Assembly (NCBI GenBank): GCA_016213205.1
Contig: JACRAZ010000041.1
Location: forward strand, 62,001 to 126,000
Reading direction: 5' to 3'
Source: Burkholderiales bacterium
GTDB taxonomy: Bacteria > Pseudomonadota > Gammaproteobacteria > Burkholderiales > Burkholderiaceae_C
DNA length: 64,000 nucleotides
A program made the translations under genes and the position numbers. Under the pieces are notes generated by a model. The model did no database searches and had not been told where the DNA came from. It saw only the letters and a program-made list of their open reading frames with translations. Positions 1 through 64,000 of this stretch are shown piece after piece (position 1 is the stretch's first letter; each line of letters opens with the position of its first letter).

Positions 1-81
1 GGTGACGTTGCCCATGGCGCTGAGCCATTGCGGCTCGACGCGCCGGTTGTCGAGCTGGAGGATGCCGTGGATACCGCACAT
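1..81 (-). CDS. Glutamine amidotransferase / asparagine synthase family protein, N-terminal fragment (cut by window edge)
   Basis: Only the first 27 codons are in the window. They read MCGIHGILQLDN and onward, the start typical of class II (Ntn) glutamine amidotransferases: after removal of Met1, Cys2 becomes the nucleophile that releases ammonia from glutamine. The ATG lies 8 bases past the stop of the upstream glycosyltransferase, so it is the next gene of the same operon. XrtA loci often carry two asparagine-synthase-like amidotransferases; the other, complete one is at 1301-3238 and has a different N-terminal sequence. Probable role, inferred from family and context, is amidation of a uronic acid or another carboxylate in the polysaccharide. 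The rest of the protein lies outside the window. Confidence 0.8.
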   Translation of the reverse strand, partial: MCGIHGILQLDNRRVEPQWLSAMGNVT

Positions 82-89
82 ATCAACGC

Positions 90-1301
90 CTAGAGGGTGA
101 CGCGCCGGCCGCGTGCGGCCAGGGCCTGGGTGTAGACCTCGCGGTAGCGCGCCACGCTGGTGGTCCAGGTGCGCTCCACCTCGACGAAGCGCCGCGCCTG
201 GGCCGCGATGCGGGGCCACTGGTCGCGCTGGGCCAGCATCTCGTCGATCGCCTGCACCAGCGCGCCGGCGTCGCCGGCCTTGAACAGGAAGCCGGTTTCG
301 CCGTGGCGGATGAGCTCACGGTGGCCGCCCACATCGGACGCCACGAACATGCGGCCCTGGGCCATGGCTTCCAGCGGCTTCAGCGGGGTGACCAGTTCGG
401 TCAGCCGGATCGGCAGCCGCGGGTAGGCCAGCACGTCGATCAGCTCGTAGTAGCGCTGCACCTCGCTGTGCGGCACGCGCCCGGTGAAGATCACCTGGTC
501 GGCAATGCCGGCGTCCTTCGCCTGTGCCTTCAGCGCCGCATCGCGCGGGCCGCCGCCCACCAGCAGCACGCGCAGTTCGGGCCGCGTGGGCAGCATGCGG
601 CGCAGCGCCTCGATCAGCAGATCAATGCCCTCGTAACCGTAGAACGACCCCGCGAAGCCGAGCACGATGGCGCCATCGAGCCCCAGCTTCGTGCGCAGCG
701 CCGGGTCGGGCTGGGCGCCGAAGGCGAAGGTGGCCACGTCCACCGCGTTCGGGATCACGGTGATGCGCTCGTTGGGCACGCCGCGCACCGCGATGTCGCC
801 GCGCAGGCCTTCGCAGATGGTGGTGATGCGGTCGGCGCGCTTGAGTGCAAAGCTCTCCAGCCCGCGCGAGATGCGGTAGCGCAGGCTGCCTTCGGTGGTG
901 GTGCCGTGGTCCACCGCGGCGTCCTCCCAGGAGGCGCGCATCTCGTACACCACGGGCAGCTTGCGCTTGCGGCCCACCCACAGCGCGGGCAGTGCGTTGA
1001 GCACCGGCGAGTGGGCGTGGATCACATCGGGCCGGGTTTCCTGCACCACCTGGTCGAGCCGGGCCGCGGTGAGGCGCATCTGGGCGACGAGGCCGGTGCC
1101 CTCTTCACTGGGGGTGCGGTAGAAGGTCCAGCCGTCGACCTCGTCGCGCAGCGACGTGCCGGCGCCCTGCTTCGGGCTGGTCAGGTGCAGGGTGTCCCAG
1201 CCGAGCTTGCGCTGCTCGCGCAGGATCGACAGGGTGCGGAAGGCATAACCGCTGTGCAGCGGGGCCGAGTGGTCCAGCACATGGAGAACCCGCAACGCCA
1301 T
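90..1301 (-). CDS. Family 4 glycosyltransferase, XrtA/PEP-CTERM system-associated (Stp3-like)
   Basis: A 403-residue GT4 enzyme (two Rossmann-like GT-B domains) expected to add one sugar to the lipid-linked repeat unit on the cytoplasmic face of the membrane. The N-terminus, RVLHVLDHSAPLHSGYAFRT, is characteristic of the exosortase A-associated glycosyltransferase group I know as the Daro_2409 type. The C-terminal half has the donor-binding stretch TPLKPLEAMA and the preceding GFAGSFYGYEGIDLL loop. The ATG at 1301 was chosen because it overlaps the TGA of the amidotransferase gene by one base and begins just before the conserved beta strand; longer in-frame starts would overlap that gene by about 90 bases. 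Sugar specificity cannot be read from the sequence. Confidence 0.85.
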   Translation of the reverse strand: MALRVLHVLDHSAPLHSGYAFRTLSILREQRKLGWDTLHLTSPKQGAGTSLRDEVDGWTFYRTPSEEGTGLVAQMRLTAARLDQVVQETRPDVIHAHSPVLNALPALWVGRKRKLPVVYEMRASWEDAAVDHGTTTEGSLRYRISRGLESFALKRADRITTICEGLRGDIAVRGVPNERITVIPNAVDVATFAFGAQPDPALRTKLGLDGAIVLGFAGSFYGYEGIDLLIEALRRMLPTRPELRVLLVGGGPRDAALKAQAKDAGIADQVIFTGRVPHSEVQRYYELIDVLAYPRLPIRLTELVTPLKPLEAMAQGRMFVASDVGGHRELIRHGETGFLFKAGDAGALVQAIDEMLAQRDQWPRIAAQARRFVEVERTWTTSVARYREVYTQALAARGRRVTL

Positions 1302-3238
1302 CACGCCGCTTCCGCCAGGGCCTGTGCGGGCGCGGCGCTGCCGCTGGCATCCATCACGTTGCGCAGGAAGGCCTCGAACATCATCAGCGTCCACAGCGGC
1401 GCGCTGTAGTCGCGGCTGCCGTTCTGGTGCGCATCCACCAGGTGGGCCAGGTAGTCGCGGTTGAACCAGCCGGTGTCGGCCAGGCGCTGGCCGAGGATGG
1501 CCTCGCGCACCCGGGCCTTCAGCGGGCCGCGGAACCAGTTGGCCAGCGGCACCGCGAAGCCCATCTTCGGGCGGTAGAGCACGTCATCGGGCAGCAGCGG
1601 CTCCATGGCCTTCTTCAGCAGGACCTTACCCTCGTTGCCCTGGATCTTGTGCGACAGCGGCAGCGTGGCCATCCACTCGATCAGCTCGTGGTCCATCAAC
1701 GGCTCGCGCACTTCCAGCGAGTGCGCCATGCTGGCGCGGTCGACCTTGGTGTTGATGTCGCCCACCAGGTAGGTCTTGTAGTCGAGGTACTGGATCAGGG
1801 CCAGCGGGTCCTCGGTCTGCGCCCGGGCGGCATGGTGCTGGAACACGCTGAACGCGTCGTAGCCGCCCAGTTCGCGGCGGAACGCGTCCGAGAACAGCAG
1901 CGCGCGCATCGGCCCGCGCAGGATCGAGACCGAATGGAAGTAGGCCTCCACCGAGGTGCGGGCCATGCCCTCGAAGGTGGTCTTGGCGCGGAACACGCGC
2001 GGCGCCCAGTCGGCCTTGGGGTACACGCGGCCCAGCATGCCGAACAGCGGCCGGCGCAGGCCATAAGGCAGCGCCGCGCGCATGCGCTCTTCCATCAGGT
2101 GCAGGCGGTAGCGGCGATAACCGCCGAAGGTCTCGTCCCCGCCGTCGCCCGAGAGCGCCACGGTGACATGCTTGCGCGCCAGCTGGCACACGCGGTAGGT
2201 GGGGATCGCGGAGCTGTCGGCGTAGGGCTCGTCGTACAGCCGGGCCAGGGTGTCGATGAGGCCGAAGTCGTCGCTCTTGACCACCTCGAGCCGGTGCCGC
2301 GTCTTGTAGCGGTCGGCCACCATCTGCGCGAATTCGCTCTCGTTGTAGGCCTTGACGTCGAAGCCGATCGCGCAGGTGTTCACCGGCTCGTCGGACAGGC
2401 CCGCCATCGTGGCCACCACGGCGCTGGAATCGACGCCGCCCGACAGGAAGGCGCCCAGCGGCACCTCGGCGATCATGCGCAGCTTCACCGATTCGGCCAG
2501 GCGGCGGCGCAGTTCTTCCTGTGCGGCGACCGGATCGATCGGGTTGCCGCCGGTGAAGTGCACGTCCCAGTATTCCTTGATCACCGGCTGCGCGTCGCCG
2601 CGGCGCCAGGTGAGGGTGTGTGCGGGCGGCAGCTTGCGCGCCTGCTTGAACACGGTGCGCGGCTCGGCGGCGTAGCCGAGCGCGAAGTACTCCTCCACCG
2701 CCAGCGGGTCCAGGTCGCGCCTGAGGCCCCCGTGGGCGAGCAGCGATTTCAGCTCGGAGCCGAACAGCAGCTGGCCATCGTCCAGCACCGCGTAGTGCAT
2801 GGGCTTCACGCCCATGCGGTCGCGGGCCATGAAGAAGGTCTGGCGGTTGCGGTCCCAGATCGCGAACGCGAACATGCCGCGCAGGCGCTTGACGCAATCC
2901 TCGCCCCAGGCCTCCCAGGCGTGCACGATGGCCTCGGTGTCGCTCTTGGTGTGGAACACGTGGCCCAGTGCCTGCAGCTCCGGGATCAGCGACTGGTAGT
3001 TGTAGACCTCGCCGTTGAAGACGATGACGACCGAGCCATCCTCGTTGAACAGCGGCTGCTGGCCGGTGGCGATGTCGATGATCGACAGGCGCCGGTGGCC
3101 GAAGCCGATGCCCGGCTCCAGGTGCACGCTGCCTTCGTCCGGGCCGCGGTGGTGCTGCGAGTCGTTCATGCGCTCGAGCACCGCCCGCGAAATCTCGCGG
3201 CCGCCGCGGGTGTCAAAGATGCCGGTGATGCCACACAT
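1301..3238 (-). CDS. XrtA system-associated glutamine amidotransferase (asparagine synthase family)
   Basis: A 645-residue two-domain enzyme. The N-terminal Ntn glutaminase starts MCGITGIF (Cys2 nucleophile) and carries RRLSIIDIATGQQPL and FNGEVYNY. The C-terminal synthetase domain has the PP-loop ATP site SGGVDSSAV near residue 265 and the later SGDGGDETFGGY segment. AsnB-type enzymes adenylate a carboxylate and amidate it with glutamine-derived ammonia. Length and context match the 'exosortase A system-associated amidotransferase 1' family. In this locus, beside a TviB-type dehydrogenase, the inferred substrate is a uronic acid carboxylate on a sugar nucleotide or lipid-linked sugar rather than aspartate. 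The gene starts 5 bases after the upstream glycosyltransferase stop. Confidence 0.92.
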   Translation of the reverse strand: MCGITGIFDTRGGREISRAVLERMNDSQHHRGPDEGSVHLEPGIGFGHRRLSIIDIATGQQPLFNEDGSVVIVFNGEVYNYQSLIPELQALGHVFHTKSDTEAIVHAWEAWGEDCVKRLRGMFAFAIWDRNRQTFFMARDRMGVKPMHYAVLDDGQLLFGSELKSLLAHGGLRRDLDPLAVEEYFALGYAAEPRTVFKQARKLPPAHTLTWRRGDAQPVIKEYWDVHFTGGNPIDPVAAQEELRRRLAESVKLRMIAEVPLGAFLSGGVDSSAVVATMAGLSDEPVNTCAIGFDVKAYNESEFAQMVADRYKTRHRLEVVKSDDFGLIDTLARLYDEPYADSSAIPTYRVCQLARKHVTVALSGDGGDETFGGYRRYRLHLMEERMRAALPYGLRRPLFGMLGRVYPKADWAPRVFRAKTTFEGMARTSVEAYFHSVSILRGPMRALLFSDAFRRELGGYDAFSVFQHHAARAQTEDPLALIQYLDYKTYLVGDINTKVDRASMAHSLEVREPLMDHELIEWMATLPLSHKIQGNEGKVLLKKAMEPLLPDDVLYRPKMGFAVPLANWFRGPLKARVREAILGQRLADTGWFNRDYLAHLVDAHQNGSRDYSAPLWTLMMFEAFLRNVMDASGSAAPAQALAEAA

Positions 3239-3243
3239 GATGT

Positions 3244-4413
3244 TCAGTGCCTGCTGTGGCCCCGCCGGGAGGCCTGCGATTGACGATCGTAGAGTGCCTG
3301 GTAGGCCTGGACCATGGCGTCCAGGCTGAAGCGCTGCTGCACGGTGCGGCAGCCGGCCTCGCCCAGCTGCCGCGCCTGGACCGGCCGGCTGGCCCAGTCC
3401 ACCAGCGTGGCCGCCAGGGCCTGCGCATCGCCCGAATCCACCAGCGCGCCGGTGCGGCCGGGCTCCACCAGCTCGGCGTTGCCGCCCACGCGCGTGGCCA
3501 GCACCGGCAGCCCGGTGGCCATGGCCTCCAGGATGGTATTCGAGATGCCCTCGGCGATGGAGGGCAGCACGAAGGCATCCAGGCTGCGCATGACATCCGC
3601 CACGTCGCTGCGTTCACCGGGCAGCCAGGCCAGCGCGCCCAGGCCCGCGCGGTCCAGCAGCGCCTGGGCCTCTTCGCGCAGCGCGCCCTCGCCCACCATC
3701 ACCAGGCGCAGCCGTTCGCGCAGCTGCGGCGCCGCCTGCAGCGCCAGCACGAAGGCGCGTGCCAGCAGGGTCTGGTTCTTCACCTTGGCCATGCGGCCCA
3801 CCGTGCCCACCCAGAACTGGCCACGGCCGTCGCCCAGGGGGCAGCCGGCCAGCACCGGCCGCGGCCCGGGCGCAAAGCGCTGGGTGTCCACGCCGTTGTA
3901 GATCTGGCTCACGCGGGGGGCGGGCACGCCCACCTTGTCGGTGAGGTAGCGGCCCAGGTCGCGCGAGAGCGCCACGTACTGGCTCACGAAGGGCCGGTAG
4001 GCGCGGCGCATCCACTGGTACTTGCGGCTGCTGCCGTCGATGTCGTCCACGTCGCGCCCATGTTCGCCGTGGATGCGCACCGGCACGCCCGCGGCCCAGG
4101 CCGGCACGGTGGCCTCCAGCGCCGCCAGGTTGCGCGTGTGCACGATGGCGGGCTTGCGCTCGCGCATCAGCCGCCACAGCTGGGGGTACAGCTTCAGGCC
4201 GTGGCCGGGCGGCTTGTGCAGCGAGATGAACTCCACGTCCGGCCGCTTCACGCGGCGGCGGAACTCGGTCACCTCGGTCAGCGCCACCACCGCATGGCGG
4301 TAGGCCCCGGCCGGCATGTGGTTGATCAGGTTCACCACGCCGTTCTCGAGCCCACCGGTGTCGAATCGGTAGACCACGTGCAGCACCAGCGGGGGCTGCG
4401 CGGCCTCGCTCAA
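3244..4413 (-). CDS. XrtA/PEP-CTERM system-associated sugar transferase (Stp2-like, GT4)
   Basis: A 389-residue GT-B glycosyltransferase. It begins with PLVLHVVYRFDTGGLENGVV, typical of the second XrtA-associated sugar transferase family. It continues with HTRNLAALEA, HGEHGRDVDD and IYNGVDTQRF, and has the C-terminal donor-site motif ADVMRSLDAFVLPSIAEGIS followed by NTILEAMATGLPV. No ATG fits the start. A TTG at 4413-4411 overlaps the TGA of the dehydrogenase gene in a 4-base TTGA junction, mirroring the ATGA and GTGA overlaps elsewhere in this operon, so I prefer it; translation probably depends on coupling. An in-frame GTG a few codons later is the alternative. Acceptor and donor sugars are unknown. 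Confidence 0.88.
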   Translation of the reverse strand: MSEAAQPPLVLHVVYRFDTGGLENGVVNLINHMPAGAYRHAVVALTEVTEFRRRVKRPDVEFISLHKPPGHGLKLYPQLWRLMRERKPAIVHTRNLAALEATVPAWAAGVPVRIHGEHGRDVDDIDGSSRKYQWMRRAYRPFVSQYVALSRDLGRYLTDKVGVPAPRVSQIYNGVDTQRFAPGPRPVLAGCPLGDGRGQFWVGTVGRMAKVKNQTLLARAFVLALQAAPQLRERLRLVMVGEGALREEAQALLDRAGLGALAWLPGERSDVADVMRSLDAFVLPSIAEGISNTILEAMATGLPVLATRVGGNAELVEPGRTGALVDSGDAQALAATLVDWASRPVQARQLGEAGCRTVQQRFSLDAMVQAYQALYDRQSQASRRGHSRH

Positions 4414-5690
4414 AGGCGCCACAGGCGGTAGCCCGCCGAGCGGATGAGCTGCTCGTCGAAGCAGGCCTTCACGTCGATGAAGGCGCCGCCCTTGACGAGC
4501 TTGCGGGAGATGTCCTCCAGCCCCAGCCAGAGGAATTCCCGGTGCGACACCGCCGCCACGATGGCGTCGGCGCGCGGCAGGTCCTCGAAGGGCGTGAGCG
4601 AGACGCCGTACTCGTGCTGGGCTTCCTCGTTCTCGGCCAGCGGGTCGGTCACGAACACCTCGACACCGTAGCTCTTGAGCTCGTGGATGATGTCGATGAC
4701 CTTGCTGTTGCGCAGGTCGCCGCAGTTCTCCTTGAAGGTCAGGCCCAGCACGTTGACCTTGGCGCCCTTGATGTAGGAGCCCGAGGCGATCATGTGCTTG
4801 ATGGTCTGCTCGGCGATGAACTTGCCCATCGAGTCGTTGATGCGCCGGCCGGCCAGGATCACCTGCGGGTGGTAGCCCAGCATCTCGGCCTTGTGCGTCA
4901 GGTAGTACGGGTCCACGCCGATGCAGTGGCCGCCCACCAGGCCGGGCTTGAACTTCAGGAAGTTCCACTTGGTGCCGGCGGCTTCCAGCACCTCGGAGGT
5001 GTCGATGCCCAGCTTGTCGAAGATGATGGCCAGCTCGTTCATCAGCGCGATGTTCAGGTCGCGCTGGGTGTTCTCGATCACCTTGGCGGCCTCGGCGGCC
5101 TTGATCGACGAGGCGCGGTGCACGCCCGGCTCGATGATCTGCTCGTAGACCTGGGCCACCTTTTCCAGCGTCTCGGGCGTGTCGCCGGACACGATCTTCA
5201 GGATCTTGGTCAGCGTGTGCTCCCGGTCGCCCGGGTTGATGCGCTCAGGGCTGTAGCCCACCCAGAAGTCCTGCTTCCACTTGAGGCCCGATTCGCGCTC
5301 GAGCACCGGGATGCACACCTCCTCGGTGGCGCCGGGGTAGACAGTGGATTCGTAGACGACGATCGCACCCTTCTTCATGTGCCGGCCCACGCTGGTGGAC
5401 GAGCCGATCAGCGGGCGGAAATCGGGGATGTGGGCCTCGTCCACCGGCGTCGGCACGGCGACGATGATGACATCGGCCTCGGCCAGCATCGCGCCATCGG
5501 CGGTGTAGACGGCGTGCTTGGCGGCAGCGAGCTCTTCATCGGGCAGTTCACGCGAGGGGTCCACGCCGCGTTGGCAGGACTCGACCTTGTTCACCGCGAT
5601 GTCGAATCCGATGGTGCGGGTCTTCTTGCCGAAGGCCACCACCAGCGGCAGCCCCACGTAGCCCAGCCCGATCACTGCAACCGTTGTCAT
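4410..5690 (-). CDS. tviB: Nucleotide sugar dehydrogenase, TviB/WbpO type (UDP-HexNAc 6-dehydrogenase)
   Basis: A 426-residue NAD-dependent dehydrogenase that oxidises C6 of a UDP-sugar twice to the uronic acid. The Rossmann motif GLGYVGLPL is at residues 8-16. The catalytic cysteine is Cys256 in GGHCIGVDPYYLTHKAE, and the ESTVYPGATEEVC and GYSPERINPGD segments are those of the TviB/CapL/WbpO branch. That branch uses UDP-N-acetylglucosamine or -galactosamine rather than UDP-glucose, although substrate cannot be proven from sequence. With the WecB-type epimerase upstream in the operon, a UDP-N-acetylhexosaminuronate precursor is likely. The product would be a natural substrate for the amidotransferases downstream. 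The gene is preceded by a 107-base gap, the longest in the left part of the operon. Confidence 0.92.
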   Translation of the reverse strand: MTTVAVIGLGYVGLPLVVAFGKKTRTIGFDIAVNKVESCQRGVDPSRELPDEELAAAKHAVYTADGAMLAEADVIIVAVPTPVDEAHIPDFRPLIGSSTSVGRHMKKGAIVVYESTVYPGATEEVCIPVLERESGLKWKQDFWVGYSPERINPGDREHTLTKILKIVSGDTPETLEKVAQVYEQIIEPGVHRASSIKAAEAAKVIENTQRDLNIALMNELAIIFDKLGIDTSEVLEAAGTKWNFLKFKPGLVGGHCIGVDPYYLTHKAEMLGYHPQVILAGRRINDSMGKFIAEQTIKHMIASGSYIKGAKVNVLGLTFKENCGDLRNSKVIDIIHELKSYGVEVFVTDPLAENEEAQHEYGVSLTPFEDLPRADAIVAAVSHREFLWLGLEDISRKLVKGGAFIDVKACFDEQLIRSAGYRLWRL

Positions 5691-5797
5691 TCTCAGGGTC
5701 CCCCAATGTCAAAGTTCGATATCTTCCCCCCATCCGACCCGGGGCTGGCCTCGGTTGACGGATTGAAGGGCGCTGGCCGCGAATTTTTTGGCAGCGA

Positions 5798-7009
5798 TCA
5801 GCGTCGCATCAGCACGTTCTTCAGGTCGGCCCAGAAGGGCGCCGGATCGTCCCACGACCAGAGGTAGTAGCGCACCCGGGGCCGGAAATAGTCGGCCACG
5901 AAACGCCACAGCTCGGCCAGCGGGCGGACGCGGAAGTGGCGGTCCTGGATGCGCCCCGGGGCCAGCAGGATACGCGCCAGGCGTTTCACTTCGGTGGCCA
6001 CCATGCGGCAGCGCAGGTCGCCCCGCGGTGCCGGCAGCGCCCGCATCGGCAGGCCCAGCGCCGAGCGGTAGGCCAACTCGGCGAAACCGGCACCGGCATG
6101 CAGGGCCAGCGGCAGGCTGCCCCAGAAGCGGCCGTTGATCTCCATCAGCATGGCGCGGCCGGTGGCCGGGTCCCAGCGGTACTCCACCATGGCCACGCCC
6201 TGCCAGCCGATGGCGCGCAGCAGGGCGATCGAGCGCTGCTGCAGTTCCACGTGCTGGTCCAGCGGCACGGCATCGCAGACGCTGGAGAAGCCCCCTTCCG
6301 GCGGCCACTCGGCCACGCGCAGGTGCTGGAAGCGCCGCAAGGCCTCGCCCTGGTGCATGAAGAAGAACTGGCCCAGCCCCATGCCGGGGCAGTACTGCTG
6401 CAGCAGGGGCCACTCGCCCAGCGTGTCATGGCGCTGGCCCCAGGCCCGCAGCGCGGCCACGTCGTCGATGTATTCGGCCTTGACCATCTCCATGCCGGCG
6501 GCCTCGAGCCGCGGTGCCACGGCGTTGGCATCCTTCCACTTGGCCACCGCGGGCAGCGGGAAATCACCCGCCAGCGCCTCCACCTCGGCCAGGCTGCGCG
6601 GCTCCTCGCTGCGGGGCACGTCGATGCCCACCGCGCGTGCGGCCGCCAGCGTGCGCTGCTTGTCCAGCACCACCGCCAGGGCCTCGGGGTCCGGCAGCAC
6701 CGGCACCAGCGAGCCCAGCGCCGCGCGCTGGCGCAGCAACCAGGCGATGTTGGCCTCCGACACGGTCATCAGCGCCACCGGGCCGAGTTCTTCCCCCAGT
6801 GCACGCAGCGCCGCGAGCAGGGCCTCGCTGCGCGGCGGCCCGGCGACCAGCCGCCGCCAGACATGGCGCGACGCCAGGCCCAGCGCGGTGGGCTGGTGCG
6901 ACACCGCGATCACGCGCACGCCGGCCTGGCCCAGCTCACGCACCAGCGACAGCCCGATCTGGCTTTCCACGCCCAGCACCACGCAGGGCGGCAGGTTGTT
7001 GGCGCTCAT
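5798..7009 (-). CDS. ATP-grasp family carboxylate-amine ligase
   Basis: A 403-residue protein with ATP-grasp architecture. There is an N-terminal pre-ATP-grasp domain (CVVLGVESQIGLSLVREL). A central ATP-binding part includes FPLPAVAKWKDANA, and a later metal-binding strand reads AMLMEINGRFWGSLPLALHAG, the Glu-x-Asn pair expected for Mg-ATP coordination. Such enzymes join a carboxylate to an amine through an acyl-phosphate. Related proteins occur in many capsule and exopolysaccharide clusters, where they may attach amino acids to uronic acids; that role is inferred here. The ATG at 7009 overlaps the acyltransferase stop in an ATGA junction. A predicted substrate would be the uronic acid made by the neighbouring dehydrogenase, in which case it would compete with or complement the amidotransferases. 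Confidence 0.8.
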   Translation of the reverse strand: MSANNLPPCVVLGVESQIGLSLVRELGQAGVRVIAVSHQPTALGLASRHVWRRLVAGPPRSEALLAALRALGEELGPVALMTVSEANIAWLLRQRAALGSLVPVLPDPEALAVVLDKQRTLAAARAVGIDVPRSEEPRSLAEVEALAGDFPLPAVAKWKDANAVAPRLEAAGMEMVKAEYIDDVAALRAWGQRHDTLGEWPLLQQYCPGMGLGQFFFMHQGEALRRFQHLRVAEWPPEGGFSSVCDAVPLDQHVELQQRSIALLRAIGWQGVAMVEYRWDPATGRAMLMEINGRFWGSLPLALHAGAGFAELAYRSALGLPMRALPAPRGDLRCRMVATEVKRLARILLAPGRIQDRHFRVRPLAELWRFVADYFRPRVRYYLWSWDDPAPFWADLKNVLMRR

Positions 7010-8112
7010 CGTTGCGCCGCCGGCAGCCCGCGCCTGGCCTGTTCCAGCCGCAGGAAGTGCCCGTGCAGCCACTCGCGCAGCGCGCCGCGCTTGTTCTCGG
7101 TGAGCCAGCCCACGACGAAGATCGACAGCGCGCAGGCCCCGGTGGTGGCCAGCCACGCCAGCGGCGTGCCCGGGTCCAGCGCCAGCACGGTGCCCCAGGC
7201 CAGGAACAGCGGCTGGTGCAGCAGGTAGAGCGTGAAGGTGTAGTCGGCCAGCGCGCGCACCGGGCGGCGCACCGCATCGAACAGCGGCGCGAGCGTGGGC
7301 GCGACGATGCGCATGCCGGCGAAATTGGCGAACACCAGCACCGTCAGCACGTAGTCGGCGAGGAAGAACTTGCTGAAGGTGAGCTGGGTGTGGGCCGAGG
7401 CGCCGATCCAGTCCTTGAAGCCGGCGGTGACGGCATCGAAGAAGCCCACCCCGTGCAGCCCGACGATCGCCGCGCTGGAGCCCAGCACCAGCGCCCAGGC
7501 CAGCCCGAGCGAGAGGCGTTGCAGCGCCTGCCAGCGGTACAGCAGCACGCCCGAAGCCCAGATGGGCGCCAGCATCGCGATCTTGGGCCCGAGGAACAGC
7601 GCCAGGCCCACCACGCTCCAGAGCCGCCAGCGGCCCGGCATGAAGGTGGCCAGGCCGAACAGCACGTAGTACCAGAACTCGTAGGTGATGGACCAGAACG
7701 GCACGTTCGAGAAGCTGGTGATCGAGATGAACCACCACTCGTTGAACATCAGCAGGCTGGCCATCAGGCGCACCAGGAACTGGTCGTACGGGTAGCCCTT
7801 GTAGTGCGCCGGCTCGATGTGGCGGCCGACGGTGTCCAGCAGCAGGCACAACACCAGCGCCGGCACCACCACCGAGAACACCCGCGCCACGCGGCTCGCG
7901 GTGTAGCTGGGCCAGTCGCGTTCCTTGCTGTCGGTGACATAGGCGATCACGAAGCCCGAGAGCACGAAGAACACGATCACCGAACTGTGGCCGTAGTTGG
8001 ACATCGGCAGCACATCGGTGGTGAGCCAGCGCTGGTTCGAGTGATACAGGTACACCAGGCAGGCGGCCGCAAAGCGCACGAGGTCGAGGTAGACGGAAAA
8101 CTGTCGGTTCAC
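7006..8112 (-). CDS. Membrane acyltransferase, OafA/YrhL-like acyltransferase 3 family
   Basis: A 368-residue integral membrane protein with about ten hydrophobic segments. Its start, LDLVRFAAACLVYLYHSNQR, contains the Arg and His found in the first transmembrane region of acyltransferase 3 proteins (the pattern is usually Leu-Asp-x-x-Arg...His). It then has SVIVFFVLSGFVIAY, the family's second hallmark. These proteins O-acetylate or otherwise O-acylate polysaccharides, drawing on cytoplasmic acyl-CoA. The start codon is GTG at 8112 with an AAGGGG-like ribosome site upstream; 13 bases separate it from the deacetylase stop. Likely role: O-acetylation of the exopolysaccharide. Confidence 0.88.
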   Translation of the reverse strand: MNRQFSVYLDLVRFAAACLVYLYHSNQRWLTTDVLPMSNYGHSSVIVFFVLSGFVIAYVTDSKERDWPSYTASRVARVFSVVVPALVLCLLLDTVGRHIEPAHYKGYPYDQFLVRLMASLLMFNEWWFISITSFSNVPFWSITYEFWYYVLFGLATFMPGRWRLWSVVGLALFLGPKIAMLAPIWASGVLLYRWQALQRLSLGLAWALVLGSSAAIVGLHGVGFFDAVTAGFKDWIGASAHTQLTFSKFFLADYVLTVLVFANFAGMRIVAPTLAPLFDAVRRPVRALADYTFTLYLLHQPLFLAWGTVLALDPGTPLAWLATTGACALSIFVVGWLTENKRGALREWLHGHFLRLEQARRGLPAAQR

Positions 8113-8125
8113 GGCCGCGGCCCCT

Positions 8126-9067
8126 TCACATCAACCGGCGCAGCGCCTGCTCGACATAGCGGCGCCCCGTGCTCCAGGTGCCGACCGTGGGCTGCCGTTC
8201 ACCTGTGCATGCGGCGGGCTGCTGCGGGTAGCTGCCCACCTCGTAGCGCGCTCCCAGCAGCGCGCACAGCCGCTCGAAGCGGCGCACCACCCTGTCGTCG
8301 GGATCGCTGCGATCGGGTTTGAGCATCTCGAAGTTGTGCGACACGATGACGAAATGCCCGCACCCGCCCTGCACCGCGCTGGCCAGCGCCTCGGCCAGCT
8401 CGCCCAGGCCACAGCCGTTGACCTGCGCCGAACGGGCGCGGCCGAAGCCGTCGCGGAACACCGTGACGGGGTAGGTCACCACCGGGCCCACCCGCCACTG
8501 TGTCTGGTAGGTCGGCGGCCGGGCCACGTCGGGGCCGCTGACGGCATAACAGTCGTTCAGACTGGAGTCGATGGTGATGCCGCAGCGGGCCAGCGCCTCG
8601 AAGGTGTCCCGGTTCGCCGCGAAGCTGCCGGCGCGGAAGGCCGTCACCGCGCGCCCGGTGATCGCTTCCAGGGCCCGCTTGCCATGGCCGATCAGGGCCA
8701 CCTGCTCGTCCAGCGTGTACATGCTCAGGTGCTGGCGCTTGGCCTGCACGTTGGCAATCAGCGGTGGCCGGATCTCGTCGGTCCACTCCGGGTGCAGGTG
8801 CAGTTGCACCTCCTGGCCTGCCGACTGGATCAGCTCGACGATGGTGCGCAGGTGCTGCTCGCCGAAGCGCGCCGCGAACAAGGGCTCCACGAAGAACACG
8901 CCCTTCAGGCCATGGCGGTTCATGATCTCCAGGGTCTTGGGCAGCGCGTAGTCGCCCCGCGCCGAGCGGCCGTACACGTAGCGCTCGAAGCTGCCCGGGA
9001 AGTTCTGGTCCAGCCGGTCCCAGCCGTTGCACCAGAGCTCGACGTCGAAGCTCAGGATCACCCTCAT
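8126..9067 (-). CDS. Polysaccharide deacetylase family protein (divergent NodB-like)
   Basis: A 313-residue cytoplasmic-looking protein without a signal peptide. It starts RVILSFDVELWCNGWD, in which the SFDVE stretch corresponds to the first metal-binding motif of NodB-type carbohydrate esterases. VQLHLHPEW probably supplies the paired histidines and FRAGSFAANRDTFEAL the arginine motif. These enzymes remove N-acetyl groups from sugars. Start ATG at 9067 overlaps the phosphatase stop (ATGA). It is one of three deacetylase-like genes in the operon and the most divergent; the metal site looks intact by eye but a substrate cannot be assigned. Similar proteins in surface-polysaccharide clusters may act on sugar-linked precursors. 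Confidence 0.75.
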   Translation of the reverse strand: MRVILSFDVELWCNGWDRLDQNFPGSFERYVYGRSARGDYALPKTLEIMNRHGLKGVFFVEPLFAARFGEQHLRTIVELIQSAGQEVQLHLHPEWTDEIRPPLIANVQAKRQHLSMYTLDEQVALIGHGKRALEAITGRAVTAFRAGSFAANRDTFEALARCGITIDSSLNDCYAVSGPDVARPPTYQTQWRVGPVVTYPVTVFRDGFGRARSAQVNGCGLGELAEALASAVQGGCGHFVIVSHNFEMLKPDRSDPDDRVVRRFERLCALLGARYEVGSYPQQPAACTGERQPTVGTWSTGRRYVEQALRRLM

Positions 9068-9636
9068 GGCCGCCCCCGCCGGCTGGCCAGCAGGCCGCGA
9101 ACGGCCGACTCGATCACCGTGAAGCAGGTGTCGAAGTAGGGTTCGTCGCAGGTGTGCGGATCGTGGATGTGGATGCGGCGCGGCGTGCTCCACAGCCCCA
9201 GCATGCGGATCGAGTCACGCGGGATGCCCGCCGCCACCAGCCGGTGGGCGTGGCGCACCTCCATCACGAGCAGCAGGTCGCGCGGGCGGGGCTGGTAGTC
9301 GGTGATGTCGGTGGCGCGGTGGTCACCGAGGTCCACCCCGGACTGGCGCGCATGCGTGACCGCCAGCGGAAACGCCGGCGCGCCGGTGGTGGTGGCCAGG
9401 CCGATCGAGACGCACGGCTCGCCCAGTGCACGTGCCACCCCGGCCGCATAGGCACTGCGGTTGATGTTGCCCAGGCACACGAACACCAGGCGGTCGAAGG
9501 CCCGGGTGTCGGGCTCGGCCCACACGCCCAGCCGGCCAGCCACCCAATCGAGCTGCGCCAGCGCGAGCCGGACCATGCCCCGCCAGGTGCCGTGGTTCAG
9601 CACGATCAGCTCGCGGCAACGCTGCACCAGGCTCAT
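9064..9636 (-). CDS. Low-molecular-weight protein-tyrosine phosphatase family protein
   Basis: A 190-residue protein. Its core contains VFVCLGNINRSAYA, the Cys-x5-Arg P-loop of low-molecular-weight phosphotyrosine phosphatases (Cys54 nucleophile, Arg60 phosphate binding), and a C-terminal HDPH segment that can provide the general-acid Asp. Classic family members are about 150 residues; this one has about 45 extra N-terminal residues before the P-loop. In Gram-negative polysaccharide operons a Wzb-like phosphatase dephosphorylates the tyrosine kinase that controls chain length. The CpsD-like kinase with a six-tyrosine tail at 18146-19150 is the obvious partner, inferred from co-location. ATGA overlaps link it to both neighbours. 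Confidence 0.85.
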   Translation of the reverse strand: MSLVQRCRELIVLNHGTWRGMVRLALAQLDWVAGRLGVWAEPDTRAFDRLVFVCLGNINRSAYAAGVARALGEPCVSIGLATTTGAPAFPLAVTHARQSGVDLGDHRATDITDYQPRPRDLLLVMEVRHAHRLVAAGIPRDSIRMLGLWSTPRRIHIHDPHTCDEPYFDTCFTVIESAVRGLLASRRGRP

Positions 9637-10586
9637 GATCGGAGCAGGTTGCCCGCCATGCGGGCGCCAAAGCGTGCCGGGGTGCGGTCCCAGGGCGTGA
9701 AGCGGGGCAGCTGAAAGCGGTCGCTGTCGCGCCTCGTGGCGCCCCAGGCGGTGGACACCGCGGCGTCGAAACCGAGTTCGCGCGTGATCTGCACCGCCTC
9801 CGGGCCGTAGTCCTGGCCGGGCTTGCCGTTGGGGTAGGCGAACAGGCCGACGCGTTCGCCCAGCAGCGCCTCCAGCGTGGCCTTGCTCTGCGCGATCTCG
9901 CGCCTGGCTTCGTCGCGGTCCAGGCGCGCGAGGATCGGGTGGCTCACGGTGTGGGCGCCGATCTGCATGCCGCCGGCCCGCAGCGCACGCACCTGGGCCG
10001 AGCTCATCATCAGGTCGTCGGCCAGCGGCGCACCGGCCAGGTCGGCCAGTTGCTGCACCTTGCTGGCGCGCTCGGGCGGCGACAGGTACTTCACCACGCC
10101 CAGCACCGCATCGACCGCGGCGCGGCGCTGTGCCGGCGTGAGCAGGGTGAACTCGGCCAGCCCCTGCAGGCCCAGCGGCGACAGGTCCAGCCGCGCATGG
10201 GGCGTGCGGCGAAACGCCTCGATGACGGTGTCGTTCCACATGCGGCCGCCGTCGAGAAAGCCGGTGGCGATGAAGAAGGTGGCCGTCATGCCGTGGCGCT
10301 GCAGGATGGGCATGGCCTGGGTGCAGTTGTCGGCGTAGCCATCGTCGAAGGTGATCGCCAGCGAGCGCGCCGGCAGGCCGCCACGGTCCAGGCGGGCCAC
10401 GGCTTCATCGAGCGGCAGCACGTTGAACATCGACCCCACGATGCCGAGCAGGTGGTCGAAGCCCTGGGCGTCGATCTCGTCCGGGAACAGCGGGTCGGGC
10501 TGCGGCAGCACGCGGTGGAAGATCAGGATCGACAGCCGCGCGCGCGCGCCGGCGGGCGACAGCAGGGTCAGCGGCAGGTTCAGCAC
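9633..10586 (-). CDS. Polysaccharide deacetylase, XrtA-locus type
   Basis: A 317-residue NodB-domain protein. The first catalytic motif is TFDDGYADN with Asp81-Asp82, followed by TATFFIATGF. The zinc-binding His pair is in GAHTVSHP, and AYPNGKPGQDYG forms a later active-site motif. Expected reaction: N-deacetylation of N-acetylhexosamine in the polysaccharide. The N-terminus LNLPLTLLSPAGARARLSIL matches the type found in exosortase A loci, just beside the exosortase gene. I chose the GTG at 10586, 13 bases after the exosortase stop; earlier in-frame starts would overlap the exosortase gene extensively and have no conserved sequence. No signal peptide is evident. Confidence 0.88.
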   Translation of the reverse strand: MLNLPLTLLSPAGARARLSILIFHRVLPQPDPLFPDEIDAQGFDHLLGIVGSMFNVLPLDEAVARLDRGGLPARSLAITFDDGYADNCTQAMPILQRHGMTATFFIATGFLDGGRMWNDTVIEAFRRTPHARLDLSPLGLQGLAEFTLLTPAQRRAAVDAVLGVVKYLSPPERASKVQQLADLAGAPLADDLMMSSAQVRALRAGGMQIGAHTVSHPILARLDRDEARREIAQSKATLEALLGERVGLFAYPNGKPGQDYGPEAVQITRELGFDAAVSTAWGATRRDSDRFQLPRFTPWDRTPARFGARMAGNLLRS

Positions 10587-10599
10587 GGCCGGCGTTCCG

Positions 10600-12183
10600 T
10601 CAGCGCTGGCGGCTCGTGGCCTCGAGCTGGGCCTGCAGGCCGCCCAGGCCCGCGGCCACGAACTCGCGCAGCGCCGCCTCGGCACCGCCGGGCTGGTTCT
10701 CCGAGGCGAACAGCACGATCGACGCCGCATCGTCGCCATGGCCGACCAGGCGCTGGCGTGCGCCGTACAGCTTGGCGACCACATCGCGCGCGGTGAGCTT
10801 GCCGTCCACCCAGTACAGGTGCCACAGGCGCAGGCGCTGGCGCTCGGCTGCGGCCGACAGGCCTTCGGTCTCGAGCACGTTGATCTCGCGCACCTCGACT
10901 GCGGGCGTGCCGCCCTCGACCACCCGCCACCCGGAGGCCACGGGGTTCCAGGTGCGGTCGTCGGCCCGGACCACGGGGCTGATCGAGCTGACCAGCTTGC
11001 GCTTGTCGTCCTGGTGCCGGTAGTAGGCCAGGTGCACGCCCACGCGTGCCCCGCTGGCCGCCACGTAGCCGCCGCGGGCGGTGGCGTTGGCGTGCTGGAA
11101 CGCGGGCGTCCAGTCCACCGGCGGCGCCGAAAGGGCCTGCCAGCGCCCGCCCAGGTCGGCCGGCAGCACGAGCCGCGGATCGGCCTGTGCCTGCGCACGC
11201 GCGTCGCGTTCGAGCACGGCCCGGGGCAGCAGGCACACCGCGACGATGGCAACCAGCATCCACCACAGCGGTGCCGGCGGCAGCGGCACGGCCGGCCCCA
11301 CCGCCGGCGCCACCACGGGCGGCTCCAGCAGCGGATCGGCCCAGCGCGCGCCGATCATGAACAGCGCGCCGATCACGATGCCGAAGAAGACCCAGCCGTA
11401 GATCAGGTGGTCGGCGCCAGCGGCGATCTTGTTGTTCGACAGGTGGCCGAGCATCACGATCATGTAGGCCCGCACCCAGTTCGCGACGATGGGCACGACG
11501 ACGGAGACGCCGGCGAAGATCCAGCGCTTGCGCATCGAGTTGTAGTTCAGGTAGGCGAACAGCGAGCCGACCATGATCGAGGCCATCAGGTAGCGCACGC
11601 CGCTGCAGGCCTCCACCACCGACCACTTGCCCGACGGGATGACGAATTGCAGCCCCTCGCGGTACACCGGCACGCCCGACAGGCGCAGCGCGGCGATGGT
11701 GAAGTCGGCCGTGGCCTGCATCAGCGGCGGCATCATGAACTCGCCGATCGGCACCGCGAAGAACAGGAAGCCCAGCGGGAACAGCACCGTGCGCGTGACC
11801 GGCCAGCCCAGCACCGCGGGCACGCACAGCACCAGCATCGCGGTGAAGGCCAGTTGCGTGACGGCATTCACCGCCACCAGCTCGCCCAGCAGCCAGGCCG
11901 CGGCCAGCAGCACCATCGGCAACAGCAGCCAGGGCATGGGCGCAGGACGCAGCGGTGCCAGTTGCGCACGCAGGCGCCAGGCCAACCACAACGAGATGGG
12001 CGGCACCACGAAGGCGTGCGCGAAGGTGTCCGAGCGCCACCAGATGCCCACCATGTCGGCCGCGGTGCCGTGGAACACCCCCACCACGGCCAGCAGCAGC
12101 AGCAGCAGCGGCGGCAGCGCGGTGCGCCAGTGTGCCGGTATGCCTGCGGGGCGCTGCGCCGGAATCGGTGCGGTCGACGACAT
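10600..12183 (-). CDS. xrtA: Exosortase A fused to EpsI domain
   Basis: A 527-residue membrane protein. The first 300 or so residues form a multi-spanning exosortase: Cys193 in VVEACSGVRYL, Arg238 in NWVRAYMIVML and His259 in ADHLIYGWVFFG are the three conserved catalytic positions of this sortase-analogue family, which cleaves PEP-CTERM tails at the inner membrane. After a Pro/Val-rich linker and another transmembrane segment comes an EpsI-type domain (about residues 340-527) with GVHLAYYRHQD. This exosortase-EpsI fusion is the usual form in XrtA loci, so the fusion is not novel. The likely substrate within the window is the PEP-CTERM protein at 31769-32617. The gene starts 2 bases after the FemAB-like stop. 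Confidence 0.95.
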   Translation of the reverse strand: MSSTAPIPAQRPAGIPAHWRTALPPLLLLLLAVVGVFHGTAADMVGIWWRSDTFAHAFVVPPISLWLAWRLRAQLAPLRPAPMPWLLLPMVLLAAAWLLGELVAVNAVTQLAFTAMLVLCVPAVLGWPVTRTVLFPLGFLFFAVPIGEFMMPPLMQATADFTIAALRLSGVPVYREGLQFVIPSGKWSVVEACSGVRYLMASIMVGSLFAYLNYNSMRKRWIFAGVSVVVPIVANWVRAYMIVMLGHLSNNKIAAGADHLIYGWVFFGIVIGALFMIGARWADPLLEPPVVAPAVGPAVPLPPAPLWWMLVAIVAVCLLPRAVLERDARAQAQADPRLVLPADLGGRWQALSAPPVDWTPAFQHANATARGGYVAASGARVGVHLAYYRHQDDKRKLVSSISPVVRADDRTWNPVASGWRVVEGGTPAVEVREINVLETEGLSAAAERQRLRLWHLYWVDGKLTARDVVAKLYGARQRLVGHGDDAASIVLFASENQPGGAEAALREFVAAGLGGLQAQLEATSRQR

Positions 12184-12185
12184 GC

Positions 12186-13223
12186 TCACCCCAGGCTGCG
12201 GACGATGAAGGGCCCCAGCCAGTTGGCCAGGCCGATGGGCATGCGACGCCAGGTCTCGATCAGCAGCTTGAACTTGGCGTTGTTCGGGTTGTTCTGGGGC
12301 ACGGTCTCGCGCTTGTACAGGCAGTACTCGTAGTGCAGCGGCGTGGGCTCGAAGCCCCAGTTCTTCTTGAACGAATAGGAACCCGTGCCCTGCTTGCTGC
12401 GGCCGTAGTCGAAGGTCTTGAGGCCGCGTGCGCAGGCGCGGCGCATCAGCTCCCAGTACTTGAAGTCGTTGCCGGCCAGGTCGCGCGCGGCGGTGTCGTC
12501 GCCCGCGTAGTAGGGCAGCACCTCGTCGCGGAAGTAGAAGCTCAGCACGCTCGAGATCGGCTTGCCATCGGGTGCACACACGGTGAGCACCTCACAATCG
12601 TCGCCGAACTCGTCGCGCAGGGCCTGGAACCAGCGCCGGGGCATGGCGGGCGTGCCATGGCGGTGCACGTTGTCGGCATACAGCGCGAAGAAACGGTCGA
12701 CGCCGGGGTCGATGTGGCTGGTCAGGCCGTTCTTGATGCCCTTGCGCACCATCGCGCGCTGCTTGCGCGGGATGGCCAGCATGTTGGCCTCTTCCTCCGG
12801 CAGGATCTCCTTGCGGAAGGTGACGTACAGATCCTGCAGCGGCCAATCGTCGTGCCGGCGTTGCACGTTGCGCAGCTCCAGGTGCGGCACGCCCAGTTGC
12901 TGCGCCAGCTGCTGCGCGTGGCGTTCCAGGGCATCGGCCGCGGCAGCATCGTCGGCCGCCACGCCGCCATAGACGGCAAACGGCAGGCTGGTGAGCGCGC
13001 TGCCGAACAGCAGGCTCTTCACATGCGCCAGTGCCAGCACGCCGGTGATGCGGCCGGCCTCCTCGGTGAAGAGGAAGTGGGTGTCATGGCGGAACACCTC
13101 GCGCAGCACCTTCTGCCAGCCGCTGCGGTGGAAGAAGGTGGCCTGCGGGCAGGCCTGCACGAAGGCATCCCAGCGTGCGGCGGTGGTGGTGTCTTGCGGG
13201 GAGAGGCGGTGGACGGTGGGCAC
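12186..13223 (-). CDS. FemAB-related protein, XrtA/PEP-CTERM system-associated
   Basis: A 345-residue GNAT-fold protein related to the FemABX peptidyltransferases. It has PQATFFHRSGWQKVL near the N-terminus, IPRKQRAMVRKGIKNGL in the middle and FDYGRSKQGTGSYSFKKNWG near the C-terminus, typical of the exosortase A-associated FemAB subfamily. FemAB proteins transfer amino acids from aminoacyl-tRNA to cell-wall peptides; in this subfamily the substrate is unknown, and transfer of an amino acid to a polysaccharide or sorted protein is only a suggestion. The start codon is GTG at 13223, 15 bases after the deacetylase stop. Its position between deacetylase and exosortase is the usual order in such loci. 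Confidence 0.9.
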   Translation of the reverse strand: MPTVHRLSPQDTTTAARWDAFVQACPQATFFHRSGWQKVLREVFRHDTHFLFTEEAGRITGVLALAHVKSLLFGSALTSLPFAVYGGVAADDAAAADALERHAQQLAQQLGVPHLELRNVQRRHDDWPLQDLYVTFRKEILPEEEANMLAIPRKQRAMVRKGIKNGLTSHIDPGVDRFFALYADNVHRHGTPAMPRRWFQALRDEFGDDCEVLTVCAPDGKPISSVLSFYFRDEVLPYYAGDDTAARDLAGNDFKYWELMRRACARGLKTFDYGRSKQGTGSYSFKKNWGFEPTPLHYEYCLYKRETVPQNNPNNAKFKLLIETWRRMPIGLANWLGPFIVRSLG

Positions 13224-13238
13224 GGGCGTTGGCTGCGG

Positions 13239-14189
13239 TCAGATCGGCATCGGCGCGGTGTCACGCCCGAAGGTCACCGGCGCTGCGGCGCGCGCAAGGA
13301 AGATCTCGTCCATGCGCCCCCAGCGGAAGTCGGCCAGCAGTTGCTGCAGGCGGCGTTCCATGCGGGCGATGTTGACGTAGTGGCGAAAGCGCGTCTTCAT
13401 GTCGATGCCGGGAATGCGCGGCTGGCCCTGGTCGATTTCCCAGGGGTGGAAGTAGAAGATCGCGGCCTCCTGGTCGTCGGCGTTCACCTTGTTGAGCATC
13501 CAGCGCGACAAGGCGTAGGGCAGCAGCCGGAAATAGCCGCCGCCGCTGGAGGGCAGGTTGCGCTTGAACAGGCGCAGCGTGGTGACCGGGATCTCGAGCA
13601 GCTGCTCGTTGACGCGGTAGGCGAAGCGGGGTGAATCGGGCATGCCGTAGTGGTCGTGCCGGATCGGGTAGATGCTGGAGCTGTAGCGGTAGCCCGCGCG
13701 CGCCAGCGTGTCGAAGGCCCAGAGGTTGCCGGTGCCGATGGAGAAGCTGGGCGCCCGGTAGCCCTTGACCTCCAGCCCGGCCAGGTCTTCCAGCACCGCC
13801 TTGGCGCGGCGGATGTCTTCGTAGAACGCGGCTTCGCTCAGGTCGCTGGCGCGCTCGTGGCCGTGGCCGTGGCTGGCGAGTTCATGGCCGCGCGCGACGA
13901 TCTCGCGCACCAGCTGCGGGTAGCGCTCGGCGATCCAGCCCAGCGTGAAGAAGGTGCCCTTGGCGCGGCCGGCGTCCATCAGGTCGAGGATGCGGTGCAC
14001 GTTGCGCTCGACACGGCATTCGCGCGTGTCCCAGTCGCTGCGCCGGATGTAGGGCGCGAAGGCGGAGACCTGGAAGTAGTCCTCGACGTCGATCGTCAGC
14101 GCATTGGTGATGGCCGGCGCCAGGGCAACGCTGCGCTCGCGCGGCGCGGCGGCAGCGGACAGCGGCGGGAGCGATTTGGTGATGGGCAT
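13239..14189 (-). CDS. XrtA system polysaccharide deacetylase
   Basis: A 316-residue NodB-family enzyme. NALTIDVEDYFQVSAFAPYI (residues 29-48) holds the first metal-binding motif, and TFFTLGWIAERYPQLVREI and HELASHGHGHE give the second strand and paired histidines. YRAPSFSIG is the third motif, and FYFHPWEIDQGQPR a fourth with a catalytic His. This set defines the exosortase A-associated deacetylase family. Expected reaction: hydrolysis of N-acetyl groups on the polysaccharide. The first 28 residues are Ala/Ser/Pro-rich and look disordered rather than a signal peptide. A 33-base gap separates it from wecB. Confidence 0.93.
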   Translation of the reverse strand: MPITKSLPPLSAAAAPRERSVALAPAITNALTIDVEDYFQVSAFAPYIRRSDWDTRECRVERNVHRILDLMDAGRAKGTFFTLGWIAERYPQLVREIVARGHELASHGHGHERASDLSEAAFYEDIRRAKAVLEDLAGLEVKGYRAPSFSIGTGNLWAFDTLARAGYRYSSSIYPIRHDHYGMPDSPRFAYRVNEQLLEIPVTTLRLFKRNLPSSGGGYFRLLPYALSRWMLNKVNADDQEAAIFYFHPWEIDQGQPRIPGIDMKTRFRHYVNIARMERRLQQLLADFRWGRMDEIFLARAAAPVTFGRDTAPMPI

Positions 14190-14222
14190 GGGGGTTCCGG
14201 GCCAGCGTCGTCGGCGGGCGGG

Positions 14223-15383
14223 TCAGTGGCCGCCGGCCAGCAGCCAGGGCCAGAGGTCGGCGGCAATGCGTTCGGCGGCACGGCCATCCCAGAATTCGGG
14301 CACGCGACCGCGCTTGCCGCGGCCGGCGAGGATGTCGTCCACGCCGGTGAGGATGGCCGCACGATCACGGCCGACCATGGTGTTGGTGCCTTGTTCCACG
14401 GTGATCGGACGCTCGGTGTTCTCACGCATGGTCAGGCAGGGCACGCCCAGCGCGGTGGTCTCTTCCTGCAGGCCGCCGGAATCGGTGAGCACCAGCGTGG
14501 CGCCGGCCATCAGGCCCACCATCTCGAGATAGCCCTGCGGCGGCAGCACGCCCACGCGCGCCGGGTCGGTGAGGCCACCGAGGCCGAAGCGCTCGATGTT
14601 GCTGCGGGTGCGTGGGTGCATCGCGAACACCAGCGGCAGCTGGCGCGACACCGTGTCCAGGGTTTCGAGCAAGGCGCGCAGGGTGGCCGCGTCGTCCACA
14701 TTGGACGGGCGATGCAGCGTCACCACGGCGTAGCCCTTCGGGTGATGCAGCAGCGCGGGGTCGATGTCGTGCGCGCGCAGGGTGTCGGCCGCGCTGCGGG
14801 CACGTTCGCGGCTGTCGAGCAGCGAATCGATCATCACGTTGCCGGTGAAGCAGATGCGCTCGGCCGCGATGCCCTCGCGCAGCAGGTTGTCGGCCGCGCT
14901 GCGCTCGGTGGTGTAGAGCCGGTCGGCCACCTGGTCGGTGAGCACGCGGTTGATCTCTTCCGGCATCTTGCGGTCGTAGCTGCGCAGCCCGGCCTCCACG
15001 TGCGCCACCGGCACGTTGCGCTTGACGGCCACCAGCGTGCACGCGAGCGTGGAGTTCACGTCGCCCACCACCAGCACGCAGCTGGGTTTGTGCTGGTCGA
15101 TCACCGGCTCGAACCGGCGCATCACCTCGGCAGTCTGCACCGCGTGGCTGCCCGATCCCACCTCCAGGTTGATGTCCGGCTGCGGCAGGCGCAGGTCCTC
15201 GAAGAGCTGGTGGCTCATGCCGTGGTCGTAGTGCTGGCCGGTGTGCACCAGCAAGGCCGGGATCGGCGGCTGGTGTGCGGCCAGCGCACGCAGGATCGGC
15301 GCCATCTTCATGAAGTTGGGCCGCGCGCCGACGACGCAGATGACCGGGCCGATCGGGGACGGGGGGACAGCGGAAACACTCAT
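14223..15383 (-). CDS. wecB: UDP-N-acetylglucosamine 2-epimerase (non-hydrolysing)
   Basis: A 386-residue GT-B-fold enzyme interconverting UDP-GlcNAc and UDP-ManNAc. Recognisable parts are VVGARPNFMKMAPIL, HTGQHYDHGMS, VVGDVNSTLA, HVEAGLRSYDRKMPEEINR (with conserved Asp, Glu and Glu), VVTLHRPSNVDD and LTDSGGLQEET, the UDP-binding end. All match WecB/Cps2L-type non-hydrolysing epimerases at normal length. With the TviB-type dehydrogenase it could provide UDP-ManNAcA-like or related uronic acids; which nucleotide sugar is oxidised is not decided by sequence. The ATG at 15383 lies 34 bases after the ATPase stop. Confidence 0.94.
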   Translation of the reverse strand: MSVSAVPPSPIGPVICVVGARPNFMKMAPILRALAAHQPPIPALLVHTGQHYDHGMSHQLFEDLRLPQPDINLEVGSGSHAVQTAEVMRRFEPVIDQHKPSCVLVVGDVNSTLACTLVAVKRNVPVAHVEAGLRSYDRKMPEEINRVLTDQVADRLYTTERSAADNLLREGIAAERICFTGNVMIDSLLDSRERARSAADTLRAHDIDPALLHHPKGYAVVTLHRPSNVDDAATLRALLETLDTVSRQLPLVFAMHPRTRSNIERFGLGGLTDPARVGVLPPQGYLEMVGLMAGATLVLTDSGGLQEETTALGVPCLTMRENTERPITVEQGTNTMVGRDRAAILTGVDDILAGRGKRGRVPEFWDGRAAERIAADLWPWLLAGGH

Positions 15384-15417
15384 CGGGAAACCTTGCGCTG
15401 GCGGTTCGAGGCGGCGA

Positions 15418-16560
15418 TCACGGCTCGCCCGGCCGCTCGGACTTGGGGCTGACCGGGATGTCGACCTCGGGTTCGGCAGGCTTGCCGACGGCCGCCACCA
15501 GCTTCTGGAGCATCGTCAGGATCTGCAGGTTCGTGCGCTCCAGGCGCAGCATGCCGCGCTCCAGGCGCTGCAGCTGGTCGCTGCGCTGCTCGGCGGTGAG
15601 GTTGGCCAGCTGGCGCGACATGGCACCGGCCGCCTCGGCGTCGAGCTTGATCTGGGAGAGGTCGAGGTCCAGCGCCACGGTTTCGTCGCCGGCACCGGCC
15701 GGCGCGGTGACACGCACCGCCGCCGCCGCGGCCTTGGGCACGGGCACGTTGGCTTCCTGGGCGAACTCACGCACCACTTCGTCGACATCGGCCTTCGTCA
15801 GGTGCGTCTTGCCCGCGAGGAAGCCCAGCAGCAGCAGGCGGTCGCACACCGAGTTGATGCGCCGCGGGATGCCGCCACTGGCCTTGTAGATGGCCTCGAA
15901 GGTGTCGGCATCGAAGCTGGGCTTGCCGGTGGAGCCTGCGCACTTGAGCCGGTGCTCGATGTAGCGCTGGGTTTCCTCCAGGTCCATCGGCCCGATGTGG
16001 CAGGTGGCCGCCACACGCTGGCGGAACTGCTCCATCTCGGGGCGCTGCAGGATCTCGCGGAACTCGGGCTGGCCCACCAGGAAGCTCTGCATCAGCGCCT
16101 GGTTGCCGAACTGGAAGTTCGACAGCATGCGCAGCTCTTCCACCGCGCGCGGCGTGAGGTTCTGGGCTTCGTCGACGATCAGCAGGCAACGCTTGCCCTT
16201 GCTCGTCTGGCTGATCAGGAAGGCCTCCAGCGTGATCAGCAGTTCGGACTTGGGCACGTCCTTGACGCGGAAGCCGAAGGCCGCGCCCACCATGCGCAGC
16301 GTGTCCTCGGCGCCCAGCTGGGTGGTGACCAGGTGGCCGACGATCACATTGGTTCCGTGCAGGCCGTCGATCAGCGCCCGCAGCAGCGTGGTCTTGCCGG
16401 CGCCGATCTCGCCGGTGATGACGATGAAGCCCTCGTTGCGCGAGACGCCGTAGTCCAGGTAGGCCTTGGCGCGCCGATGCTGCTTGCTGCCGAAGTAGAA
16501 GCTCGGATCGGGGTTGAGTTGGAAGGGCTTGTTGGTGAGCCCGTAGAACGCTTCGTACAT
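15418..16560 (-). CDS. XrtA-associated AAA ATPase (ExeA-like)
   Basis: A 380-residue ATPase starting MYEAFYGLTNKPFQLNPDPS, the signature of the ExeA/GspA-like ATPases found in XrtA loci. Walker A GEIGAGKTT is at residues 50-58, Walker B LLIVDEAQNL follows at about 128-137, and ARRING-type helices GGIPRRINSVCDRLLLLG come later. The C-terminal 90 residues are Ala-rich, with a probable coiled coil (LANLTAEQRSDQLQRLERGM). Family role is unproven; it probably powers assembly or regulation of the export machinery at the inner membrane. It begins 6 bases after the outer-membrane barrel gene. Confidence 0.92.
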   Translation of the reverse strand: MYEAFYGLTNKPFQLNPDPSFYFGSKQHRRAKAYLDYGVSRNEGFIVITGEIGAGKTTLLRALIDGLHGTNVIVGHLVTTQLGAEDTLRMVGAAFGFRVKDVPKSELLITLEAFLISQTSKGKRCLLIVDEAQNLTPRAVEELRMLSNFQFGNQALMQSFLVGQPEFREILQRPEMEQFRQRVAATCHIGPMDLEETQRYIEHRLKCAGSTGKPSFDADTFEAIYKASGGIPRRINSVCDRLLLLGFLAGKTHLTKADVDEVVREFAQEANVPVPKAAAAAVRVTAPAGAGDETVALDLDLSQIKLDAEAAGAMSRQLANLTAEQRSDQLQRLERGMLRLERTNLQILTMLQKLVAAVGKPAEPEVDIPVSPKSERPGEP

Positions 16561-16566
16561 GGCTCG

Positions 16567-18138
16567 TCAGAAATTCAGACCCAGGTTCGCGATCAGCGCG
16601 TTCTCGTTGTAGGGCGTGGTGGCGTTGTCGAATTCGACATGCCGCAAGCCCAACGAGAAATTGCTGCGCACGCCAAGCCGGGTGGTCCAGTTCAGGTTCG
16701 TCGAGCGCATGTCGCTGGACTGCAGCAACGTGCTGCCACGGTTGCGGTTCTGCGAATGCGTGAGGCTCAAGCCGGTTTCGGGCGTGAGCCGATGGCCCAG
16801 CGTGAGCGTGAAGCCCCGCAGGCGCACGTGGCTCGCGGCCGACAGGTCGTCGAAGACGTTCGCGGCGCGGTCGACGCGCCGGCTGTCGCTGCGATAGGCG
16901 TTCAGCGTCAACGTGGTGCGGATACCCTGCAGTGCCACCGACACTTCCTGCCGGCTCACCAGCATGGTGGCGGCATTCAGGAAGCCGGGGCTGACACGCT
17001 GGTCGGGGCCATAGCCCAGCCGCACCAGTTCCTGCTCGACCAGCTGCCTGCGCAGGGTGGGGTCGGGCTGCACAGAGGCATACCGGGCAAACAGCAGGTC
17101 GCCCAGGGCCACCGAACCGGTGTCGTTGTACGAGGGCGAGGAGGCGGACACGTCGCGCGAGCTGGAGATGCGCCACATGCTGCGCGACATGCGGTGGTCG
17201 AAGCTCAGCGTGTGCGCATTGCCGAAGTACCGGTGGTCGGCCTGCGCCGCCAGGCGCGTGCGCTCGGTGGGTGTCCACTCCACGCCCATGCCGTAGGTGC
17301 TGCTGTTGCTGCTTTCACGCGTGATGACGTCACTGCGTTCGCGGCCTGCGCGGCCCGACACTAGCAGATCGCTGTCGACCCGGTAGTTCAGGCCGCCGGT
17401 GTAGCTGTCGGTCGCGGTGCTGCGGCCGGCCCCGTAGCTGGTGCGATGGCGCGAGGCCACGGCTGTCCAGCCCAGCCGCGCCGGCCGCGCCGGGCCCAGG
17501 GTGACCGAGCCGGTGTCGGTGGTGAAATCACCCTGCGCCGTGTTGGCGCTGGACTGTTGCGCATGGTTGAGCCGCGCATCGACCCGCACCTGCCCGCCAA
17601 GGGTGCCGCGCAGCGTCGGCGCCACGTTGAAACTGCGCACCTCGGTGACATTGGGATGGTCGCTCGTTCGCTCCACCGGCTGCGCGCCGAAGGCCGAAAT
17701 CAGCGACTGCGAGATGTTGGCACCGGCGTCGACAAAGAACACGTTGTCGATCCACTCCGACTTCAGCGCCGCGCGCAGCGAATTGGCCGTGCCGTTGGTC
17801 GACGATTCGCGCGCATGCATCGAACCTGCGAGCTGGTAGTCCAGCGTGCCTTGCACGCGCGCGCTGCGGCCGCTGAGGCTCAAGCCCGCGGTGAGCACCG
17901 TCACCGCATCGGAGCGCTTGGCCGCGTCATTGAGCCGCACGTTGTCGGTGAAGGTCTGGGTGATCGCCAGCGAGGGCGCCACCGACCAGGCTCGCACCGC
18001 GTTCGGTGCCGGTGCGGACAGCTCCTGGGCCCAGGACCCGCCGGACACGCCGGCCAGGGCCAGCAACGCGCAGGTCAGCGCGCCCGGGCGTGGCCGGGGC
18101 CTGCGGTCGAGGGGACGGCCGGGCGCGGAGCACATCAT
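16567..18138 (-). CDS. XrtA/PEP-CTERM system-associated outer-membrane beta-barrel protein
   Basis: A protein of 523 residues with an N-terminal signal peptide (basic Arg/Pro-rich start, hydrophobic ALTCALLALAGVSGG, Ala-Gln-Glu cleavage region near residue 37). Long alternating strands rich in Ser/Thr/Arg and aromatic residues follow, ending in LIANLGLNF with the C-terminal phenylalanine typical of outer-membrane barrels. The length and position, between the tyrosine kinase and the ExeA-like ATPase, fit the exosortase A-associated family thought to form the outer-membrane passage for the polysaccharide. Two consecutive ATGs (18138 and 18135) are possible starts, with a GAGG ribosome site just upstream; I give the first. 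The 7-base gap to cpsD implies co-transcription. Confidence 0.88.
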   Translation of the reverse strand: MMCSAPGRPLDRRPRPRPGALTCALLALAGVSGGSWAQELSAPAPNAVRAWSVAPSLAITQTFTDNVRLNDAAKRSDAVTVLTAGLSLSGRSARVQGTLDYQLAGSMHARESSTNGTANSLRAALKSEWIDNVFFVDAGANISQSLISAFGAQPVERTSDHPNVTEVRSFNVAPTLRGTLGGQVRVDARLNHAQQSSANTAQGDFTTDTGSVTLGPARPARLGWTAVASRHRTSYGAGRSTATDSYTGGLNYRVDSDLLVSGRAGRERSDVITRESSNSSTYGMGVEWTPTERTRLAAQADHRYFGNAHTLSFDHRMSRSMWRISSSRDVSASSPSYNDTGSVALGDLLFARYASVQPDPTLRRQLVEQELVRLGYGPDQRVSPGFLNAATMLVSRQEVSVALQGIRTTLTLNAYRSDSRRVDRAANVFDDLSAASHVRLRGFTLTLGHRLTPETGLSLTHSQNRNRGSTLLQSSDMRSTNLNWTTRLGVRSNFSLGLRHVEFDNATTPYNENALIANLGLNF

Positions 18139-18145
18139 CCGGACC

Positions 18146-19150
18146 TCAGCTCGCCTCGCCCTTGGGCTTGTCGTCCTCTTCGTAGCCGTAGCCATAGCCG
18201 TAGCCATAACCGTAGGCGCCATGCGAGATGGTGCGTGCCTTGTTCAGCAGCATCATCCGCACCGGGCAGCTCTCGATCGTGGACAGTGCATGCTGCACAT
18301 CGGCCTGCAGGGTCTTGCCCGCATGCACGACAACGACGATCTGGCCCATCTGCGACGCGAGCACGCGCGATTCGGTGGTCAGCAGCAGCGGCGGCGAATC
18401 GAAGATGATGATGCGGTCCGGGTAGCGCGTGGCCATGTCGTCGAGCAGCTGGCGCATCGAGTCGCTGGCCAGCAGTTCGGTGGCGCGGGGGTGCGGCGTG
18501 CCGCTGGGCAGCAGCGTGAGCTTGTCGATGTTGGTGCGCAGCAGCACGTTGGACATCTCGGCCCGGCCCTCCAGCAGGTCGAGCAGGCCGGGGCCCGGGG
18601 GCAGGCCCAGCATGCGCAGCACCGAAGGCCGCGCCACGTCGGCATCGACCAGCATCACGGTGTGGTCCAGCTCGGCGGCAATGCTCATCGCCAGGTTGAC
18701 CGAGGTGAAGCTCTTGCCCTCGCCGGACAGCGCGCTGGTGACCATGATCAGGTTGCCGTGATTCAACGGCACCGCACCCTTGCCGACGGCGTTCTGGATC
18801 AGCGGGCGCTTGATCACGCGGTACTGGTCGGCCACGTTCGAGCGCGGGGCATTGGGTGTCACGACGCCTGCGGCCAGCAGCGCGTCGAGGTCGAGCTCGA
18901 CGCGGCGCGAGGTGACCACCGGCTCGCCGACCGGCACCGATGCCGGTGCTGCGGCCGGGCTCGCTGGTGCCATGGCGGGCCCCGTGGGCACGGCCGGCGC
19001 GTGCACCGGCAACGCTGCCGCGGCCACCGGCGCGGCGGGCGCCTGCGGCGGGGCCACGGGTGCGGCGCCGGCGTCGTCGCCAGGAACCTCGATGCCCGCC
19101 TGGCGGATCTGGGCCAGCCGCTGCGCGGCCTGTTCGATCAAGCTGCTCAT
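18146..19150 (-). CDS. CpsD/CapB-type tyrosine autokinase, XrtA system
   Basis: A 334-residue BY-kinase without its own membrane segments. Residues 30-75 are an Ala/Pro-rich linker. The ATPase part has Walker A SALSGEGKS (139-147, Lys146), Walker A' LVDADVARP (168-176) and Walker B IIIFDSPPLLL. The C-terminal tail is strikingly regular: six tyrosines alternate with glycines (Tyr313, 315, 317, 319, 321, 323) before an acidic end, forming the autophosphorylation cluster. The partner transmembrane activator is the Wzz-like protein encoded 3 bases upstream, and the likely phosphatase is at 9064-9636. Cycling phosphorylation should control polymer length and export. Confidence 0.94.
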   Translation of the reverse strand: MSSLIEQAAQRLAQIRQAGIEVPGDDAGAAPVAPPQAPAAPVAAAALPVHAPAVPTGPAMAPASPAAAPASVPVGEPVVTSRRVELDLDALLAAGVVTPNAPRSNVADQYRVIKRPLIQNAVGKGAVPLNHGNLIMVTSALSGEGKSFTSVNLAMSIAAELDHTVMLVDADVARPSVLRMLGLPPGPGLLDLLEGRAEMSNVLLRTNIDKLTLLPSGTPHPRATELLASDSMRQLLDDMATRYPDRIIIFDSPPLLLTTESRVLASQMGQIVVVVHAGKTLQADVQHALSTIESCPVRMMLLNKARTISHGAYGYGYGYGYGYEEDDKPKGEAS

Positions 19151-19153
19151 GCC

Positions 19154-20740
19154 TCAGCCCACCTGCCTGTTGGTCAGAATGACCAGCACGATCATGCCGA
19201 TCGCATACAACACCACCAGCCCGCCGGAGCCGGCCAGGAACCGCGCCAGGTCCACCCGCACGCGGCGCGTGTCGGCCTCGCTCATCACCAGCGACACCAC
19301 CCCCAGCACCGGCAGCCCGGTCTTGGACCGCAGCTCATAGGCCGCGTCGTAAACGGGGCGCAGCTGGCTCGCCGCGAACGCGACGAACAGGCCCATGCCC
19401 AGGGCTGCCACCAGCGCCAGCGGGTACAGGATGAAGCGGTTCGGCGACACCGGCTTGGGCGATACGCGTGGCGGGTCGATCAGGCGGAAATCGGCCACGC
19501 CCGAGGCCACGTCCAGGTCGCCCGACATCACGGCCGACTGCCGGCGCGCCACCAGGTCCTCGTAATTCTTCTTGATGATCGCGTAGTCGCGGTTGAGCTG
19601 CGCAGCCTCGGCCTCGATCTGCGGCGAGGTCTTGAGCTGGGTTTTCGCCTGCGCGTAGCGGCCCGAGTACTCGGCCACGCGCGCGCGCAACGCCGCCACC
19701 TGCACTTCGGAGGTGGCGAGCACGCGGCTGAGTTCCTGGTAGGCCAGGTTGGTCTGCCCGCCCACCGCGACCATCGGCGCGCTGGCCGCCAGCTTGCGCT
19801 GCTCGGCCACTTCCTTCTTCTTCTGCACTTCCAGGTCGGAAATCAGCTTGCGGGTGCTGATCACGTCCGGGTGCTGGTCGGTGTAGCGCTGAAGCAAGGC
19901 GTCGAGGTTGCGGCGCTGGGCCTCCAGCCGCGCGTCGATCTCGGGCGTGGAGATGGTGACGTTCGCGTCCTGCAGCAGGTCTGGCAGGCCGGTGCCGGCG
20001 GTGCCGGTCTGGCGCTGCTGGGCCAGTTGCTGCTTGGCTGAATCACGGGCGTTCTCGGCCTCGCGCAGTTCCAGCCGGGCCTGCTCGAGTTGCTTGGCGA
20101 TCTCGCCCAGGCGGGTGGCGGAGTCGCGGCCATCGGCCGTCTGGACGTCGATGTTGCGCAGCCGGAATTCCTTCAGCCGCGTCTCGGCCTCTTCGAGCTT
20201 GGCCTCGTAGTTCTTGATCTGCTCGTTCAGGAAGACCTTGGCCGAATCGGTGTCCTTGCGGCTGGCACCGAGGCTGGACTCGACGAAGATCGACACCAGC
20301 GACTGGATCACCCGCTTGGCCTTCTCCTTGTCGGACTCGCGGTAGTTCAGCGTGTACAGGTTGTCGCGGCCGGTGCTCTTGATCTCGAGCGTGCGCATCA
20401 GCGTCTCGATCAGCGCCTCCTGGTCGGCCTTGGACTCGTTCTTCAGGTCCAGGTCCGCCATGCGGATGAGCTTCTCGATGTTGGGCCGGCTGATCAGCGT
20501 TCGGCTGAGCATGCCCACCTGCTGCTCGACATTGGGCTGCACTGTCAGGCCCGACATCAGCGGCTTCAGGATCGACTGGGTGTCGACGTAGATGCGTGCC
20601 GTGGCCTCGTACTTGTCCGGGATGTAGTGCACCGCGATGGCCCCGCCGATGCCGACCACCCACGCCGCGATCAGCGCCGGCCACCGGAATTTCCACATCC
20701 GGCGGACGATCGTCGACAGCTGATTGAGCAGTTCTTCCAT
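19154..20740 (-). CDS. Polysaccharide chain-length determinant (Wzz-like), XrtA system
   Basis: A 528-residue inner-membrane polysaccharide co-polymerase. The cytoplasmic start MEELLNQLSTIVRRMWKFRW leads into a first membrane helix (about 20-38) and the Wzz motif YIPDKYEATARIYVDTQSIL. A long periplasmic coiled-coil region (roughly 170-400) with many heptads follows, and the protein ends with a Pro-rich membrane-proximal motif (PPRVSPKPVSPNR) and hydrophobic helices (about 430-450 and 500-520). It regulates chain length and activates the tyrosine kinase encoded directly downstream. Length is typical of the exosortase A-associated family, which is longer than enterobacterial Wzz. Confidence 0.94.
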   Translation of the reverse strand: MEELLNQLSTIVRRMWKFRWPALIAAWVVGIGGAIAVHYIPDKYEATARIYVDTQSILKPLMSGLTVQPNVEQQVGMLSRTLISRPNIEKLIRMADLDLKNESKADQEALIETLMRTLEIKSTGRDNLYTLNYRESDKEKAKRVIQSLVSIFVESSLGASRKDTDSAKVFLNEQIKNYEAKLEEAETRLKEFRLRNIDVQTADGRDSATRLGEIAKQLEQARLELREAENARDSAKQQLAQQRQTGTAGTGLPDLLQDANVTISTPEIDARLEAQRRNLDALLQRYTDQHPDVISTRKLISDLEVQKKKEVAEQRKLAASAPMVAVGGQTNLAYQELSRVLATSEVQVAALRARVAEYSGRYAQAKTQLKTSPQIEAEAAQLNRDYAIIKKNYEDLVARRQSAVMSGDLDVASGVADFRLIDPPRVSPKPVSPNRFILYPLALVAALGMGLFVAFAASQLRPVYDAAYELRSKTGLPVLGVVSLVMSEADTRRVRVDLARFLAGSGGLVVLYAIGMIVLVILTNRQVG

Positions 20741-20835
20741 GTCGTTTGGGTTCCGCAGTCGTCAGTCGATCCGGGCGCGCAGTCAGATCCGCGCCGTCAG
20801 GGGATCGGGGACCCGCCGGCCCCGGCGCAAGGGCA

Positions 20836-21468
20836 TCAGAACAGGCTCTGGGGGATGATCAGGATGTCACCCGGACGCATCTCGACATTGGCCGAGACAT
20901 CGCCGCGCTTGATCAGGTCCTTCAGGCGCACCGCGTACTGCTTGTTGCCTTCGGCGCTGCGCAGGATGGTGGCGCTGTTGCCGGCGGCGAAGTCGGTCAG
21001 GCCACCCACAGCCACCATCACGTCCAGCAGCGTCATCTTCTGCTTGTACGGCAGGGCCTGGGGCTTGGCAGCCTCGCCGACGACGCGGATCTGCTCGCTG
21101 TACGGGCCGACGAAGCTGGTCACGATGACCGTGACCACCGGGTCGCGCACGTACTTGCCGAGTTGCTTCTCGATTTCGCGCGCGAGCTCGGTGGAGGTCT
21201 TGCCCTGCGCGGTGAGTTCGTCGATCAGCGGGGTGGCCACCTTGCCGTCCGGGCGCACCGGCACTGCCATCGACAGCTCCGGGTTGCGCCAGACGATGAT
21301 GTTCAGGCTGTCGCCCGGCCCGATGAGGTAGCTGTAGGTCTGCGTGTCGGCCACGCTCGGCGCCGGCGGGAAGCCGGGCGAAGCGCAGGCGCCGAGCAGG
21401 GCCACCAGGACCACGGCGCCCAGCCGTGCCGCACGATCCGAAACCAGGGAAATGATGGCGTTCAACAT
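20836..21468 (-). CDS. Polysaccharide export lipoprotein (Wza-like), XrtA system
   Basis: A 210-residue lipoprotein. A signal sequence ends in a lipobox VALLGAC, placing the lipidated cysteine at residue 28. The mature part begins with YSYLIGPGDSLNIIVWRNPE, the classic polysaccharide export (PES) domain. A SLBB-like segment follows (EQIRVVGEAAKPQALPYKQK), and the end is NVEMRPGDILIIPQSLF. It is shorter than Wza (about 380), as usual for exosortase A loci, so the channel is probably completed by the separate barrel protein at 16567-18138. The ATG at 21468 has an AGGA ribosome site directly upstream. It is the first gene of the large leftward operon. Confidence 0.94.
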   Translation of the reverse strand: MLNAIISLVSDRAARLGAVVLVALLGACASPGFPPAPSVADTQTYSYLIGPGDSLNIIVWRNPELSMAVPVRPDGKVATPLIDELTAQGKTSTELAREIEKQLGKYVRDPVVTVIVTSFVGPYSEQIRVVGEAAKPQALPYKQKMTLLDVMVAVGGLTDFAAGNSATILRSAEGNKQYAVRLKDLIKRGDVSANVEMRPGDILIIPQSLF

Positions 21469-21701
21469 GCTTCCTCTCTTTTGGGTGGCTGCTCGGGCGC
21501 CCGAACCGGCGACAGGCTTTGCCGGCCCGGAAGGCGCAATGGACGCGCTCGACGCCGACCGTGGGTCGTGTGCCAATTCGCATCATGACACAGCGTCATG
21601 ACGCCCCGGCAGCAGGGGCGCGCCCCCGCGCTGGCCGAACGGGCAAAAATTAACGCCCGTCGTCCCCGCGGCGGACGCCCTGGCCTGGCGAGCGGCCGGG
21701 T
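21469..21701 (-). promoter_or_regulatory. Upstream region of the large exopolysaccharide operon
   Basis: A 233-base gap between the RND transporter stop and the first gene of the leftward operon, hence the probable promoter region for roughly 20 genes. It contains a palindrome at 21584-21600 (listed separately) and a second inverted repeat, ACGGGC/GCCCGT, at 21639-21660. The latter's ten-base loop is AT-rich (AAAAATTAAC), an unusual patch in this GC-rich DNA that could be a weak terminator of the transporter gene or part of a promoter. A TTGGCAC sequence at 21569-21575 resembles a sigma-54 -24 element but has no matching -12 element. I cannot assign exact -35/-10 boxes. Confidence 0.5.
21584..21600. 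promoter_or_regulatory. 17-bp palindrome, possible operator of the exopolysaccharide operon
   Basis: CATGAC-ACAGC-GTCATG is a perfect 6-bp inverted repeat with a 5-base spacer. It lies 116-132 bases upstream of the export lipoprotein start codon and outside any gene. Size and symmetry suit a dimeric helix-turn-helix regulator. No matching second copy was noticed at other promoters in the window, and the cognate regulator is unknown. Confidence 0.4.
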
Positions 21702-24509
21702 TCAGCCCGCCGGGCCGGTGGCGGCCGCAGGCGGGCCCAGCCGCCGCGCCTCGAGTAGCTGGTGGCCCACCGCGCGGCTCAGGCTCGACGGTGACTGCTT
21801 GCCGAAGTAGGTGCCACCGGGGTACAGCTGCACCACCGGCGCCAGGCGACAGATGCCCAGGCAGCTGGTGCGCGTGAGGCGCCAGTCGTCGTCGGGGTCG
21901 TCGGCCGCCCGGATGGCCTGCATGCGGGTCAGGCGTTCCCACACTTGCTCGCACCCGGCGGCCTGGCATTCGTCGCCGGTGCAGACCAGCACCCGCGACG
22001 GCGCTGTGGTTGCTGCCGACCCCGGGAAGACCGAGGCCGGCCCGCCCGGCATCACCGACGACGGCCCGACGGACAACGGCCCCTGCGACAGAGGCCCGAC
22101 GGAGGCCTGTGACAACCCGCCCGTTGCACGGGAGCCTGCCGCCTGCTCACTGGCCGCACTGGCGGCGCGGGACGCCGAATCGCCGCTGGCGTCCGCCGCC
22201 GCCGCCCGGGCAGCGGCCTGTCGGCGGGCGCTGGCCAGCACCATCAGGGCCGGCATCAACAGCAGTTCACACCACTGGCCGGCAAACAGGCCGACCGCCG
22301 TCATCAGGCCGAAATTGGACGTGGGGATGAAGTCCGAGCCGAACAGCAGCAGGAACTGCGTCACCAGCAGGATCGAGATCGCCATCACGGCGCGGCCAGA
22401 GGATTCGAAGCTGCGTGCCGCGGCAAAGATCGGCGAGATGCCGCGTTCCAGCCGCTCCTTGTAGCCATGGTAGAGGTGGATCGTGTCGTCCACCGTGATG
22501 CCGAGCACGATGCTCGCGATCATCACGGTGGCCATGTTCAGGTAGATGCCGGCGGCCCCCATCAGCACGAACACGAAATACAGCGGCGCGAGGTTGGGCA
22601 CCATGCAGATCGACGCGGCGGCGAACGACCGCCACAGCACCAGCATGAAGAAGAAGATCTGCCCGAACGCGCCAATGAAGCTGCTGGACTGGCCGCTGAC
22701 CAGCAGGTTGACCTGGTCGGCGAACAAGCGCCCCTGCCCACCCACCTCGGCCTGCACCCCGGGAATCGGCTGCGTCTCCAGCCGGCGCTTGATGCGCACG
22801 ATCATGTCGCCGATTTCCTGCGCGCCGTGGATGTGCAGGTTCACCAGCACCCGGCCGCGTTCGAAATCGCGGTTCACCAGCTCGTACAGGTCGGTGCCGT
22901 CGTAGACCAGCAGGTACTGCCGCAGCAGGCGGTCGGTGGGCGGCAGGCCGCGCTGGGCGGCCTGCTCGCCATTCATTGCCCAGTGCATCTCCTCGACCAG
23001 ATCGGCCATCGAGAGGGTGCGGTCCACCTCGGGCTGCTCCTCCAGCCAGCGCTGGAACTCGCGCAGGGCGCGCAGGCGCTCCACGCTCTGCAGGCTGTCG
23101 CGCTCGGCCCCGCGCAGCGAGATCTCGAGCGAGGTCACGCCCATGAACTTGGCTTCGACCAGCCGGGTGTGGCGCACCGCCGGGTGGTTGGGCGAGAAGA
23201 AGGTCAGCAGGTCGGACTCCACCTTCACCTGGCGCACCAGCGGGAAGGTGGCCACCAGCAGCACCAGCATGCCGACGATGACCGACTTCGGGTAGCGCAT
23301 GCTGAACATCGTGATCCGGCCCGCGACCCGACCGAGCACCTTCATCCCCGACTTGCGATGCACCGGCCAGCGGTGCTTGTCCCAGCGCAGCAGCAGCGGT
23401 GGCAGCAGCACGTACACGGTGATGAACACCAGCAGGGTGCCGAATGCCCCCGCGACCCCGAACACCTGCACCGGCGGCACCGGCACGAACACCAGGCTCA
23501 GCAGCCCGGCGGCCGTGGTCAGCACGTTGAACATGCCGGGCTTGAAGGTCTCGTGCAGCGCGCGGTCCAGGCGTTCGGCCCGGCGCAGGCCGGCCTCTTG
23601 CGCGCGCTGGATGCCGGCGTACAGGTGCATCAGCGTGGCCAGCGTGTAGGCCGACAACAGGGTCGGCACGATCGCCGAGGCCATGGTGTAGGGCTGCTGG
23701 AAGGCGGCGATCGCGCCCACCGTGGGCAGCACGACGGTGGACATGCCCAGCGCGCCGATCACCACCGGCCGGATGCGCCCGACCACCCACCACAGCAGGG
23801 CCAGGCCGATGCCCACCGTCAACGGCACGAAGGTGGCCGTGTCGCGCAGGATCGATTCGAGCTGCGCGACGTCCATCGTCACCGGCCCGGCATCGCCCGC
23901 ATAGTGGGAGCGCAGGCCGGCGCGGTTGATGGCCGCTGCCGTGGCGATCTTCACGGCCAGGCGCTGACCGCTGTCGGCCAGCGTCTTGGGCCGCACGGCC
24001 ACGGCCAGGTAGCGGCCATCACGCGAGGCCAGCGTGCCGGGCGCGAAGCGATCTGCCAGCACGCGGCGCTTGATGTCTTCGCTGCTGGCCTTCTTCAGGC
24101 TCTTGAGGTCGATCAGCGGGCTGACGCTGAAGCCGTCGCGCGAGCCGGCGATCTTCTCGACCGACAGCACGCTGGCCACCCGGTCCACCAGCGGGTGGTC
24201 GCGCAGCTCGTTGCTCATGGCCTGCAGGCGGCGCAGGAAGTTCTCGGTGTAGAGGTCGTCGCCCTGGAACAGGACGGTCAGCACCTCGTCGCTGGGGAAG
24301 TCCTTGCGCAGGGCATCACGCACCGCCATGGCCGGCGCATCAGCGGGGTAGTAGACCTCGGGCGAGTTGTTGAAGCTCAGCCGCAGCATCAACGCGCCGC
24401 CCACCCCGTGCAGCAGCAGCACGATGGCCAACGCCAGCGGCCAGGCGAACATCGGCATCGCCATGCCGTAGCGGCGGCCGAAACATCGCGTCAGCAGCTG
24501 CCGCCACAT
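21702..24509 (-). CDS. RND/MMPL-family transporter with C-terminal NuoE-like [2Fe-2S] thioredoxin-fold domain
   Basis: A 935-residue fusion. Residues 1 to about 790 form an RND-superfamily (MMPL/sterol-sensing-like) transporter: two halves, each with a large periplasmic loop followed by a cluster of membrane helices. Motifs include FFSPNHPAVRHTRLVEAKF before the second loop and SIVLGITVDDTIHLYHGYKE in the second helix bundle, where the Asp pair suits proton relay. A low-complexity Ser/Gly/Pro/Ala linker (about 795-838) leads to a thioredoxin-like ferredoxin domain, starting RVLVCTGDEC. Its Cys843-x4-Cys848 and Cys883-x3-Cys887 (TSCLGICRLAPVV) match the cluster ligands of NuoE. The transporter should move a hydrophobic substrate with the barrel protein and LolA-like protein encoded upstream. 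The iron-sulfur appendage is unusual; see findings. Confidence 0.9.
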   Translation of the reverse strand: MWRQLLTRCFGRRYGMAMPMFAWPLALAIVLLLHGVGGALMLRLSFNNSPEVYYPADAPAMAVRDALRKDFPSDEVLTVLFQGDDLYTENFLRRLQAMSNELRDHPLVDRVASVLSVEKIAGSRDGFSVSPLIDLKSLKKASSEDIKRRVLADRFAPGTLASRDGRYLAVAVRPKTLADSGQRLAVKIATAAAINRAGLRSHYAGDAGPVTMDVAQLESILRDTATFVPLTVGIGLALLWWVVGRIRPVVIGALGMSTVVLPTVGAIAAFQQPYTMASAIVPTLLSAYTLATLMHLYAGIQRAQEAGLRRAERLDRALHETFKPGMFNVLTTAAGLLSLVFVPVPPVQVFGVAGAFGTLLVFITVYVLLPPLLLRWDKHRWPVHRKSGMKVLGRVAGRITMFSMRYPKSVIVGMLVLLVATFPLVRQVKVESDLLTFFSPNHPAVRHTRLVEAKFMGVTSLEISLRGAERDSLQSVERLRALREFQRWLEEQPEVDRTLSMADLVEEMHWAMNGEQAAQRGLPPTDRLLRQYLLVYDGTDLYELVNRDFERGRVLVNLHIHGAQEIGDMIVRIKRRLETQPIPGVQAEVGGQGRLFADQVNLLVSGQSSSFIGAFGQIFFFMLVLWRSFAAASICMVPNLAPLYFVFVLMGAAGIYLNMATVMIASIVLGITVDDTIHLYHGYKERLERGISPIFAAARSFESSGRAVMAISILLVTQFLLLFGSDFIPTSNFGLMTAVGLFAGQWCELLLMPALMVLASARRQAAARAAAADASGDSASRAASAASEQAAGSRATGGLSQASVGPLSQGPLSVGPSSVMPGGPASVFPGSAATTAPSRVLVCTGDECQAAGCEQVWERLTRMQAIRAADDPDDDWRLTRTSCLGICRLAPVVQLYPGGTYFGKQSPSSLSRAVGHQLLEARRLGPPAAATGPAG

Positions 24510-24522
24510 GGCCGCGCGCGCC

Positions 24523-25911
24523 TCAGAAACGGGTCTTCACGCCCACCGCGACCATGCCGTGCTCGCGATGGAATCCCCCCAGGGTGCGGTCTTCGCCGCG
24601 GAAGTGATGCGCGGTGATGAAGAACTCGTGCGGCTCCCATCCCACGTAGGACAGGCGTGGCGAGAGGTAGACGTCATGCACGTTCAGCCCGCTGGCAAAC
24701 CGCAGGCCGAGCTTCCAGCGCCCCTGGCCGAAGCTGGTCTGCACTTCGCCGTTGACCCCGGTGTAGCGCTTGAGTTCGAGCACCGGGCCGTCAACCCTCA
24801 GCTGGCGCGTCAGCAGCTGGAGATTCACCCGGGTGTCCTTGCCGCCAGGGAAGAACTCGACCGCGCCGATCCAGTCCCAGCTGCGCCCGGTGGCCATGCT
24901 GCCGTCCAGGCGCGTGGCGGGCACGTCGCTGGCCGTGCCGAGCTCGGAGCGCAGCGTCACGCCGCCCGCCACGAACTCCATGTCGGCGCCGACGAACTTG
25001 TTGTAGGGCTGGATGCGGGTGAGCGTCATGCGCAGCGGGTCGAGCCGGTAGTAGGGCAAGGGCTGGCGCGTGTGCGCCAGCGTCAGCCCCAGGTCGACCG
25101 GTGCGCCGGCGCGTGTCACGCGCACGGCGGCCCCACCCGACCCATCCAGGTCCTCGCGCAAGCTGGCAAAGCGGGCAATCGCGCCGATCGCGGGCGTCTG
25201 CGGCAGACCGAACACGCGGCCACCGCGCCGGTCGATCGGGCTCCAGACACTTTGCAGGTCAGGCAGCAGCGCCGGCTTGAAGCCGGGCATCACGATGGCA
25301 TCGAGCTTGAGCTCCTCGAAGCTCTGCTCCCAGCGCAGCATCGGCTGGGGCAAGCGGCGCTCGGCAAGGTCGTCGAGCACGAAGCGGCTCAGGTCGACGC
25401 GGCTCACGCGGTCGATCGTGGGCACGGCATCCACACGGCCCCACAGCACGGTTTGCGCGCCCAGCGTCAGCCGGGTGTCGCCACGGCGGTAGCGCACGAA
25501 CGTGTCGGTGAGCTCGGCGCCGCTGTCGTCGTAGTGGCCCGGCCCGTCGCGCTGGGTCACGGCCTCCAGCCGCGCGCCGGCCCGGAACTCCCATTCGCGC
25601 GCGGGTTGCCAGGCGACGAAGGGGCTGACCCGTGCGGTGGCGGTGCTGCGTGCCTCGGGTGCGTCGACCAGCCGCCCGGCCTCGACCAGCACGCCGTCGA
25701 GGCCCCAGCGCAGCACTGGCTTGAAGCCTCGGCCGGCACTGCGGTTGGCGCCCGCGCCGGCGGCGCTGCCCTCGTCGGCGGCGGCCAGCTGCAGCGGCGG
25801 CTCCGCCGCGTGCACCGGTGCCAGCCACAACGCCAGCAGCAACAGGCCCAGGGGCCTCAACATGGGGTGTCCGGAGGCCTTGGTGTTCTTGGTCATCGGC
25901 GTGCGTGTCAT
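24523..25911 (-). CDS. DUF1302-like outer-membrane beta-barrel protein
   Basis: A 462-residue protein with a hydrophobic signal (LRPLGLLLLALWLAPVHA, cleaved before Ala-Glu-Pro) after a 16-residue basic extension. The mature part has many amphipathic strands, the segment TLGAQTVLWGRVDAVPTIDR, and a C-terminal VGVKTRF ending in phenylalanine, as in outer-membrane barrels. It resembles DUF1302-type proteins that co-occur with RND/MMPL transporters. The ATG at 25911 overlaps the stop of the LolA-like gene (ATGA); later ATGs at 25896 and 25863 are possible and would shorten the signal region. Predicted role: outer-membrane component for the substrate of the RND protein, which starts 13 bases downstream. 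Confidence 0.75.
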   Translation of the reverse strand: MTRTPMTKNTKASGHPMLRPLGLLLLALWLAPVHAAEPPLQLAAADEGSAAGAGANRSAGRGFKPVLRWGLDGVLVEAGRLVDAPEARSTATARVSPFVAWQPAREWEFRAGARLEAVTQRDGPGHYDDSGAELTDTFVRYRRGDTRLTLGAQTVLWGRVDAVPTIDRVSRVDLSRFVLDDLAERRLPQPMLRWEQSFEELKLDAIVMPGFKPALLPDLQSVWSPIDRRGGRVFGLPQTPAIGAIARFASLREDLDGSGGAAVRVTRAGAPVDLGLTLAHTRQPLPYYRLDPLRMTLTRIQPYNKFVGADMEFVAGGVTLRSELGTASDVPATRLDGSMATGRSWDWIGAVEFFPGGKDTRVNLQLLTRQLRVDGPVLELKRYTGVNGEVQTSFGQGRWKLGLRFASGLNVHDVYLSPRLSYVGWEPHEFFITAHHFRGEDRTLGGFHREHGMVAVGVKTRF

Positions 25912-26720
25912 GGTCGGTACTCCGACTCTAGCCCTTGGTCGGAGAGTGCCTGTTGCGTGAACAGCTTGGTGGGCAACTTCCGGTCGTAGATCGCCTGCTG
26001 GACCACCAGGCGGGTTTCGTGGCCGCTGGCCAGGTCGGACAGCCGGCTGTCGGTGACAGTCCAGAAGCCCTGCACCTGCTTCCTGGCCCCCAGCAGCCAG
26101 CGTTTGCTGGGGCTGCGGTCGTCCCGCTCGAAGTAGTCCACGCGGTGCACCAGTGCCGTGCTGGGGTCGATCCAGCTCAGGCGCTTGCGGTAGACAGAGT
26201 CGTCCGCGTCGATCGGCGTGCTTTCCACCACCTCGCAGGCCACGCCGTTGAGCGTCTCCTTGCCGACGAGGCGGTGCCGGTCGGCCGCGGGCTTGCGCTC
26301 GCGCAGGTCTTCGTAATAGAAGTCGGAGCCGACGAACCGCCCGCCCTTGCGATCGCCCGCGATGCGACGCACCCGGTCCAGCTCGGGCAGGTAGAGCCAT
26401 TGCTCGTTGCTGCCGTCGGCCTTGTCGATGCTGAGCAGGCCGGTGCCCGCGATGTCCTTGGGCTCGAGGAAGCGGGCCAGGTTCCAGGCCTCGCCGCGAC
26501 CACGCTGCAGCCGGTAGGTCACCAGCTCACGCACCCGGGGCGCTCGGCCCTTCTCGGCAAGCTCCATCCGCGTGAGCAAGGTGAGGTCGCGGCCGATGGG
26601 CCTGTCGCTCACGCGCTGCATCAGGGACAGCGCGTCGTCGGCATGCGCGGCATCCACCCTGCCGAGGCCCAGCGCAAGCATTGCGGCCGAGGCACACAGT
26701 CGACGCCTTTGCATCTGCAT
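25908..26720 (-). CDS. Periplasmic LolA-like (outer membrane lipoprotein-sorting) protein
   Basis: A 270-residue exported protein. The start MQMQRRRLCASAAMLALG ends in an Ala-His-Ala cleavage region near residue 28. The mature protein has MELAEKGRAPRVRELVTYRL, a stretch with FLEPKDIAGTGLLSID and QWLYLPELDRVRRIAG, and GSDFYYEDLRERKP, all typical of the LolA-like family that accompanies RND/MMPL transporters. The fold has a hydrophobic half-barrel that can carry a lipid across the periplasm. I chose ATG 26720, with a GGAG ribosome site 9 bases upstream; ATG 26714 is the alternative. It is the first gene of the leftward arm of the divergent cassette. Confidence 0.85.
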   Translation of the reverse strand: MQMQRRRLCASAAMLALGLGRVDAAHADDALSLMQRVSDRPIGRDLTLLTRMELAEKGRAPRVRELVTYRLQRGRGEAWNLARFLEPKDIAGTGLLSIDKADGSNEQWLYLPELDRVRRIAGDRKGGRFVGSDFYYEDLRERKPAADRHRLVGKETLNGVACEVVESTPIDADDSVYRKRLSWIDPSTALVHRVDYFERDDRSPSKRWLLGARKQVQGFWTVTDSRLSDLASGHETRLVVQQAIYDRKLPTKLFTQQALSDQGLESEYRP

Positions 26721-27079
26721 CTGGTTTGTCTCCGAAGCTTCCCGGTGCAAGGTCACGACACTTTGAAGCCTATGTCTGGCCACGCGGCCGGTTCTGGGCA
26801 TGGTTCAAGGATAACCGCTGGCCATGGAGCCCATCGCCGATGAAGCCCCAGTGCAGGATTCTTCCGCCGTGCAGCGCCCAGGCCCTGCTCTAAGATGCGC
26901 GGGAGTTTACAGACTGACCCTTCCGGGAGACGCCCAGCCATGCGAACCTGCAGCAACCGACCGCACCAGGGGGTGTCCGAGGTGGTACCCAAGGCGCGGA
27001 CGGAGGCTTCGGGCCCGGCAGCGCCCGCCGCGGCCGGTGGCCGCGTGATGCACGGTGCCCAGCCGATGCGGGTGGCAGC
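26721..27079. promoter_or_regulatory. Divergent intergenic region of the RND/flavoprotein cassette
   Basis: A 359-base region between oppositely directed operons, so it should hold promoters for both arms. A TAAGAT hexamer at 26891-26896 could be a -10 box for the rightward arm, but no convincing -35 is at the proper distance (CGTGCA at 17 bases). No sigma-54 site and no strong terminator were seen. A short reading frame with an upstream purine-rich site covers its right end (listed separately). Confidence 0.4.
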
Positions 27080-27083
27080 ATGA
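26940..27083 (+). CDS. Possible small leader ORF upstream of the flavoprotein gene
   Basis: Reads as 47 residues (MRTCSNRPHQGVSEVV and onward, Ala/Gly-rich end). An ATG at 26895 in the same frame would give 62 residues. A GGGAGA sequence lies about 10 bases before the 26940 ATG. Its TGA overlaps the ATG of the flavoprotein gene (ATGA), the same junction style used by true genes here, which would allow translational coupling. There is no recognisable domain, signal peptide or membrane segment. In such GC-rich DNA a 47-codon frame can arise by chance, so this is weakly supported. Confidence 0.2.
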   Translation: MRTCSNRPHQGVSEVVPKARTEASGPAAPAAAGGRVMHGAQPMRVAA

Positions 27084-28720
27084 GCGAACCCCGGCCTCCC
27101 GTCACCTTGTCGAGCGAACTGCTCGAGGCCCTGCGCGCCATCCTGGGCAGCGATGGTGTGCTTGCCGATCCCGACGCCGTTGAGCAGGTCACCCGCACCT
27201 GCCTGCCCGACCGGCAGTTGCCCTCAGCCGTGGTCTACCCGAAGAACGCCGCCGAGGTACAGGCCGTCGTGCGGGCCGCGGCCCGGGCAGGCGTGCCCGT
27301 GTGGCCGGTGAGCACCGGCCGGAACTGGGGCTATGGTGAACGCAACGCATGCTACGAAGCGGGCATCACGATGCTGCTCGAGCGCATGGGCCGCATCTGG
27401 CATGTCGACGAGCAACTGGGTTACGCGGTCGTGGAACCCGGGGTCAGCTACAAGCAACTCAACGACCACCTGAAGCGGAGCGGCTCCCGCCTGTGGGCCG
27501 ATTGCGCCGGCAGCACGCAGCACGCCAGCGTGCTGGGCAACGCGCTGGACAAAGGCCGCGGCCTGACGCCGATGGCCGACCACTATGGCGCCCTGTGCGG
27601 CATGGATGTGGTGCTGGCCGATGGCACGCTGCTCGAGACGGGCGGTGGCCCGGCCGGCCACAACACCGTGCGCCACACCTACAAGTGGGGTGTGGGCCCC
27701 TACCTCGACGGCCTGTTCGTGCAGTCCAACCTGGGCATCGTGGTCAAGGCGGGCGTGTGGCTGATGCCCGCGCCGGAGGTGTTCGATTTCGCCGCCTTCG
27801 AGTACAAGGCCTCGCCCGACCGGCTGGGCGCCTTCATCGACGACCTGCGGGAACTGGTGATGTCGCGCGCCATCCGCGCGCACCCGCACCTGGCCAACGA
27901 CTTCGCGATGATGTGCATCCTGTCGCAGTACCCGCACGAGATGCTCGAAGGTCGCCGCCACCTGACGGACGACGCCGCGGCGCGCTGGCGCGTGCAGCAT
28001 GGGGTGGCGCGCTGGACCTTCGGTTGCGGCCTGTACGGCAGCCGCGAGGAGGTGCGCTACCAGAAGCGGATGATCCGCAAGGTGCTGGGCCGCTACGGGA
28101 TGGTGCAGTTCATCGGCGCCGCGATCCGCGACGACTGGTTCGGCAGGCTGGTGCGGTACGTGGCACCGATCGCCAACCGGCTGCTGGGCAAATCGCCCGA
28201 GTTCACCGATGTGATGGTGCCGGCCATCAACCTGTTCCGCGGCATCCCGACTGACGAGTTCGTTCGCCAGGCCTACTTCAAGTCGCACAAGGAAAAGCCC
28301 AGCACCGACATCGACCCCGCGCGCGACGGGTGTGGTTTCGTCTGGATCGGCCCGGTGGTGCCCTTCACGTCCGAGCACGTGATGAAGGCACTGGCGCTGA
28401 GCCGCCTGGTGTTCGAGAAGTACGAGTTCGACTTCTTCGTCGAGGTGATCGTCGAGAGCCCTCGCTCGGTGATCGTGCTGGTGGGCGTGTTCTACGACCA
28501 GAAGGACGCCGTCGACAGTGCGCGTGCGCGCGACTGGTATCACGAGGCGCGTGACACCTACATCGCTGCGGGCTACCCGCCCTACCGCGCCACCACGATG
28601 AGCATGCCCGATGCGATGGACACCAACCTGCCGGCCAAGGCGCTGCTGGCCCAGCTGAAGGCGGCCCTGGACCCGCAGAACCTGATCGCGCCCGGGCGCT
28701 ACGGCACGCCGCCCCGATAG
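27080..28720 (+). CDS. FAD-linked oxidase, vanillyl-alcohol oxidase / p-cresol methylhydroxylase type
   Basis: A 546-residue flavoprotein with the PCMH-type FAD-binding domain: YPKNAAEVQAVVRAAARAGV, then PVSTGRNWGYG (residues 76-86), the pyrophosphate-binding loop diagnostic of the VAO/PCMH subgroup. VVEPGVSYKQLNDHL and the glycine-rich SNLGIVVKAGVWLMPAP follow. The C-terminal substrate domain ends LDPQNLIAPGRYG, as in VAO-type oxidases. Relatives oxidise para-substituted phenols such as vanillyl alcohol, eugenol or p-cresol. Whether the flavin is covalently bound cannot be decided by eye. There is no signal peptide, so it is cytoplasmic. It opens a three-gene operon with the reductase and acyl-CoA ligase; substrate unknown. 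Confidence 0.82.
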   Translation: MSEPRPPVTLSSELLEALRAILGSDGVLADPDAVEQVTRTCLPDRQLPSAVVYPKNAAEVQAVVRAAARAGVPVWPVSTGRNWGYGERNACYEAGITMLLERMGRIWHVDEQLGYAVVEPGVSYKQLNDHLKRSGSRLWADCAGSTQHASVLGNALDKGRGLTPMADHYGALCGMDVVLADGTLLETGGGPAGHNTVRHTYKWGVGPYLDGLFVQSNLGIVVKAGVWLMPAPEVFDFAAFEYKASPDRLGAFIDDLRELVMSRAIRAHPHLANDFAMMCILSQYPHEMLEGRRHLTDDAAARWRVQHGVARWTFGCGLYGSREEVRYQKRMIRKVLGRYGMVQFIGAAIRDDWFGRLVRYVAPIANRLLGKSPEFTDVMVPAINLFRGIPTDEFVRQAYFKSHKEKPSTDIDPARDGCGFVWIGPVVPFTSEHVMKALALSRLVFEKYEFDFFVEVIVESPRSVIVLVGVFYDQKDAVDSARARDWYHEARDTYIAAGYPPYRATTMSMPDAMDTNLPAKALLAQLKAALDPQNLIAPGRYGTPPR

Positions 28721-28729
28721 GGCTTCTGC

Positions 28730-29875
28730 ATGGCCAAGCATGTCTTCCTGACCGGCGCGACCGGCACCATCGGCAGCGCACTGGTGCCGCGCCTGCTGGC
28801 CCCCGCGGACACCCAGGTGACGGTGCTGGTGAGGGCGCGTGATGCCGCAGACCTGAAGCAGCGGATGTCGGCGATGCATGACGCCTGGGGGCTGTCACCC
28901 GACCATCCGGCACTGGCCCGCCTGCATGCGCTGCAGGGCGACATCTCGCTGCCGCGCCTCGGGCTCACCGAGCTGGCGTTCGACCAACTCGCGCACGAGG
29001 CCACCCACCTGATCCACTGCGCCGCCAGCGTGAAGCTGAACATGTCGCTCGAACAGGCGCGCGCCACCGCGGTCGCGCCGACCCAGACCATGCTCGACCT
29101 GGCAGAGCACGCGCAACGCGCCGGCAACCTGTGCAAGGTGGACCTGGTGAGCACCGTGGGCGTGTGGGGCTGCGCGCCGGGCCACATGCCCGAACGCGCG
29201 GACCTCGGCGAGCGCGAGTTCCACAACACCTACGAAGCGACCAAGGCCGAGGCCGAGCGCGTGGTCTGGCAGCGTGGTGCGAACCTGCCCATCACCGTCC
29301 ATCGGCCCAGCATGGTGATCGGCGAGCGCGGCAGTGGACGGGTGCTGCACTTCCAGGTCTTCTACCACCTGTGCGAGTTTCTTTCCGGCGTGCGAACCTT
29401 CGGCGTGATGCCCGACCTGGGTGACACGCAGCTGGACACCATTCCGGTGGACTGGGTGGCCGACGCGATCTGCTGGTCCAGCGACCAGCCGGCCATGTCG
29501 GGCGGCATCCTCCACCTGTGTTCCGGCCCGGAGCGCGCCATTGCATTGACGCGGCTGCAGCAGCGTGTACGGCAGGCATGGCAGGCCCACGGGCGGCCGG
29601 TGCCGCCCCTCCGGCATGTGAGCCGCCGCCTGCTGGAGCGGGCGGTGCCGGTGATCGGCTGGTTCGCGGGTGACAAGACACGCCGGGCCCTGCGTGGCCT
29701 GCCACCCATCCTGGCCTATCTGTCCGAGCGCCAGGGGTTTGCCAACCCGCAGACGGCGCGCACCCTGGCGGCCGCCGGCTTGCCGGTGCCGGAAGTCGAT
29801 GACTACCTGGATGCCGTGCTCGGCTACTACCTTTCGCATCGCACCCCCGGACAACGGCCGGGTGGCCCATCATGA
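28730..29875 (+). CDS. Thioester-reductase-like SDR (fatty acyl-CoA reductase family, NAD-binding type 4)
   Basis: A 381-residue extended SDR. It begins HVFLTGATGTIGSALVPRLL with the GxxGxxG nucleotide motif at residues 9-15. VTVLVRARDAADLKQRM, LIHCAASVKLNMS and the active-site NTYEATKAEAERVV (Tyr-x-x-x-Lys) follow, and then VHRPSMVIGERGSGRV. This arrangement is that of thioester reductase and fatty acyl reductase domains, which reduce acyl-CoA or carrier-bound acids to aldehydes or alcohols. It lies 9 bases after the flavoprotein and overlaps the acyl-CoA ligase by ATGA, so ligase and reductase could act in sequence on one acid. Isomerase or dehydrogenase activity cannot be excluded. Confidence 0.82.
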   Translation: MAKHVFLTGATGTIGSALVPRLLAPADTQVTVLVRARDAADLKQRMSAMHDAWGLSPDHPALARLHALQGDISLPRLGLTELAFDQLAHEATHLIHCAASVKLNMSLEQARATAVAPTQTMLDLAEHAQRAGNLCKVDLVSTVGVWGCAPGHMPERADLGEREFHNTYEATKAEAERVVWQRGANLPITVHRPSMVIGERGSGRVLHFQVFYHLCEFLSGVRTFGVMPDLGDTQLDTIPVDWVADAICWSSDQPAMSGGILHLCSGPERAIALTRLQQRVRQAWQAHGRPVPPLRHVSRRLLERAVPVIGWFAGDKTRRALRGLPPILAYLSERQGFANPQTARTLAAAGLPVPEVDDYLDAVLGYYLSHRTPGQRPGGPS

Positions 29876-31674
29876 GCACCACGCGCGGGATGTCGACCAC
29901 GGCCGTGCCGCCTCCGCCCAACACGGTGCGGGCGATGCTGGCCGAGCGTGCCGCGGCAACACCGATGGCGCTGGCGTTCCAAGCAGAGGCCACACCCGGT
30001 GGCGGCTGGCATCCGGTGCGTTGGCAGGACTTCGCCGATCGGGTGCAGCGGCTGGCCCGCGGGCTGGCCGCCGCAGGCTTGCGCCACGGCGACCGCCTGG
30101 CGTTGATCGCCCCCAACTCGCTCGAGTGGGAGTTGCTGCAACATGCGGCACTCTCGCTGGGCGCGGTGGTGGTCGGCCTGGACGCGCATGACTTGCCGGA
30201 ACGCCTGGCCACCATGTGCGGCATTGCCGATGTCGTGGCCTACGCCACGACAAACCCGGCCCTGCTGGCACGGGTCGACCCCGAGCGCCTGGCCAGCGCC
30301 CGTTTCCTGCTGGACCTGGGCACTGCCGTCGACGGCGCCCTTCCGGCCACGCCGCCGCGCTTCACATGGGCCTCGATGGACGAGCTCGCCACCACGGCGT
30401 CACCGCCGACGTCGTCGCCCGCCGCGGACGACATCGCGACCATCATCTTCACCTCCGGCACCACCGGGACCCCAAAGGGCATCCCCTTCAGCCATCGGCA
30501 GGTGTGCCTGACCACAGAAGCGATCTGCGAGGTGTTCAGCTTCGTTCCGCCGGACGGCCGCCTGCTCTGTTGGCTGCCGCTGTCAAACCTGCTACAGCGC
30601 ATGATCAACTTTGCCGCGCTGCGGCGTGGCGCCACGACCTACGTGCTGGGCGATCCAAGGCGCGTGATGGAGGTGGTGGCTGGCGTCGAGCCTGACGTGT
30701 TCGTCGGCGTGCCCCGGTTCTTCGAGAAGTTGCACGAGGGCATCGGCGCCGGCATCGCGGCGCAGCCCGCGCTGCCACGCCTGATTGCAGGCTGGGCCTG
30801 GGCCACCGGCCGCCGGGCCAGCGCACTCCGGCTGGAAGGCCGTGCACTGCCGCCCTGGCTGGCACTGGCGCATGCCGTGGCGGATCGGTGGGTGCTTGCA
30901 CGCATGCGCCGCATGATGGGCCGGCGATTGCGCTGCATGGTCACGGGATCGGCGCCAACACCACCGCACCTGCTGCAGGAATTCCATGCATTGGGCTGGT
31001 TGGTGCTCGAGGCCTACGGCTTGAGCGAGAACGTGCTGCCGATGGCGATGAACCGGCTGGACGACTTCCGCTTCGGCACTGTCGGTCGGCCCCTGCCCGG
31101 CAACGACATCGTGGTGGGCGAGGACGGCGCCATCAAGGTGCGGGGCCCCGGTGTCTTCACAGGCTATCTGGGGGACAACACGAATCCGCTCGATGCACAG
31201 GGCTACTACACCACGGGCGACCTGGGGCGGTTCGACGCCGACGGCTACCTTTCGCTGGCAGGCCGATCGAACGAGCTGATCAAGACCTCCACCGGCCGGC
31301 GGATTTCACCGCTGGGCGCCGAGGCGCAGTTGCGTCGCGTGGCCGGCATCGACCAGGTCGTGGTCGTCGGTGCCGGCCGCAAATGCCTGGTGGCGCTGTG
31401 CACCCTGCAGCCGGGCCTGCAAGACAGCGTCGACGGTCGAACCCGCCTGGTGAACGCGCTACGCGAGCGCCTGGCCGAACTGGGCGAGCATGAACGGCCG
31501 AGCGGGATCGCGCTTCTGTCACGCCCGTTCACGATCGAGGACGGTGAGCTCACGACCAACCTCAAGCTGCGACGCTCGGCGATCGAGGCACGGCATGCTG
31601 GGCTGATCGAGGAGTTGTACCGGGCCGTCGATCAGGCTGGTACGACCGACCCTCGCAACGCACCTGTCATGTGA
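29872..31674 (+). CDS. Long-chain acyl-CoA synthetase family AMP-dependent ligase
   Basis: A 600-residue ANL-superfamily enzyme: acid plus ATP gives acyl-AMP, then acyl-CoA (or acyl-ACP). Visible motifs are the P-loop FTSGTTGTPKGIPFSHRQV, the A5 motif LEAYGLSENVLPMAM, YYTTGDLGRFDADGYLSLAGR with the hinge region, and the C-terminal LTTNLKLRRSAIE. This last resembles the LTPTLKLKR ending of long-chain (FadD15-type) synthetases and supplies the late lysine. This separates it from the benzoate-CoA ligase type at 49546-51174. It overlaps the reductase by 4 bases and is followed by a strong terminator at 31724-31750. The acid activated is not known. Confidence 0.9.
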   Translation: MSTTRGMSTTAVPPPPNTVRAMLAERAAATPMALAFQAEATPGGGWHPVRWQDFADRVQRLARGLAAAGLRHGDRLALIAPNSLEWELLQHAALSLGAVVVGLDAHDLPERLATMCGIADVVAYATTNPALLARVDPERLASARFLLDLGTAVDGALPATPPRFTWASMDELATTASPPTSSPAADDIATIIFTSGTTGTPKGIPFSHRQVCLTTEAICEVFSFVPPDGRLLCWLPLSNLLQRMINFAALRRGATTYVLGDPRRVMEVVAGVEPDVFVGVPRFFEKLHEGIGAGIAAQPALPRLIAGWAWATGRRASALRLEGRALPPWLALAHAVADRWVLARMRRMMGRRLRCMVTGSAPTPPHLLQEFHALGWLVLEAYGLSENVLPMAMNRLDDFRFGTVGRPLPGNDIVVGEDGAIKVRGPGVFTGYLGDNTNPLDAQGYYTTGDLGRFDADGYLSLAGRSNELIKTSTGRRISPLGAEAQLRRVAGIDQVVVVGAGRKCLVALCTLQPGLQDSVDGRTRLVNALRERLAELGEHERPSGIALLSRPFTIEDGELTTNLKLRRSAIEARHAGLIEELYRAVDQAGTTDPRNAPVM

Positions 31675-31723
31675 TTGCCCGGCGGCACGGTTGGGCGACC
31701 ATCCGCGCGGCACCCAGGCAAAA

Positions 31724-31750
31724 AAAAGCGAGGGCTGAGCCCTCGCTTTT
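31724..31750. terminator. Bidirectional rho-independent terminator
   Basis: A perfect 12-bp stem, AAAAGCGAGGGC / GCCCTCGCTTTT, with a TGA loop. A-tract on the left and T-tract on the right make it functional in both directions. It lies between the convergent acyl-CoA ligase (stop at 31674) and the PEP-CTERM gene (stop at 31769), ending both transcripts. Confidence 0.93.
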
Positions 31751-31768
31751 GTTGGGTGAGGCCGTTGA

Positions 31769-32617
31769 TCAGGCCTGGGCGCGCGCCTTGCGGCGGGTGG
31801 CCACACCAACACCGATCAGCGCCAGGGCCGCCAGCGACAGAGCACCCGGCTCCGGCACGAACGTGGCGTTGGCGGTACCCGGGTTGACACCAGGGCCCTT
31901 CGGGGTGATGACGGTCACGACGCCCGTGGTGGCATCCACCGTGTAGGACGTGTTGGCCGAGTTACCACCGGCATTGCCCACCGCCAACTGGATGTTGAAC
32001 GGAATCGGCGCTTCGAAGAAGCCGCCCACGCCCGTGGTGCCGGGTGCGGGGGTCAGCTGCAGGTTGGCCGACAGGCTGGTCAGCGCGTCGCCGGTGGCGC
32101 CCAGCGCGGTCGAGCCGAAGGCGATGGCGAAGGCCACCGGCGACGGACTCGACGCCAGCGTGGCGGTACCCAGGTTCACCATCGGGCCGACACCGTCGTT
32201 GCCCGGGTCACCCAGCAGGTTGACAACCATGCTGACACCGACCGGGCTCATGTTGAAGAAGTTGCCAGCCCAGGCGCCAACACCGGAAAGGGTGAAGTTG
32301 CCGATGATGCCGTAGTTGCTGTTGACGCCGGAGGCGACCACGCCGTTCGAGCTGTTCATGAAGCTGGTGATCTTGATGTAACCAGTTTCAAGGAAGCCCT
32401 GAACGCCAGTGTTGCCACCGATCGTCAGCGTGCTGTACAGGTTGGACTGGAAGCCAACCGCCTGGAACGGGCCGTCAGCACCGCTCACGACACCGGCAGC
32501 GCCGAGGCCGTTGGTGGCAGACGGGTTCAGGGTCACCAAAGTCGCAGCAGTCGCCGCGCCCGCTGCAAGCAACGAGCTGGTCACGAGCGCCGCGGAAAGC
32601 AATCTTTTGAGAGACAT
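31769..32617 (-). CDS. PEP-CTERM sorting-domain protein (exosortase A substrate, possibly PepA-like)
   Basis: A 282-residue exported protein. It has a signal peptide (SLKRLLSAALVTSSLLAAG, Ala-x-Ala cleavage near residue 25), a Gly/Asn/Ser/Thr-rich middle with no cysteine, and a full PEP-CTERM tail: VPEP at residues 254-257, a hydrophobic helix SLAALALIGVGVA, and the basic end RRKARAQA. This tail is recognised and cut by exosortase. The layout with GYIKITSF and NYGIIGNFTLS vaguely recalls the flocculation protein PepA, but I would not assign the name firmly. The AAGGA ribosome site at 32624-32628 abuts an ATG at 32623 but is 6 bases from the ATG at 32617, so the latter is the start. It is driven by the sigma-54 promoter at 32705-32720. 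Confidence 0.93.
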   Translation of the reverse strand: MSLKRLLSAALVTSSLLAAGAATAATLVTLNPSATNGLGAAGVVSGADGPFQAVGFQSNLYSTLTIGGNTGVQGFLETGYIKITSFMNSSNGVVASGVNSNYGIIGNFTLSGVGAWAGNFFNMSPVGVSMVVNLLGDPGNDGVGPMVNLGTATLASSPSPVAFAIAFGSTALGATGDALTSLSANLQLTPAPGTTGVGGFFEAPIPFNIQLAVGNAGGNSANTSYTVDATTGVVTVITPKGPGVNPGTANATFVPEPGALSLAALALIGVGVATRRKARAQA

Positions 32618-32704
32618 ATGCATTCCTTCAAGAAACGATGTTTAAGGTATTCGGCGGCCGGTCCGCTTGTCGAACACGATGTTCTGGCGCCGTATCTACA
32701 GGTA

Positions 32705-32720
32705 AGCAATCGGTGTGCCA
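32705..32720 (-). promoter_or_regulatory. Sigma-54 (-24/-12) promoter of the PEP-CTERM gene
   Basis: On the minus strand the sequence is TGGCAC-ACCGA-TTGCT, a full match to the sigma-54 consensus TGGCAC-N5-TTGCW with correct GG-N10-GC spacing. Transcription should start about 12 bases beyond the GC, near 32694, giving a leader of roughly 75 bases before the ATG. The sigma-54 activator PrsR is encoded nearby at 35743-37125, making it the probable activator. The rest of the gap up to 32955 would contain its binding sites; a short hairpin GGCGTC/GACGCC at 32920-32935, just after the prsT stop, might be a weak terminator. Confidence 0.88.
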
Positions 32721-32955
32721 TCAGTGCCGTCATCACCTAAGCCGTTGAATCGCATCGCATTTTTGGCCATCACCGGGAGCAGCGGGGCGCCGGGGCACGG
32801 CGGCTGTAAAGTATCTCGACAGGACCGGGGCGGCGCGCGCCTGCCGAAGATCAAGGCGAATCCGCGCAGGCGCCACGCCGCGCGCGGAGCACAGATCACC
32901 AAACAGGAAGTGCTGGCCCGGCGTCCCCAGACGCCACCGCAAGGGCCAAAGCGGC

Positions 32956-35727
32956 CTACAGCCCCTTGAGCAGGGCGACGACCTCGTCCTGTGCCGAGAA
33001 CTTGTCGCCCAGCAGAGCGAGCTTGTCGAGCTCGGCCTTTGCGGCGGCCTTGTCGCCAGCGCGGATCAGCAGCTTGGCGAAGCTCAACCGCAGCGAGGAG
33101 GCTTCCGGTGCGAGCGCAAGCGCCTTGCGCTGCAGTTCGAGCGCCCGCGCGTACTGCTTGTCTTCGGCCAGCGCCGTGGCCAGGGTGTCCATGATGTCGG
33201 CCTGATTGGGCAGCAGTTGGTTGGCCCGCTCGGCAAACGGCAGCGCTCCCGGCTTTCCTTGCTGCAGCAGCATCGACGCGATGTTGTTGTTGGCGGCCGC
33301 GTTGTCCGGCTTCAGTTCCAGCGTCTGGCGGAATCGCGCTTCAGCACCCGCCAGATCCTTGCGCTCCAGAGCCATCAGCCCCAGGTGGAACACGAAATCG
33401 GCATCCGTGGCCTGCTTGCGGAGCCACCCTTCAGCAAACCGGTCGGCTTCTGCTTGACGGCCTGCCTTGACCAGCACGGCATGAAGCCGAATGGCCACAT
33501 CCGATGCAGCCCCTCGGTCCAGGGCAGCCCTGAACGCCGAGGCCGTCGGTTCCCACGCCCGCTGCCGGGCGTGGATCTCCCCTTCGAGCACGTAGCCGAC
33601 GGGTTCGTCCGGCCGCTGCTTCTGCACGGCGCGAGCGACCCTGATCGCATCGTCCGGCCGTTTGCGCAGCATCGCGATGCGCATCTGGGCCTGCTGTGCT
33701 GCCAGGTGCTTGGGGTCGGCGTCGAGCACCCGCTGCAGGCTTTGAGAGGCCGCCAGGTAGTCGCGCTTCGCGATGTAGGCATCGGCCAGTCGCAGTTGCG
33801 GACCGGGCGCCGCAGGATGCGCCGCCACGATCTTGCGGAAGCTGTTGATCGCCTGCTCGGTGTCGCCGGCAAAGAGCTGGGCGCGACCCAGCGCATCGAG
33901 CATGTCCAGGTTGTCCGGCACCGCCGCCATGCCTTCCTGGGCGGCAACCAGGGCCGCCTTGGCGTCACGCTGGGCAAGATGGTGATCGATCAGGGCCAGC
34001 CGGGGTCCGATTTCGGCCGGATTGGCCTTGACCGCGTCAGACAACAGCTTGGCCACGTCCTCGGGCTTGGCGCCCGTGCGCAGTCGCAGATCAGCCACCG
34101 CCAGCATGGCGGTCACGTTGCGCGGCTCGCGGGCCAGGGCGTCCTCGTAGCGCTTCAGCGCCTGGGGCAGCTTCTTCTCGATCACATCCAGCGTGGCCAG
34201 TGCCACAACACCGGGAAAGTAGGTCGGGTCCAGCGCATGGCCCTTTTCGTATGCCGCCCGGGCACCTTCGGCGTTGCGCTGCATCAGCAGGATCCGGCCG
34301 CGCAACAGGTACGGCAAGGGCTTGTCGGCCATCTTTCCCTGCAGCCGATCGACCGCCCGCAGCGCATCGGCCAGCTCGTTGCGCCTGAGCCGCATGCTGA
34401 TGATCGCCAGATCGGCGAACGAACTCGGGTCCGACGCGGCCACCGCCTCGAGGCGGGAAAAGCCCACCGTGGGATTGCCCTTCGCGACCTCGGTCAGCGC
34501 CAGCGCGGTGAGCAGCTTCGGGTCACCCGGGCTGGCCTTGTCGGCCTGGACGAAATACACCTCGGAGCTGGCCAGGTCACCACTTTGCAGGTGCGCTTGC
34601 GCAGCCAGCGCCAACACCGCGGACGACGGCTTGGGTTGCGCCAGCAGCGGTTGCAGCGCGGCGACGGCCTTCTCGGGTTGGCCCAGCCGCAGGTGGGCGT
34701 CGGCCAGCAACTGGCGCGCCAGCGGTTGCGCCGGTGACACCTGCACCGCCTTGTTCAGGTGACTCACCGCCTGCATCAGGGCACCGGCCTGCAGCTCGAT
34801 CGCGCCTGCGAGTTGCAGCACCGATACGTTCTGCGGCGACAGGCGGAGCAGTTGCTGGGCGCCCTCTCGCGCGCGCTTGATGTCGCCGTCGGCCAGGGCC
34901 AGCTGAGCTTCGTAGAGCTGCGTGATCGGGTGCTTGGGCCAGGCCTTCTTCAGCAATGCCAGCTGGGCCTTGAACCCGGCGACGTCCTTGCGTTGCTGCA
35001 GAACGCCGATGAGGGCGGTGTGTGCGCCCAGATCGGCCGGATCGATGGCCAGGATGGCTCGAAACGTCTGCATGGCCGCATCGGTATCGCTCTGGCCCAG
35101 CCACTGCAGTTCACCCTTCAATTGCAGCGCGTCGATTCGTGTCGGGGCATCCGCCACCACCTGGTTGACCAGTGCGAGGGCATCGCCCACGTTGCCCGCA
35201 CCCGCCACCAGACGCGCTTTCATCAGCCGGGCCCGCACGCTCTTGGGTGCCAGCCGCAATGCCGCATCCACCTCGGCGGCGCCCTGATCAAGCTTGTTCT
35301 GGGCGATGTATGCCACGCCGACGACGGTCTTGAGTTCGGCGGCTGCCTCGGGATCGGGCAATGCGAGCTGACCGAACCGCTCGGTCACGGCCTTGACCTG
35401 GCCGACGGACGCCAGGCCCTCTGCCAGCAGGGGCACCACGAGGTTGTCGGCCTGTCCCAGCGTGCGGGCGCGTTCGAGTTCCACCACCGCGCCGGCCGGG
35501 TCGCCGGAGCGCAGCAGGGCCTGGCCCATCATCAGCCGCGCCGGGCCGGACTGGCCATTCTTCTGGAGCGCTGCCTTCAGCTGGACCACCGCCGCGCTGG
35601 TCTCTCCCTTGTCGAGGTAGGTCTTGGCCGAGGACAGCAGCGCCTCCTCGCTCTGGCCGCCGCACGCGGCCAGCACAAAGAGCACCGCCCAGGCCCAGGC
35701 CTGGCCGATTCGCAGCAACGGACTCAC
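32956..35727 (-). CDS. prsT: PrsT-type TPR lipoprotein, XrtA/PEP-CTERM system
   Basis: A 923-residue protein. A signal sequence ends in the lipobox VLAAC (Cys22), so it is a lipoprotein, probably periplasmic or outer-membrane facing. From about residue 30 to the end it is made of tandem tetratricopeptide repeats (for example SSAKTYLDKGETSAAVVQLK, and later repeats each with the Gly/Ala/Tyr/Ala/Pro pattern), over 20 in total by eye. This size and plan match the PrsT family encoded with PrsK and PrsR in exosortase A loci. It probably scaffolds the secretion or sorting machinery. The start is GTG at 35727, with an AGGAGA ribosome site 6 bases upstream; it lies 15 bases after the prsR stop. Confidence 0.93.
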   Translation of the reverse strand: MSPLLRIGQAWAWAVLFVLAACGGQSEEALLSSAKTYLDKGETSAAVVQLKAALQKNGQSGPARLMMGQALLRSGDPAGAVVELERARTLGQADNLVVPLLAEGLASVGQVKAVTERFGQLALPDPEAAAELKTVVGVAYIAQNKLDQGAAEVDAALRLAPKSVRARLMKARLVAGAGNVGDALALVNQVVADAPTRIDALQLKGELQWLGQSDTDAAMQTFRAILAIDPADLGAHTALIGVLQQRKDVAGFKAQLALLKKAWPKHPITQLYEAQLALADGDIKRAREGAQQLLRLSPQNVSVLQLAGAIELQAGALMQAVSHLNKAVQVSPAQPLARQLLADAHLRLGQPEKAVAALQPLLAQPKPSSAVLALAAQAHLQSGDLASSEVYFVQADKASPGDPKLLTALALTEVAKGNPTVGFSRLEAVAASDPSSFADLAIISMRLRRNELADALRAVDRLQGKMADKPLPYLLRGRILLMQRNAEGARAAYEKGHALDPTYFPGVVALATLDVIEKKLPQALKRYEDALAREPRNVTAMLAVADLRLRTGAKPEDVAKLLSDAVKANPAEIGPRLALIDHHLAQRDAKAALVAAQEGMAAVPDNLDMLDALGRAQLFAGDTEQAINSFRKIVAAHPAAPGPQLRLADAYIAKRDYLAASQSLQRVLDADPKHLAAQQAQMRIAMLRKRPDDAIRVARAVQKQRPDEPVGYVLEGEIHARQRAWEPTASAFRAALDRGAASDVAIRLHAVLVKAGRQAEADRFAEGWLRKQATDADFVFHLGLMALERKDLAGAEARFRQTLELKPDNAAANNNIASMLLQQGKPGALPFAERANQLLPNQADIMDTLATALAEDKQYARALELQRKALALAPEASSLRLSFAKLLIRAGDKAAAKAELDKLALLGDKFSAQDEVVALLKGL

Positions 35728-35742
35728 AAATTCTCCTGCTCG

Positions 35743-37125
35743 TCAGAGGTCGGCGTGCTGTTTGATCGCCAACCGATTCATCAGATCGTAAAGGGTCGGA
35801 CGACTCACGCCCAGCAATTCCGAGGCCTTGGCGATATTGCCGTTGCTTCTGCTGAGCGCCATCAAGACGGCATGCCGTTCGGCGCTTTCACGCACCGTGC
35901 GCAGATCGAGGTCGTTGAGTTCCTGTTTGCCACCGGCAGCGGCCGGCGAAGGCAGGCCGAGGTCGGCCGCCAGGATCCGGCCGCCGTCGCACATGATGGA
36001 CGCCCGCTTCACGGCATTGAGCAACTCGCGCACATTGCCGGGCCAACCGTGTTGCTCGATCGCCTGCAGCGCGTCATCGGAGAAGGTCATGGACCCGCGC
36101 CGCTGGTCCTGGGCAAACCGCTGCAGGAAGGCGTGCGCGAGCAGCACCGCGTCTCCCTGGCGCGCGCGCAGTGCCGGGATCTCCACCACGATCTCGGCCA
36201 GGCGGTAGTACAGGTCTTCGCGGAAGCGCCCGGCGATGATCTGCGCCTTCAGGTCCTGGTGGGTGGCGCAGACCACGCGCACATCGACCGGGATTTCCTG
36301 GCGCCCGCCCAGGCGTTCGATCTTGCGCTCCTGCAGGAAGCGCAGCAGCTTGGCCTGCAGCGGATGCGGCAGATCGCCGATCTCGTCGAGCATCAAGGTG
36401 CCGCCGTTGGCGGTCTCGATCTTGCCGGGTGTTGTCTTGGAGGCGCCGGTGAACGCGCCGCGCTCGTAGCCGAAGAGCTCGCTCTCGAGCAGCGTTTCGG
36501 GGATGGCCGCGCAGTTGATCGCGACGAAGCGGCCTTGGCGCTTGGAGGCCTGGTGCAGCCCCTGTGCCAGCACCTCCTTGCCAGTGCCGCTTTCGCCCAG
36601 CAACAGCACGGTGGCATCGCTGGCGGCCACGCGCTCGACCAGGCGGCACACCCGCAGCATCTCGGGATCGCGTGTGACCAGGCCGGACAGCGCGTCGGGC
36701 TGGTGCAGCGCCTGCAGCCGCCGGTTCTCGGCCTGCAGTTCGGCCAGGCGGTAGGCGCGATCGATCGTCAGGCCCAGCAGTTCCGGTTCGAACGGCTTGG
36801 CGAAGAAGTCGTAGGCGCCCAGCGCCACGGCCCGCAGCGCATTGGCCTGGTCGTTCTGGCCGGTGAGCACGATGACCTTGACGTTCGGATCGATGTCCAG
36901 CAACTGCTGCAGCAGGGCAAAACCTTCGGAGGTGGCGTCGGGGTCGGGCGGCAGCCCCAGGTCCATGGTGACCACGGCCGGCTGGTAGCGCCGGAACTGC
37001 ACCAGGGCACTCTCGCGGTCGGCCGCGGTGATGGATTCGAAGCGGTCGAGCGACCACTTGATCTGCTTCTGCAGCGCGAGGTCATCCTCGACGATCAACA
37101 GCGGTGGCGGGCTGGCGGAATTCAT
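35743..37125 (-). CDS. prsR: PrsR-type sigma-54-dependent response regulator
   Basis: A 460-residue NtrC-family activator. The receiver domain (1-125) has the acidic pair in IVEDD, phosphoacceptor Asp55 in [10 protein letters not shown] and the conserved Lys110 in FFAKPFEP. The AAA+ domain has Walker A GESGTGKE (177-184), the sigma-54 contact loop GAFTGA (223-228) and [13 protein letters not shown] for Walker B. A Fis-type helix-turn-helix ends the protein ([20 protein letters not shown]). It should activate sigma-54 promoters once phosphorylated by PrsK, whose stop codon overlaps this ATG by 4 bases. The sigma-54 promoter of the adjacent PEP-CTERM gene is the best target in the window. Confidence 0.95.
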
Positions 37126-39227
37126 CGGTCGGCGGGCATGTGCAGGTCAGCGGCCTTGCGGGCATCGAACAGTGGCAGCAGGATGGTCACCGTCGAACCT
37201 TTGCCGACTTCGCTTTGCACGTCGATGCTGCCGCCCAGCTCCTTGATGTACTGGAAGCTCTCGTAGGCGCCTATGCCCATGCCGCTGTCCTTGGTGGTGT
37301 TGAAGGGCCGGAACAATCGGGTCTGGATGAACTCGGGCGTCATGCCCGCGCCGGTGTCACCGACCACGAGCATGGCCCTGCCAGACGACTGCTGCAGCCG
37401 CACCCAGACCTTACCTGAGGCCGGCGTGGCATCAAGGGCATTCTGCACAAGGTGGCCGATCACGCGCTCCAGCCGGTCCTCGTGGCCCCGGGTGGCGATC
37501 TCGTCGACGAGCTCCAGTTCGAGCACGCGGCCGCGGCCGCGGGCATGGGCCTGGATGCGCCGCAACATCGCCGCGAGCTCCACGCCCGAGCTGCCGCCCA
37601 CCGGTTTTGCACCCTCGCGCAGCTGCAGCATCATCTGCTTCATCTTCTCGAGCGAGCTCTCGACGGTGAGCAGCATGTCCTGCTGGAACTCGGGGTTGTC
37701 GCGCAGGCGCTGGGCGTTCTTCATCATCAGCGAGAGCTGGGTGATGATGTTCTTCAGGTCGTGCACCACGAAGGCCGACATGCGGTTGAACGCATCGAAC
37801 TTGCGCACCTCCAGCAGCGCCTCGGTCGCCTGCATCTGGGCCAGGAAGCCGGCGGCCTGGCGTGCAGCGGTCTTCAGCAGGTCACGCACCTCCCAGTTGG
37901 TTTCGATCGGCGTGCGCGGTCGCGAGAGCACGACGAAGCCGATCAACTGCTCCCCCACCAGCAAGGGCACCACCAGCCAGGCCGAGGGGCTGGTGGCCAG
38001 CCACAGCGGCATCGTCAGGTCGCCGTAGCGGCGCGGCTGGGCGCGGAACTCGTCGATGTCGACGATCCACTCCTTCTCGCGCAGGAAACGGATGAAGTTC
38101 GAGTCGGCGGGCTCGCCTTCGGTCGCCGCGGGTCCGTTCCAGCGGGCGGCCTGCACGAAGTGGTCGCCCGCCAGGCTGCGCGACCACAGGCTGCCGGCCG
38201 GGCATTCCACCATGTCGGCCAGGCCCCGCACCACCAGCACCCCCACCTCCTGCGGCGCGGACTTGGTCGACAGCATCGCGGTGAAGCGCAGCCACTCCTG
38301 CCGGTAGTCGTAGCGGTAGCTGAAGAAGTTCTTGCTGAGGAACACCCGCAGCCGCGAGCGCAGCGAGCCCGACACCAGCAGCACCGCCAGGAACAGCAAG
38401 GCGGCCATCAACAGGGCCAGTTGCAGCGCACGCCCCCACTCGCCGCCGAAGTAGCGCACGTAGTAGCCCACGCCGGCGATGAACAGCAGGTAGGCGCCGA
38501 TCAGCATCAGCGCCGCCGAGTAGAAGGCTGCGCTGCGCGACACCTTCAGCTTGCTGATCCAGGCCGCCTGGCGCCGCGAGGCGGTGAACAGCAGCGGCGT
38601 GGACAGCGCGTACACCGCGCCGCGCACGCTCAGCGCATCGGCATCGAATCGCCCGAACATCACGGCCTCGGTGTGCACGTACACGTCGTAGACGAAGTTG
38701 AAGCCCAGGCCCAGGCACAAGGGCTTGGCGTTCCAGCGGGTTTCCTCGGCCTGGTTGCGGAACAGCTGCTCCACCAGCACCAGGCCCAGCACGCCCAGCG
38801 CCAGCGCCTCCACGAGCACCAGGCGCCCCAGGGCCTCCTGCCCGAAGGCGAACCCCGTCTGCGTGACGATGGCCGCGGCCAGCAGGCCCAGCGTGACCAG
38901 CGTCAACGGGCTCGCGCGGCGCGCATCAGGTCCGGTGCCGCCCCCTGTGGGTCGCAGCAGGGACAGCAGGAACACCAGCCAGCAGCCCTGGCGCAGCAGG
39001 TCCAGGCCATTGGCAATGTGGGCCGTGATCATCCACTCGGAGTGCTCGTCCACCAGGGCGGCCACGCCCCACACCGAGGTCAGCAGCACGGCGGCCAGGA
39101 AGGCCACCGATGAGCGGTCGCGCAGCGGGCCGAGGTGGCCCGAGCGCAGCAGGTACACGGCGAAGGCCGCGTTCAGCGCCGCGGCCAGCGCGAAGCCCAC
39201 CGGCGCGAGGTTCACCGTCGCGTCCAT
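37122..39227 (-). CDS. prsK: PrsK-type membrane sensor histidine kinase
   Basis: A 701-residue kinase. The first 300 residues contain about eight to nine membrane helices. A GAF-like domain follows (about 310-460, with VPLLVGEQLIGFVVLSRP). The kinase core has an H-box VVHDLKNIITQLS with His489, the N-box HLVQNALDATP with Asn596, and ATP-lid boxes GDTGAGMTPEF and SGMGIGAYES. This architecture defines the XrtA-associated PrsK family. It should sense an envelope signal and phosphorylate PrsR, with which it is translationally coupled (ATGA overlap). A 49-base gap separates it from the sugar transferase upstream. Confidence 0.94.
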   Translation of the reverse strand: MDATVNLAPVGFALAAALNAAFAVYLLRSGHLGPLRDRSSVAFLAAVLLTSVWGVAALVDEHSEWMITAHIANGLDLLRQGCWLVFLLSLLRPTGGGTGPDARRASPLTLVTLGLLAAAIVTQTGFAFGQEALGRLVLVEALALGVLGLVLVEQLFRNQAEETRWNAKPLCLGLGFNFVYDVYVHTEAVMFGRFDADALSVRGAVYALSTPLLFTASRRQAAWISKLKVSRSAAFYSAALMLIGAYLLFIAGVGYYVRYFGGEWGRALQLALLMAALLFLAVLLVSGSLRSRLRVFLSKNFFSYRYDYRQEWLRFTAMLSTKSAPQEVGVLVVRGLADMVECPAGSLWSRSLAGDHFVQAARWNGPAATEGEPADSNFIRFLREKEWIVDIDEFRAQPRRYGDLTMPLWLATSPSAWLVVPLLVGEQLIGFVVLSRPRTPIETNWEVRDLLKTAARQAAGFLAQMQATEALLEVRKFDAFNRMSAFVVHDLKNIITQLSLMMKNAQRLRDNPEFQQDMLLTVESSLEKMKQMMLQLREGAKPVGGSSGVELAAMLRRIQAHARGRGRVLELELVDEIATRGHEDRLERVIGHLVQNALDATPASGKVWVRLQQSSGRAMLVVGDTGAGMTPEFIQTRLFRPFNTTKDSGMGIGAYESFQYIKELGGSIDVQSEVGKGSTVTILLPLFDARKAADLHMPADR

Positions 39228-39276
39228 CAGCGCCCCACGCTGGCCGCCGCGGCGGCGCGGGCGCCCGGCCCGCGGC

Positions 39277-40659
39277 TCAGCGCGCGCCCTTGCCCGTGAG
39301 GACCACGCCCACCGTCTCGAACAGGATCACGAAATCGAGGAACAGCGAGTGGTTCTTGACGTAGTACAGGTCGTACTGGAGCTTCTCCGCCGAATCCTCG
39401 ACGGTCGAACCGTATTGATACTTGACCTGTGCCCACCCCGTCACACCCGGCTTGATGCTGTGCCGGACCGCATAGTAGGGGATCTCCTGCGTCAGCTGCT
39501 CGACGAAGTACGGGCGCTCCGGACGCGGGCCGACCAGGCTCATCTCGCCCTTGAGCACGTTGAACAGCTGCGGCAACTCGTCGATGCGGGTGCGGCGAAT
39601 GATGTTGCCCACCCGGGTGACACGGCTGTCCTGCGCCGCGGCCCACACCGGCTTGCCGTCTTTTTCGGCATCGGTGCGCATGCTGCGGAACTTGTTGACC
39701 TTGAACACCCGGCTGTTCGCGCCCACGCGCTCCTGGCGGTAGAAGATGGGGCCGCGGCTCTCCAGCTTGATCGCGATGGCGGTGAACACCATCACCGGGG
39801 CGGCCAGGGTGATCAGCACCAGCGAGCACAGGATGTCGAAGGCACGCTTGACCGTGGTGCGGTACAGCCCTTGGTTGAAGCCGTCGCCGAAGATCAGCCA
39901 CCCGGCATTGACGTAGTCGATGCGGATCTGGCCGAGCATGCGCTCGAAATAGGTGGTGATGTCGAACACGCGGATGCCGGCGAGCTTGCAGTCGAGCAGC
40001 TCGCGCAGCGGCATGCTGCCGGAGCGGCGCTCGGTGAGTGCCACGACGATCTCGTCCACGCCGAGCTGGCGCGCGGTTTCGGTCAGCGAGCGCTGGCCAC
40101 CCAGGCGTTCGGCCTCGGGGATCGCGATCTGCTTTTCGTTCGGGCCCGGGAAGTAGCCGACGATCCGTGCCAGCGGGTCGGCGCCCTTGAGCGTGGCGCC
40201 CACCATCTGCGCGGCGGGGCCGGTGCCGAAGATCAGCACACGGTTGGTGGTGCGCGACTGGCCGGTCCAGTGGCCGACGAACACGCGGCGCACGATCACC
40301 ATCGAGATGACGAGCATCGCCGAGACGCGCGCCGCCGCCGAGTTGGCGAACCCCAACGGCAGCAGGCTGAAGATCTGGTAGGTCAGGGCCAGCGCGAGCA
40401 CCAGGGCCAGCCCGGCCCGCAGGCAGGATTCGCCCAGCGTGCGGTTCACGGTGCGCTGGTACAGGCCGGAGGCCATGTTGATCACGAACATGCCCATGGC
40501 CAGCGTGAGCACCTGCGGCCCGGCCATCGGCACCACCATGTTCACGCTGCCGCCCTGCACCATCATCACCGCGGCCAGCGCCAGCAGCGCGAGGCCCACG
40601 TCGAACAGGATGCGCCGGAGGGTCCAAACGTGAAAGTAGTGGTTGAATACGCGAATCAT
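39277..40659 (-). CDS. EpsB-type initiating sugar transferase (polyprenyl-phosphate sugar-1-phosphate transferase), XrtA system
   Basis: A 460-residue membrane enzyme starting the repeat unit on undecaprenyl phosphate. Four or five N-terminal membrane helices (about 10-130) are followed by a CoA-binding-like domain (VLIFGTGPAAQMVGATLKG). The catalytic bacterial sugar transferase domain has KRAFDILCSLVLITLAAPVM, FKVNKFRSMRTDAEKDG, RRTRIDELPQLFNVLKGEMS and GPRPERPYFV. The layout is that of WbaP/WcaJ-like enzymes and of the exosortase A-specific sugar transferase. I chose ATG 40659 because GGGAGAAG lies just upstream and the conserved sequence IRVFNHYFHVWTLRRILFD starts there. It heads the group epsB-prsK-prsR-prsT. 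Confidence 0.93.
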   Translation of the reverse strand: MIRVFNHYFHVWTLRRILFDVGLALLALAAVMMVQGGSVNMVVPMAGPQVLTLAMGMFVINMASGLYQRTVNRTLGESCLRAGLALVLALALTYQIFSLLPLGFANSAAARVSAMLVISMVIVRRVFVGHWTGQSRTTNRVLIFGTGPAAQMVGATLKGADPLARIVGYFPGPNEKQIAIPEAERLGGQRSLTETARQLGVDEIVVALTERRSGSMPLRELLDCKLAGIRVFDITTYFERMLGQIRIDYVNAGWLIFGDGFNQGLYRTTVKRAFDILCSLVLITLAAPVMVFTAIAIKLESRGPIFYRQERVGANSRVFKVNKFRSMRTDAEKDGKPVWAAAQDSRVTRVGNIIRRTRIDELPQLFNVLKGEMSLVGPRPERPYFVEQLTQEIPYYAVRHSIKPGVTGWAQVKYQYGSTVEDSAEKLQYDLYYVKNHSLFLDFVILFETVGVVLTGKGAR

Positions 40660-41081
40660 TTCTTCTCCCGCCAGCGTTGACCCCGCCGACACCTCGTTGG
40701 CCACCGGACGGTTTCCGGAAGCCATGCTGGCGTCATGGGGGAACGACCCTGGGCTGTTTGCTCTGTTGCGAATCGTTGCGTGTGGGTCCTCAACAACCCC
40801 ACCGCGGCGGCCGCGTTGGTCTCATTCCACTGTAAGCAGGTGAAATCGCCCGCCGCAACCCCGGCCTTGAGGGGTGCATGAGACCGAAGTCACGTTCTCA
40901 CCGATTGAGTTCGTACCGACCTGGTGCCTTGGCCGTGTTCCGGGCGGCCCGGACCGGAAACCATTTGTGAGCGCCCGCCGTCAGCCAGGTGTCCTCGGGC
41001 GGTGCTGCCGGCATGTTGCCGCGGCGGGGGTGACGCCGTGATGACGCCTGTCCCGGCTCCTGCGCCATCGATTCGGGCCGT
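40660..41081. promoter_or_regulatory. Intergenic region upstream of the sugar transferase/prsKRT operon
   Basis: A 422-base stretch without a convincing gene, lying between the stop of the FeeM-PilZ protein and the sugar transferase. It should contain the promoter of the epsB-prsK-prsR-prsT group. A pair of 8-bp inverted sequences, GGTCTCAT (40818-40825) and ATGAGACC (40878-40885), is listed separately. Between them the minus strand reads TTGCGG, then TACAGT 18 bases later, a poor sigma-70 match. No sigma-54 promoter was found here, so the regulators themselves do not seem to be sigma-54 controlled. Confidence 0.4.
40818..40885. repeat. Spaced 8-bp inverted repeat GGTCTCAT...ATGAGACC
   Basis: Two perfect 8-base arms are separated by 52 bases (centre to centre 60). 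They lie 159-226 bases upstream of the sugar transferase start codon. The spacing is too large for an RNA hairpin of obvious function but suits two protein sites on opposite DNA strands. Chance occurrence is possible. Confidence 0.35.
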
Positions 41082-42377
41082 TCATGCCGACGAGAGGTCA
41101 CGGTAGGTCTGGCTGCGGCCCAGGGCGTTGACGCAGTCACGCCAGGCCGGATCGCCCGACTTGAGCCGGAAACGGTAGCTCGACAGATCGTTCGGCCGGT
41201 TCGGCAGCACCGTGGCCTCGACCACCGAATGCACCTGCGAGCCCAGCGCCACCGTGATGCGACCCGTGGCGCCCGGCGGCAGCGGCCGCGAGCAGGAGGC
41301 GCGAAATTCGTCGTGCGAGAGCTCGGTGATGTCCAGCGGGTAGGACGCGCCATCGCCGGTCTCGCCGGCGAGTTGCAGCGCCGCCGGGCAGCTGACCGAG
41401 TAGCGCGGCTGGCGCCGGCGTTCGGTGCCGTCCGGCCGCGGGTCCGGCAGCAGCGGCAGCACGGTGGCATAGGCCTCGTGGTGATAGATCGCGCGCAGGG
41501 TCTGCACCTGTTCGGTGTCCAGCCCAGCGAAGAGCTGGGTGCGGCGGTTGAAGAAGTGGTCGAGCAGCTGCGCGGTCATCACCGGGTGGTTGGTGGTGAA
41601 GTAGCGGCGCGGCGCGTGCTGGATGTTCGGCAGCCGGGTGTGCACGAAGTACTGGTAGAGGTTGCGGTGGCCGGGCCGATGGCCGTAGACGCGCTCGAAA
41701 CGGGCCGGCGCCGTGTGCAGGTCCAGCGTGGCCCCCACCGCCGGCGCGCCGTTGACGAAGGCGTAGTGCGGCACCGGCTCGCCGGGCAGGCGCTCGAAGA
41801 GCAGCAGCGACTCATACATCTCGATGTGGCGCGGGTTCACCGCGATCACCAGGTGCCGGGTGTCGAAGTGGCCGGTGCAGTACTCGAACATGAACTTCAT
41901 CAGCGGGAACAGGATGCGCCCGCCGGTGGCGCGGAAGTCCGGGTGGATGGCCAGCGCCGAGATCTCGGCGATCTTGCCGCCCTTGGCGCGCACGGCCGAG
42001 AGATCGAAGGCCGAGCGCATCGGGAAGCCGAAGGCGCCCTCGCGCACGATCGACAGCGTGCCCACGACCTGCCCGTCGAACTTGGCGCACAGCGTGGTGG
42101 TGGTGGGCAGCGCGTGGTAGTGGGTCACGCGCAGGCCCGAGGGATCGGGCCGCATGAAGCCCGCGCCCACATAGGCATCGTGCAGGATGCGGAAGCAGGC
42201 CTCGAGCTCCTCGACGCTATCGGCGATCTTGAGCGTCAGCCGGCGGTCCGGGTCCGCTTCGCAATCGACCATCGAGCGGAACAGCGCAAAACGGCCCCGG
42301 CGGGGCGCCATGGCGAGCAGGCGGCGGGCTGTGCTGTGCAAGGCCCATCGAAACATCGAACGGGCAGACCTCTTCAT
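41082..42377 (-). CDS. FeeM/autoinducer-synthase-like GNAT acyltransferase with degenerate C-terminal PilZ domain (paralogue 1)
   Basis: A 431-residue protein. After an Arg-rich amphipathic N-terminus (MKRSARSMFRWALHSTARRL), residues 50-250 form a GNAT-like domain of the N-acyl amino acid synthase/autoinducer synthase type found with exosortase loci. Motifs include LEACFRILHDAYVGAGFM, TTTTLCAKFDGQVVGTLSIV and EISALAIHPDFRATGGRILF. The C-terminal 115 residues look like a PilZ c-di-GMP domain: RxxxR is present (Arg321-Arg325), but the second motif is degenerate, with Glu352, Ser354 and Glu357 where (D/N)xSxxG is expected, so binding may be lost. Expected chemistry is acyl transfer to an amino acid; the product is unknown. 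It is about half identical by eye to the protein at 43345-44670. Confidence 0.75.
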   Translation of the reverse strand: MKRSARSMFRWALHSTARRLLAMAPRRGRFALFRSMVDCEADPDRRLTLKIADSVEELEACFRILHDAYVGAGFMRPDPSGLRVTHYHALPTTTTLCAKFDGQVVGTLSIVREGAFGFPMRSAFDLSAVRAKGGKIAEISALAIHPDFRATGGRILFPLMKFMFEYCTGHFDTRHLVIAVNPRHIEMYESLLLFERLPGEPVPHYAFVNGAPAVGATLDLHTAPARFERVYGHRPGHRNLYQYFVHTRLPNIQHAPRRYFTTNHPVMTAQLLDHFFNRRTQLFAGLDTEQVQTLRAIYHHEAYATVLPLLPDPRPDGTERRRQPRYSVSCPAALQLAGETGDGASYPLDITELSHDEFRASCSRPLPPGATGRITVALGSQVHSVVEATVLPNRPNDLSSYRFRLKSGDPAWRDCVNALGRSQTYRDLSSA

Positions 42378-42421
42378 GAAGGGTAACTCACTGATTCGGG
42401 CTGGCGGAGGCGCATGCTAGT

Positions 42422-42437
42422 AGCAACGCGACGGCCC
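42422..42437 (-). promoter_or_regulatory. Weak candidate sigma-54 promoter upstream of FeeM-PilZ paralogue 1
   Basis: On the minus strand TTGCT follows a GG with exactly ten bases between GG and GC (GGGCCG-TCGCG-TTGCT). The -12 part is perfect but the -24 hexamer agrees with TGGCAC at only three of six positions. The predicted start would lie about 35 bases before the ATG. Listed because PrsR is nearby; may be chance. Confidence 0.25.
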
Positions 42438-42490
42438 ACTCGTTACCAAACGATGGTGCGCGTTAACGTCGGCGGCAGGCTTGCGGGGCC

Positions 42491-43252
42491 TCAACGCTCT
42501 TTCATCAGCTCCAGCACGTAGCGTCCCGGTATGGCGTAGGTGATGCCGGACGGCAGCGCCAGTGCCGACTCCTTGGTGGCCTTGAGCAGGCCCATGTTGA
42601 CCACGCCGACCACGGTGCCTGTCTGTGCATCGAGCAGGGGACCACCGCTGTTGCCGGGGTAGGCGGTGGCGTCCAGCTGGTACAGCACGAACGGCCCCTG
42701 GCGCAGCTGCGTCACCGCGCGCGGGTCGAGCTGCCGCGAGTTCGGTGCCGGCAGGGCCACCGCGGTGACCGACGCCACGATGCCGCGGTGGGTGACCGGC
42801 CGGTACCCCAGCACACCGGCCACCGGGTAGCCGATCAGCGCCACGGCATGGCCGTCACGCAGCAGGGTGCCATCGCTCAGCGCCAGGGCGGGCAGCGCGC
42901 TGCCGTCGATCCTCAACAGCGCGAGGTCGTGTGCCGGCTCGTTGCGCACCACCGTGGCGGCGCGCAGCTCGTGGGCCTCGTTCGGCCGGGGCAGCAGCAC
43001 CATCAGGCGCGCATCGGGGTCCGCCGCGCTGCCGGCGGGCAGCACGTGGGCATTGGTGACCACGAGGTTGCCGTTGCCCACCACGAAGCCGGTGCCGTGG
43101 AAGGTGAAGCGCGGCGCCTTCAGGGGGTTGTAGCTGCCCACGGCCAGCACCGAAGGCTTGACGGACTCGATCACCTCCACCAGGCCGGCCCGCGCGGACG
43201 ACAGCGCCGCCACGCACAGCAGCAGCACCGCCCAGCCGTGCCAATTCCGCAT
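42491..43252 (-). CDS. Secreted trypsin-like serine protease (S1C/HtrA-like, no PDZ)
   Basis: A 253-residue exported protease. The signal peptide is WHGWAVLLLCVAALSSARA. The catalytic triad is clear: His69 in VVTNAHVLP, Asp109 in EPAHDLALLR and Ser202 in AYPGNSGGPLLD. The domain ends soon after the protease fold, so unlike DegP it has no PDZ domain. It would act in the periplasm or outside the cell. It sits between two FeeM-PilZ paralogues in the same orientation, which suggests a shared unit; a substrate such as the PEP-CTERM protein is speculation. The ATG at 43252 was chosen because it directly precedes the signal peptide; a GTG six codons earlier is possible. Confidence 0.88.
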   Translation of the reverse strand: MRNWHGWAVLLLCVAALSSARAGLVEVIESVKPSVLAVGSYNPLKAPRFTFHGTGFVVGNGNLVVTNAHVLPAGSAADPDARLMVLLPRPNEAHELRAATVVRNEPAHDLALLRIDGSALPALALSDGTLLRDGHAVALIGYPVAGVLGYRPVTHRGIVASVTAVALPAPNSRQLDPRAVTQLRQGPFVLYQLDATAYPGNSGGPLLDAQTGTVVGVVNMGLLKATKESALALPSGITYAIPGRYVLELMKER

Positions 43253-43344
43253 CACGCACCCACCGTTCACTCAGGGCCGTGGACAGCACAGGTCCACCCC
43301 ACCAGCGCCGGATTCTGCCAGCCGGTGGGCTGGCGGCGCCTGCG

Positions 43345-44670
43345 CTACAGCCCCATCGGCTCGGTGGCCGCGATCGACAGCGGCTCCAGGTCGGCATGGG
43401 TCTGCCCCAGCTGCAGCGCGTGCACGCAGGCGAACCAGGCCACGTCGGGCTGCTGCACGCGCAGGCCGTAATAGGCGCCGGCCGCGGTGGCCGTGCGGCG
43501 CACCGCCACCGCCTCGACCACCGAGCGCAGGCCTTCGCCGAGCTCGACCACCAGCGCCCCGCGGGTGCCCTCGGGCAGCGGCGTGCGGCACTCGGCCTGG
43601 CAGCCGCCCATCGACATCTCCACCACCACGAGCTCGAACTCCACACTGCCGCCATAGGAGCTGACCTTCAGGCGCGCCGGGCAATTGATCGAGTAGCGCT
43701 GGTGCTGGCGCAGCGCCTCGCGTTGGCGGCTGCTCTCCGTGGTGCGCGGCAGCACGGGCTGGTAGTCGTCCAGGTCGTAGATGCTGCGCAGCAGCAGCTT
43801 GCGGCGGTCGTCCAGCGCGTCGAAGACCTGGGTCTTGCGGTTGAAGAAGTAGTCGATCATCGCGCCGGTCATCACCGGGTCGTTGGTCGTGTGGTAGCGC
43901 CGGCCGGGGGCCCGGATGTTCGGCAACCGCGTCTCCACGAAGTAGCGGTACAGGTTCTTGCGCTCGCGCTTGTGGCCGTATACCTGCTTGAACCTGTCGC
44001 GCGCGAGTGCCAGGTCCAGCGTGGCGCCCACCGCCGGGGCGCCGTTGGCGAAGTCGTAGCGGTCGACGACGTTGGCCTGCAGCCGCTCGAAGAACAGCAG
44101 CGACTCGTACATCTCGATCTTGTTCGGATTGACCGCGATGACCAGGTGCCGGGTGTCGAAGTACTCGGTGCAGTACTCGTACATGAACTTCATCAGCGGG
44201 AACAGGATGCGCCCGCCGGTCTTGCGGAAATCCGGGTGCACGGCCAGGGCCGAGATCTCGGCGATGCGCCCTTCCTTGGCCCGCACCGCGCCCAGGTCGA
44301 ACACCGATTGCAGCGGGAACCCGAACACGCCTTCGCGGATGAGCGACATGGTGCCGACCACCCGCCCGTCCACCTTCGCGCACAGCGTGGTGGTGGTGGG
44401 CAGCGCGTGGTAGGGCGTGACGCGCAGGCCCGAGGGATGTGGCTGCATGAAGCCCGACGCCACGTAGGCGTCGTGCAGCAGCCGGAAACAGGCTTCGAGT
44501 TCGTCCTGCGTGTCGGCGATCTTGAGTTCCAGCGCGGGGCCCGGCGCCGGGTCGCACTCGACCATGGCCCGGAACAGGGCAAAGCGCCAGTCGCGCGGCA
44601 GCAGCGACAGGGCCGCGCGCGCGGCCTGGTGCAGCAGTTTCTTGACAGCCGAGCGCAGGGAACGCTTCAT
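43345..44670 (-). CDS. FeeM/autoinducer-synthase-like GNAT acyltransferase with C-terminal PilZ domain (paralogue 2)
   Basis: A 441-residue protein with the same plan as the one at 41082-42377. It has a basic amphipathic start (MKRSLRSAVKKLLHQAARAA). The acyltransferase domain has LEACFRLLHDAYVASGFMQP, TTTTLCAKVDGRVVGTMSLI, EISALAVHPDFRKTGGRILF and HLVIAVNPNKIEMYESLLFF. The C-terminal PilZ-like domain keeps RxxxR (Arg321, Arg325) and a near-complete second motif with Glu351, Ser353 and Gly356; only the usual Asp/Asn is replaced by Glu. c-di-GMP binding is therefore more plausible here than in paralogue 1. Predicted role: synthesis of an N-acyl amino acid or similar signal or lipid under second-messenger control. 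ATG 44670 is chosen where paralogue similarity begins. Confidence 0.78.
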   Translation of the reverse strand: MKRSLRSAVKKLLHQAARAALSLLPRDWRFALFRAMVECDPAPGPALELKIADTQDELEACFRLLHDAYVASGFMQPHPSGLRVTPYHALPTTTTLCAKVDGRVVGTMSLIREGVFGFPLQSVFDLGAVRAKEGRIAEISALAVHPDFRKTGGRILFPLMKFMYEYCTEYFDTRHLVIAVNPNKIEMYESLLFFERLQANVVDRYDFANGAPAVGATLDLALARDRFKQVYGHKRERKNLYRYFVETRLPNIRAPGRRYHTTNDPVMTGAMIDYFFNRKTQVFDALDDRRKLLLRSIYDLDDYQPVLPRTTESSRQREALRQHQRYSINCPARLKVSSYGGSVEFELVVVEMSMGGCQAECRTPLPEGTRGALVVELGEGLRSVVEAVAVRRTATAAGAYYGLRVQQPDVAWFACVHALQLGQTHADLEPLSIAATEPMGL

Positions 44671-44827
44671 GGAGCACTTTCGCGATGCCGGGCCGGCGGC
44701 CCACCGTTGAGTCGGTTGGCCGGCCTGCAGCCCCACAGCAGACTACGGCGCGGGCCGCGCAGTCTTGAGCGTATACCCGAGGCCTGTCGCAACCGGATAC
44801 ACATCTTCCGACCCGCGCTGACCCAGG

Positions 44828-45355
44828 TCAACCGGGCCGCTGGACCAGGCGCACCCGGCGTTGGTGCCCGGACGGCTGCCCGATGTGGCCCAGCGGCAGC
44901 TCGGTGCTGGCCTTGATGCGGTTGAGCACGATGCTCGAGCGCACGCTCACCACGCCCGGCAGCCGGGTGAGCCGGCGCAGCACCGATTCCGACAGCTCGT
45001 TCAGCGATGCGGCGACGATCTGCAGCAGGTAGTCGGCCTCGCCGGCGATGGCATAACAGTCCAGCACCTCGGGAAATTCGCCGATCGCGCGCTCGAAGGC
45101 CGCACCTTCCTCGCCCCCATGGCGCGCCAGCGTGACATGGGTGAACGAGCGCACCGCCAGCGACAGCAGGGTCGGGTCCAGCAGCGCCACGTAGGCGCGG
45201 ATCACGCCCAGCGATTCCAGCCGCTGGGTGCGCCGGCTCACCTGCGAGGGCGACAGGCCCAGCCGCTCGCCCACCACCTGGTTGGTGGCATGGCTGTCAC
45301 GCTGCAACTGCACCAGCAGTGCGATGTCCAGCGGGTCGAGCAGCAGGTCATCCAT
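44828..45355 (-). CDS. Lrp/AsnC family transcriptional regulator
   Basis: A 175-residue regulator. Residues 8-60 form the N-terminal helix-turn-helix (LDIALLVQLQRDSHATNQVV, then LGLSPSQVSRRTQRLESLGV). Residues 70-150 are the RAM/AsnC effector domain, with the typical EVLDCYAIAGEADYLLQIVA and LTRLPGVVSVRSSIVLNRIK. It diverges from hpd with a 141-base gap, so it probably controls that gene in response to tyrosine, phenylalanine or a breakdown product, an inference from position. A GCAC-GGTTT-GTGC dyad lies between them. Confidence 0.92.
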   Translation of the reverse strand: MDDLLLDPLDIALLVQLQRDSHATNQVVGERLGLSPSQVSRRTQRLESLGVIRAYVALLDPTLLSLAVRSFTHVTLARHGGEEGAAFERAIGEFPEVLDCYAIAGEADYLLQIVAASLNELSESVLRRLTRLPGVVSVRSSIVLNRIKASTELPLGHIGQPSGHQRRVRLVQRPG

Positions 45356-45370
45356 GTTGACGGCATTCTA

Positions 45371-45384
45371 TGCACGGTTTGTGC
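45371..45384. promoter_or_regulatory. Candidate operator dyad between the Lrp-type gene and hpd
   Basis: TGCAC-GGTTT-GTGCG contains a short GCAC/GTGC inverted repeat about 17 bases upstream of the regulator start and about 112 bases before hpd. On the minus strand TAGAAT, a good -10 for the regulator gene, lies immediately beside it (45365-45370). This suggests autoregulation. Support is by symmetry and position only. Confidence 0.35.
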
Positions 45385-45496
45385 GCGAAACAGCGAAATC
45401 CGCGCATCGGATGCAGACACATTGCGATGACATTGCTCAAGAATCCGGCCATCCCGTGCCATCCCGTGCCGCCCCGCACACCCGCCAAGGAACGCC

Positions 45497-46603
45497 ATGA
45501 CCCAGCCCCAGCAGACCGAACCCCACAACCCGATGGGCACCGATGGCTTCGAGTTCATCGAATACGCCGCGCCGGACCCGGTGGCCATGGGCGCCGTGTT
45601 CGAGCGCATGGGCTTCCGTGCCATTGCACGCCACCGGCACAAGAACGTCACGCTGTACCGGCAGGGCGAGATCAACTTCATCCTCAATGCCGAGCCCGAC
45701 TCCTTCGCGCAGCGCTTCGCGCGCCTGCACGGGCCCAGCATCTGCGCCATCGCGTTCCGGGTGCGCGATGCGAAGCTCGCCTACGAGCGTGCGATCTCGC
45801 TGGGCGCCTGGGGGTATGCCGGCGTGGCCGGGCCGGGCGAGCTGAACATCCCGGCCATCAAGGGCATCGGCGACTCGATGATCTACTTCGTGGACCGCTG
45901 GCGTGGCAAGAACGGTGCGCAAGAGGGTGAGATCGGCAACATCGGCTTCTTCGACGTGGACTTCGAACCCCTGCCCGGCGCCACGCTGAACCCGCCGGGC
46001 TGCGGCCTGCAGATCATCGACCACCTGACGCACAACGTGCACAAGGGCCGCATGGCGGAGTGGGCCGAGTTCTACGAACGGCTGTTCAACTTCCGCGAGA
46101 TCCGCTACTTCGACATCGAGGGCCAGGTCACCGGCATCAAGAGCAAGGCGATGACCAGCCCCTGCGGCAAGATCCGCATCCCCATCAACGAGGAAGGCAA
46201 CGAGGCCAAGGGGCAGATCCAGGAGTACCTGGACACCTACCACGGCGAGGGCATCCAGCACATCGCGCTGCTGTCCGGCGACCTCTACCGCACGGTGGAC
46301 CAGCTGCGCACGAACGGGGTGACGCTGCTGAGCACGCCCGACACCTACTACGAGCTGGTGGACAAGCGCATTCCCGGCCACGGCGAGAACCTGGCCGCGA
46401 TGCGCGAGCGCCAGATCCTGGTGGACGGCAAGCCGGGCGACCTGCTGCTGCAGATCTTCTCGGAGAACCAGCTCGGGCCGATCTTCTTCGAGTTCATCCA
46501 GCGCAAGGGCAACGAGGGCTTCGGCGAAGGCAACTTCAAGGCGCTGTTCGAGAGCCTGGAACTCGACCAGATGCGCCGCGGCGTGCTGGCGCCCAAGGGC
46601 TGA
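45497..46603 (+). CDS. hpd: 4-hydroxyphenylpyruvate dioxygenase
   Basis: A 368-residue non-haem iron dioxygenase converting 4-hydroxyphenylpyruvate to homogentisate in tyrosine degradation. The three iron ligands of the C-terminal vicinal-oxygen-chelate domain are visible: His176 in IIDHLTHNV, His255 in EGIQHIALLS and Glu332 in IFFEFIQRKG. The N-terminal half holds the inactive domain copy (DGFEFIEYAAPDPVAMGAVF). Length is normal for bacterial enzymes. An AAGGA ribosome site lies 5 bases before the ATG. No homogentisate dioxygenase or other pathway gene is in the window. The Lrp-type gene upstream is its probable regulator. Confidence 0.97.
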   Translation: MTQPQQTEPHNPMGTDGFEFIEYAAPDPVAMGAVFERMGFRAIARHRHKNVTLYRQGEINFILNAEPDSFAQRFARLHGPSICAIAFRVRDAKLAYERAISLGAWGYAGVAGPGELNIPAIKGIGDSMIYFVDRWRGKNGAQEGEIGNIGFFDVDFEPLPGATLNPPGCGLQIIDHLTHNVHKGRMAEWAEFYERLFNFREIRYFDIEGQVTGIKSKAMTSPCGKIRIPINEEGNEAKGQIQEYLDTYHGEGIQHIALLSGDLYRTVDQLRTNGVTLLSTPDTYYELVDKRIPGHGENLAAMRERQILVDGKPGDLLLQIFSENQLGPIFFEFIQRKGNEGFGEGNFKALFESLELDQMRRGVLAPKG

Positions 46604-46637
46604 AGCTGCCGTCCGGCCGCCCGGCCGCGGCGAACGT

Positions 46638-47516
46638 TCAGTAGCCGGCCGCCTGGGCCGCCGCCAGCCATTCGGCCACCGTGCCGAGCAGCAGCACCTC
46701 GTCGCCCACCTCCGGCAGGCAGTAGTACACCAGGCCGCCGGCCGTGCCGATGTAGGCGTTGCTGCCGGTGTAGTGGCGGTAGTAGTAGCCCAGCGCCGAG
46801 GCCGATGCCGCATTGGCCGGCCACAGGTGCTGCGGATAGGCGGCTTCGAGGTAGGTGAAGATGCGGTCGGCGTCGCTTTGCTGCGCCTTGGGCGGCAGCT
46901 CGATCGCCGAGTTCACCAGCGCCAGGTTGGCGCGCGTGTAGGGCCCGGTCTTGGGCGGGTTGCGCACCGGCAGCGCGCTGAAGGTGGAACTCGCCGCCAC
47001 GACCTGCCAGGCGGCAAACGCGTCGATGGTGGCCAGGCCCGGCGCGGTGAGCCTGCCAAAGACGGTGAAGCCGCCGTTCTGGCTGTCCAGGAACAGGTTG
47101 TCGGCCAGGTTGACGAACCACTCGCTGGTGGCGCTGTCCGGGTCGCCGCCGATCTTGGCCATCGCCACCGTGCCGCGCAGGTTCGAGCGGGTGGGGCTGA
47201 ACTCATTGCGCACCGGCGCGGCCGCGGGCACCTTGCGCGCGCTGCCGGCCTCGGTGAAGGTGTAGCCGCCGCCCTGCAGCACGAAGCCCGGCACGCTGCG
47301 GTGGAAGAACATCCCGTCGTAGGCCTTGCCGCGCACGTAGCTCAGGAAGTTGGCCACCGTGAGCGGCGCGGCCGTGTCGTGCAGTTCGATGTCCACCGGG
47401 CCGAGCACGGTGTTCAGCCGCACCATGGTGGCCCCGGCCGGCCAGGGCAAGGCACAGGCAAGCAAGAACAGAACGTTCAACAGCCGCCCGGCGAGGCGGC
47501 GACTCCAGCGCGACAT
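46638..47516 (-). CDS. Exported cyclophilin-type peptidyl-prolyl isomerase with extra C-terminal module
   Basis: A 292-residue protein. The signal peptide is LLNVLFLLACALPWPAGA. The cyclophilin domain follows from about residue 30 to 205 (VDIELHDTAAPLTVANFLSY, FFHRSVPGFVLQGGG, SATSEWFVNL, VFGRLT), isomerising prolyl bonds in the periplasm. The FHR arginine and the QGGG stretch are kept. The last 80 residues form a separate module (DADRIFTYLEAAYPQHLWP, then GYYYRHYTGSNAYIGTAGGL) that I have seen attached to various exported proteins of betaproteobacteria; its function is unknown to me. It faces hpd in convergent orientation and lies 30 bases downstream of the solute-binding protein gene. Confidence 0.88.
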   Translation of the reverse strand: MSRWSRRLAGRLLNVLFLLACALPWPAGATMVRLNTVLGPVDIELHDTAAPLTVANFLSYVRGKAYDGMFFHRSVPGFVLQGGGYTFTEAGSARKVPAAAPVRNEFSPTRSNLRGTVAMAKIGGDPDSATSEWFVNLADNLFLDSQNGGFTVFGRLTAPGLATIDAFAAWQVVAASSTFSALPVRNPPKTGPYTRANLALVNSAIELPPKAQQSDADRIFTYLEAAYPQHLWPANAASASALGYYYRHYTGSNAYIGTAGGLVYYCLPEVGDEVLLLGTVAEWLAAAQAAGY

Positions 47517-47546
47517 ACCCGGGTCCTCCAGCGGACCGCGAGCTTA

Positions 47547-48713
47547 TTACATGCGGCAGCCCCGGCCCGGGTCGGCCAGCGCCTTGCTGGCCACGCCGAT
47601 GAGCTTGTTCTCCTTGCCGCTCACCTGGCGCAGGTAGATGTCCTGCACCGGGTTGTGGCCCTTGGACAAGGTGAACGCGCCACGCGGGCTGTCGATGCGG
47701 GCCTTCTCCAGCGCGGCCGCAAACTCGGCCTTCTTCGACAGGTCGCCCTTGGTGGCGGCCAGGCCGATGCCCAGCATCTGCGCTGCGTCGTAGCCCTGCA
47801 CGGCGTACACGTCGGGCTGCAGCTTGAAGCTCTTGGCATAGGCCAGGCGGAACGCGTTGTCGCGGGGTGTGCCCAGGCTGTCGGCATAGTGCAGCGTGGT
47901 CAGCAGGCCATCGGCATCGGCGCCCTGGGCCTCCAGCGTGCCATCGGTCAGGAAGCCAGCGCCGTACAGCGGGATGGTCTTCTTCAGGCCTGCGGCCGCA
48001 TAATCCTTGACGAACTTGACCGCACCACCACCGGCAAAGAACGTGTACACCGCGTCGGGTTTGGCGGCTGCGATCTCGGTGAGCAGGGCCTGGAATTCCA
48101 CGTTCGGGAACGGCAGGCTCAGCTCCTTGACCACCTTGCCACCGCCTTTTTCGAAGGCTTCCTTGAAGCCTCGCACCGACTCGTCGCCCGCGGCGTACTT
48201 CCAGGTGATGGTGACCACGTTCTTGTGGCCCTTCTTGGCCACGACCTCGCCCATCGCATAACCCGGCTGCCAGTTCGAGAACGAGCTGCGGAAGATGTTG
48301 GGCGCGCACATCGGGCCGGTCACCGCATCGGCGCCGGCATTGGGCACGATCAGCGGTGTTCCGCTGTCCTTGGCCACCTTGGCCATGGCCATCGCCACGC
48401 CCGAATGCACCGTGCCCACCAGCACGTCGACGTTGTCGCGCTTGATCAGCTTGTTCACGTTGTCGGTGGCCTTGGCGGGGTCGGATTCATCGTCCACCTT
48501 CACGAACTCGACCTCTCGGCCGGCGAGCTTGCCGCCCTGCTCGGTGACATAGAGCCGGAACCCGTTTTCGATCGCCGTGCCCAGCGCCGCGAAGGTGCCG
48601 GTGTAGGGCAGCATCAGCCCCACCTTGAGCTTGGCGGTGCTTTGCGCCTGCGCCAGCGGCGCGGCCAGCAGCGCCGCGGCGGCGATCCATCCCAGCGTGA
48701 ACTTGCTCATCAT
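47547..48713 (-). CDS. ABC transporter substrate-binding protein (branched-chain amino acid/aromatic type)
   Basis: A 388-residue periplasmic binding protein of the Leu/Ile/Val-binding type I fold. The signal peptide is MMSKFTLGWIAAAALLAAPL with Ala-Gln-Ala cleavage. The mature protein starts LKVGLMLPYTGTFAALGTAI and contains VDVLVGTVHSGVAMAMAKVA. Relatives encoded in box and other aromatic clusters bind benzoate or similar acids, the likely ligand here. The ATG at 48713 overlaps the hydrolase stop (ATGA), with GGAG just upstream; ATG 48710 is the next codon. No permease or ATPase genes follow, so partners must be elsewhere. Confidence 0.9.
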   Translation of the reverse strand: MMSKFTLGWIAAAALLAAPLAQAQSTAKLKVGLMLPYTGTFAALGTAIENGFRLYVTEQGGKLAGREVEFVKVDDESDPAKATDNVNKLIKRDNVDVLVGTVHSGVAMAMAKVAKDSGTPLIVPNAGADAVTGPMCAPNIFRSSFSNWQPGYAMGEVVAKKGHKNVVTITWKYAAGDESVRGFKEAFEKGGGKVVKELSLPFPNVEFQALLTEIAAAKPDAVYTFFAGGGAVKFVKDYAAAGLKKTIPLYGAGFLTDGTLEAQGADADGLLTTLHYADSLGTPRDNAFRLAYAKSFKLQPDVYAVQGYDAAQMLGIGLAATKGDLSKKAEFAAALEKARIDSPRGAFTLSKGHNPVQDIYLRQVSGKENKLIGVASKALADPGRGCRM

Positions 48714-49549
48714 GTGTCTCCGGTGTGTCGTTGGAAGAAAGGGGTGACGGCCGCGATCAACCTCTCGGGCTGGTCGCGGTGGGGTGAATGGCCGCAGTCC
48801 GGCAGTTCCAACAGTTCGGCCTGCGGCACGCGGCGCGCGATGCCGCGGATCTGCTCGAGCGTGCCGTACTCGTCCTCCAGGCCCTGCGCGGCCAGCAGCG
48901 GGCATGCGATGGTGCCGAGTTCGTGCTCGATCGACCAGTGGCGAAACGGCGGGTGCAGCCAGATGTCGTTCCAGCCCCAGAAGGCCGAATCGGGATCGTC
49001 GTGGTAGCGCGCCAGGCGCTGGCGCAGGTCGGTGTGCAGGTAGGCCTCACGCGCCTGGGCGATGCTGGCCACCGACAGGTCCTCGACCCGGATGTGCGGC
49101 GCCAGCACGATGGCACCGGCCACCTGCCGCGGATACCGCGCCGCATGCAGCAGCGCGATCGAGCCGCCGTCGCTGTGGCCAAACAACCAGGGCGGCGTGG
49201 CCATGCTGTCCACGCCCAGTGCCTTGAACAGTGCGGGCAACACTTCCTCGGCCTGGCGATGCAGGAAGTCCAGGCCCCAGGCCTCCTCGGCCGCGCGTGG
49301 CGTGGACCTTCCATAGCCCGGGCGCGAATACACCAGGCCGCGGCAAGCCAGCGCGTTGCACAGGCGTTGCGGAAAGTCGCGCCACATCGCCAGCGAACCC
49401 AGGCCTTCGTGCAGGAAGACCATCAGCGGGGCCGCGGCTCGTCCGCCCTCCCCCTGCGCGGCCAGCCCGCGCTGCGGCGCCAGCCACCGGTGCTCGATGC
49501 GCACCGCGCGGCCGCGCCAGTCGAGTTCGGCGAAGGCCGCCTGCGTCAC
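48710..49549 (-). CDS. Alpha/beta-fold hydrolase of the box cluster
   Basis: A 279-residue hydrolase. The oxyanion region is VFLHEGLGSLAMW, the nucleophile is Ser126 in LFGHSDGGSIALLH, the acid Asp lies in AAQGLEDEYGTLEQI and the His in LPDCGHSPHRDQPE, so the triad is complete. No signal peptide. Box clusters of Burkholderiales often contain such a hydrolase, proposed to open a lactone or release CoA from dead-end thioesters; the precise substrate is not settled by sequence. The start codon is GTG, overlapping the bclA stop by 4 bases. Confidence 0.88.
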   Translation of the reverse strand: MTQAAFAELDWRGRAVRIEHRWLAPQRGLAAQGEGGRAAAPLMVFLHEGLGSLAMWRDFPQRLCNALACRGLVYSRPGYGRSTPRAAEEAWGLDFLHRQAEEVLPALFKALGVDSMATPPWLFGHSDGGSIALLHAARYPRQVAGAIVLAPHIRVEDLSVASIAQAREAYLHTDLRQRLARYHDDPDSAFWGWNDIWLHPPFRHWSIEHELGTIACPLLAAQGLEDEYGTLEQIRGIARRVPQAELLELPDCGHSPHRDQPERLIAAVTPFFQRHTGDT

Positions 49550-51174
49550 GCCGGGCGCTCCCGCTCGCGCAGCTTGAAGCGCTGGATCTTGCCGGTGGCG
49601 GTTTTCGGCAACTCGGCAATGAACTCGATCACCCGCGGGTACTTGTAGGGCGCGAGCCGGTCCTTCACGAAGGCCTTGAGCTCGTCTTCGGTGGCCGCGG
49701 CACCGGCCTTCAGCACCACGAAGGCCTTGGTCTTGGTGAGGCCCTCGGCGTCGGCCACGCCGATCACCGCGGCCTCCAGCACCGCGGGGTGCTGCACCAG
49801 CGTGGCCTCCACCTCGAAGGGGCTGACATAGATGCCACTGACCTTGAGCATGTCATCGCTGCGGCCGGCGTAGGTGAAGCTGCCGTCGGGGTTGCGCAGG
49901 TACTTGTCGCCGCTCTTGGTCCAGCCGCCCTGGAAGGTGTCGCGCGTCTTGGCCCGGTTGCCCCAGTACATCATCGCGGCCGAGGGGCCGTGGATGTAGA
50001 GGTCGCCGGTCTCGCCATCGGGCACCGGGTGCCCATCGTCGCCGCGCAGCGCAATCTCGTAGCCGGGCACCGGCCAGCCGGTGCTGCCGTAGCGCACGCG
50101 GCCGGGCTGGTTGGAGATGAAGATGTGCAGCATCTCGGTGGAGCCGATGCCGTCGATGATGTCGACACCGAAGTGGCGCTTGAAGCGTTCGCCGATGTCG
50201 GCCGGCAAGGCCTCGCCAGCCGAGGACACCAGGCGCAGCGCCACCGCCTCGCGCGGCGGCAGTTGCGGATGCGCCAGCATGCCCGCGAATCCGGTGGGCG
50301 CGCCGAAGAACACGGTCGGCTTCAGGCCGCCCACCCCGCCCTGCCAGCGCCGGAACACGGCCTCGGGTGTGGGCCGCTCGGCCATCAGCAGCACGGTGGC
50401 GCCCACGCTCAGCGGGAAGGTCAGGGCATTGCCCAGCCCGTACGCAAAGAACAGCTTGGCGGCCGAGAAGCAGATGTCCCGCTCGCCGAGGCCCAGCACG
50501 CCGCGGCCATAGAGCTCGGAGGTCCAGTACGGGTTGCCGTGCGAGTGCACCGTGCCCTTGGGGCGGCCGGTGGAGCCGGAGGAATAGAGCCAGAAGCCCG
50601 GGTCGTCGACATGGGTGGCCGCCGGCTTCGGCGCCGGGGCATGCGCCTGCACGAAGACCTCGAAATCAACCTCCGCCGGCTGCGGTGGCGTGGCGGTGCC
50701 GGGCACGGCCCGCAGCGGCGCCTGCGGGCGCGAGACGATGACCTGCTGCACCTCGTGGTCGGACTTGATCAGCGCCGCGCCGAGCACCGGCAGCAAGGCG
50801 CCCGACACCAGCACCGCCTGCGCGCGCGAGTGCTCCAGCATGTAGGCGTAGTCGTCCGCGGTGAGCAGCGTGTTCACCGCCACCGGCACCAGCCCGGCGT
50901 ACATCGCGCCGAGAAAGCTCACCGGCCAGTCGTTGCCGTCGTGCATCAGCAGCAGCACGCGCTCCTCGCGCTTGATGCCCAGCGCGCGCAGCCCGGCCGC
51001 CACGCGGCGCACGCGCTCGGTGAGCTGGCGGTAGCTGAGCGCGCCGTGGTCGTCGACAAAGGCCGGCTGCTCGGCGCGCGACAGGTTGCGTGCCAGCAGG
51101 TGGGCCGCGAAATTGAAGGCCTCGGGCGGTGGCTCGACGCCTGGCACCGGCGTGGCGGGGACGGCGGGGCTCAT
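49546..51174 (-). CDS. bclA: Benzoate-CoA ligase
   Basis: A 542-residue ANL enzyme: benzoate + ATP + CoA gives benzoyl-CoA, the entry step of the box pathway. It has EAFNFAAHLLARNL at the N-terminus, the P-loop WLYSSGSTGRPKGTVHSH, the A5 motif IDGIGSTEMLHIFISNQPG, TKSGDKYLRNPDGSFTYAGR with the hinge Asp, and the catalytic-lysine end LPKTATGKIQRFKLRE. The motif IGSTEMLHIFIS is characteristic of benzoate- and related aryl-CoA ligases. It diverges from boxR and is followed by hydrolase and binding protein genes in overlapping frames, forming an uptake-and-activation operon. Confidence 0.95.
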   Translation of the reverse strand: MSPAVPATPVPGVEPPPEAFNFAAHLLARNLSRAEQPAFVDDHGALSYRQLTERVRRVAAGLRALGIKREERVLLLMHDGNDWPVSFLGAMYAGLVPVAVNTLLTADDYAYMLEHSRAQAVLVSGALLPVLGAALIKSDHEVQQVIVSRPQAPLRAVPGTATPPQPAEVDFEVFVQAHAPAPKPAATHVDDPGFWLYSSGSTGRPKGTVHSHGNPYWTSELYGRGVLGLGERDICFSAAKLFFAYGLGNALTFPLSVGATVLLMAERPTPEAVFRRWQGGVGGLKPTVFFGAPTGFAGMLAHPQLPPREAVALRLVSSAGEALPADIGERFKRHFGVDIIDGIGSTEMLHIFISNQPGRVRYGSTGWPVPGYEIALRGDDGHPVPDGETGDLYIHGPSAAMMYWGNRAKTRDTFQGGWTKSGDKYLRNPDGSFTYAGRSDDMLKVSGIYVSPFEVEATLVQHPAVLEAAVIGVADAEGLTKTKAFVVLKAGAAATEDELKAFVKDRLAPYKYPRVIEFIAELPKTATGKIQRFKLRERERPA

Positions 51175-51510
51175 GTCAGCCGACCCAGGCCGTTGCGGCC
51201 GGCGCAGGTGCCGGCCCGCGGCGGGGCGTACACAAGGCGTTGGTGAACTTCATGCTCGGGCTCCTGGACGGTGGGACGCACGGGCTGTGCGGTGCTGCCC
51301 AGGCACGATGGTGGGCTGAAACGCTCAACGCGTGAATGCGATGCGACCCTCGGCCGGCACGCGGACGGCAGGTGCTGCAGGCGGGCATTGACGAGGGGCA
51401 GGTGACACTGCGGCGGCCTTCGAAGGCCGGCCCGCTGACACGAAGCGTCTTGCGGGTCGGAAAGAGATGAACTATTGTGCGTGTCTGAAAGATAAGTTCC
51501 ACTCCACACG
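51175..51510. promoter_or_regulatory. Divergent bclA-boxR intergenic region
   Basis: A 336-base stretch with no convincing gene. A possible boxR promoter reads TTGCGG (51450-51455), 17 bases, TATTGT (51473-51478); the -10 overlaps a putative BoxR site at 51471-51481. About 270 bases nearer bclA show nothing clear, so bclA may have a long leader or an unseen promoter. Confidence 0.5.
51471..51481 (+). promoter_or_regulatory. Putative BoxR operator 1 (ACTATTGTGCG)
   Basis: First of four copies of A(C/T)TATNNTGC(A/G). It overlaps the possible -10 box of boxR, so bound repressor would block boxR and perhaps the divergent bclA transcript. It lies 40 bases upstream of the boxR ATG. Confidence 0.55.
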
Positions 51511-52446
51511 ATGTCAAGCACTATATTGCATGAATCCGGGTTAGCACCGAGCCCGGCGCCCGAGGGGGGCGATGGCGAGGAGAAGAACCCGTTCCTGGTG
51601 GCCCTGGGTGAGCGGGTGCGCGCCTTGCGCGCGCGCCGCGGCATGACGCGCAAGGCCGTGGCACTGACGGCGGACGTGTCCGAGCGCCACCTGGCCAACC
51701 TGGAATACGGCATCGGCAACGCCTCGATCCTGGTGCTGCTGCAAGTGGCCGGCGCACTGCAATGCTCGCTCGCCGAGCTGCTGGGCGATGTGAGCACCTC
51801 CTCTCCGGAATGGCTGCTGATTCGCGAGCTGCTCGAGCACCGCGACGAAGCCACGCTGCGCCGTGTGCGGGTGGCCATCGGCGAGCTGCTGGGCACGGGC
51901 GGCGGCAACGCGGCGCGCAGCACGCGGGTGGCGCTGGTCGGGCTGCGCGGGGCCGGCAAGTCCACGCTCGGCCAGCGCCTGGCCGACGACCTGGGCTTCC
52001 CGTTCGTTGAACTCAGCCGCGAGATCGAGAAGTTCGCCGGCTGCAGCGTCGGCGAGATCCAGGGCCTGTATGGCCAGAACGCCTACCGCCGCTACGAACG
52101 CCGCGCCCTGGAAGAGGCGATCCAGATCTACCCCGAAGCGGTGATCGCCACGCCCGGCGGCATCGTTTCCGATGCGGCCACTTTCAACCTGTTGCTGGCG
52201 CATTGCAGCACCGTGTGGCTGCAGGCCGACCCGGAAGACCACATGAAGCGGGTGGCCGCCCAGGGCGACCTGCGGCCGATGGCGGCCAGCAAGGAGGCCA
52301 TGGAAGACCTCAAAGGCATCCTCGCGGGCCGTGCTGCCTTCTACTCCAAAGCCGAGTTCCACCTGAACACCAGCGCCCAGCCGCTGGAGCCCACCTTCAG
52401 CGCACTGCGCGAACTCGTGCGCAAGGCGCTGCGCCTGCCGGTCTGA
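51511..52446 (+). CDS. boxR: BoxR-type transcriptional regulator: XRE helix-turn-helix fused to shikimate-kinase-like domain
   Basis: A 311-residue repressor of the BoxR/BzdR type. Residues 28-90 form an XRE helix-turn-helix (LGERVRALRARRGMTRKAV, then VSERHLANLEYGIGNASIL). A linker leads to a shikimate-kinase-like domain (about 138-305) with P-loop GLRGAGKS (144-151), which in this family binds benzoyl-CoA as inducer instead of acting as a kinase. The gene lies between bclA (divergent) and boxC (same strand). The start at 51511 fits the family's short disordered N-terminus. An operator-like motif lies inside the first ten codons, suggesting autoregulation. Confidence 0.95.
   Translation: MSSTILHESGLAPSPAPEGGDGEEKNPFLVALGERVRALRARRGMTRKAVALTADVSERHLANLEYGIGNASILVLLQVAGALQCSLAELLGDVSTSSPEWLLIRELLEHRDEATLRRVRVAIGELLGTGGGNAARSTRVALVGLRGAGKSTLGQRLADDLGFPFVELSREIEKFAGCSVGEIQGLYGQNAYRRYERRALEEAIQIYPEAVIATPGGIVSDAATFNLLLAHCSTVWLQADPEDHMKRVAAQGDLRPMAASKEAMEDLKGILAGRAAFYSKAEFHLNTSAQPLEPTFSALRELVRKALRLPV
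51520..51530 (+). promoter_or_regulatory. Putative BoxR operator 2 (ACTATATTGCA), inside the start of boxR
   Basis: Second motif copy, centred 49 bases downstream of copy 1 and spanning codons 4-7 of boxR. Its location next to the start codon would make it an obstacle to transcript elongation or part of a two-site repression complex. Confidence 0.5.
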
Positions 52447-52479
52447 TCGCTGGGCCACCGGCAACACGCAAGAAACTGC

Positions 52480-52507
52480 TTGACGTTCATTGAATGTGCA
52501 CTATCAT
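52480..52507 (+). promoter_or_regulatory. Sigma-70-type promoter of boxCBA
   Basis: TTGACG (52480-52485), a 16-base spacer and TATCAT (52502-52507) agree with the -35 and -10 consensus at five of six positions each. It ends 53 bases before the boxC GTG. Operator-like copy 3 (52500-52510) covers the -10 hexamer. Confidence 0.75.
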
Positions 52508-52510
52508 GCG
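52500..52510 (+). promoter_or_regulatory. Putative BoxR operator 3 (ACTATCATGCG), over the boxC -10 box
   Basis: Third motif copy; it coincides with the TATCAT -10 hexamer of the boxC promoter, an arrangement expected for repression by blocking RNA polymerase. Confidence 0.6.
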
Positions 52511-52532
52511 TGCCATCAACACCGATCAATGC

Positions 52533-52543
52533 ATTATCTTGCA
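52533..52543 (+). promoter_or_regulatory. Putative BoxR operator 4 (ATTATCTTGCA), downstream of the boxC promoter
   Basis: Fourth motif copy, 33 bases (about three helical turns) after copy 3 on the same face of the DNA. It lies between the -10 box and the boxC ribosome site. Confidence 0.55.
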
Positions 52544-52560
52544 ACTCAGGAGCTGAGCCC

Positions 52561-54219
52561 GTGAGCACCCCACCCCGTGTCGACTACCAGACCTCGCCGG
52601 CCCAGTACCGGCATTGGCAGCTCAGGTTCGAAGGCCCCGTCGCCACGCTGGCGATGGCGATCGACGAGAACGCCGGCCTTGCGCCCGGCTACAAGCTCAA
52701 GCTCAACAGCTACGACCTGGGCGTGGACATCGAGCTCAACGATGCGATCAACCGCATCCGCTTCGAGCACCCGGAGGTGCGCACCGTGGTCGTGACCAGC
52801 GCACGCGACAAGGTGTTCTGCTCGGGCGCCAACATCTTCATGCTGGGCGTCTCCAGCCACGCCTGGAAGGTGAACTTCTGCAAGTTCACCAACGAGACGC
52901 GCAACGGCTTCGAGGACTCTTCCAGGCACTCGGGCCTGAAGTTCCTGGCCGCCGTGAACGGCGCCTGCGCCGGCGGCGGCTACGAGCTGGCGCTGGCCTG
53001 CGACGAGATCATCCTGGTGGACGACCGTTCCAGCGCCGTCAGCCTGCCCGAGGTGCCGCTGCTGGGCGTGCTGCCCGGCACCGGCGGCCTGACCCGCGTG
53101 ACCGACAAGCGCCACGTTCGCCACGACCGCGCGGACATCTTCTGCACCACCACCGAAGGCATCCGCGGCCAGCGCGCGAAGGACTGGCGGCTGGTGGACG
53201 AGATCGCCAAGCCCGCCGCCTTCGCTCAAAAGGTGCAGGAGCGCGCGCTGCAGCTGGCCGCGCTGAGCGACCGCCCCGCCGACGCGAAGGGCGTGGCGCT
53301 CACCCCGATCCAGCGCACGCTGGAGGCCGATGCATTGCGCTACGGCCACGTCAGCGTGGAAATCGACCGCGCCCGCCGCTGCGCCACCTTCACCGTGAAG
53401 GCGCCGCAGGGCGCACAGCCGCAGACCCTTGCCGAGATCGAGGCCGCCGGCGCCGCCTGGTACCCGCTGGCGCTGGCGCGCGAGCTGGACGACGCGATCC
53501 TCTCGATGCGCACCAACGAGCTCGAGATCGGCACCTGGCTCCTCAAGACCGAGGGCGAGGCCGCCGCGGTGCTGGCGCTGGACGCCACGCTCGAGGCCCA
53601 CGCCACGCACTGGCTGGTGCGCGAGACCGTGGGCGCGCTGCGCCGCACCTTCGCGCGGCTGGATGTCTCGTCGCGCAGCCTGTTCGCGCTGATCGAGCCG
53701 GGCTCCTGCTTCGCCGGCACGCTGCTGGAGCTGGCGCTGGCCTGCGACCGCAGCTACCAGCTGGCGCTGCCCGACGACGCCGCCCGCGCGCCGGCCATCA
53801 CCGTGGGCGAGGCCAACTTCGGCCGCTACCCGATGGTCACCGGCCAGAGCCGGCTGGGCCGCCGCTTCTACGACGAAGCCCCCGCGCTGGACGCCGTGCG
53901 TGCCCGGCTCGGCCAGCCGCTGGACGCCGACGCCGCCTTCGCGCTGGGCCTGGTCACCAGCAACCCTGACGACATCGACTGGACCGACGAGGTGCGCATC
54001 GCGCTCGAAGAGCGCGCCGCGATGTCGCCCGACGCGCTGACCGGCATGGAAGCCAACCTGCGCTTCAACGGCCCCGAGAACATGTTCACCCGCATCTTCG
54101 GCCGCCTGACGGCCTGGCAGAACTGGATCTTCCAGCGCCCCAATGCCGTCGGCACCAGGGGCGCCCTCAAAACCTACGGCACCGGCGAAAAGGCCGCCTT
54201 CGATTGGCATCGGGTCTAA
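52561..54219 (+). CDS. boxC: Benzoyl-CoA-dihydrodiol lyase (2,3-epoxybenzoyl-CoA dihydrolase)
   Basis: A 552-residue crotonase-superfamily enzyme that cleaves the ring of 2,3-epoxybenzoyl-CoA with two waters, giving 3,4-dehydroadipyl-CoA semialdehyde and formate. It has the double crotonase layout of BoxC: TSARDKVFCSGANIFMLGVS and NGACAGGGYELALACDEI form the first active part, and VPLLGVLPGTGGLTRVTDKR follows. A second crotonase-like half appears after residue 310 (CFAGTLLELALACDRSYQLA). Start GTG at 52561 is chosen because AGGAG lies 8 bases upstream and the region before it is promoter. boxB follows after 12 bases. Confidence 0.96.
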   Translation: MSTPPRVDYQTSPAQYRHWQLRFEGPVATLAMAIDENAGLAPGYKLKLNSYDLGVDIELNDAINRIRFEHPEVRTVVVTSARDKVFCSGANIFMLGVSSHAWKVNFCKFTNETRNGFEDSSRHSGLKFLAAVNGACAGGGYELALACDEIILVDDRSSAVSLPEVPLLGVLPGTGGLTRVTDKRHVRHDRADIFCTTTEGIRGQRAKDWRLVDEIAKPAAFAQKVQERALQLAALSDRPADAKGVALTPIQRTLEADALRYGHVSVEIDRARRCATFTVKAPQGAQPQTLAEIEAAGAAWYPLALARELDDAILSMRTNELEIGTWLLKTEGEAAAVLALDATLEAHATHWLVRETVGALRRTFARLDVSSRSLFALIEPGSCFAGTLLELALACDRSYQLALPDDAARAPAITVGEANFGRYPMVTGQSRLGRRFYDEAPALDAVRARLGQPLDADAAFALGLVTSNPDDIDWTDEVRIALEERAAMSPDALTGMEANLRFNGPENMFTRIFGRLTAWQNWIFQRPNAVGTRGALKTYGTGEKAAFDWHRV

Positions 54220-54231
54220 CCAGGAAAAGAC

Positions 54232-55659
<1,428 letters not shown>

Positions 55660-55738
55660 CCCACCCCCCGGAGCGGCTGCGCCGCTCCCCCTCAAGGGGG
55701 CAACGCCAGCGGCCTGGCGAAGCCAGTTCCGCGGCGTT
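55660..55738 (+). repeat. Dispersed hairpin repeat, copy 1 (between boxB and boxA)
   Basis: About 79 bases made of a perfect 8-bp stem GGAGCGGC-TGC-GCCGCTCC, then CCCCCT-CA-AGGGGG, then a GCCAGCGGCC/GGCGAAGCC stretch. A closely similar element occurs in opposite orientation at 63911-63992. The type resembles intergenic repeats common in Burkholderiales genomes. Here it starts immediately after the boxB stop and could form RNA hairpins between two genes of one operon. Confidence 0.85.
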
Positions 55739-55782
55739 CACCGGTGAAGACCCCCACCATCAAGCCAACTGAGGTGATCACC

Positions 55783-57069
55783 ATGGACATGAAGACGACG
55801 GTGATCCAGCAGCACCTGATCGACCCCGAGATCTGCATCCGCTGCAACACCTGCGAGGCCACCTGCCCGTCGGGGGCCATCACGCACGACGCGCGCAACT
55901 ACGTGGTGGATGTGGGCAAGTGCAACCAGTGCATGGATTGCGTGCCGCCCTGCCCCACCGGCTCGATCGACAACTGGCGCAGCGTGCCACGGATCATGGC
56001 CTACAGCGTGGAGGCCCAGCTCGGCTGGGACAGCCTGCCGCCCGAGCTCACCCCCGAGCAGTTGGCCGCGGCCGGCGCCACGATCGAGGGCGTGGCCGAA
56101 TCGATGGCCAGCGACGCGCCAAGCACGCAGCCCACCGCCGGCGCGGCCGGCGAGGCGGCATTCAACGCCGCGCAGTACAACGCCACGCTGCCGCCCTGGT
56201 CGGCCGCGCATGCCTACACCAACCTCTATGGCCCCAAGGCGGCGGAGAAATGCGTCACCGCCACCGTGGTGGGCAACGTGCGCGTCACCGATGTCGGCCA
56301 CGAGTACGACACGCACCACCTGATGCTCGATTTCGGCAGCATGCCCTTCCCGGTGCTCGAGGGCCAGTCCATCGGCATCGTGCCGCCGGGCACCGATGCG
56401 GCCGGCCGGCCGCACCATGCGCGCCAGTACTCGATCGCCAGCCCGCGCAACGGCGAGCGGCCGGGCTACAACAACCTCTCCCTCACGATCAAGCGTGTGC
56501 TGGAGGATCACCAGGGCCGCCCGGTGCGCGGCGTGGCCAGCAACTTCCTGTGCGACCTGCAGGTGGGCGCCACGGTGCAGGTGATCGGCCCCTTCGGCAC
56601 CAGCTTCCTGATGCCCAACCACCCGCGCTCGCACATCGTGATGATCTGCACCGGCACCGGCTCGGCGCCGATGCGCGCGATGACCGAATGGCGGCGCCGG
56701 CTGCGGAGTTCGGGCAAGTTCGAGGGCGGCAAGCTGATGCTGTTCTTCGGCGCGCGCACCAAAGAGGAGCTGCCCTACTTCGGGCCGCTGCAGAACCTGC
56801 CGAAGGATTTCATCGACATCAACTTCGCGTTCTCGCGCACGCCCGGCCAGCCCAAGCGTTATGTGCAGGACCTGATGCGCGAGCGCGCCGCCGACCTCGG
56901 TGCGCTGCTGGCCGATGGCAACAGCCACTTCTATGTCTGCGGCCTGAAGGCGATGGAAGAAGGCGTGCTGCTCGCGCTGCGCGACGTGGCCCAGCAGGCC
57001 GGCCTGGGCTGGGACAGCCTGGGCGCCGCGCTGAAGCGCGAAGGCCGGCTTCATCTGGAAACCTATTGA
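55783..57069 (+). CDS. boxA: Benzoyl-CoA 2,3-epoxidase, reductase subunit
   Basis: A 428-residue iron-sulfur flavoprotein passing electrons from NADPH to BoxB. The N-terminal ferredoxin has two [4Fe-4S] sites: Cys18, 21, 24, 28 ([12 protein letters not shown]) and Cys47, 50, 53, 57 ([12 protein letters not shown]). After a linker rich in Ala/Thr comes a ferredoxin-NADP reductase module with the flavin motif [12 protein letters not shown] and the nucleotide motif [14 protein letters not shown]. The C-terminus [12 protein letters not shown] is typical. The ATG at 55783 has GAGG upstream and begins the conserved sequence; a GTG at 55744 would add 13 unrelated residues. Confidence 0.96.
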
Positions 57070-57204
57070 TCTGCGTCTAGCACCGAAGTGGGTGGGTGGG
57101 CGGCCTCGGCGCCGAAGCGGGAGCCCACACTAAATCGCAGCTTGCCCGGCGTCGCGCCATGGGCGCATAGTGCATTCGTCCTGTCATTCCAAGGGGAATG
57201 CATC

Positions 57205-58434
57205 ATGTCCAAGAACACCCATACCCTGCCACGCCTGCCGCTGCCGGTGCTGCCATCCGATGTACGCGGCATCACCCGCCTGGGCTTCGATGCCGTGGTC
57301 GGCATCACCAACCTGGTGGAGGCCATGCACCATTCGATCGCCTCGCGCGCCGGCATCGTGGGCCCCGCCCCGGCCGGGCGGCCGGGTGGCATCACGGGCT
57401 TCGTCTACGGCGCGGTGCGCGGCACCACGCGCCTGCTGGGCAAGGGGGTGGACGCCTCGCTGGCTGCCCTCAGCCGGCTGGCCGATGCGCCCGCCACCAC
57501 ACCCGAGCGCGAGGCGGTGGTGGCGGCCATCAACGGCGTGTTCGGCGACCACCTGGCCGCGAGCGGCAACACGCTGGCCATCGAGATGTCGTTGCGGGTT
57601 GGCGGCCAGCCGCTGGACCTGGCCGCGCCGCTGGCCGAACAGCTGCCCGGCGCCACCGGCCGGCTGCTGGTGCTGCTGCACGGCCTGTGCATGAACGACC
57701 TGCAATGGACGCGCCAGGGCCACAACCACGCCCGCCTGCTGGGCACCGAACAAGGCTTCACGCCGGTCTACCTGCACTACAACAGCGGGCTGCACGTCTC
57801 GCAGAACGGCCGCGAGTTCGCGCGCCTGCTCGACCAGCTCGTCACGCACTGGCCGGTGCCGGTGCAGGAGTTGGTGATCATCGGCCACAGCATGGGCGGC
57901 CTGGTGGCCCGCAGCGCCTGCCATGAGGCCGCGCAGGCGAACATGCCCTGGCTCGCGCAGCTGAAATCGCTGGTGTTCCTGGGCACGCCGCACCACGGCG
58001 CGCCGCTCGAGCGCGGCGGCCGGCTGGTCGACCGCGTGCTGGGCATCAGCCCCTACGTGGCGCCGTTTGCGCGCATCGGCAAGACACGCAGCGCCGGCAT
58101 CACCGACCTGCGCTACGGCAACCTGCAGGACAGTGACTGGCAGCAGCACGGCAGCCGGCACGACCAGCACCACGACAGCCGCCGCCCCACCCCCTTGCCC
58201 GAGGGCGTGGCGGTGTACCTGGTGGCCGGCAGCTACAGCGAGACCCCGGGCGACCTGCACAGCCAGACGGTCGGCGATGGCCTGGTGCCACTGTCCAGCG
58301 CGCTGGGCGAACATGAGAACCCGGCACTGCGGCTGACGGTGCCCCAGGAGCGCCAGCTCGTGGTGACCGGTGCCAACCACTGGGACCTGCTGAGCCGGCC
58401 CGAGGTGAGCCGGCAGTTGCTGGCCTGGCTCTAG
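57205..58434 (+). CDS. PGAP1-like/lipase-type alpha/beta hydrolase
   Basis: A 409-residue protein with an N-terminal helical part (about 1-130) and a lipase-like alpha/beta hydrolase domain. VLLHGLCMNDLQWTRQGHNH bears the oxyanion region, the nucleophile is the Ser of VIIGHSMGGLVARSA, and FLGTPHHGAPLERGG follows. DGLVPLSS probably supplies the acid Asp and TGANHWDLLSRPEV the His. Relatives include PGAP1-like and other cytoplasmic lipases. There is no signal peptide. An AAGGGG ribosome site precedes ATG 57205. The gene is downstream of boxA after 135 bases, in the same direction, but no functional link to benzoate degradation is evident. Confidence 0.82.
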   Translation: MSKNTHTLPRLPLPVLPSDVRGITRLGFDAVVGITNLVEAMHHSIASRAGIVGPAPAGRPGGITGFVYGAVRGTTRLLGKGVDASLAALSRLADAPATTPEREAVVAAINGVFGDHLAASGNTLAIEMSLRVGGQPLDLAAPLAEQLPGATGRLLVLLHGLCMNDLQWTRQGHNHARLLGTEQGFTPVYLHYNSGLHVSQNGREFARLLDQLVTHWPVPVQELVIIGHSMGGLVARSACHEAAQANMPWLAQLKSLVFLGTPHHGAPLERGGRLVDRVLGISPYVAPFARIGKTRSAGITDLRYGNLQDSDWQQHGSRHDQHHDSRRPTPLPEGVAVYLVAGSYSETPGDLHSQTVGDGLVPLSSALGEHENPALRLTVPQERQLVVTGANHWDLLSRPEVSRQLLAWL

Positions 58435-58470
58435 CACCACGGGCCGCGCCCGGCGGGGTATCGTGCCGCC

Positions 58471-59877
58471 ATGCACGACACCCCGCCGCCAGCCCTGGGC
58501 CGGCACCTGCGCCACACGCTGCTCTCCGCGCGTGACCTCACGGCCACCGTGGGTCCCTTCGTGCTGCTGGCGCTGGGGCTGCTGGTGCTGGCCTACCTGG
58601 TGCTGGACCCCACACCGCCCAAGCGCGTGGTGCTGGCCACCGGCACCGAGCGCAGTGCCTACACGGCCTTCGGCCAGCGTTATGCCGAGTTGCTGAAGCG
58701 CCAGGGCATCACGGTGGTGCTGCGCACCACCGAGGGGGCAGCCGAGAACCTGGCGCTGCTGCGCGACCGCACTTCCGGGGTGGACGTGGCCTTCGTGCAG
58801 GGCGGCAGCGACACCGGCAACCCGGCGCGCCCGGCCGGGGCGGAAGCGCCGCCGCTCGAATCCCTGGGCAGCCTGTTCTACGAGCCGGTGTGGCTGTTCT
58901 ACCGCGAGCAGGCCGCCCAGCGCCTGCTGAAGGCCGACCGGCTGGAACGCCTGGCGCAGCTGCCCGGCTGGCGCCTGAACATCGGTGCGCCCGGCAGCGG
59001 CGTGCCCACCCTGATGCTGCAGATGCTGCAGGCCAACGCGCTGGCACCCGAAGCGCTGACGCTGACCCGGGAGCCCGAGACCCCCGCGGTGGTGGCGCTG
59101 CTCGAGGGCTCGATCGACGCACTGGTGTTCGCATCGGCGCCTGAGTCGCTGATGGTGCAGATGCTGCTGCGCACGCCCGGCATCCGCCTGTTCGACCTGC
59201 CCCAGGCCGAGGCCTATGCCCGGCGCTTCCCGTTCATGAGCGCGGTAGTGCTGCCGCGCGGCATCGTCGATCTGGCGCAGGACCAGCCGCCGCAGGACCT
59301 GCACCTGGTGGCCCCCACCGCGATGCTGCTCTCCCGCCGCGACACCCACCCGGCGCTGCAGCAGCTGCTGGTGCAGGCCGCGCAGCAGGTGCATGGCGGT
59401 GCCGGCTGGTTCCAGCACAAGGGCGAGTTCCCGAACACCCGCAACACCGACCACCCGCTGGCCGACGAGGCCGAGCGCTTCTACCGCAACGGCCCGCCCT
59501 GGCTGCAGCGTTACCTGCCGTTCTGGTTTGCCAACCTGTTCGATCGCATGTGGGTGGTGCTGGTCTCGATCATCGCGGTGCTGATCCCGCTGTCGCGCGT
59601 GGTGCCGCCGCTGTACCAGTTCCGCATCCGCTCGCGGGTGTTCCGCTGGTACGGCCAGCTGCGCAGCATCGAGGCGGCCATCGGCCAGCGTCCGGCCGAC
59701 GATCTGGCGCAGGAACTCGACGCGGTGGAGGCCCGCGTCGGCGAGGTCACGGTGCCGCTGTCCTATGCCGACGAGCTGTATGCGCTGCGCGAGCACATCG
59801 CGCTGGTGCGGCGCCGCCTGGGCACCCCGGGGGCCGGCCGGATTGACAGGCCGGGCGCCGACGGATCGAATCGATAA
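58471..59877 (+). CDS. Membrane-anchored TAXI-family (TRAP-type) solute-binding protein
   Basis: A 468-residue protein. Instead of a cleaved signal peptide there is an uncleaved-looking membrane helix at about residues 28-46 (VGPFVLLALGLLVLAYLVLD). A periplasmic TAXI-type binding domain follows (VVLATGTERSAYTAFGQRYA, FVQGGSDTG, GAPGSGVPTLMLQMLQANAL). A second membrane helix (about 358-378, MWVVLVSIIAVLIPLSRVVP) leads to a 90-residue cytoplasmic tail with a probable coiled coil. No TRAP permease gene is near. It may be a tethered sensor or scaffold rather than a transporter component. It starts 36 bases after the lipase stop. Confidence 0.83.
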   Translation: MHDTPPPALGRHLRHTLLSARDLTATVGPFVLLALGLLVLAYLVLDPTPPKRVVLATGTERSAYTAFGQRYAELLKRQGITVVLRTTEGAAENLALLRDRTSGVDVAFVQGGSDTGNPARPAGAEAPPLESLGSLFYEPVWLFYREQAAQRLLKADRLERLAQLPGWRLNIGAPGSGVPTLMLQMLQANALAPEALTLTREPETPAVVALLEGSIDALVFASAPESLMVQMLLRTPGIRLFDLPQAEAYARRFPFMSAVVLPRGIVDLAQDQPPQDLHLVAPTAMLLSRRDTHPALQQLLVQAAQQVHGGAGWFQHKGEFPNTRNTDHPLADEAERFYRNGPPWLQRYLPFWFANLFDRMWVVLVSIIAVLIPLSRVVPPLYQFRIRSRVFRWYGQLRSIEAAIGQRPADDLAQELDAVEARVGEVTVPLSYADELYALREHIALVRRRLGTPGAGRIDRPGADGSNR

Positions 59878-59899
59878 CGTCCAAAAAGGGAGGCCATTG

Positions 59900-60913
59900 A
59901 TGACCGGCAACTTTCGGCGGCGGCTGCTGCGCGCGGGCCTGGGCGCGCTGGGCCTGCAGCTCGCGGCACCGGCCCGGGCGCTGGCGCCGCAAGCGGTGGA
60001 AGACGATGCCTTCACCGGCCTGCCCGGCACCCGTGTGCGCTTTGCCCCCGAGGACACGGCCCGCAGCCTGCTGATGGCCGAGGACGAATGGCTGGCCGCC
60101 ACCGGTGATTTCCAGCGCCGGGCCGTGATGCAGCGGGACACGCCGGTGGACCCGGCGGCATTCCGGCGCTGGAACGGCGAGGCCGCGCGCGCCTGGCTGC
60201 CCGAGCAGCGCCAGCGCTGGCGCCAGGTGCTGGCCGCGCTGGCCCCGGCCTTCACGGCACTGCGCATCCCGCTGCCGCCCGAGGTGTGGCTGGTGGCCAG
60301 CAACGGGCAGGAGTCCGCGAACCACCCCTACACGCGCGGCAACGCCGTGGTGCTGCCCCACCCCATGCCCGCGCTCGGCGTGCCCGATGCCCTGTTGATG
60401 GCGCACGAGCTGTGGCACGTGGCGGCGCGGCACGCACCGGCACTGGCCACGCGGCTGTATGCCGAGCTGGGCTTCGAGCCCATGCCCGAGCTGGAGTTTC
60501 CGGCCGCCTGGGCCGACATCCGCATCGCCAACCCGGATGCCCCGGCGAACCGCCACGCCATGCCGCTGGTGCTGGCCGAGCGCCGCACGCGGGTGACACC
60601 GGTGCTGGTGGCCGCCCGCACCACGCTGCGGCCCGGCGAGACCTTCTTCGATGTGATGGACGTGCGCCTGCTCGAAGTGGCCCACGACGCCGGCGCCCCA
60701 CGCAGCCAGGCCGTGCTGCGCGACGGCCAGCCGCTGTGGCACCCCGTGAACAAGACACCCGGCTACCTGCAGGCGCTGGGCGGCAACACCGGCTACGTCA
60801 TCCACCACGAGGAAGCGCTGGCCGACAACATCGCGCTGCTGGCCACCCAGGCCCGGGTGCGCAACCCGGCGCTGCTGCAGCGCCTGCGGGCGGTGCTGGA
60901 GGGGCCGCGCTGA
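59900..60913 (+). CDS. Exported protein with HExxH metallopeptidase-like motif, function unknown
   Basis: A 337-residue protein. The start MTGNFRRRLLRAGLGALG, with consecutive arginines and an Ala-Arg-Ala cleavage region near residue 27, suggests export, perhaps by the Tat route. His169-Glu170-Leu-Trp-His173 (LLMAHELWHVAARH) is a zinc-peptidase HExxH motif. A later IHHEEALADNIALLA could give the third ligand as in gluzincins (Glu...Asp on a following helix). I do not recognise the family. A GGGAGG ribosome site precedes the ATG. It follows the TAXI-type gene by 22 bases, so the two are probably co-transcribed. Its stop codon lies in the first unit of the 26-bp repeat array. Confidence 0.72.
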   Translation: MTGNFRRRLLRAGLGALGLQLAAPARALAPQAVEDDAFTGLPGTRVRFAPEDTARSLLMAEDEWLAATGDFQRRAVMQRDTPVDPAAFRRWNGEAARAWLPEQRQRWRQVLAALAPAFTALRIPLPPEVWLVASNGQESANHPYTRGNAVVLPHPMPALGVPDALLMAHELWHVAARHAPALATRLYAELGFEPMPELEFPAAWADIRIANPDAPANRHAMPLVLAERRTRVTPVLVAARTTLRPGETFFDVMDVRLLEVAHDAGAPRSQAVLRDGQPLWHPVNKTPGYLQALGGNTGYVIHHEEALADNIALLATQARVRNPALLQRLRAVLEGPR

Positions 60914-60997
60914 GCGCGGTGATGGGAGCGCCGCGCTGAGCGCGGTGATGGGAGCGCCGCGCTGAGCGCGATGGTGGAAGCGCCGCGCTGGGCACGG
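60904..60997. repeat. 26-bp tandem repeat array of palindromes (about 3.6 copies)
   Basis: Units start at 60904, 60930, 60956 and 60982 (last partial). Units 1 and 2 are identical; unit 3 and the partial unit have diverged. Each of the first two carries CCGCGCT-G-AGCGCGG, a perfect 7-bp palindrome around one base, able to form strong hairpins on either strand. The array lies between convergent genes and overlaps the stop codon of the left one, so it may end transcription from both sides. Confidence 0.9.
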
Positions 60998-61004
60998 CGC
61001 GACC

Positions 61005-61895
61005 TCAGGTGCTGCGCTGTGCCCGGTCGGCCTTGTTGCGCTGCTCGATCGCCTCGCGGGCGTGGCGCCAGTCGTCGTCGGTCCACTCGCGCAGTGCCGC
61101 GAAGTTGCCGCCGGTGGCCTGGTACTGGCCGCCGTCGATCGCGATCGTTTGGCCGTTCACGTACTCGGCCTGCGGGCTCATCAGGTAGACGGCCAGGTTG
61201 GCCAGCTCGGGCATCTGGCCCGCGCGGTCCATCGGGTTGCCGCGCGTCTTGTGCTCGCCGCCCTTGGGGTTGAGCCGCGCGCTCATGCCCTCGGTGGGGA
61301 ACAGGCCCGGCGCGATGGCATTGAAGCGGATGCCGCGGCCGGCCCACTCCACCGCCAGCGATTGCGTCATCGCATGCACGCCGCTCTTGGCCATGGCCGA
61401 GGGCACGACGAAGGGCGAGCCGTTCCACACCCAGGTGGTCAGGATGCTCAGCACCGAGGCCTTGCGGCCTTCGGCCAGCCAGCGCTTGCCGCAATCGAGC
61501 GTCATGCAGAAGGTGCCGCGCAGCACGATGTTCGTCACCGCATCGAAGCCGCGGTAGGACAGGTCCTCGGTGCGGCTGACGAAGTTGCCCGCCGCGTTGT
61601 TCACCAGGCCGGTGAGCGCGCCGCCGTCGGCCCACACGGTGTCCAGCATCTCGGTGATGGCCTCGGGCTGGCGGATGTCGCAGGCCAGGCCCACGGCCTT
61701 GCCGCCGTGCGCGGCCATCAGCTCGCCGGCCGTGTCTTCCACCACCGGGCCGCGCCGGCCGCAGAGGTAGACCTGGGCGCCCAGCATCAGGAAGGCCTCG
61801 GCCATCACGCGGCCGAGGCCGGTGCCGCCGCCGGTGACGAGGAAACGCTGGCCGTTGAGCAGGCCGGGCTTGTACATCAGGTCGTCGTGGTTCAT
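61005..61895 (-). CDS. SDR family oxidoreductase, 2,4-dienoyl-CoA reductase-like
   Basis: A 296-residue short-chain dehydrogenase. The nucleotide site is LVTGGGTGLGRVMAEAFLML, and the segment NNAAGNFVSRTEDLS is that of mitochondrial-type 2,4-dienoyl-CoA reductases. The region of the usual Tyr-x-x-x-Lys reads FVVPSAMAKSGVHAMTQSLA: the Lys is kept but Tyr is absent, exactly as in that reductase family, which uses a different tyrosine. It would reduce dienoyl-CoA intermediates of unsaturated fatty acid oxidation. It is the last gene of a three-gene leftward operon with acyl-CoA dehydrogenase and hydratase-family genes. ATG 61895 fits the conserved start. Confidence 0.88.
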   Translation of the reverse strand: MNHDDLMYKPGLLNGQRFLVTGGGTGLGRVMAEAFLMLGAQVYLCGRRGPVVEDTAGELMAAHGGKAVGLACDIRQPEAITEMLDTVWADGGALTGLVNNAAGNFVSRTEDLSYRGFDAVTNIVLRGTFCMTLDCGKRWLAEGRKASVLSILTTWVWNGSPFVVPSAMAKSGVHAMTQSLAVEWAGRGIRFNAIAPGLFPTEGMSARLNPKGGEHKTRGNPMDRAGQMPELANLAVYLMSPQAEYVNGQTIAIDGGQYQATGGNFAALREWTDDDWRHAREAIEQRNKADRAQRST

Positions 61896-61908
61896 GGCAT
61901 GTCCCGGC

Positions 61909-62709
61909 TCAGCGGCCCTTGTAGTGGGGTGCGCGCTTCTCAATGAAGGCGCGCACGCCTTCCTGGAAATCCTCGCTCTGGCTGCACAGCACCTGGTTGC
62001 GGTCTTCCAGCGCGATCACCGCTTCCAGGCTGGCGGCATCCACCGCGTGGCCCAGCGCGTCCTTGGTCAGGCGCAGGCCCAGCGGCGTGGCGTGCAGCAT
62101 GTCGTCGGCCAGGGCCTGGGCCTCGGCCTGCAGTTCGGGCAGCGGCGCCACGCGGCTCACCAGGCCCAGCTGGTAGGCGCGCTGCGCGGCCAGGAAGCGG
62201 CCGGTGAGCATGTACTCGGCCGCCACCGAGCTGCCCACCATGCGCGGCAGGAAGTAGCTCACGCCCACATCGCAGGCCGACAGGCCGATGCGGATGAAGG
62301 CCGCGTTCATGCGCGCATCGGGCGTGGCCAGGCGGATGTCGGCGGCCAGCGCCAGCGCGAAGCCGCCACCGGCGGCCGCACCCTGCACGATGGCGATGAT
62401 GGGCTGCGGGCAGCGCCGCATCGCGATCATGATGTCGCGGATGCGCTGTTGGTGCGCCAGCACCTCCGTGACGCCGCGGCGACCACCGGTCTCCCGCTCC
62501 TTCAGGTCCAGCCCGGCGCAGAACGCCCGGCCCTCGCCCTGCAACACCACCACCCGCTCGGGCGAGCCGGCATGCAGGCCCTGGAAGTAGCCGCGCAGCG
62601 CATCGACCAGCGTGTCGTCCAGCGCGTTCAGGCGCTCGGGCCGGTTCATCGTGATCCAGGCCACGTCGCCCTGCAGGCGGCGCAGCAGCACGTCGTCGTT
62701 CTTGCTCAT
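61909..62709 (-). CDS. Enoyl-CoA hydratase/isomerase family protein (atypical active site)
   Basis: A 266-residue crotonase-fold protein. CoA-binding and oxyanion elements are present (GEGRAFCAGLDLKERE, and IVQGAAAGGGFALALAADIR). However the two catalytic glutamates of classical hydratases are missing: the position after GGG-x is Ala, and the second region reads AFIRIGLSACDVGVSYFLPR without Glu. It may be an isomerase, a hydrolase or another crotonase activity rather than a true hydratase. ATG 62709 overlaps the acyl-CoA dehydrogenase stop (ATGA). Confidence 0.88.
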   Translation of the reverse strand: MSKNDDVLLRRLQGDVAWITMNRPERLNALDDTLVDALRGYFQGLHAGSPERVVVLQGEGRAFCAGLDLKERETGGRRGVTEVLAHQQRIRDIMIAMRRCPQPIIAIVQGAAAGGGFALALAADIRLATPDARMNAAFIRIGLSACDVGVSYFLPRMVGSSVAAEYMLTGRFLAAQRAYQLGLVSRVAPLPELQAEAQALADDMLHATPLGLRLTKDALGHAVDAASLEAVIALEDRNQVLCSQSEDFQEGVRAFIEKRAPHYKGR

Positions 62710-63854
62710 AGCGACCTCGAAATCACTTCTTTCATGATCTCGCTGGTGCCGCCGTAGATGCGCTGCACGCGTGCATCGGCGTACATGCGGGCGATCATGT
62801 ATTCGTTCATGTAGCCGTAGCCACCCCACAGCTGCAACAGTTGATCCAGCACGCGGCCCTGCATCTCGGAGCCCCAGAGCTTGGCCATCGAGGCGGTGGC
62901 GGTGTCGAGCTGGCCCACCACGATCTGCTCGACGCAACGGTCGATGAACGCGCGGCCCACGGTGAGCTGGGTGGCCACCTCGGCGAGCGTGAACTTGGTG
63001 TTCTGGAAGTTGGCGATCGGCTGGCCGAAGGCCTGGCGGTCGCGCACGTACTGCAGCGTGGCCTCGTAGGCACCCTCGACACAGGCCTGGGCCTGCACGC
63101 CGATGATCAGGCGCTCGTACGGCAGGTCGCCCATCAGCTGGAAAAAGCCCTGGCCTTCCTTGCCGCCCAGCAGGTTCTCGGCCGGCACGGCCACCTCGTC
63201 GAAGAACAGTTCCGAGGTGTCCTGCGCCTTCATGCCCATCTTGTCGAGCACGCGGCCGACGCGGAAGCCCACGCAATCCTTCGTCTCGACAATGGCGATC
63301 GAGGTGCCGCGCGCGCCCTGGGTCGGGTCGGTCTTGCACACCACCAGCACCAGGCCGGCGAGGAAGCCGTTGGTGATGAAGGTCTTGCTGCCGTTGAGGA
63401 TGTACTGGTCGCCACGCCGCTCGGCGCGGGTGCGCACGCCCTGCAGGTCCGAGCCCGCGCCGGGCTCGGTCATCGCGATGGCGCCCACCAGTTCACCGCG
63501 GGCCAGCTTCGGCAGATAACGCTTTTTCTGAGCGTCCGTGCCGTGGTTCAGCAGGTAGTGCGCGACGATGGAGTGCACCGAGGTGGCCATGCCGCTCAAG
63601 CCGCGGCGCGCCATCTCCTCGTAGAACACGGCCTCGTGGCGGAAGTCGCCGCCGGCGCCGCCGTACTCTTCCGGGATGTCGGCGCACAGGAAGCCCAGCT
63701 CGCCGGCATGGCGCCAGATCGCGTGGCCCACGTGGCCGCGCTTTCGCGAGGCCTCGTCGTCGGGCACCATCTCGGCCTCGATGAAGCGCGCGGCCGAATC
63801 GCGCAATGCTTCCAGGTCGGCGTCGCTCCACGAGCGTTTGAATTGCAGCGGCAT
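62706..63854 (-). CDS. Acyl-CoA dehydrogenase
   Basis: A 382-residue flavoprotein of the acyl-CoA dehydrogenase fold: helical N-terminal domain (GELGFLCADIPEEYGGAGGD), beta domain (AIAMTEPGAGSDLQGVRT, TFITNGFLAGLVLVV) and C-terminal helices (LQLWGGYGYMNEYMIARMYA, VQRIYGGTSEIMKEVI). The usual Glu of medium-chain enzymes in the YxGT loop is Gly here, so the base is probably the Glu in LPYERLIIG, as in long-chain and isovaleryl-type enzymes. An AGGAG ribosome site lies 7 bases upstream of ATG 63854. It heads the beta-oxidation-like operon. Confidence 0.92.
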   Translation of the reverse strand: MPLQFKRSWSDADLEALRDSAARFIEAEMVPDDEASRKRGHVGHAIWRHAGELGFLCADIPEEYGGAGGDFRHEAVFYEEMARRGLSGMATSVHSIVAHYLLNHGTDAQKKRYLPKLARGELVGAIAMTEPGAGSDLQGVRTRAERRGDQYILNGSKTFITNGFLAGLVLVVCKTDPTQGARGTSIAIVETKDCVGFRVGRVLDKMGMKAQDTSELFFDEVAVPAENLLGGKEGQGFFQLMGDLPYERLIIGVQAQACVEGAYEATLQYVRDRQAFGQPIANFQNTKFTLAEVATQLTVGRAFIDRCVEQIVVGQLDTATASMAKLWGSEMQGRVLDQLLQLWGGYGYMNEYMIARMYADARVQRIYGGTSEIMKEVISRSL

Positions 63855-63910
63855 CTCGATCTCCTGTGTCAGCGGCGCAGCCACGCGCCGCAGGTCGGGC
63901 CTTCGCCCAG

Positions 63911-63992
63911 GGGCCGCCGCGGAACCGGCTTCGCCGGGCCGCTGGCGGCGCCCCCTTGAGGGGGAGCGCCGGAGGCGCTACGGGGGTGGGTC
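63911..63992 (-). repeat. Dispersed hairpin repeat, copy 2
   Basis: Reverse-complement relative of the element at 55660-55738, sharing CCCCCTCAAGGGGG, GCCAGCGGCC and GGCGAAGCC with flanking CCGCGGC. Located just upstream of the acyl-CoA dehydrogenase gene, with the window end following; bases 63993-64000 show nothing further. Confidence 0.85.
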
Positions 63993-64000
63993 AATTTACG

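Follow-up and report, generated by a model that had tools for sequence, protein, structure and literature searches.

The exporter AmeABCD of Castellaniella defragrans is described as an RND system of the HAE3 type for monoterpenes and hydrophobic compounds, its pump being encoded together with a DUF1302 outer-membrane protein, a periplasmic protein of the LolA superfamily (DUF1329) and a COG4447 protein (PMC6394551). Likened by the description of these parts, three of the four kinds were recognised in the window, by which we mean the whole 64,000-nucleotide stretch of DNA analysed here, and we regard the trio of RND pump, LolA-like protein and DUF1302 protein as a putative AmeABCD-like exporter. 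The two systems also differ: neither an AmeC-like nor a COG4447-like gene was noticed with the window trio, whose genes run in the order LolA-like, DUF1302, RND, the trio stands in another locus and presumably serves another substrate, and AmeD, a protein of 787 aa, is described in PMC6394551 without a ferredoxin domain, unlike the window pump. HpnN, which is of the same broad RND type, differs in having no Fe-S domain and, as described in PMC6394551, in working without periplasmic or outer-membrane partners. In MmpL4 and MmpL5 of mycobacteria the pump has AcpM bound to it in some structural entries, judging by their titles, but this partner is a free-standing acyl carrier protein and not a fused ferredoxin. 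The thioredoxin-like ferredoxins among the PDB entries listed are free or belong to hydrogenases, dehydrogenases and complex I, none of them within an RND protein. RND pumps are powered by the proton gradient, and we know of none with a redox cofactor; for an RND transporter with a thioredoxin-like [2Fe-2S] domain no printed precedent was found in the literature searched.

Such a protein is encoded on the minus strand of the window (24509 to 21702), in one open frame of 935 aa with zero internal stops. It consists of an RND transporter part of the MMPL/HAE3 type (residues ~1–770, positions 22200–24509), an Ala/Ser/Gly-rich linker (residues ~771–836, 22002–22199) and a thioredoxin-like [2Fe-2S] ferredoxin domain (residues ~837–922, 21744–22001), and the best AlphaFold2 model has a mean pLDDT of 79. 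The linker, in which pLDDT is under 50 at residues 775–835, is predicted to be disordered. This order of transporter, low-complexity linker and [2Fe-2S] domain, proposed in a preliminary description of the sequence, is borne out by Pfam, with both MMPL and PF01257 above cut-off, and by the presence of all four cysteines in the seven fused homologues. The fusion occurs in seven distinct genomes including that of the window, which are records of Aquabacterium, Rubrivivax, Methylibium and Azohydromonas, and because it recurs in another genome of the window's genus (75% identity, one open frame) and in five more, a frameshift or assembly error is excluded.

In the transporter part, the MMPL family (PF03176) was matched at 88.5 bits (cut-off 20.5). 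The best NCBIfam match, TIGR00921 (HAE3), reached 135.6 bits, under its own cut-off of 351.9, so the HAE3 label is only approximate. An identity as HpnN was ruled out, since the pump falls far below the cut-offs of TIGR03480 (65.7 vs. 751.85 bits) and NF052374 (22.6 vs. 1100), although the sub-cut-off match to TIGR03480 and the presence of 5khn and 6wu0 among the structural matches agree with the broad type. Residues ~14–770 of the model match MmpL, HpnN and AcrB-type structures; MmpL4 and MmpL5 are the top Foldseek matches, at a sequence identity of ~16%, and HpnN comes lower in the list. The fold is that of an RND protein with 12 transmembrane helices, counted by eye from the model and a hydropathy plot, and two periplasmic loops, and the motif V-D-D-T-I-H is kept in TM10. 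In RND proteins with 12 helices both termini are cytoplasmic, so the ferredoxin domain is expected on the cytoplasmic side, at the mouth of the pump.

The C-terminal domain was matched by PF01257 (2Fe-2S_thioredx) at residues 838–911 with 36.4 bits (cut-off 24.8) when the whole protein was scanned, and with 41.3 bits when the tail was scanned alone; the profile comparison thus left the ferredoxin claim unrefuted. When the tails were scanned alone, PF01257 was the one Pfam family matched by all seven (E up to 0.01). The predicted cluster ligands are where they had been placed at the outset, at Cys843 (codon at 21981–21983), Cys848 (21966–21968), Cys883 (21861–21863) and Cys887 (21849–21851), all on the minus strand, and the translation does contain LAPVV after the fourth of them; a further cysteine, Cys853, is present in the domain. 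The alignment of the seven tails has 11 invariant columns, the four ligands are invariant in every tail, and the spacing Cys-x4-Cys-x34-Cys-x3-Cys is the same in all seven. The x4 spacing agrees with NuoE and HydB in alignments and differs from the x10–12 quoted for the thioredoxin-like class in PMC11138216. The predicted models of the domain show the order beta-alpha-beta-beta-alpha, and PF01257 and the four cysteines are shared with the N-terminal domain of HydB, Aquifex ferredoxin, Azotobacter FeSI and NuoE, to which the predicted fold may also correspond. The domain probably binds a [2Fe-2S] cluster. The term NuoE-like, applied to it initially, holds for the superfamily and for the cysteine spacing, the four cysteines aligning with those of Thermus NuoE (2fug_2), but not for the closest kin: the best structural-database alignment was to the N-terminal domain of the hydrogenase subunit HydB (7q4v_B, E 8.5e-8), and a profile of the seven tails placed HydB N-terminal domains and Aquifex ferredoxin as the best solved relatives with NuoE proper behind. 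A genuine NuoE was ruled out (TIGR01958, 26.8 bits vs. a cut-off of 142.4), and no NuoF was found among the window neighbours scanned by profile.

Across homologues the four-cysteine domain is an all-or-none feature: many homologues lack it as a whole, the one sense in which the refuting condition of the preliminary description, homologues without the four cysteines, applies, and no homologue that bears it lacks any of the cysteines. Inspection of the C-termini gave 22 unfused orthologues or close homologues without the domain. The state of the domain changes twice on the tree, for which a single gain and a single loss are the preferred reading; the pump of one lineage probably gained the domain once, and the sub-lineage L035–L037 apparently lost it. 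Because of these 22 homologues and the apparent loss, the domain is dispensable for transport. Its patchy occurrence, the apparent loss and the divergence of the L034 tail in the alignment of seven would all suit a functionless, decaying passenger of an old gene fusion, a reading that we nevertheless consider highly unlikely, given that four named genera retain the domain, its cysteines invariant, and that its pN/pS is below that of the linker in three of four pairs. Between the window and the sister genome A. terrae, pN/pS was 0.34 for the RND part, 0.97 for the linker and 0.49 for the ferredoxin domain; in the pair L034/L039 the domain is weakly constrained (0.76), and the exception is the pair L040/L038, in which changes are few. 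Overall, the linker drifts and the domain is mostly constrained.

In the tested pool, the nearest non-transporter kin of the tails is the ferredoxin domain of a CbiX-like protein of genome G673 (L099:10504-11388), which combines PF01257 with PF01903 and so differs in having a soluble chelatase-like partner in place of an RND pump. Against the two Methylibium tails it scored 111 and 110 bits, and the other non-transporter domains reached at most 61; the domain was perhaps recruited from a chelatase-ferredoxin protein of this kind.

The other members of the trio lie on the same strand in the order LolA-like, DUF1302, RND. The DUF1302 protein (24523–26400, minus strand; PF06980, 48 bits vs. 23.2), AmeA-like and probably of the outer membrane, is conserved upstream of the transporter, and its true start appears by eye to lie well inside the open reading frame, near 25.9 kb. 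The LolA-like periplasmic carrier (25908–26801, minus strand), AmeB-like and likewise conserved, was matched by PF17131 at 182.7 bits and by DUF1329 at 32.9 bits (cut-off 23.1). The trio is complete in the window and in 10 of 11 named loci, the eleventh (L038) being a fragment, and also in all six further loci. The fusion protein would thus act in the inner membrane, as the pump of a lipid exporter with three parts or more.

The surroundings of the trio point to a possible cargo. The window qualifies as an XrtA/PEP-CTERM locus, with the equivalogs for PrsT (TPR protein, 32956–35727; TIGR02917, 712 bits vs. 312), the PEP-CTERM-box response regulator PrsR (35743–37125; TIGR02915, 715 vs. 503) and the histidine kinase PrsK (37122–39227; TIGR02916, 809 vs. 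300) all above cut-off, and it contains an XrtA/PEP-CTERM exopolysaccharide export protein (20836–21576; TIGR03027, 240 vs. 180). Two FeeM-type N-acyl amino acid synthases are also present, at 41082–42377 (PF21926, 154.9 bits vs. 27) and, with a PilZ domain (29.7 vs. 22.5 bits), at 43345–44736 (PF21926, 157 bits); all six genes are on the minus strand. A genetic link of FeeM-type synthases to exosortase loci is in print, in work cited in PMC4897644 and PMC7293339, and the window has the same combination; for an RND/LolA/DUF1302 exporter in an exosortase/FeeM setting no report was found in the literature searched. The co-occurrence of synthase, trio and PrsT was drawn from 74 and 150 genomes. 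Of the 24 genomes that have an RND orthologue, 22 contain PrsT vs. 36 of 146 genomes of the family, and in 14 of the 24 it lies on the same contig within 20 kb of the RND gene; it was not found in either Methylibium genome, though both carry the fusion. A FeeM synthase was matched in 20 of the 24 genomes, among them all seven with the fusion, and not in the other four, vs. 15 of 50 control genomes that are phylogenetically unmatched; three of these controls belong to the window's own genus and, without an RND orthologue, all have the synthase. Synthase and trio are co-directional within 3 kb in four distant genomes (L141, L142, L143 and L144) and are convergent neighbours in the fused locus L041. 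Elsewhere among the fused genomes the synthase stands outside the trio operon, ~17–19 kb off in the window and ~16 kb off in A. terrae; in the remaining ones it is distant or on a different contig.

Taken with the domain, these data suggest a system that exports N-acyl amino acid lipids and bears a lineage-specific Fe-S module for regulation or docking, a reading to which we assign a probability of roughly 0.4. The fusion and its conservation, the cysteine pattern, the trio, the locus and the linkage to the synthase are observed in it, and substrate, cluster binding, cytoplasmic side and regulation are deduced. The cargo would most likely be long-chain N-acyl amino acids or compounds derived from them, formed next to the XrtA/PEP-CTERM polysaccharide locus; the pump of one lineage would have acquired its domain, on a flexible linker, probably in a single event, and the domain, probably with its cluster, would hang at the cytoplasmic mouth, where it may either tie export to the redox or iron state or bring a cytoplasmic partner to the pump. 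Whatever the ferredoxin does, the trio beside FeeM-type synthases is a concrete candidate for the exit of N-acyl amino acids from the cell, a route left open for its own cluster in PMC7293339.

The divergent arm of the locus bears on a different role. It encodes, on the plus strand, a flavoprotein of the p-cresol methylhydroxylase/vanillyl-alcohol oxidase family (27080–28720; 1wve, E 8.4e-70), an SDR/thioester-reductase-like protein (28730–29875; PF07993, TIGR01746 below cut-off) and an AMP-forming acyl ligase (29872–31674; PF00501, 207 bits). The preliminary description had suggested that the ferredoxin domain exchanges electrons with this flavoprotein, a divergent neighbour both in the window and in L031; in the genome of L039 a 78% identical orthologue begins at a contig end, and the first genes on L039 are those that follow in the arm. 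Of the seven fused genomes, nonetheless, just three have a close orthologue (78–100% identity), the remaining four having homologues of 27–35% identity only, and the exchange finds no support. Electrons come off flavoenzymes of this type at high potential and would be poor reductants for a [2Fe-2S] ferredoxin of low potential. Overall, the pairing is scarcely credible.

A rival reading, in which the domain is a tethered carrier, taking electrons from a cytoplasmic reductase and handing them on to a membrane-associated desaturase, oxygenase or reductase that tailors the lipid just before export, is unlikely. It fits the nearest solved relatives, subunits that transfer electrons in hydrogenases and complex I, the participation of all three [2Fe-2S] ferredoxin classes in electron transport (PMC11138216), the redox tailoring genes of the divergent arm and an FAD monooxygenase-like gene 5 kb away in L041. 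Against this, the fused loci inspected have no redox enzyme in common, the genes tested around L040, L041 and L034 gave no common redox partner, and four of the seven fused genomes lack a close orthologue of the flavoprotein. With similarly low probability the domain may serve structure, dimerisation or docking, its redox chemistry being irrelevant to transport. Ferredoxins of its class function as dimers (PMC11138216), the linker is predicted to be disordered, and the MmpL5–AcpM complexes among the top structural matches place, by entry titles, a cytoplasmic protein on an MmpL pump; the four ligand cysteines and their spacing are, however, kept more strictly in the seven tails than a bare scaffold needs.

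Returning to the exporter with a regulatory or docking module, redox coupling or sensing by the fusion protein is conceivable, and a redox tuning of lipid export is our guess. Its most specific form is doubtful: the protein would be the first RND exporter under iron-sulfur control, letting out the N-acyl amino acid surfactants or signals of the biofilm locus in a single redox or iron state, as read by a built-in [2Fe-2S] domain perhaps taken from a chelatase-ferredoxin protein. If true, a conserved cytoplasmic Fe-S domain would make lipid export responsive to iron, oxygen or redox within a single protein. The apparent natural loss in L035–L037 offers a ready comparison for the role of the domain.

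The protein described as an RND transporter fused to a ferredoxin domain is encoded by a single open frame of 935 aa on the minus strand; the coordinates in the preliminary description, 21702–24509, are correct, and the strand is now set. The Pfam MMPL family matches in two stretches (88.5 bits), and the best NCBIfam match of the transporter is the HAE3 family, under that family's strict cut-off. The proposed nature of the tail was confirmed by a profile search, in which residues 838–911 matched the thioredoxin-like [2Fe-2S] ferredoxin family PF01257 at 36.4 bits vs. a cut-off of 24.8; several NuoE/HoxE-type NCBIfam profiles also matched, all under their own cut-offs. When the tail alone was compared with PDB sequences, the N-terminal domains of bifurcating hydrogenase HydB-type subunits ranked top, followed by Thermus NuoE (2fug_2), with whose cysteines all four tail cysteines align, and a profile of seven tails placed HydB-type domains and an Aquifex ferredoxin first. 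By eye, orthologues with and without the fusion alike retain V-D-D-T-I-H (or I-D-D) in transmembrane segment TM10 (~22.5 kb, minus strand) and lack an acidic residue in TM4 (~23.6–23.7 kb, minus strand), a combination that could possibly reflect a one-sided proton relay.

As the homologue survey shows, the fusion is conserved. In a first search of 60 genomes, the closest orthologue, from Aquabacterium terrae (L031), aligned over residues 1–922 with 75% identity in one frame. A scan of named genomes gave 11 loci, each of which was read. Six of the 11 are fused, namely L031, Rubrivivax albus (L034, with the most divergent tail), a Rubrivivax MAG (L039), Azohydromonas sediminis (L041) and two Methylibium MAGs (L040 and L038, the latter a fragment containing the tail), bringing the fused proteins to seven with that of the window. 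The other five, two from Thiobacillus MAGs (L032, L033) and L035–L037, are unfused, and the proteins of the last three (genomes G003, G018 and G020) end at 780–781 residues without the tail. All seven tails match PF01257 and keep the four cysteines as Cys-x4-Cys-x34-Cys-x3-Cys, these being among just 11 invariant columns. A family-wide sample held the RND orthologue in 8/399 genomes (E 1e-150), six of them fused and all six among the loci already found; at order and class level there were matches in 16/399 (E 1e-60) and 12/369 (E 1e-100) genomes, respectively, and among those whose sequence was read no fusion was seen beyond the window's own. Because relatives of the tail, stand-alone or NuoE-type, occur in 296/299 family genomes (E 1e-4), the domain type counts as common; it is the fusion that is rare. 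No description of an RND–ferredoxin fusion was found in the literature searched, chiefly outside subscription journals. The fused protein joins a transporter type and a domain that are both known, and as a variant it is conserved and lineage-specific.

Nei–Gojobori pN/pS values for the RND part, linker and ferredoxin were 0.34, 0.97 and 0.49 for the window and L031; 0.44, 0.79 and 0.44 for L040 and L041; 0.46, 0.97 and 0.76 for L034 and L039; and 0.09, 0.14 and 0.17 for L040 and L038, a pair with few changes. The linker is therefore drifting and the ferredoxin domain constrained, clearly in two pairs, weakly in one and not decisively in the fourth. In a tree built from 22 RND parts, with tail columns excluded and L038 omitted, the fusion state has to change twice. 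With the root placed on two very distant rows, these changes read as a single gain basal to a nine-row group (six fused, three unfused) followed by one loss before L035–L037. Given support of 84/97 for the nine-row branch, a single origin is likely, yet not firm. In the pool tested, the nearest non-transporter kin of the tail comes from genome G673, where a two-domain protein (L099:10504-11388) pairs a [2Fe-2S] ferredoxin domain (PF01257) with a CbiX-like one (PF01903). This ferredoxin domain scores 111 and 110 bits with the Methylibium tails vs. at most 61 bits with any other non-transporter domain, and a 66% relative is present in G814; the tree of the short tails does not give the direction of descent. 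The gene of the two-domain protein lies near an ABC-3 (metal-type) permease gene, and similar chelatase–ferredoxin proteins were seen by eye in L074, L076, L081, L085 and L093.

The divergent flavoprotein (27080–28720, plus strand), suggested earlier to exchange electrons with the ferredoxin domain, belongs to the p-cresol methylhydroxylase/vanillyl-alcohol oxidase family, whose enzymes act on para-substituted phenols; at a guess, a phenol derived from N-acyltyrosine would be a fitting substrate. A close orthologue (78–100% identity) occurs in just three of the seven fused genomes, those of the window, L031 and L039, which argues against this partnership, and in none of the 12 unfused genomes searched, where the best match, in G123, was 33% identical over nearly its whole length. 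No other redox gene common to the fused loci inspected was found; in L041, an FAD monooxygenase-like gene lies at a distance of 5 kb. The ferredoxin module is tethered, probably cytoplasmic and probably cluster-bearing. It is kept by the lineage and dispensable for transport. Regulation or docking ranks first among its possible roles, ahead of service as a tethered electron carrier and of a purely structural part. A review (PMC11138216) calls the function of this ferredoxin class elusive, with regulation proposed, and states that members act as dimers. Of the preliminary description, the observed fusion stands and its interpretation holds in part, without the flavoprotein as partner.

More general than the fusion itself is the finding that an exporter trio is linked to the XrtA locus and to N-acyl amino acid synthases. 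Genes for a LolA-like periplasmic carrier and a DUF1302 protein lie upstream of the window's RND gene on the same strand, and this trio recurs: besides the window, all ten named loci whose flanks are long enough have it, as do 6/6 more distant loci fetched. The same kinds of proteins are part of AmeABCD of Castellaniella defragrans, an HAE3 exporter whose deletion reduces monoterpene tolerance (PMC6394551). A ThiF/E1-like gene (PRK08223 type) is close to the trio in L032–L037, as well as in four of the more distant loci. At L007:643-3819, a 1058-residue RND protein apparently ends, by eye, in a LolA-like/outer-membrane-lipoprotein-sorting domain and seems to be another pump–carrier fusion.

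The window's trio sits inside an XrtA/PEP-CTERM polysaccharide locus, in which PrsK, PrsR, PrsT, chain-length protein, tyrosine kinase, export protein, ATPase, outer-membrane protein, deacetylase and glycosyltransferase all exceed NCBIfam cut-offs. Among 24 genomes picked for holding the RND orthologue, 15 with the full trio observed, PrsT was found in 22, vs. 40/150 family genomes (36/146 once four positives with a known RND orthologue are removed), and lay <20 kb from the RND gene on the same contig in 14; the two lacking it are both fused Methylibium genomes. The window also encodes a PEP-CTERM protein (31769–32623) near the flocculation-associated PepA family (71.7 bits vs. a cut-off of 80), and a PepA over the cut-off adjoins the trio in L034.

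A lead to the exporter's substrate comes from FeeM-type N-acyl amino acid synthases. Two of them, one with a PilZ domain, are encoded about 17–19 kb from the fused gene in the window, and in L041 such a synthase is convergent with it. On one strand, the gene order is LolA-like, DUF1302, RND, synthase, ThiF-like in G330 and G170, and synthase, LolA-like, DUF1302, RND, ThiF-like in G130 and G085; in G409 and G382 the synthase is located on another contig and is absent from the 11 kb of sequence retrieved with the trio. Of the 24 RND-orthologue genomes, 20 encode FeeM, including all seven fused ones, and in 10 it lies within 20 kb on the same contig. This compares with 15/50 family control genomes (Fisher p about 2e-5, kinship ignored), three controls being from the window's own genus and all FeeM-positive, and 20 of the 50 being shown negative for the RND orthologue in the family sample and the other 30 presumed so. 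PilZ-linked synthases of the FeeM kind gave N-acyltyrosines in E. coli, and the link of FeeM-type synthases to exosortase loci is already in print (PMC4897644, PMC7293339). In L041, a trypsin-like gene (52% identical) is also close to the synthase. Adjoining the window's synthases are a 4-hydroxyphenylpyruvate dioxygenase-like gene (45497–46603) and an Lrp/AsnC regulator (44828–45355), which places tyrosine catabolism beside a possible N-acyltyrosine pathway. AMP ligase, enoyl-CoA hydratase-like, PaaA/PaaC-like and ferredoxin-reductase-like genes at 49546–57069 resemble those of an aerobic benzoyl-CoA (box) pathway.
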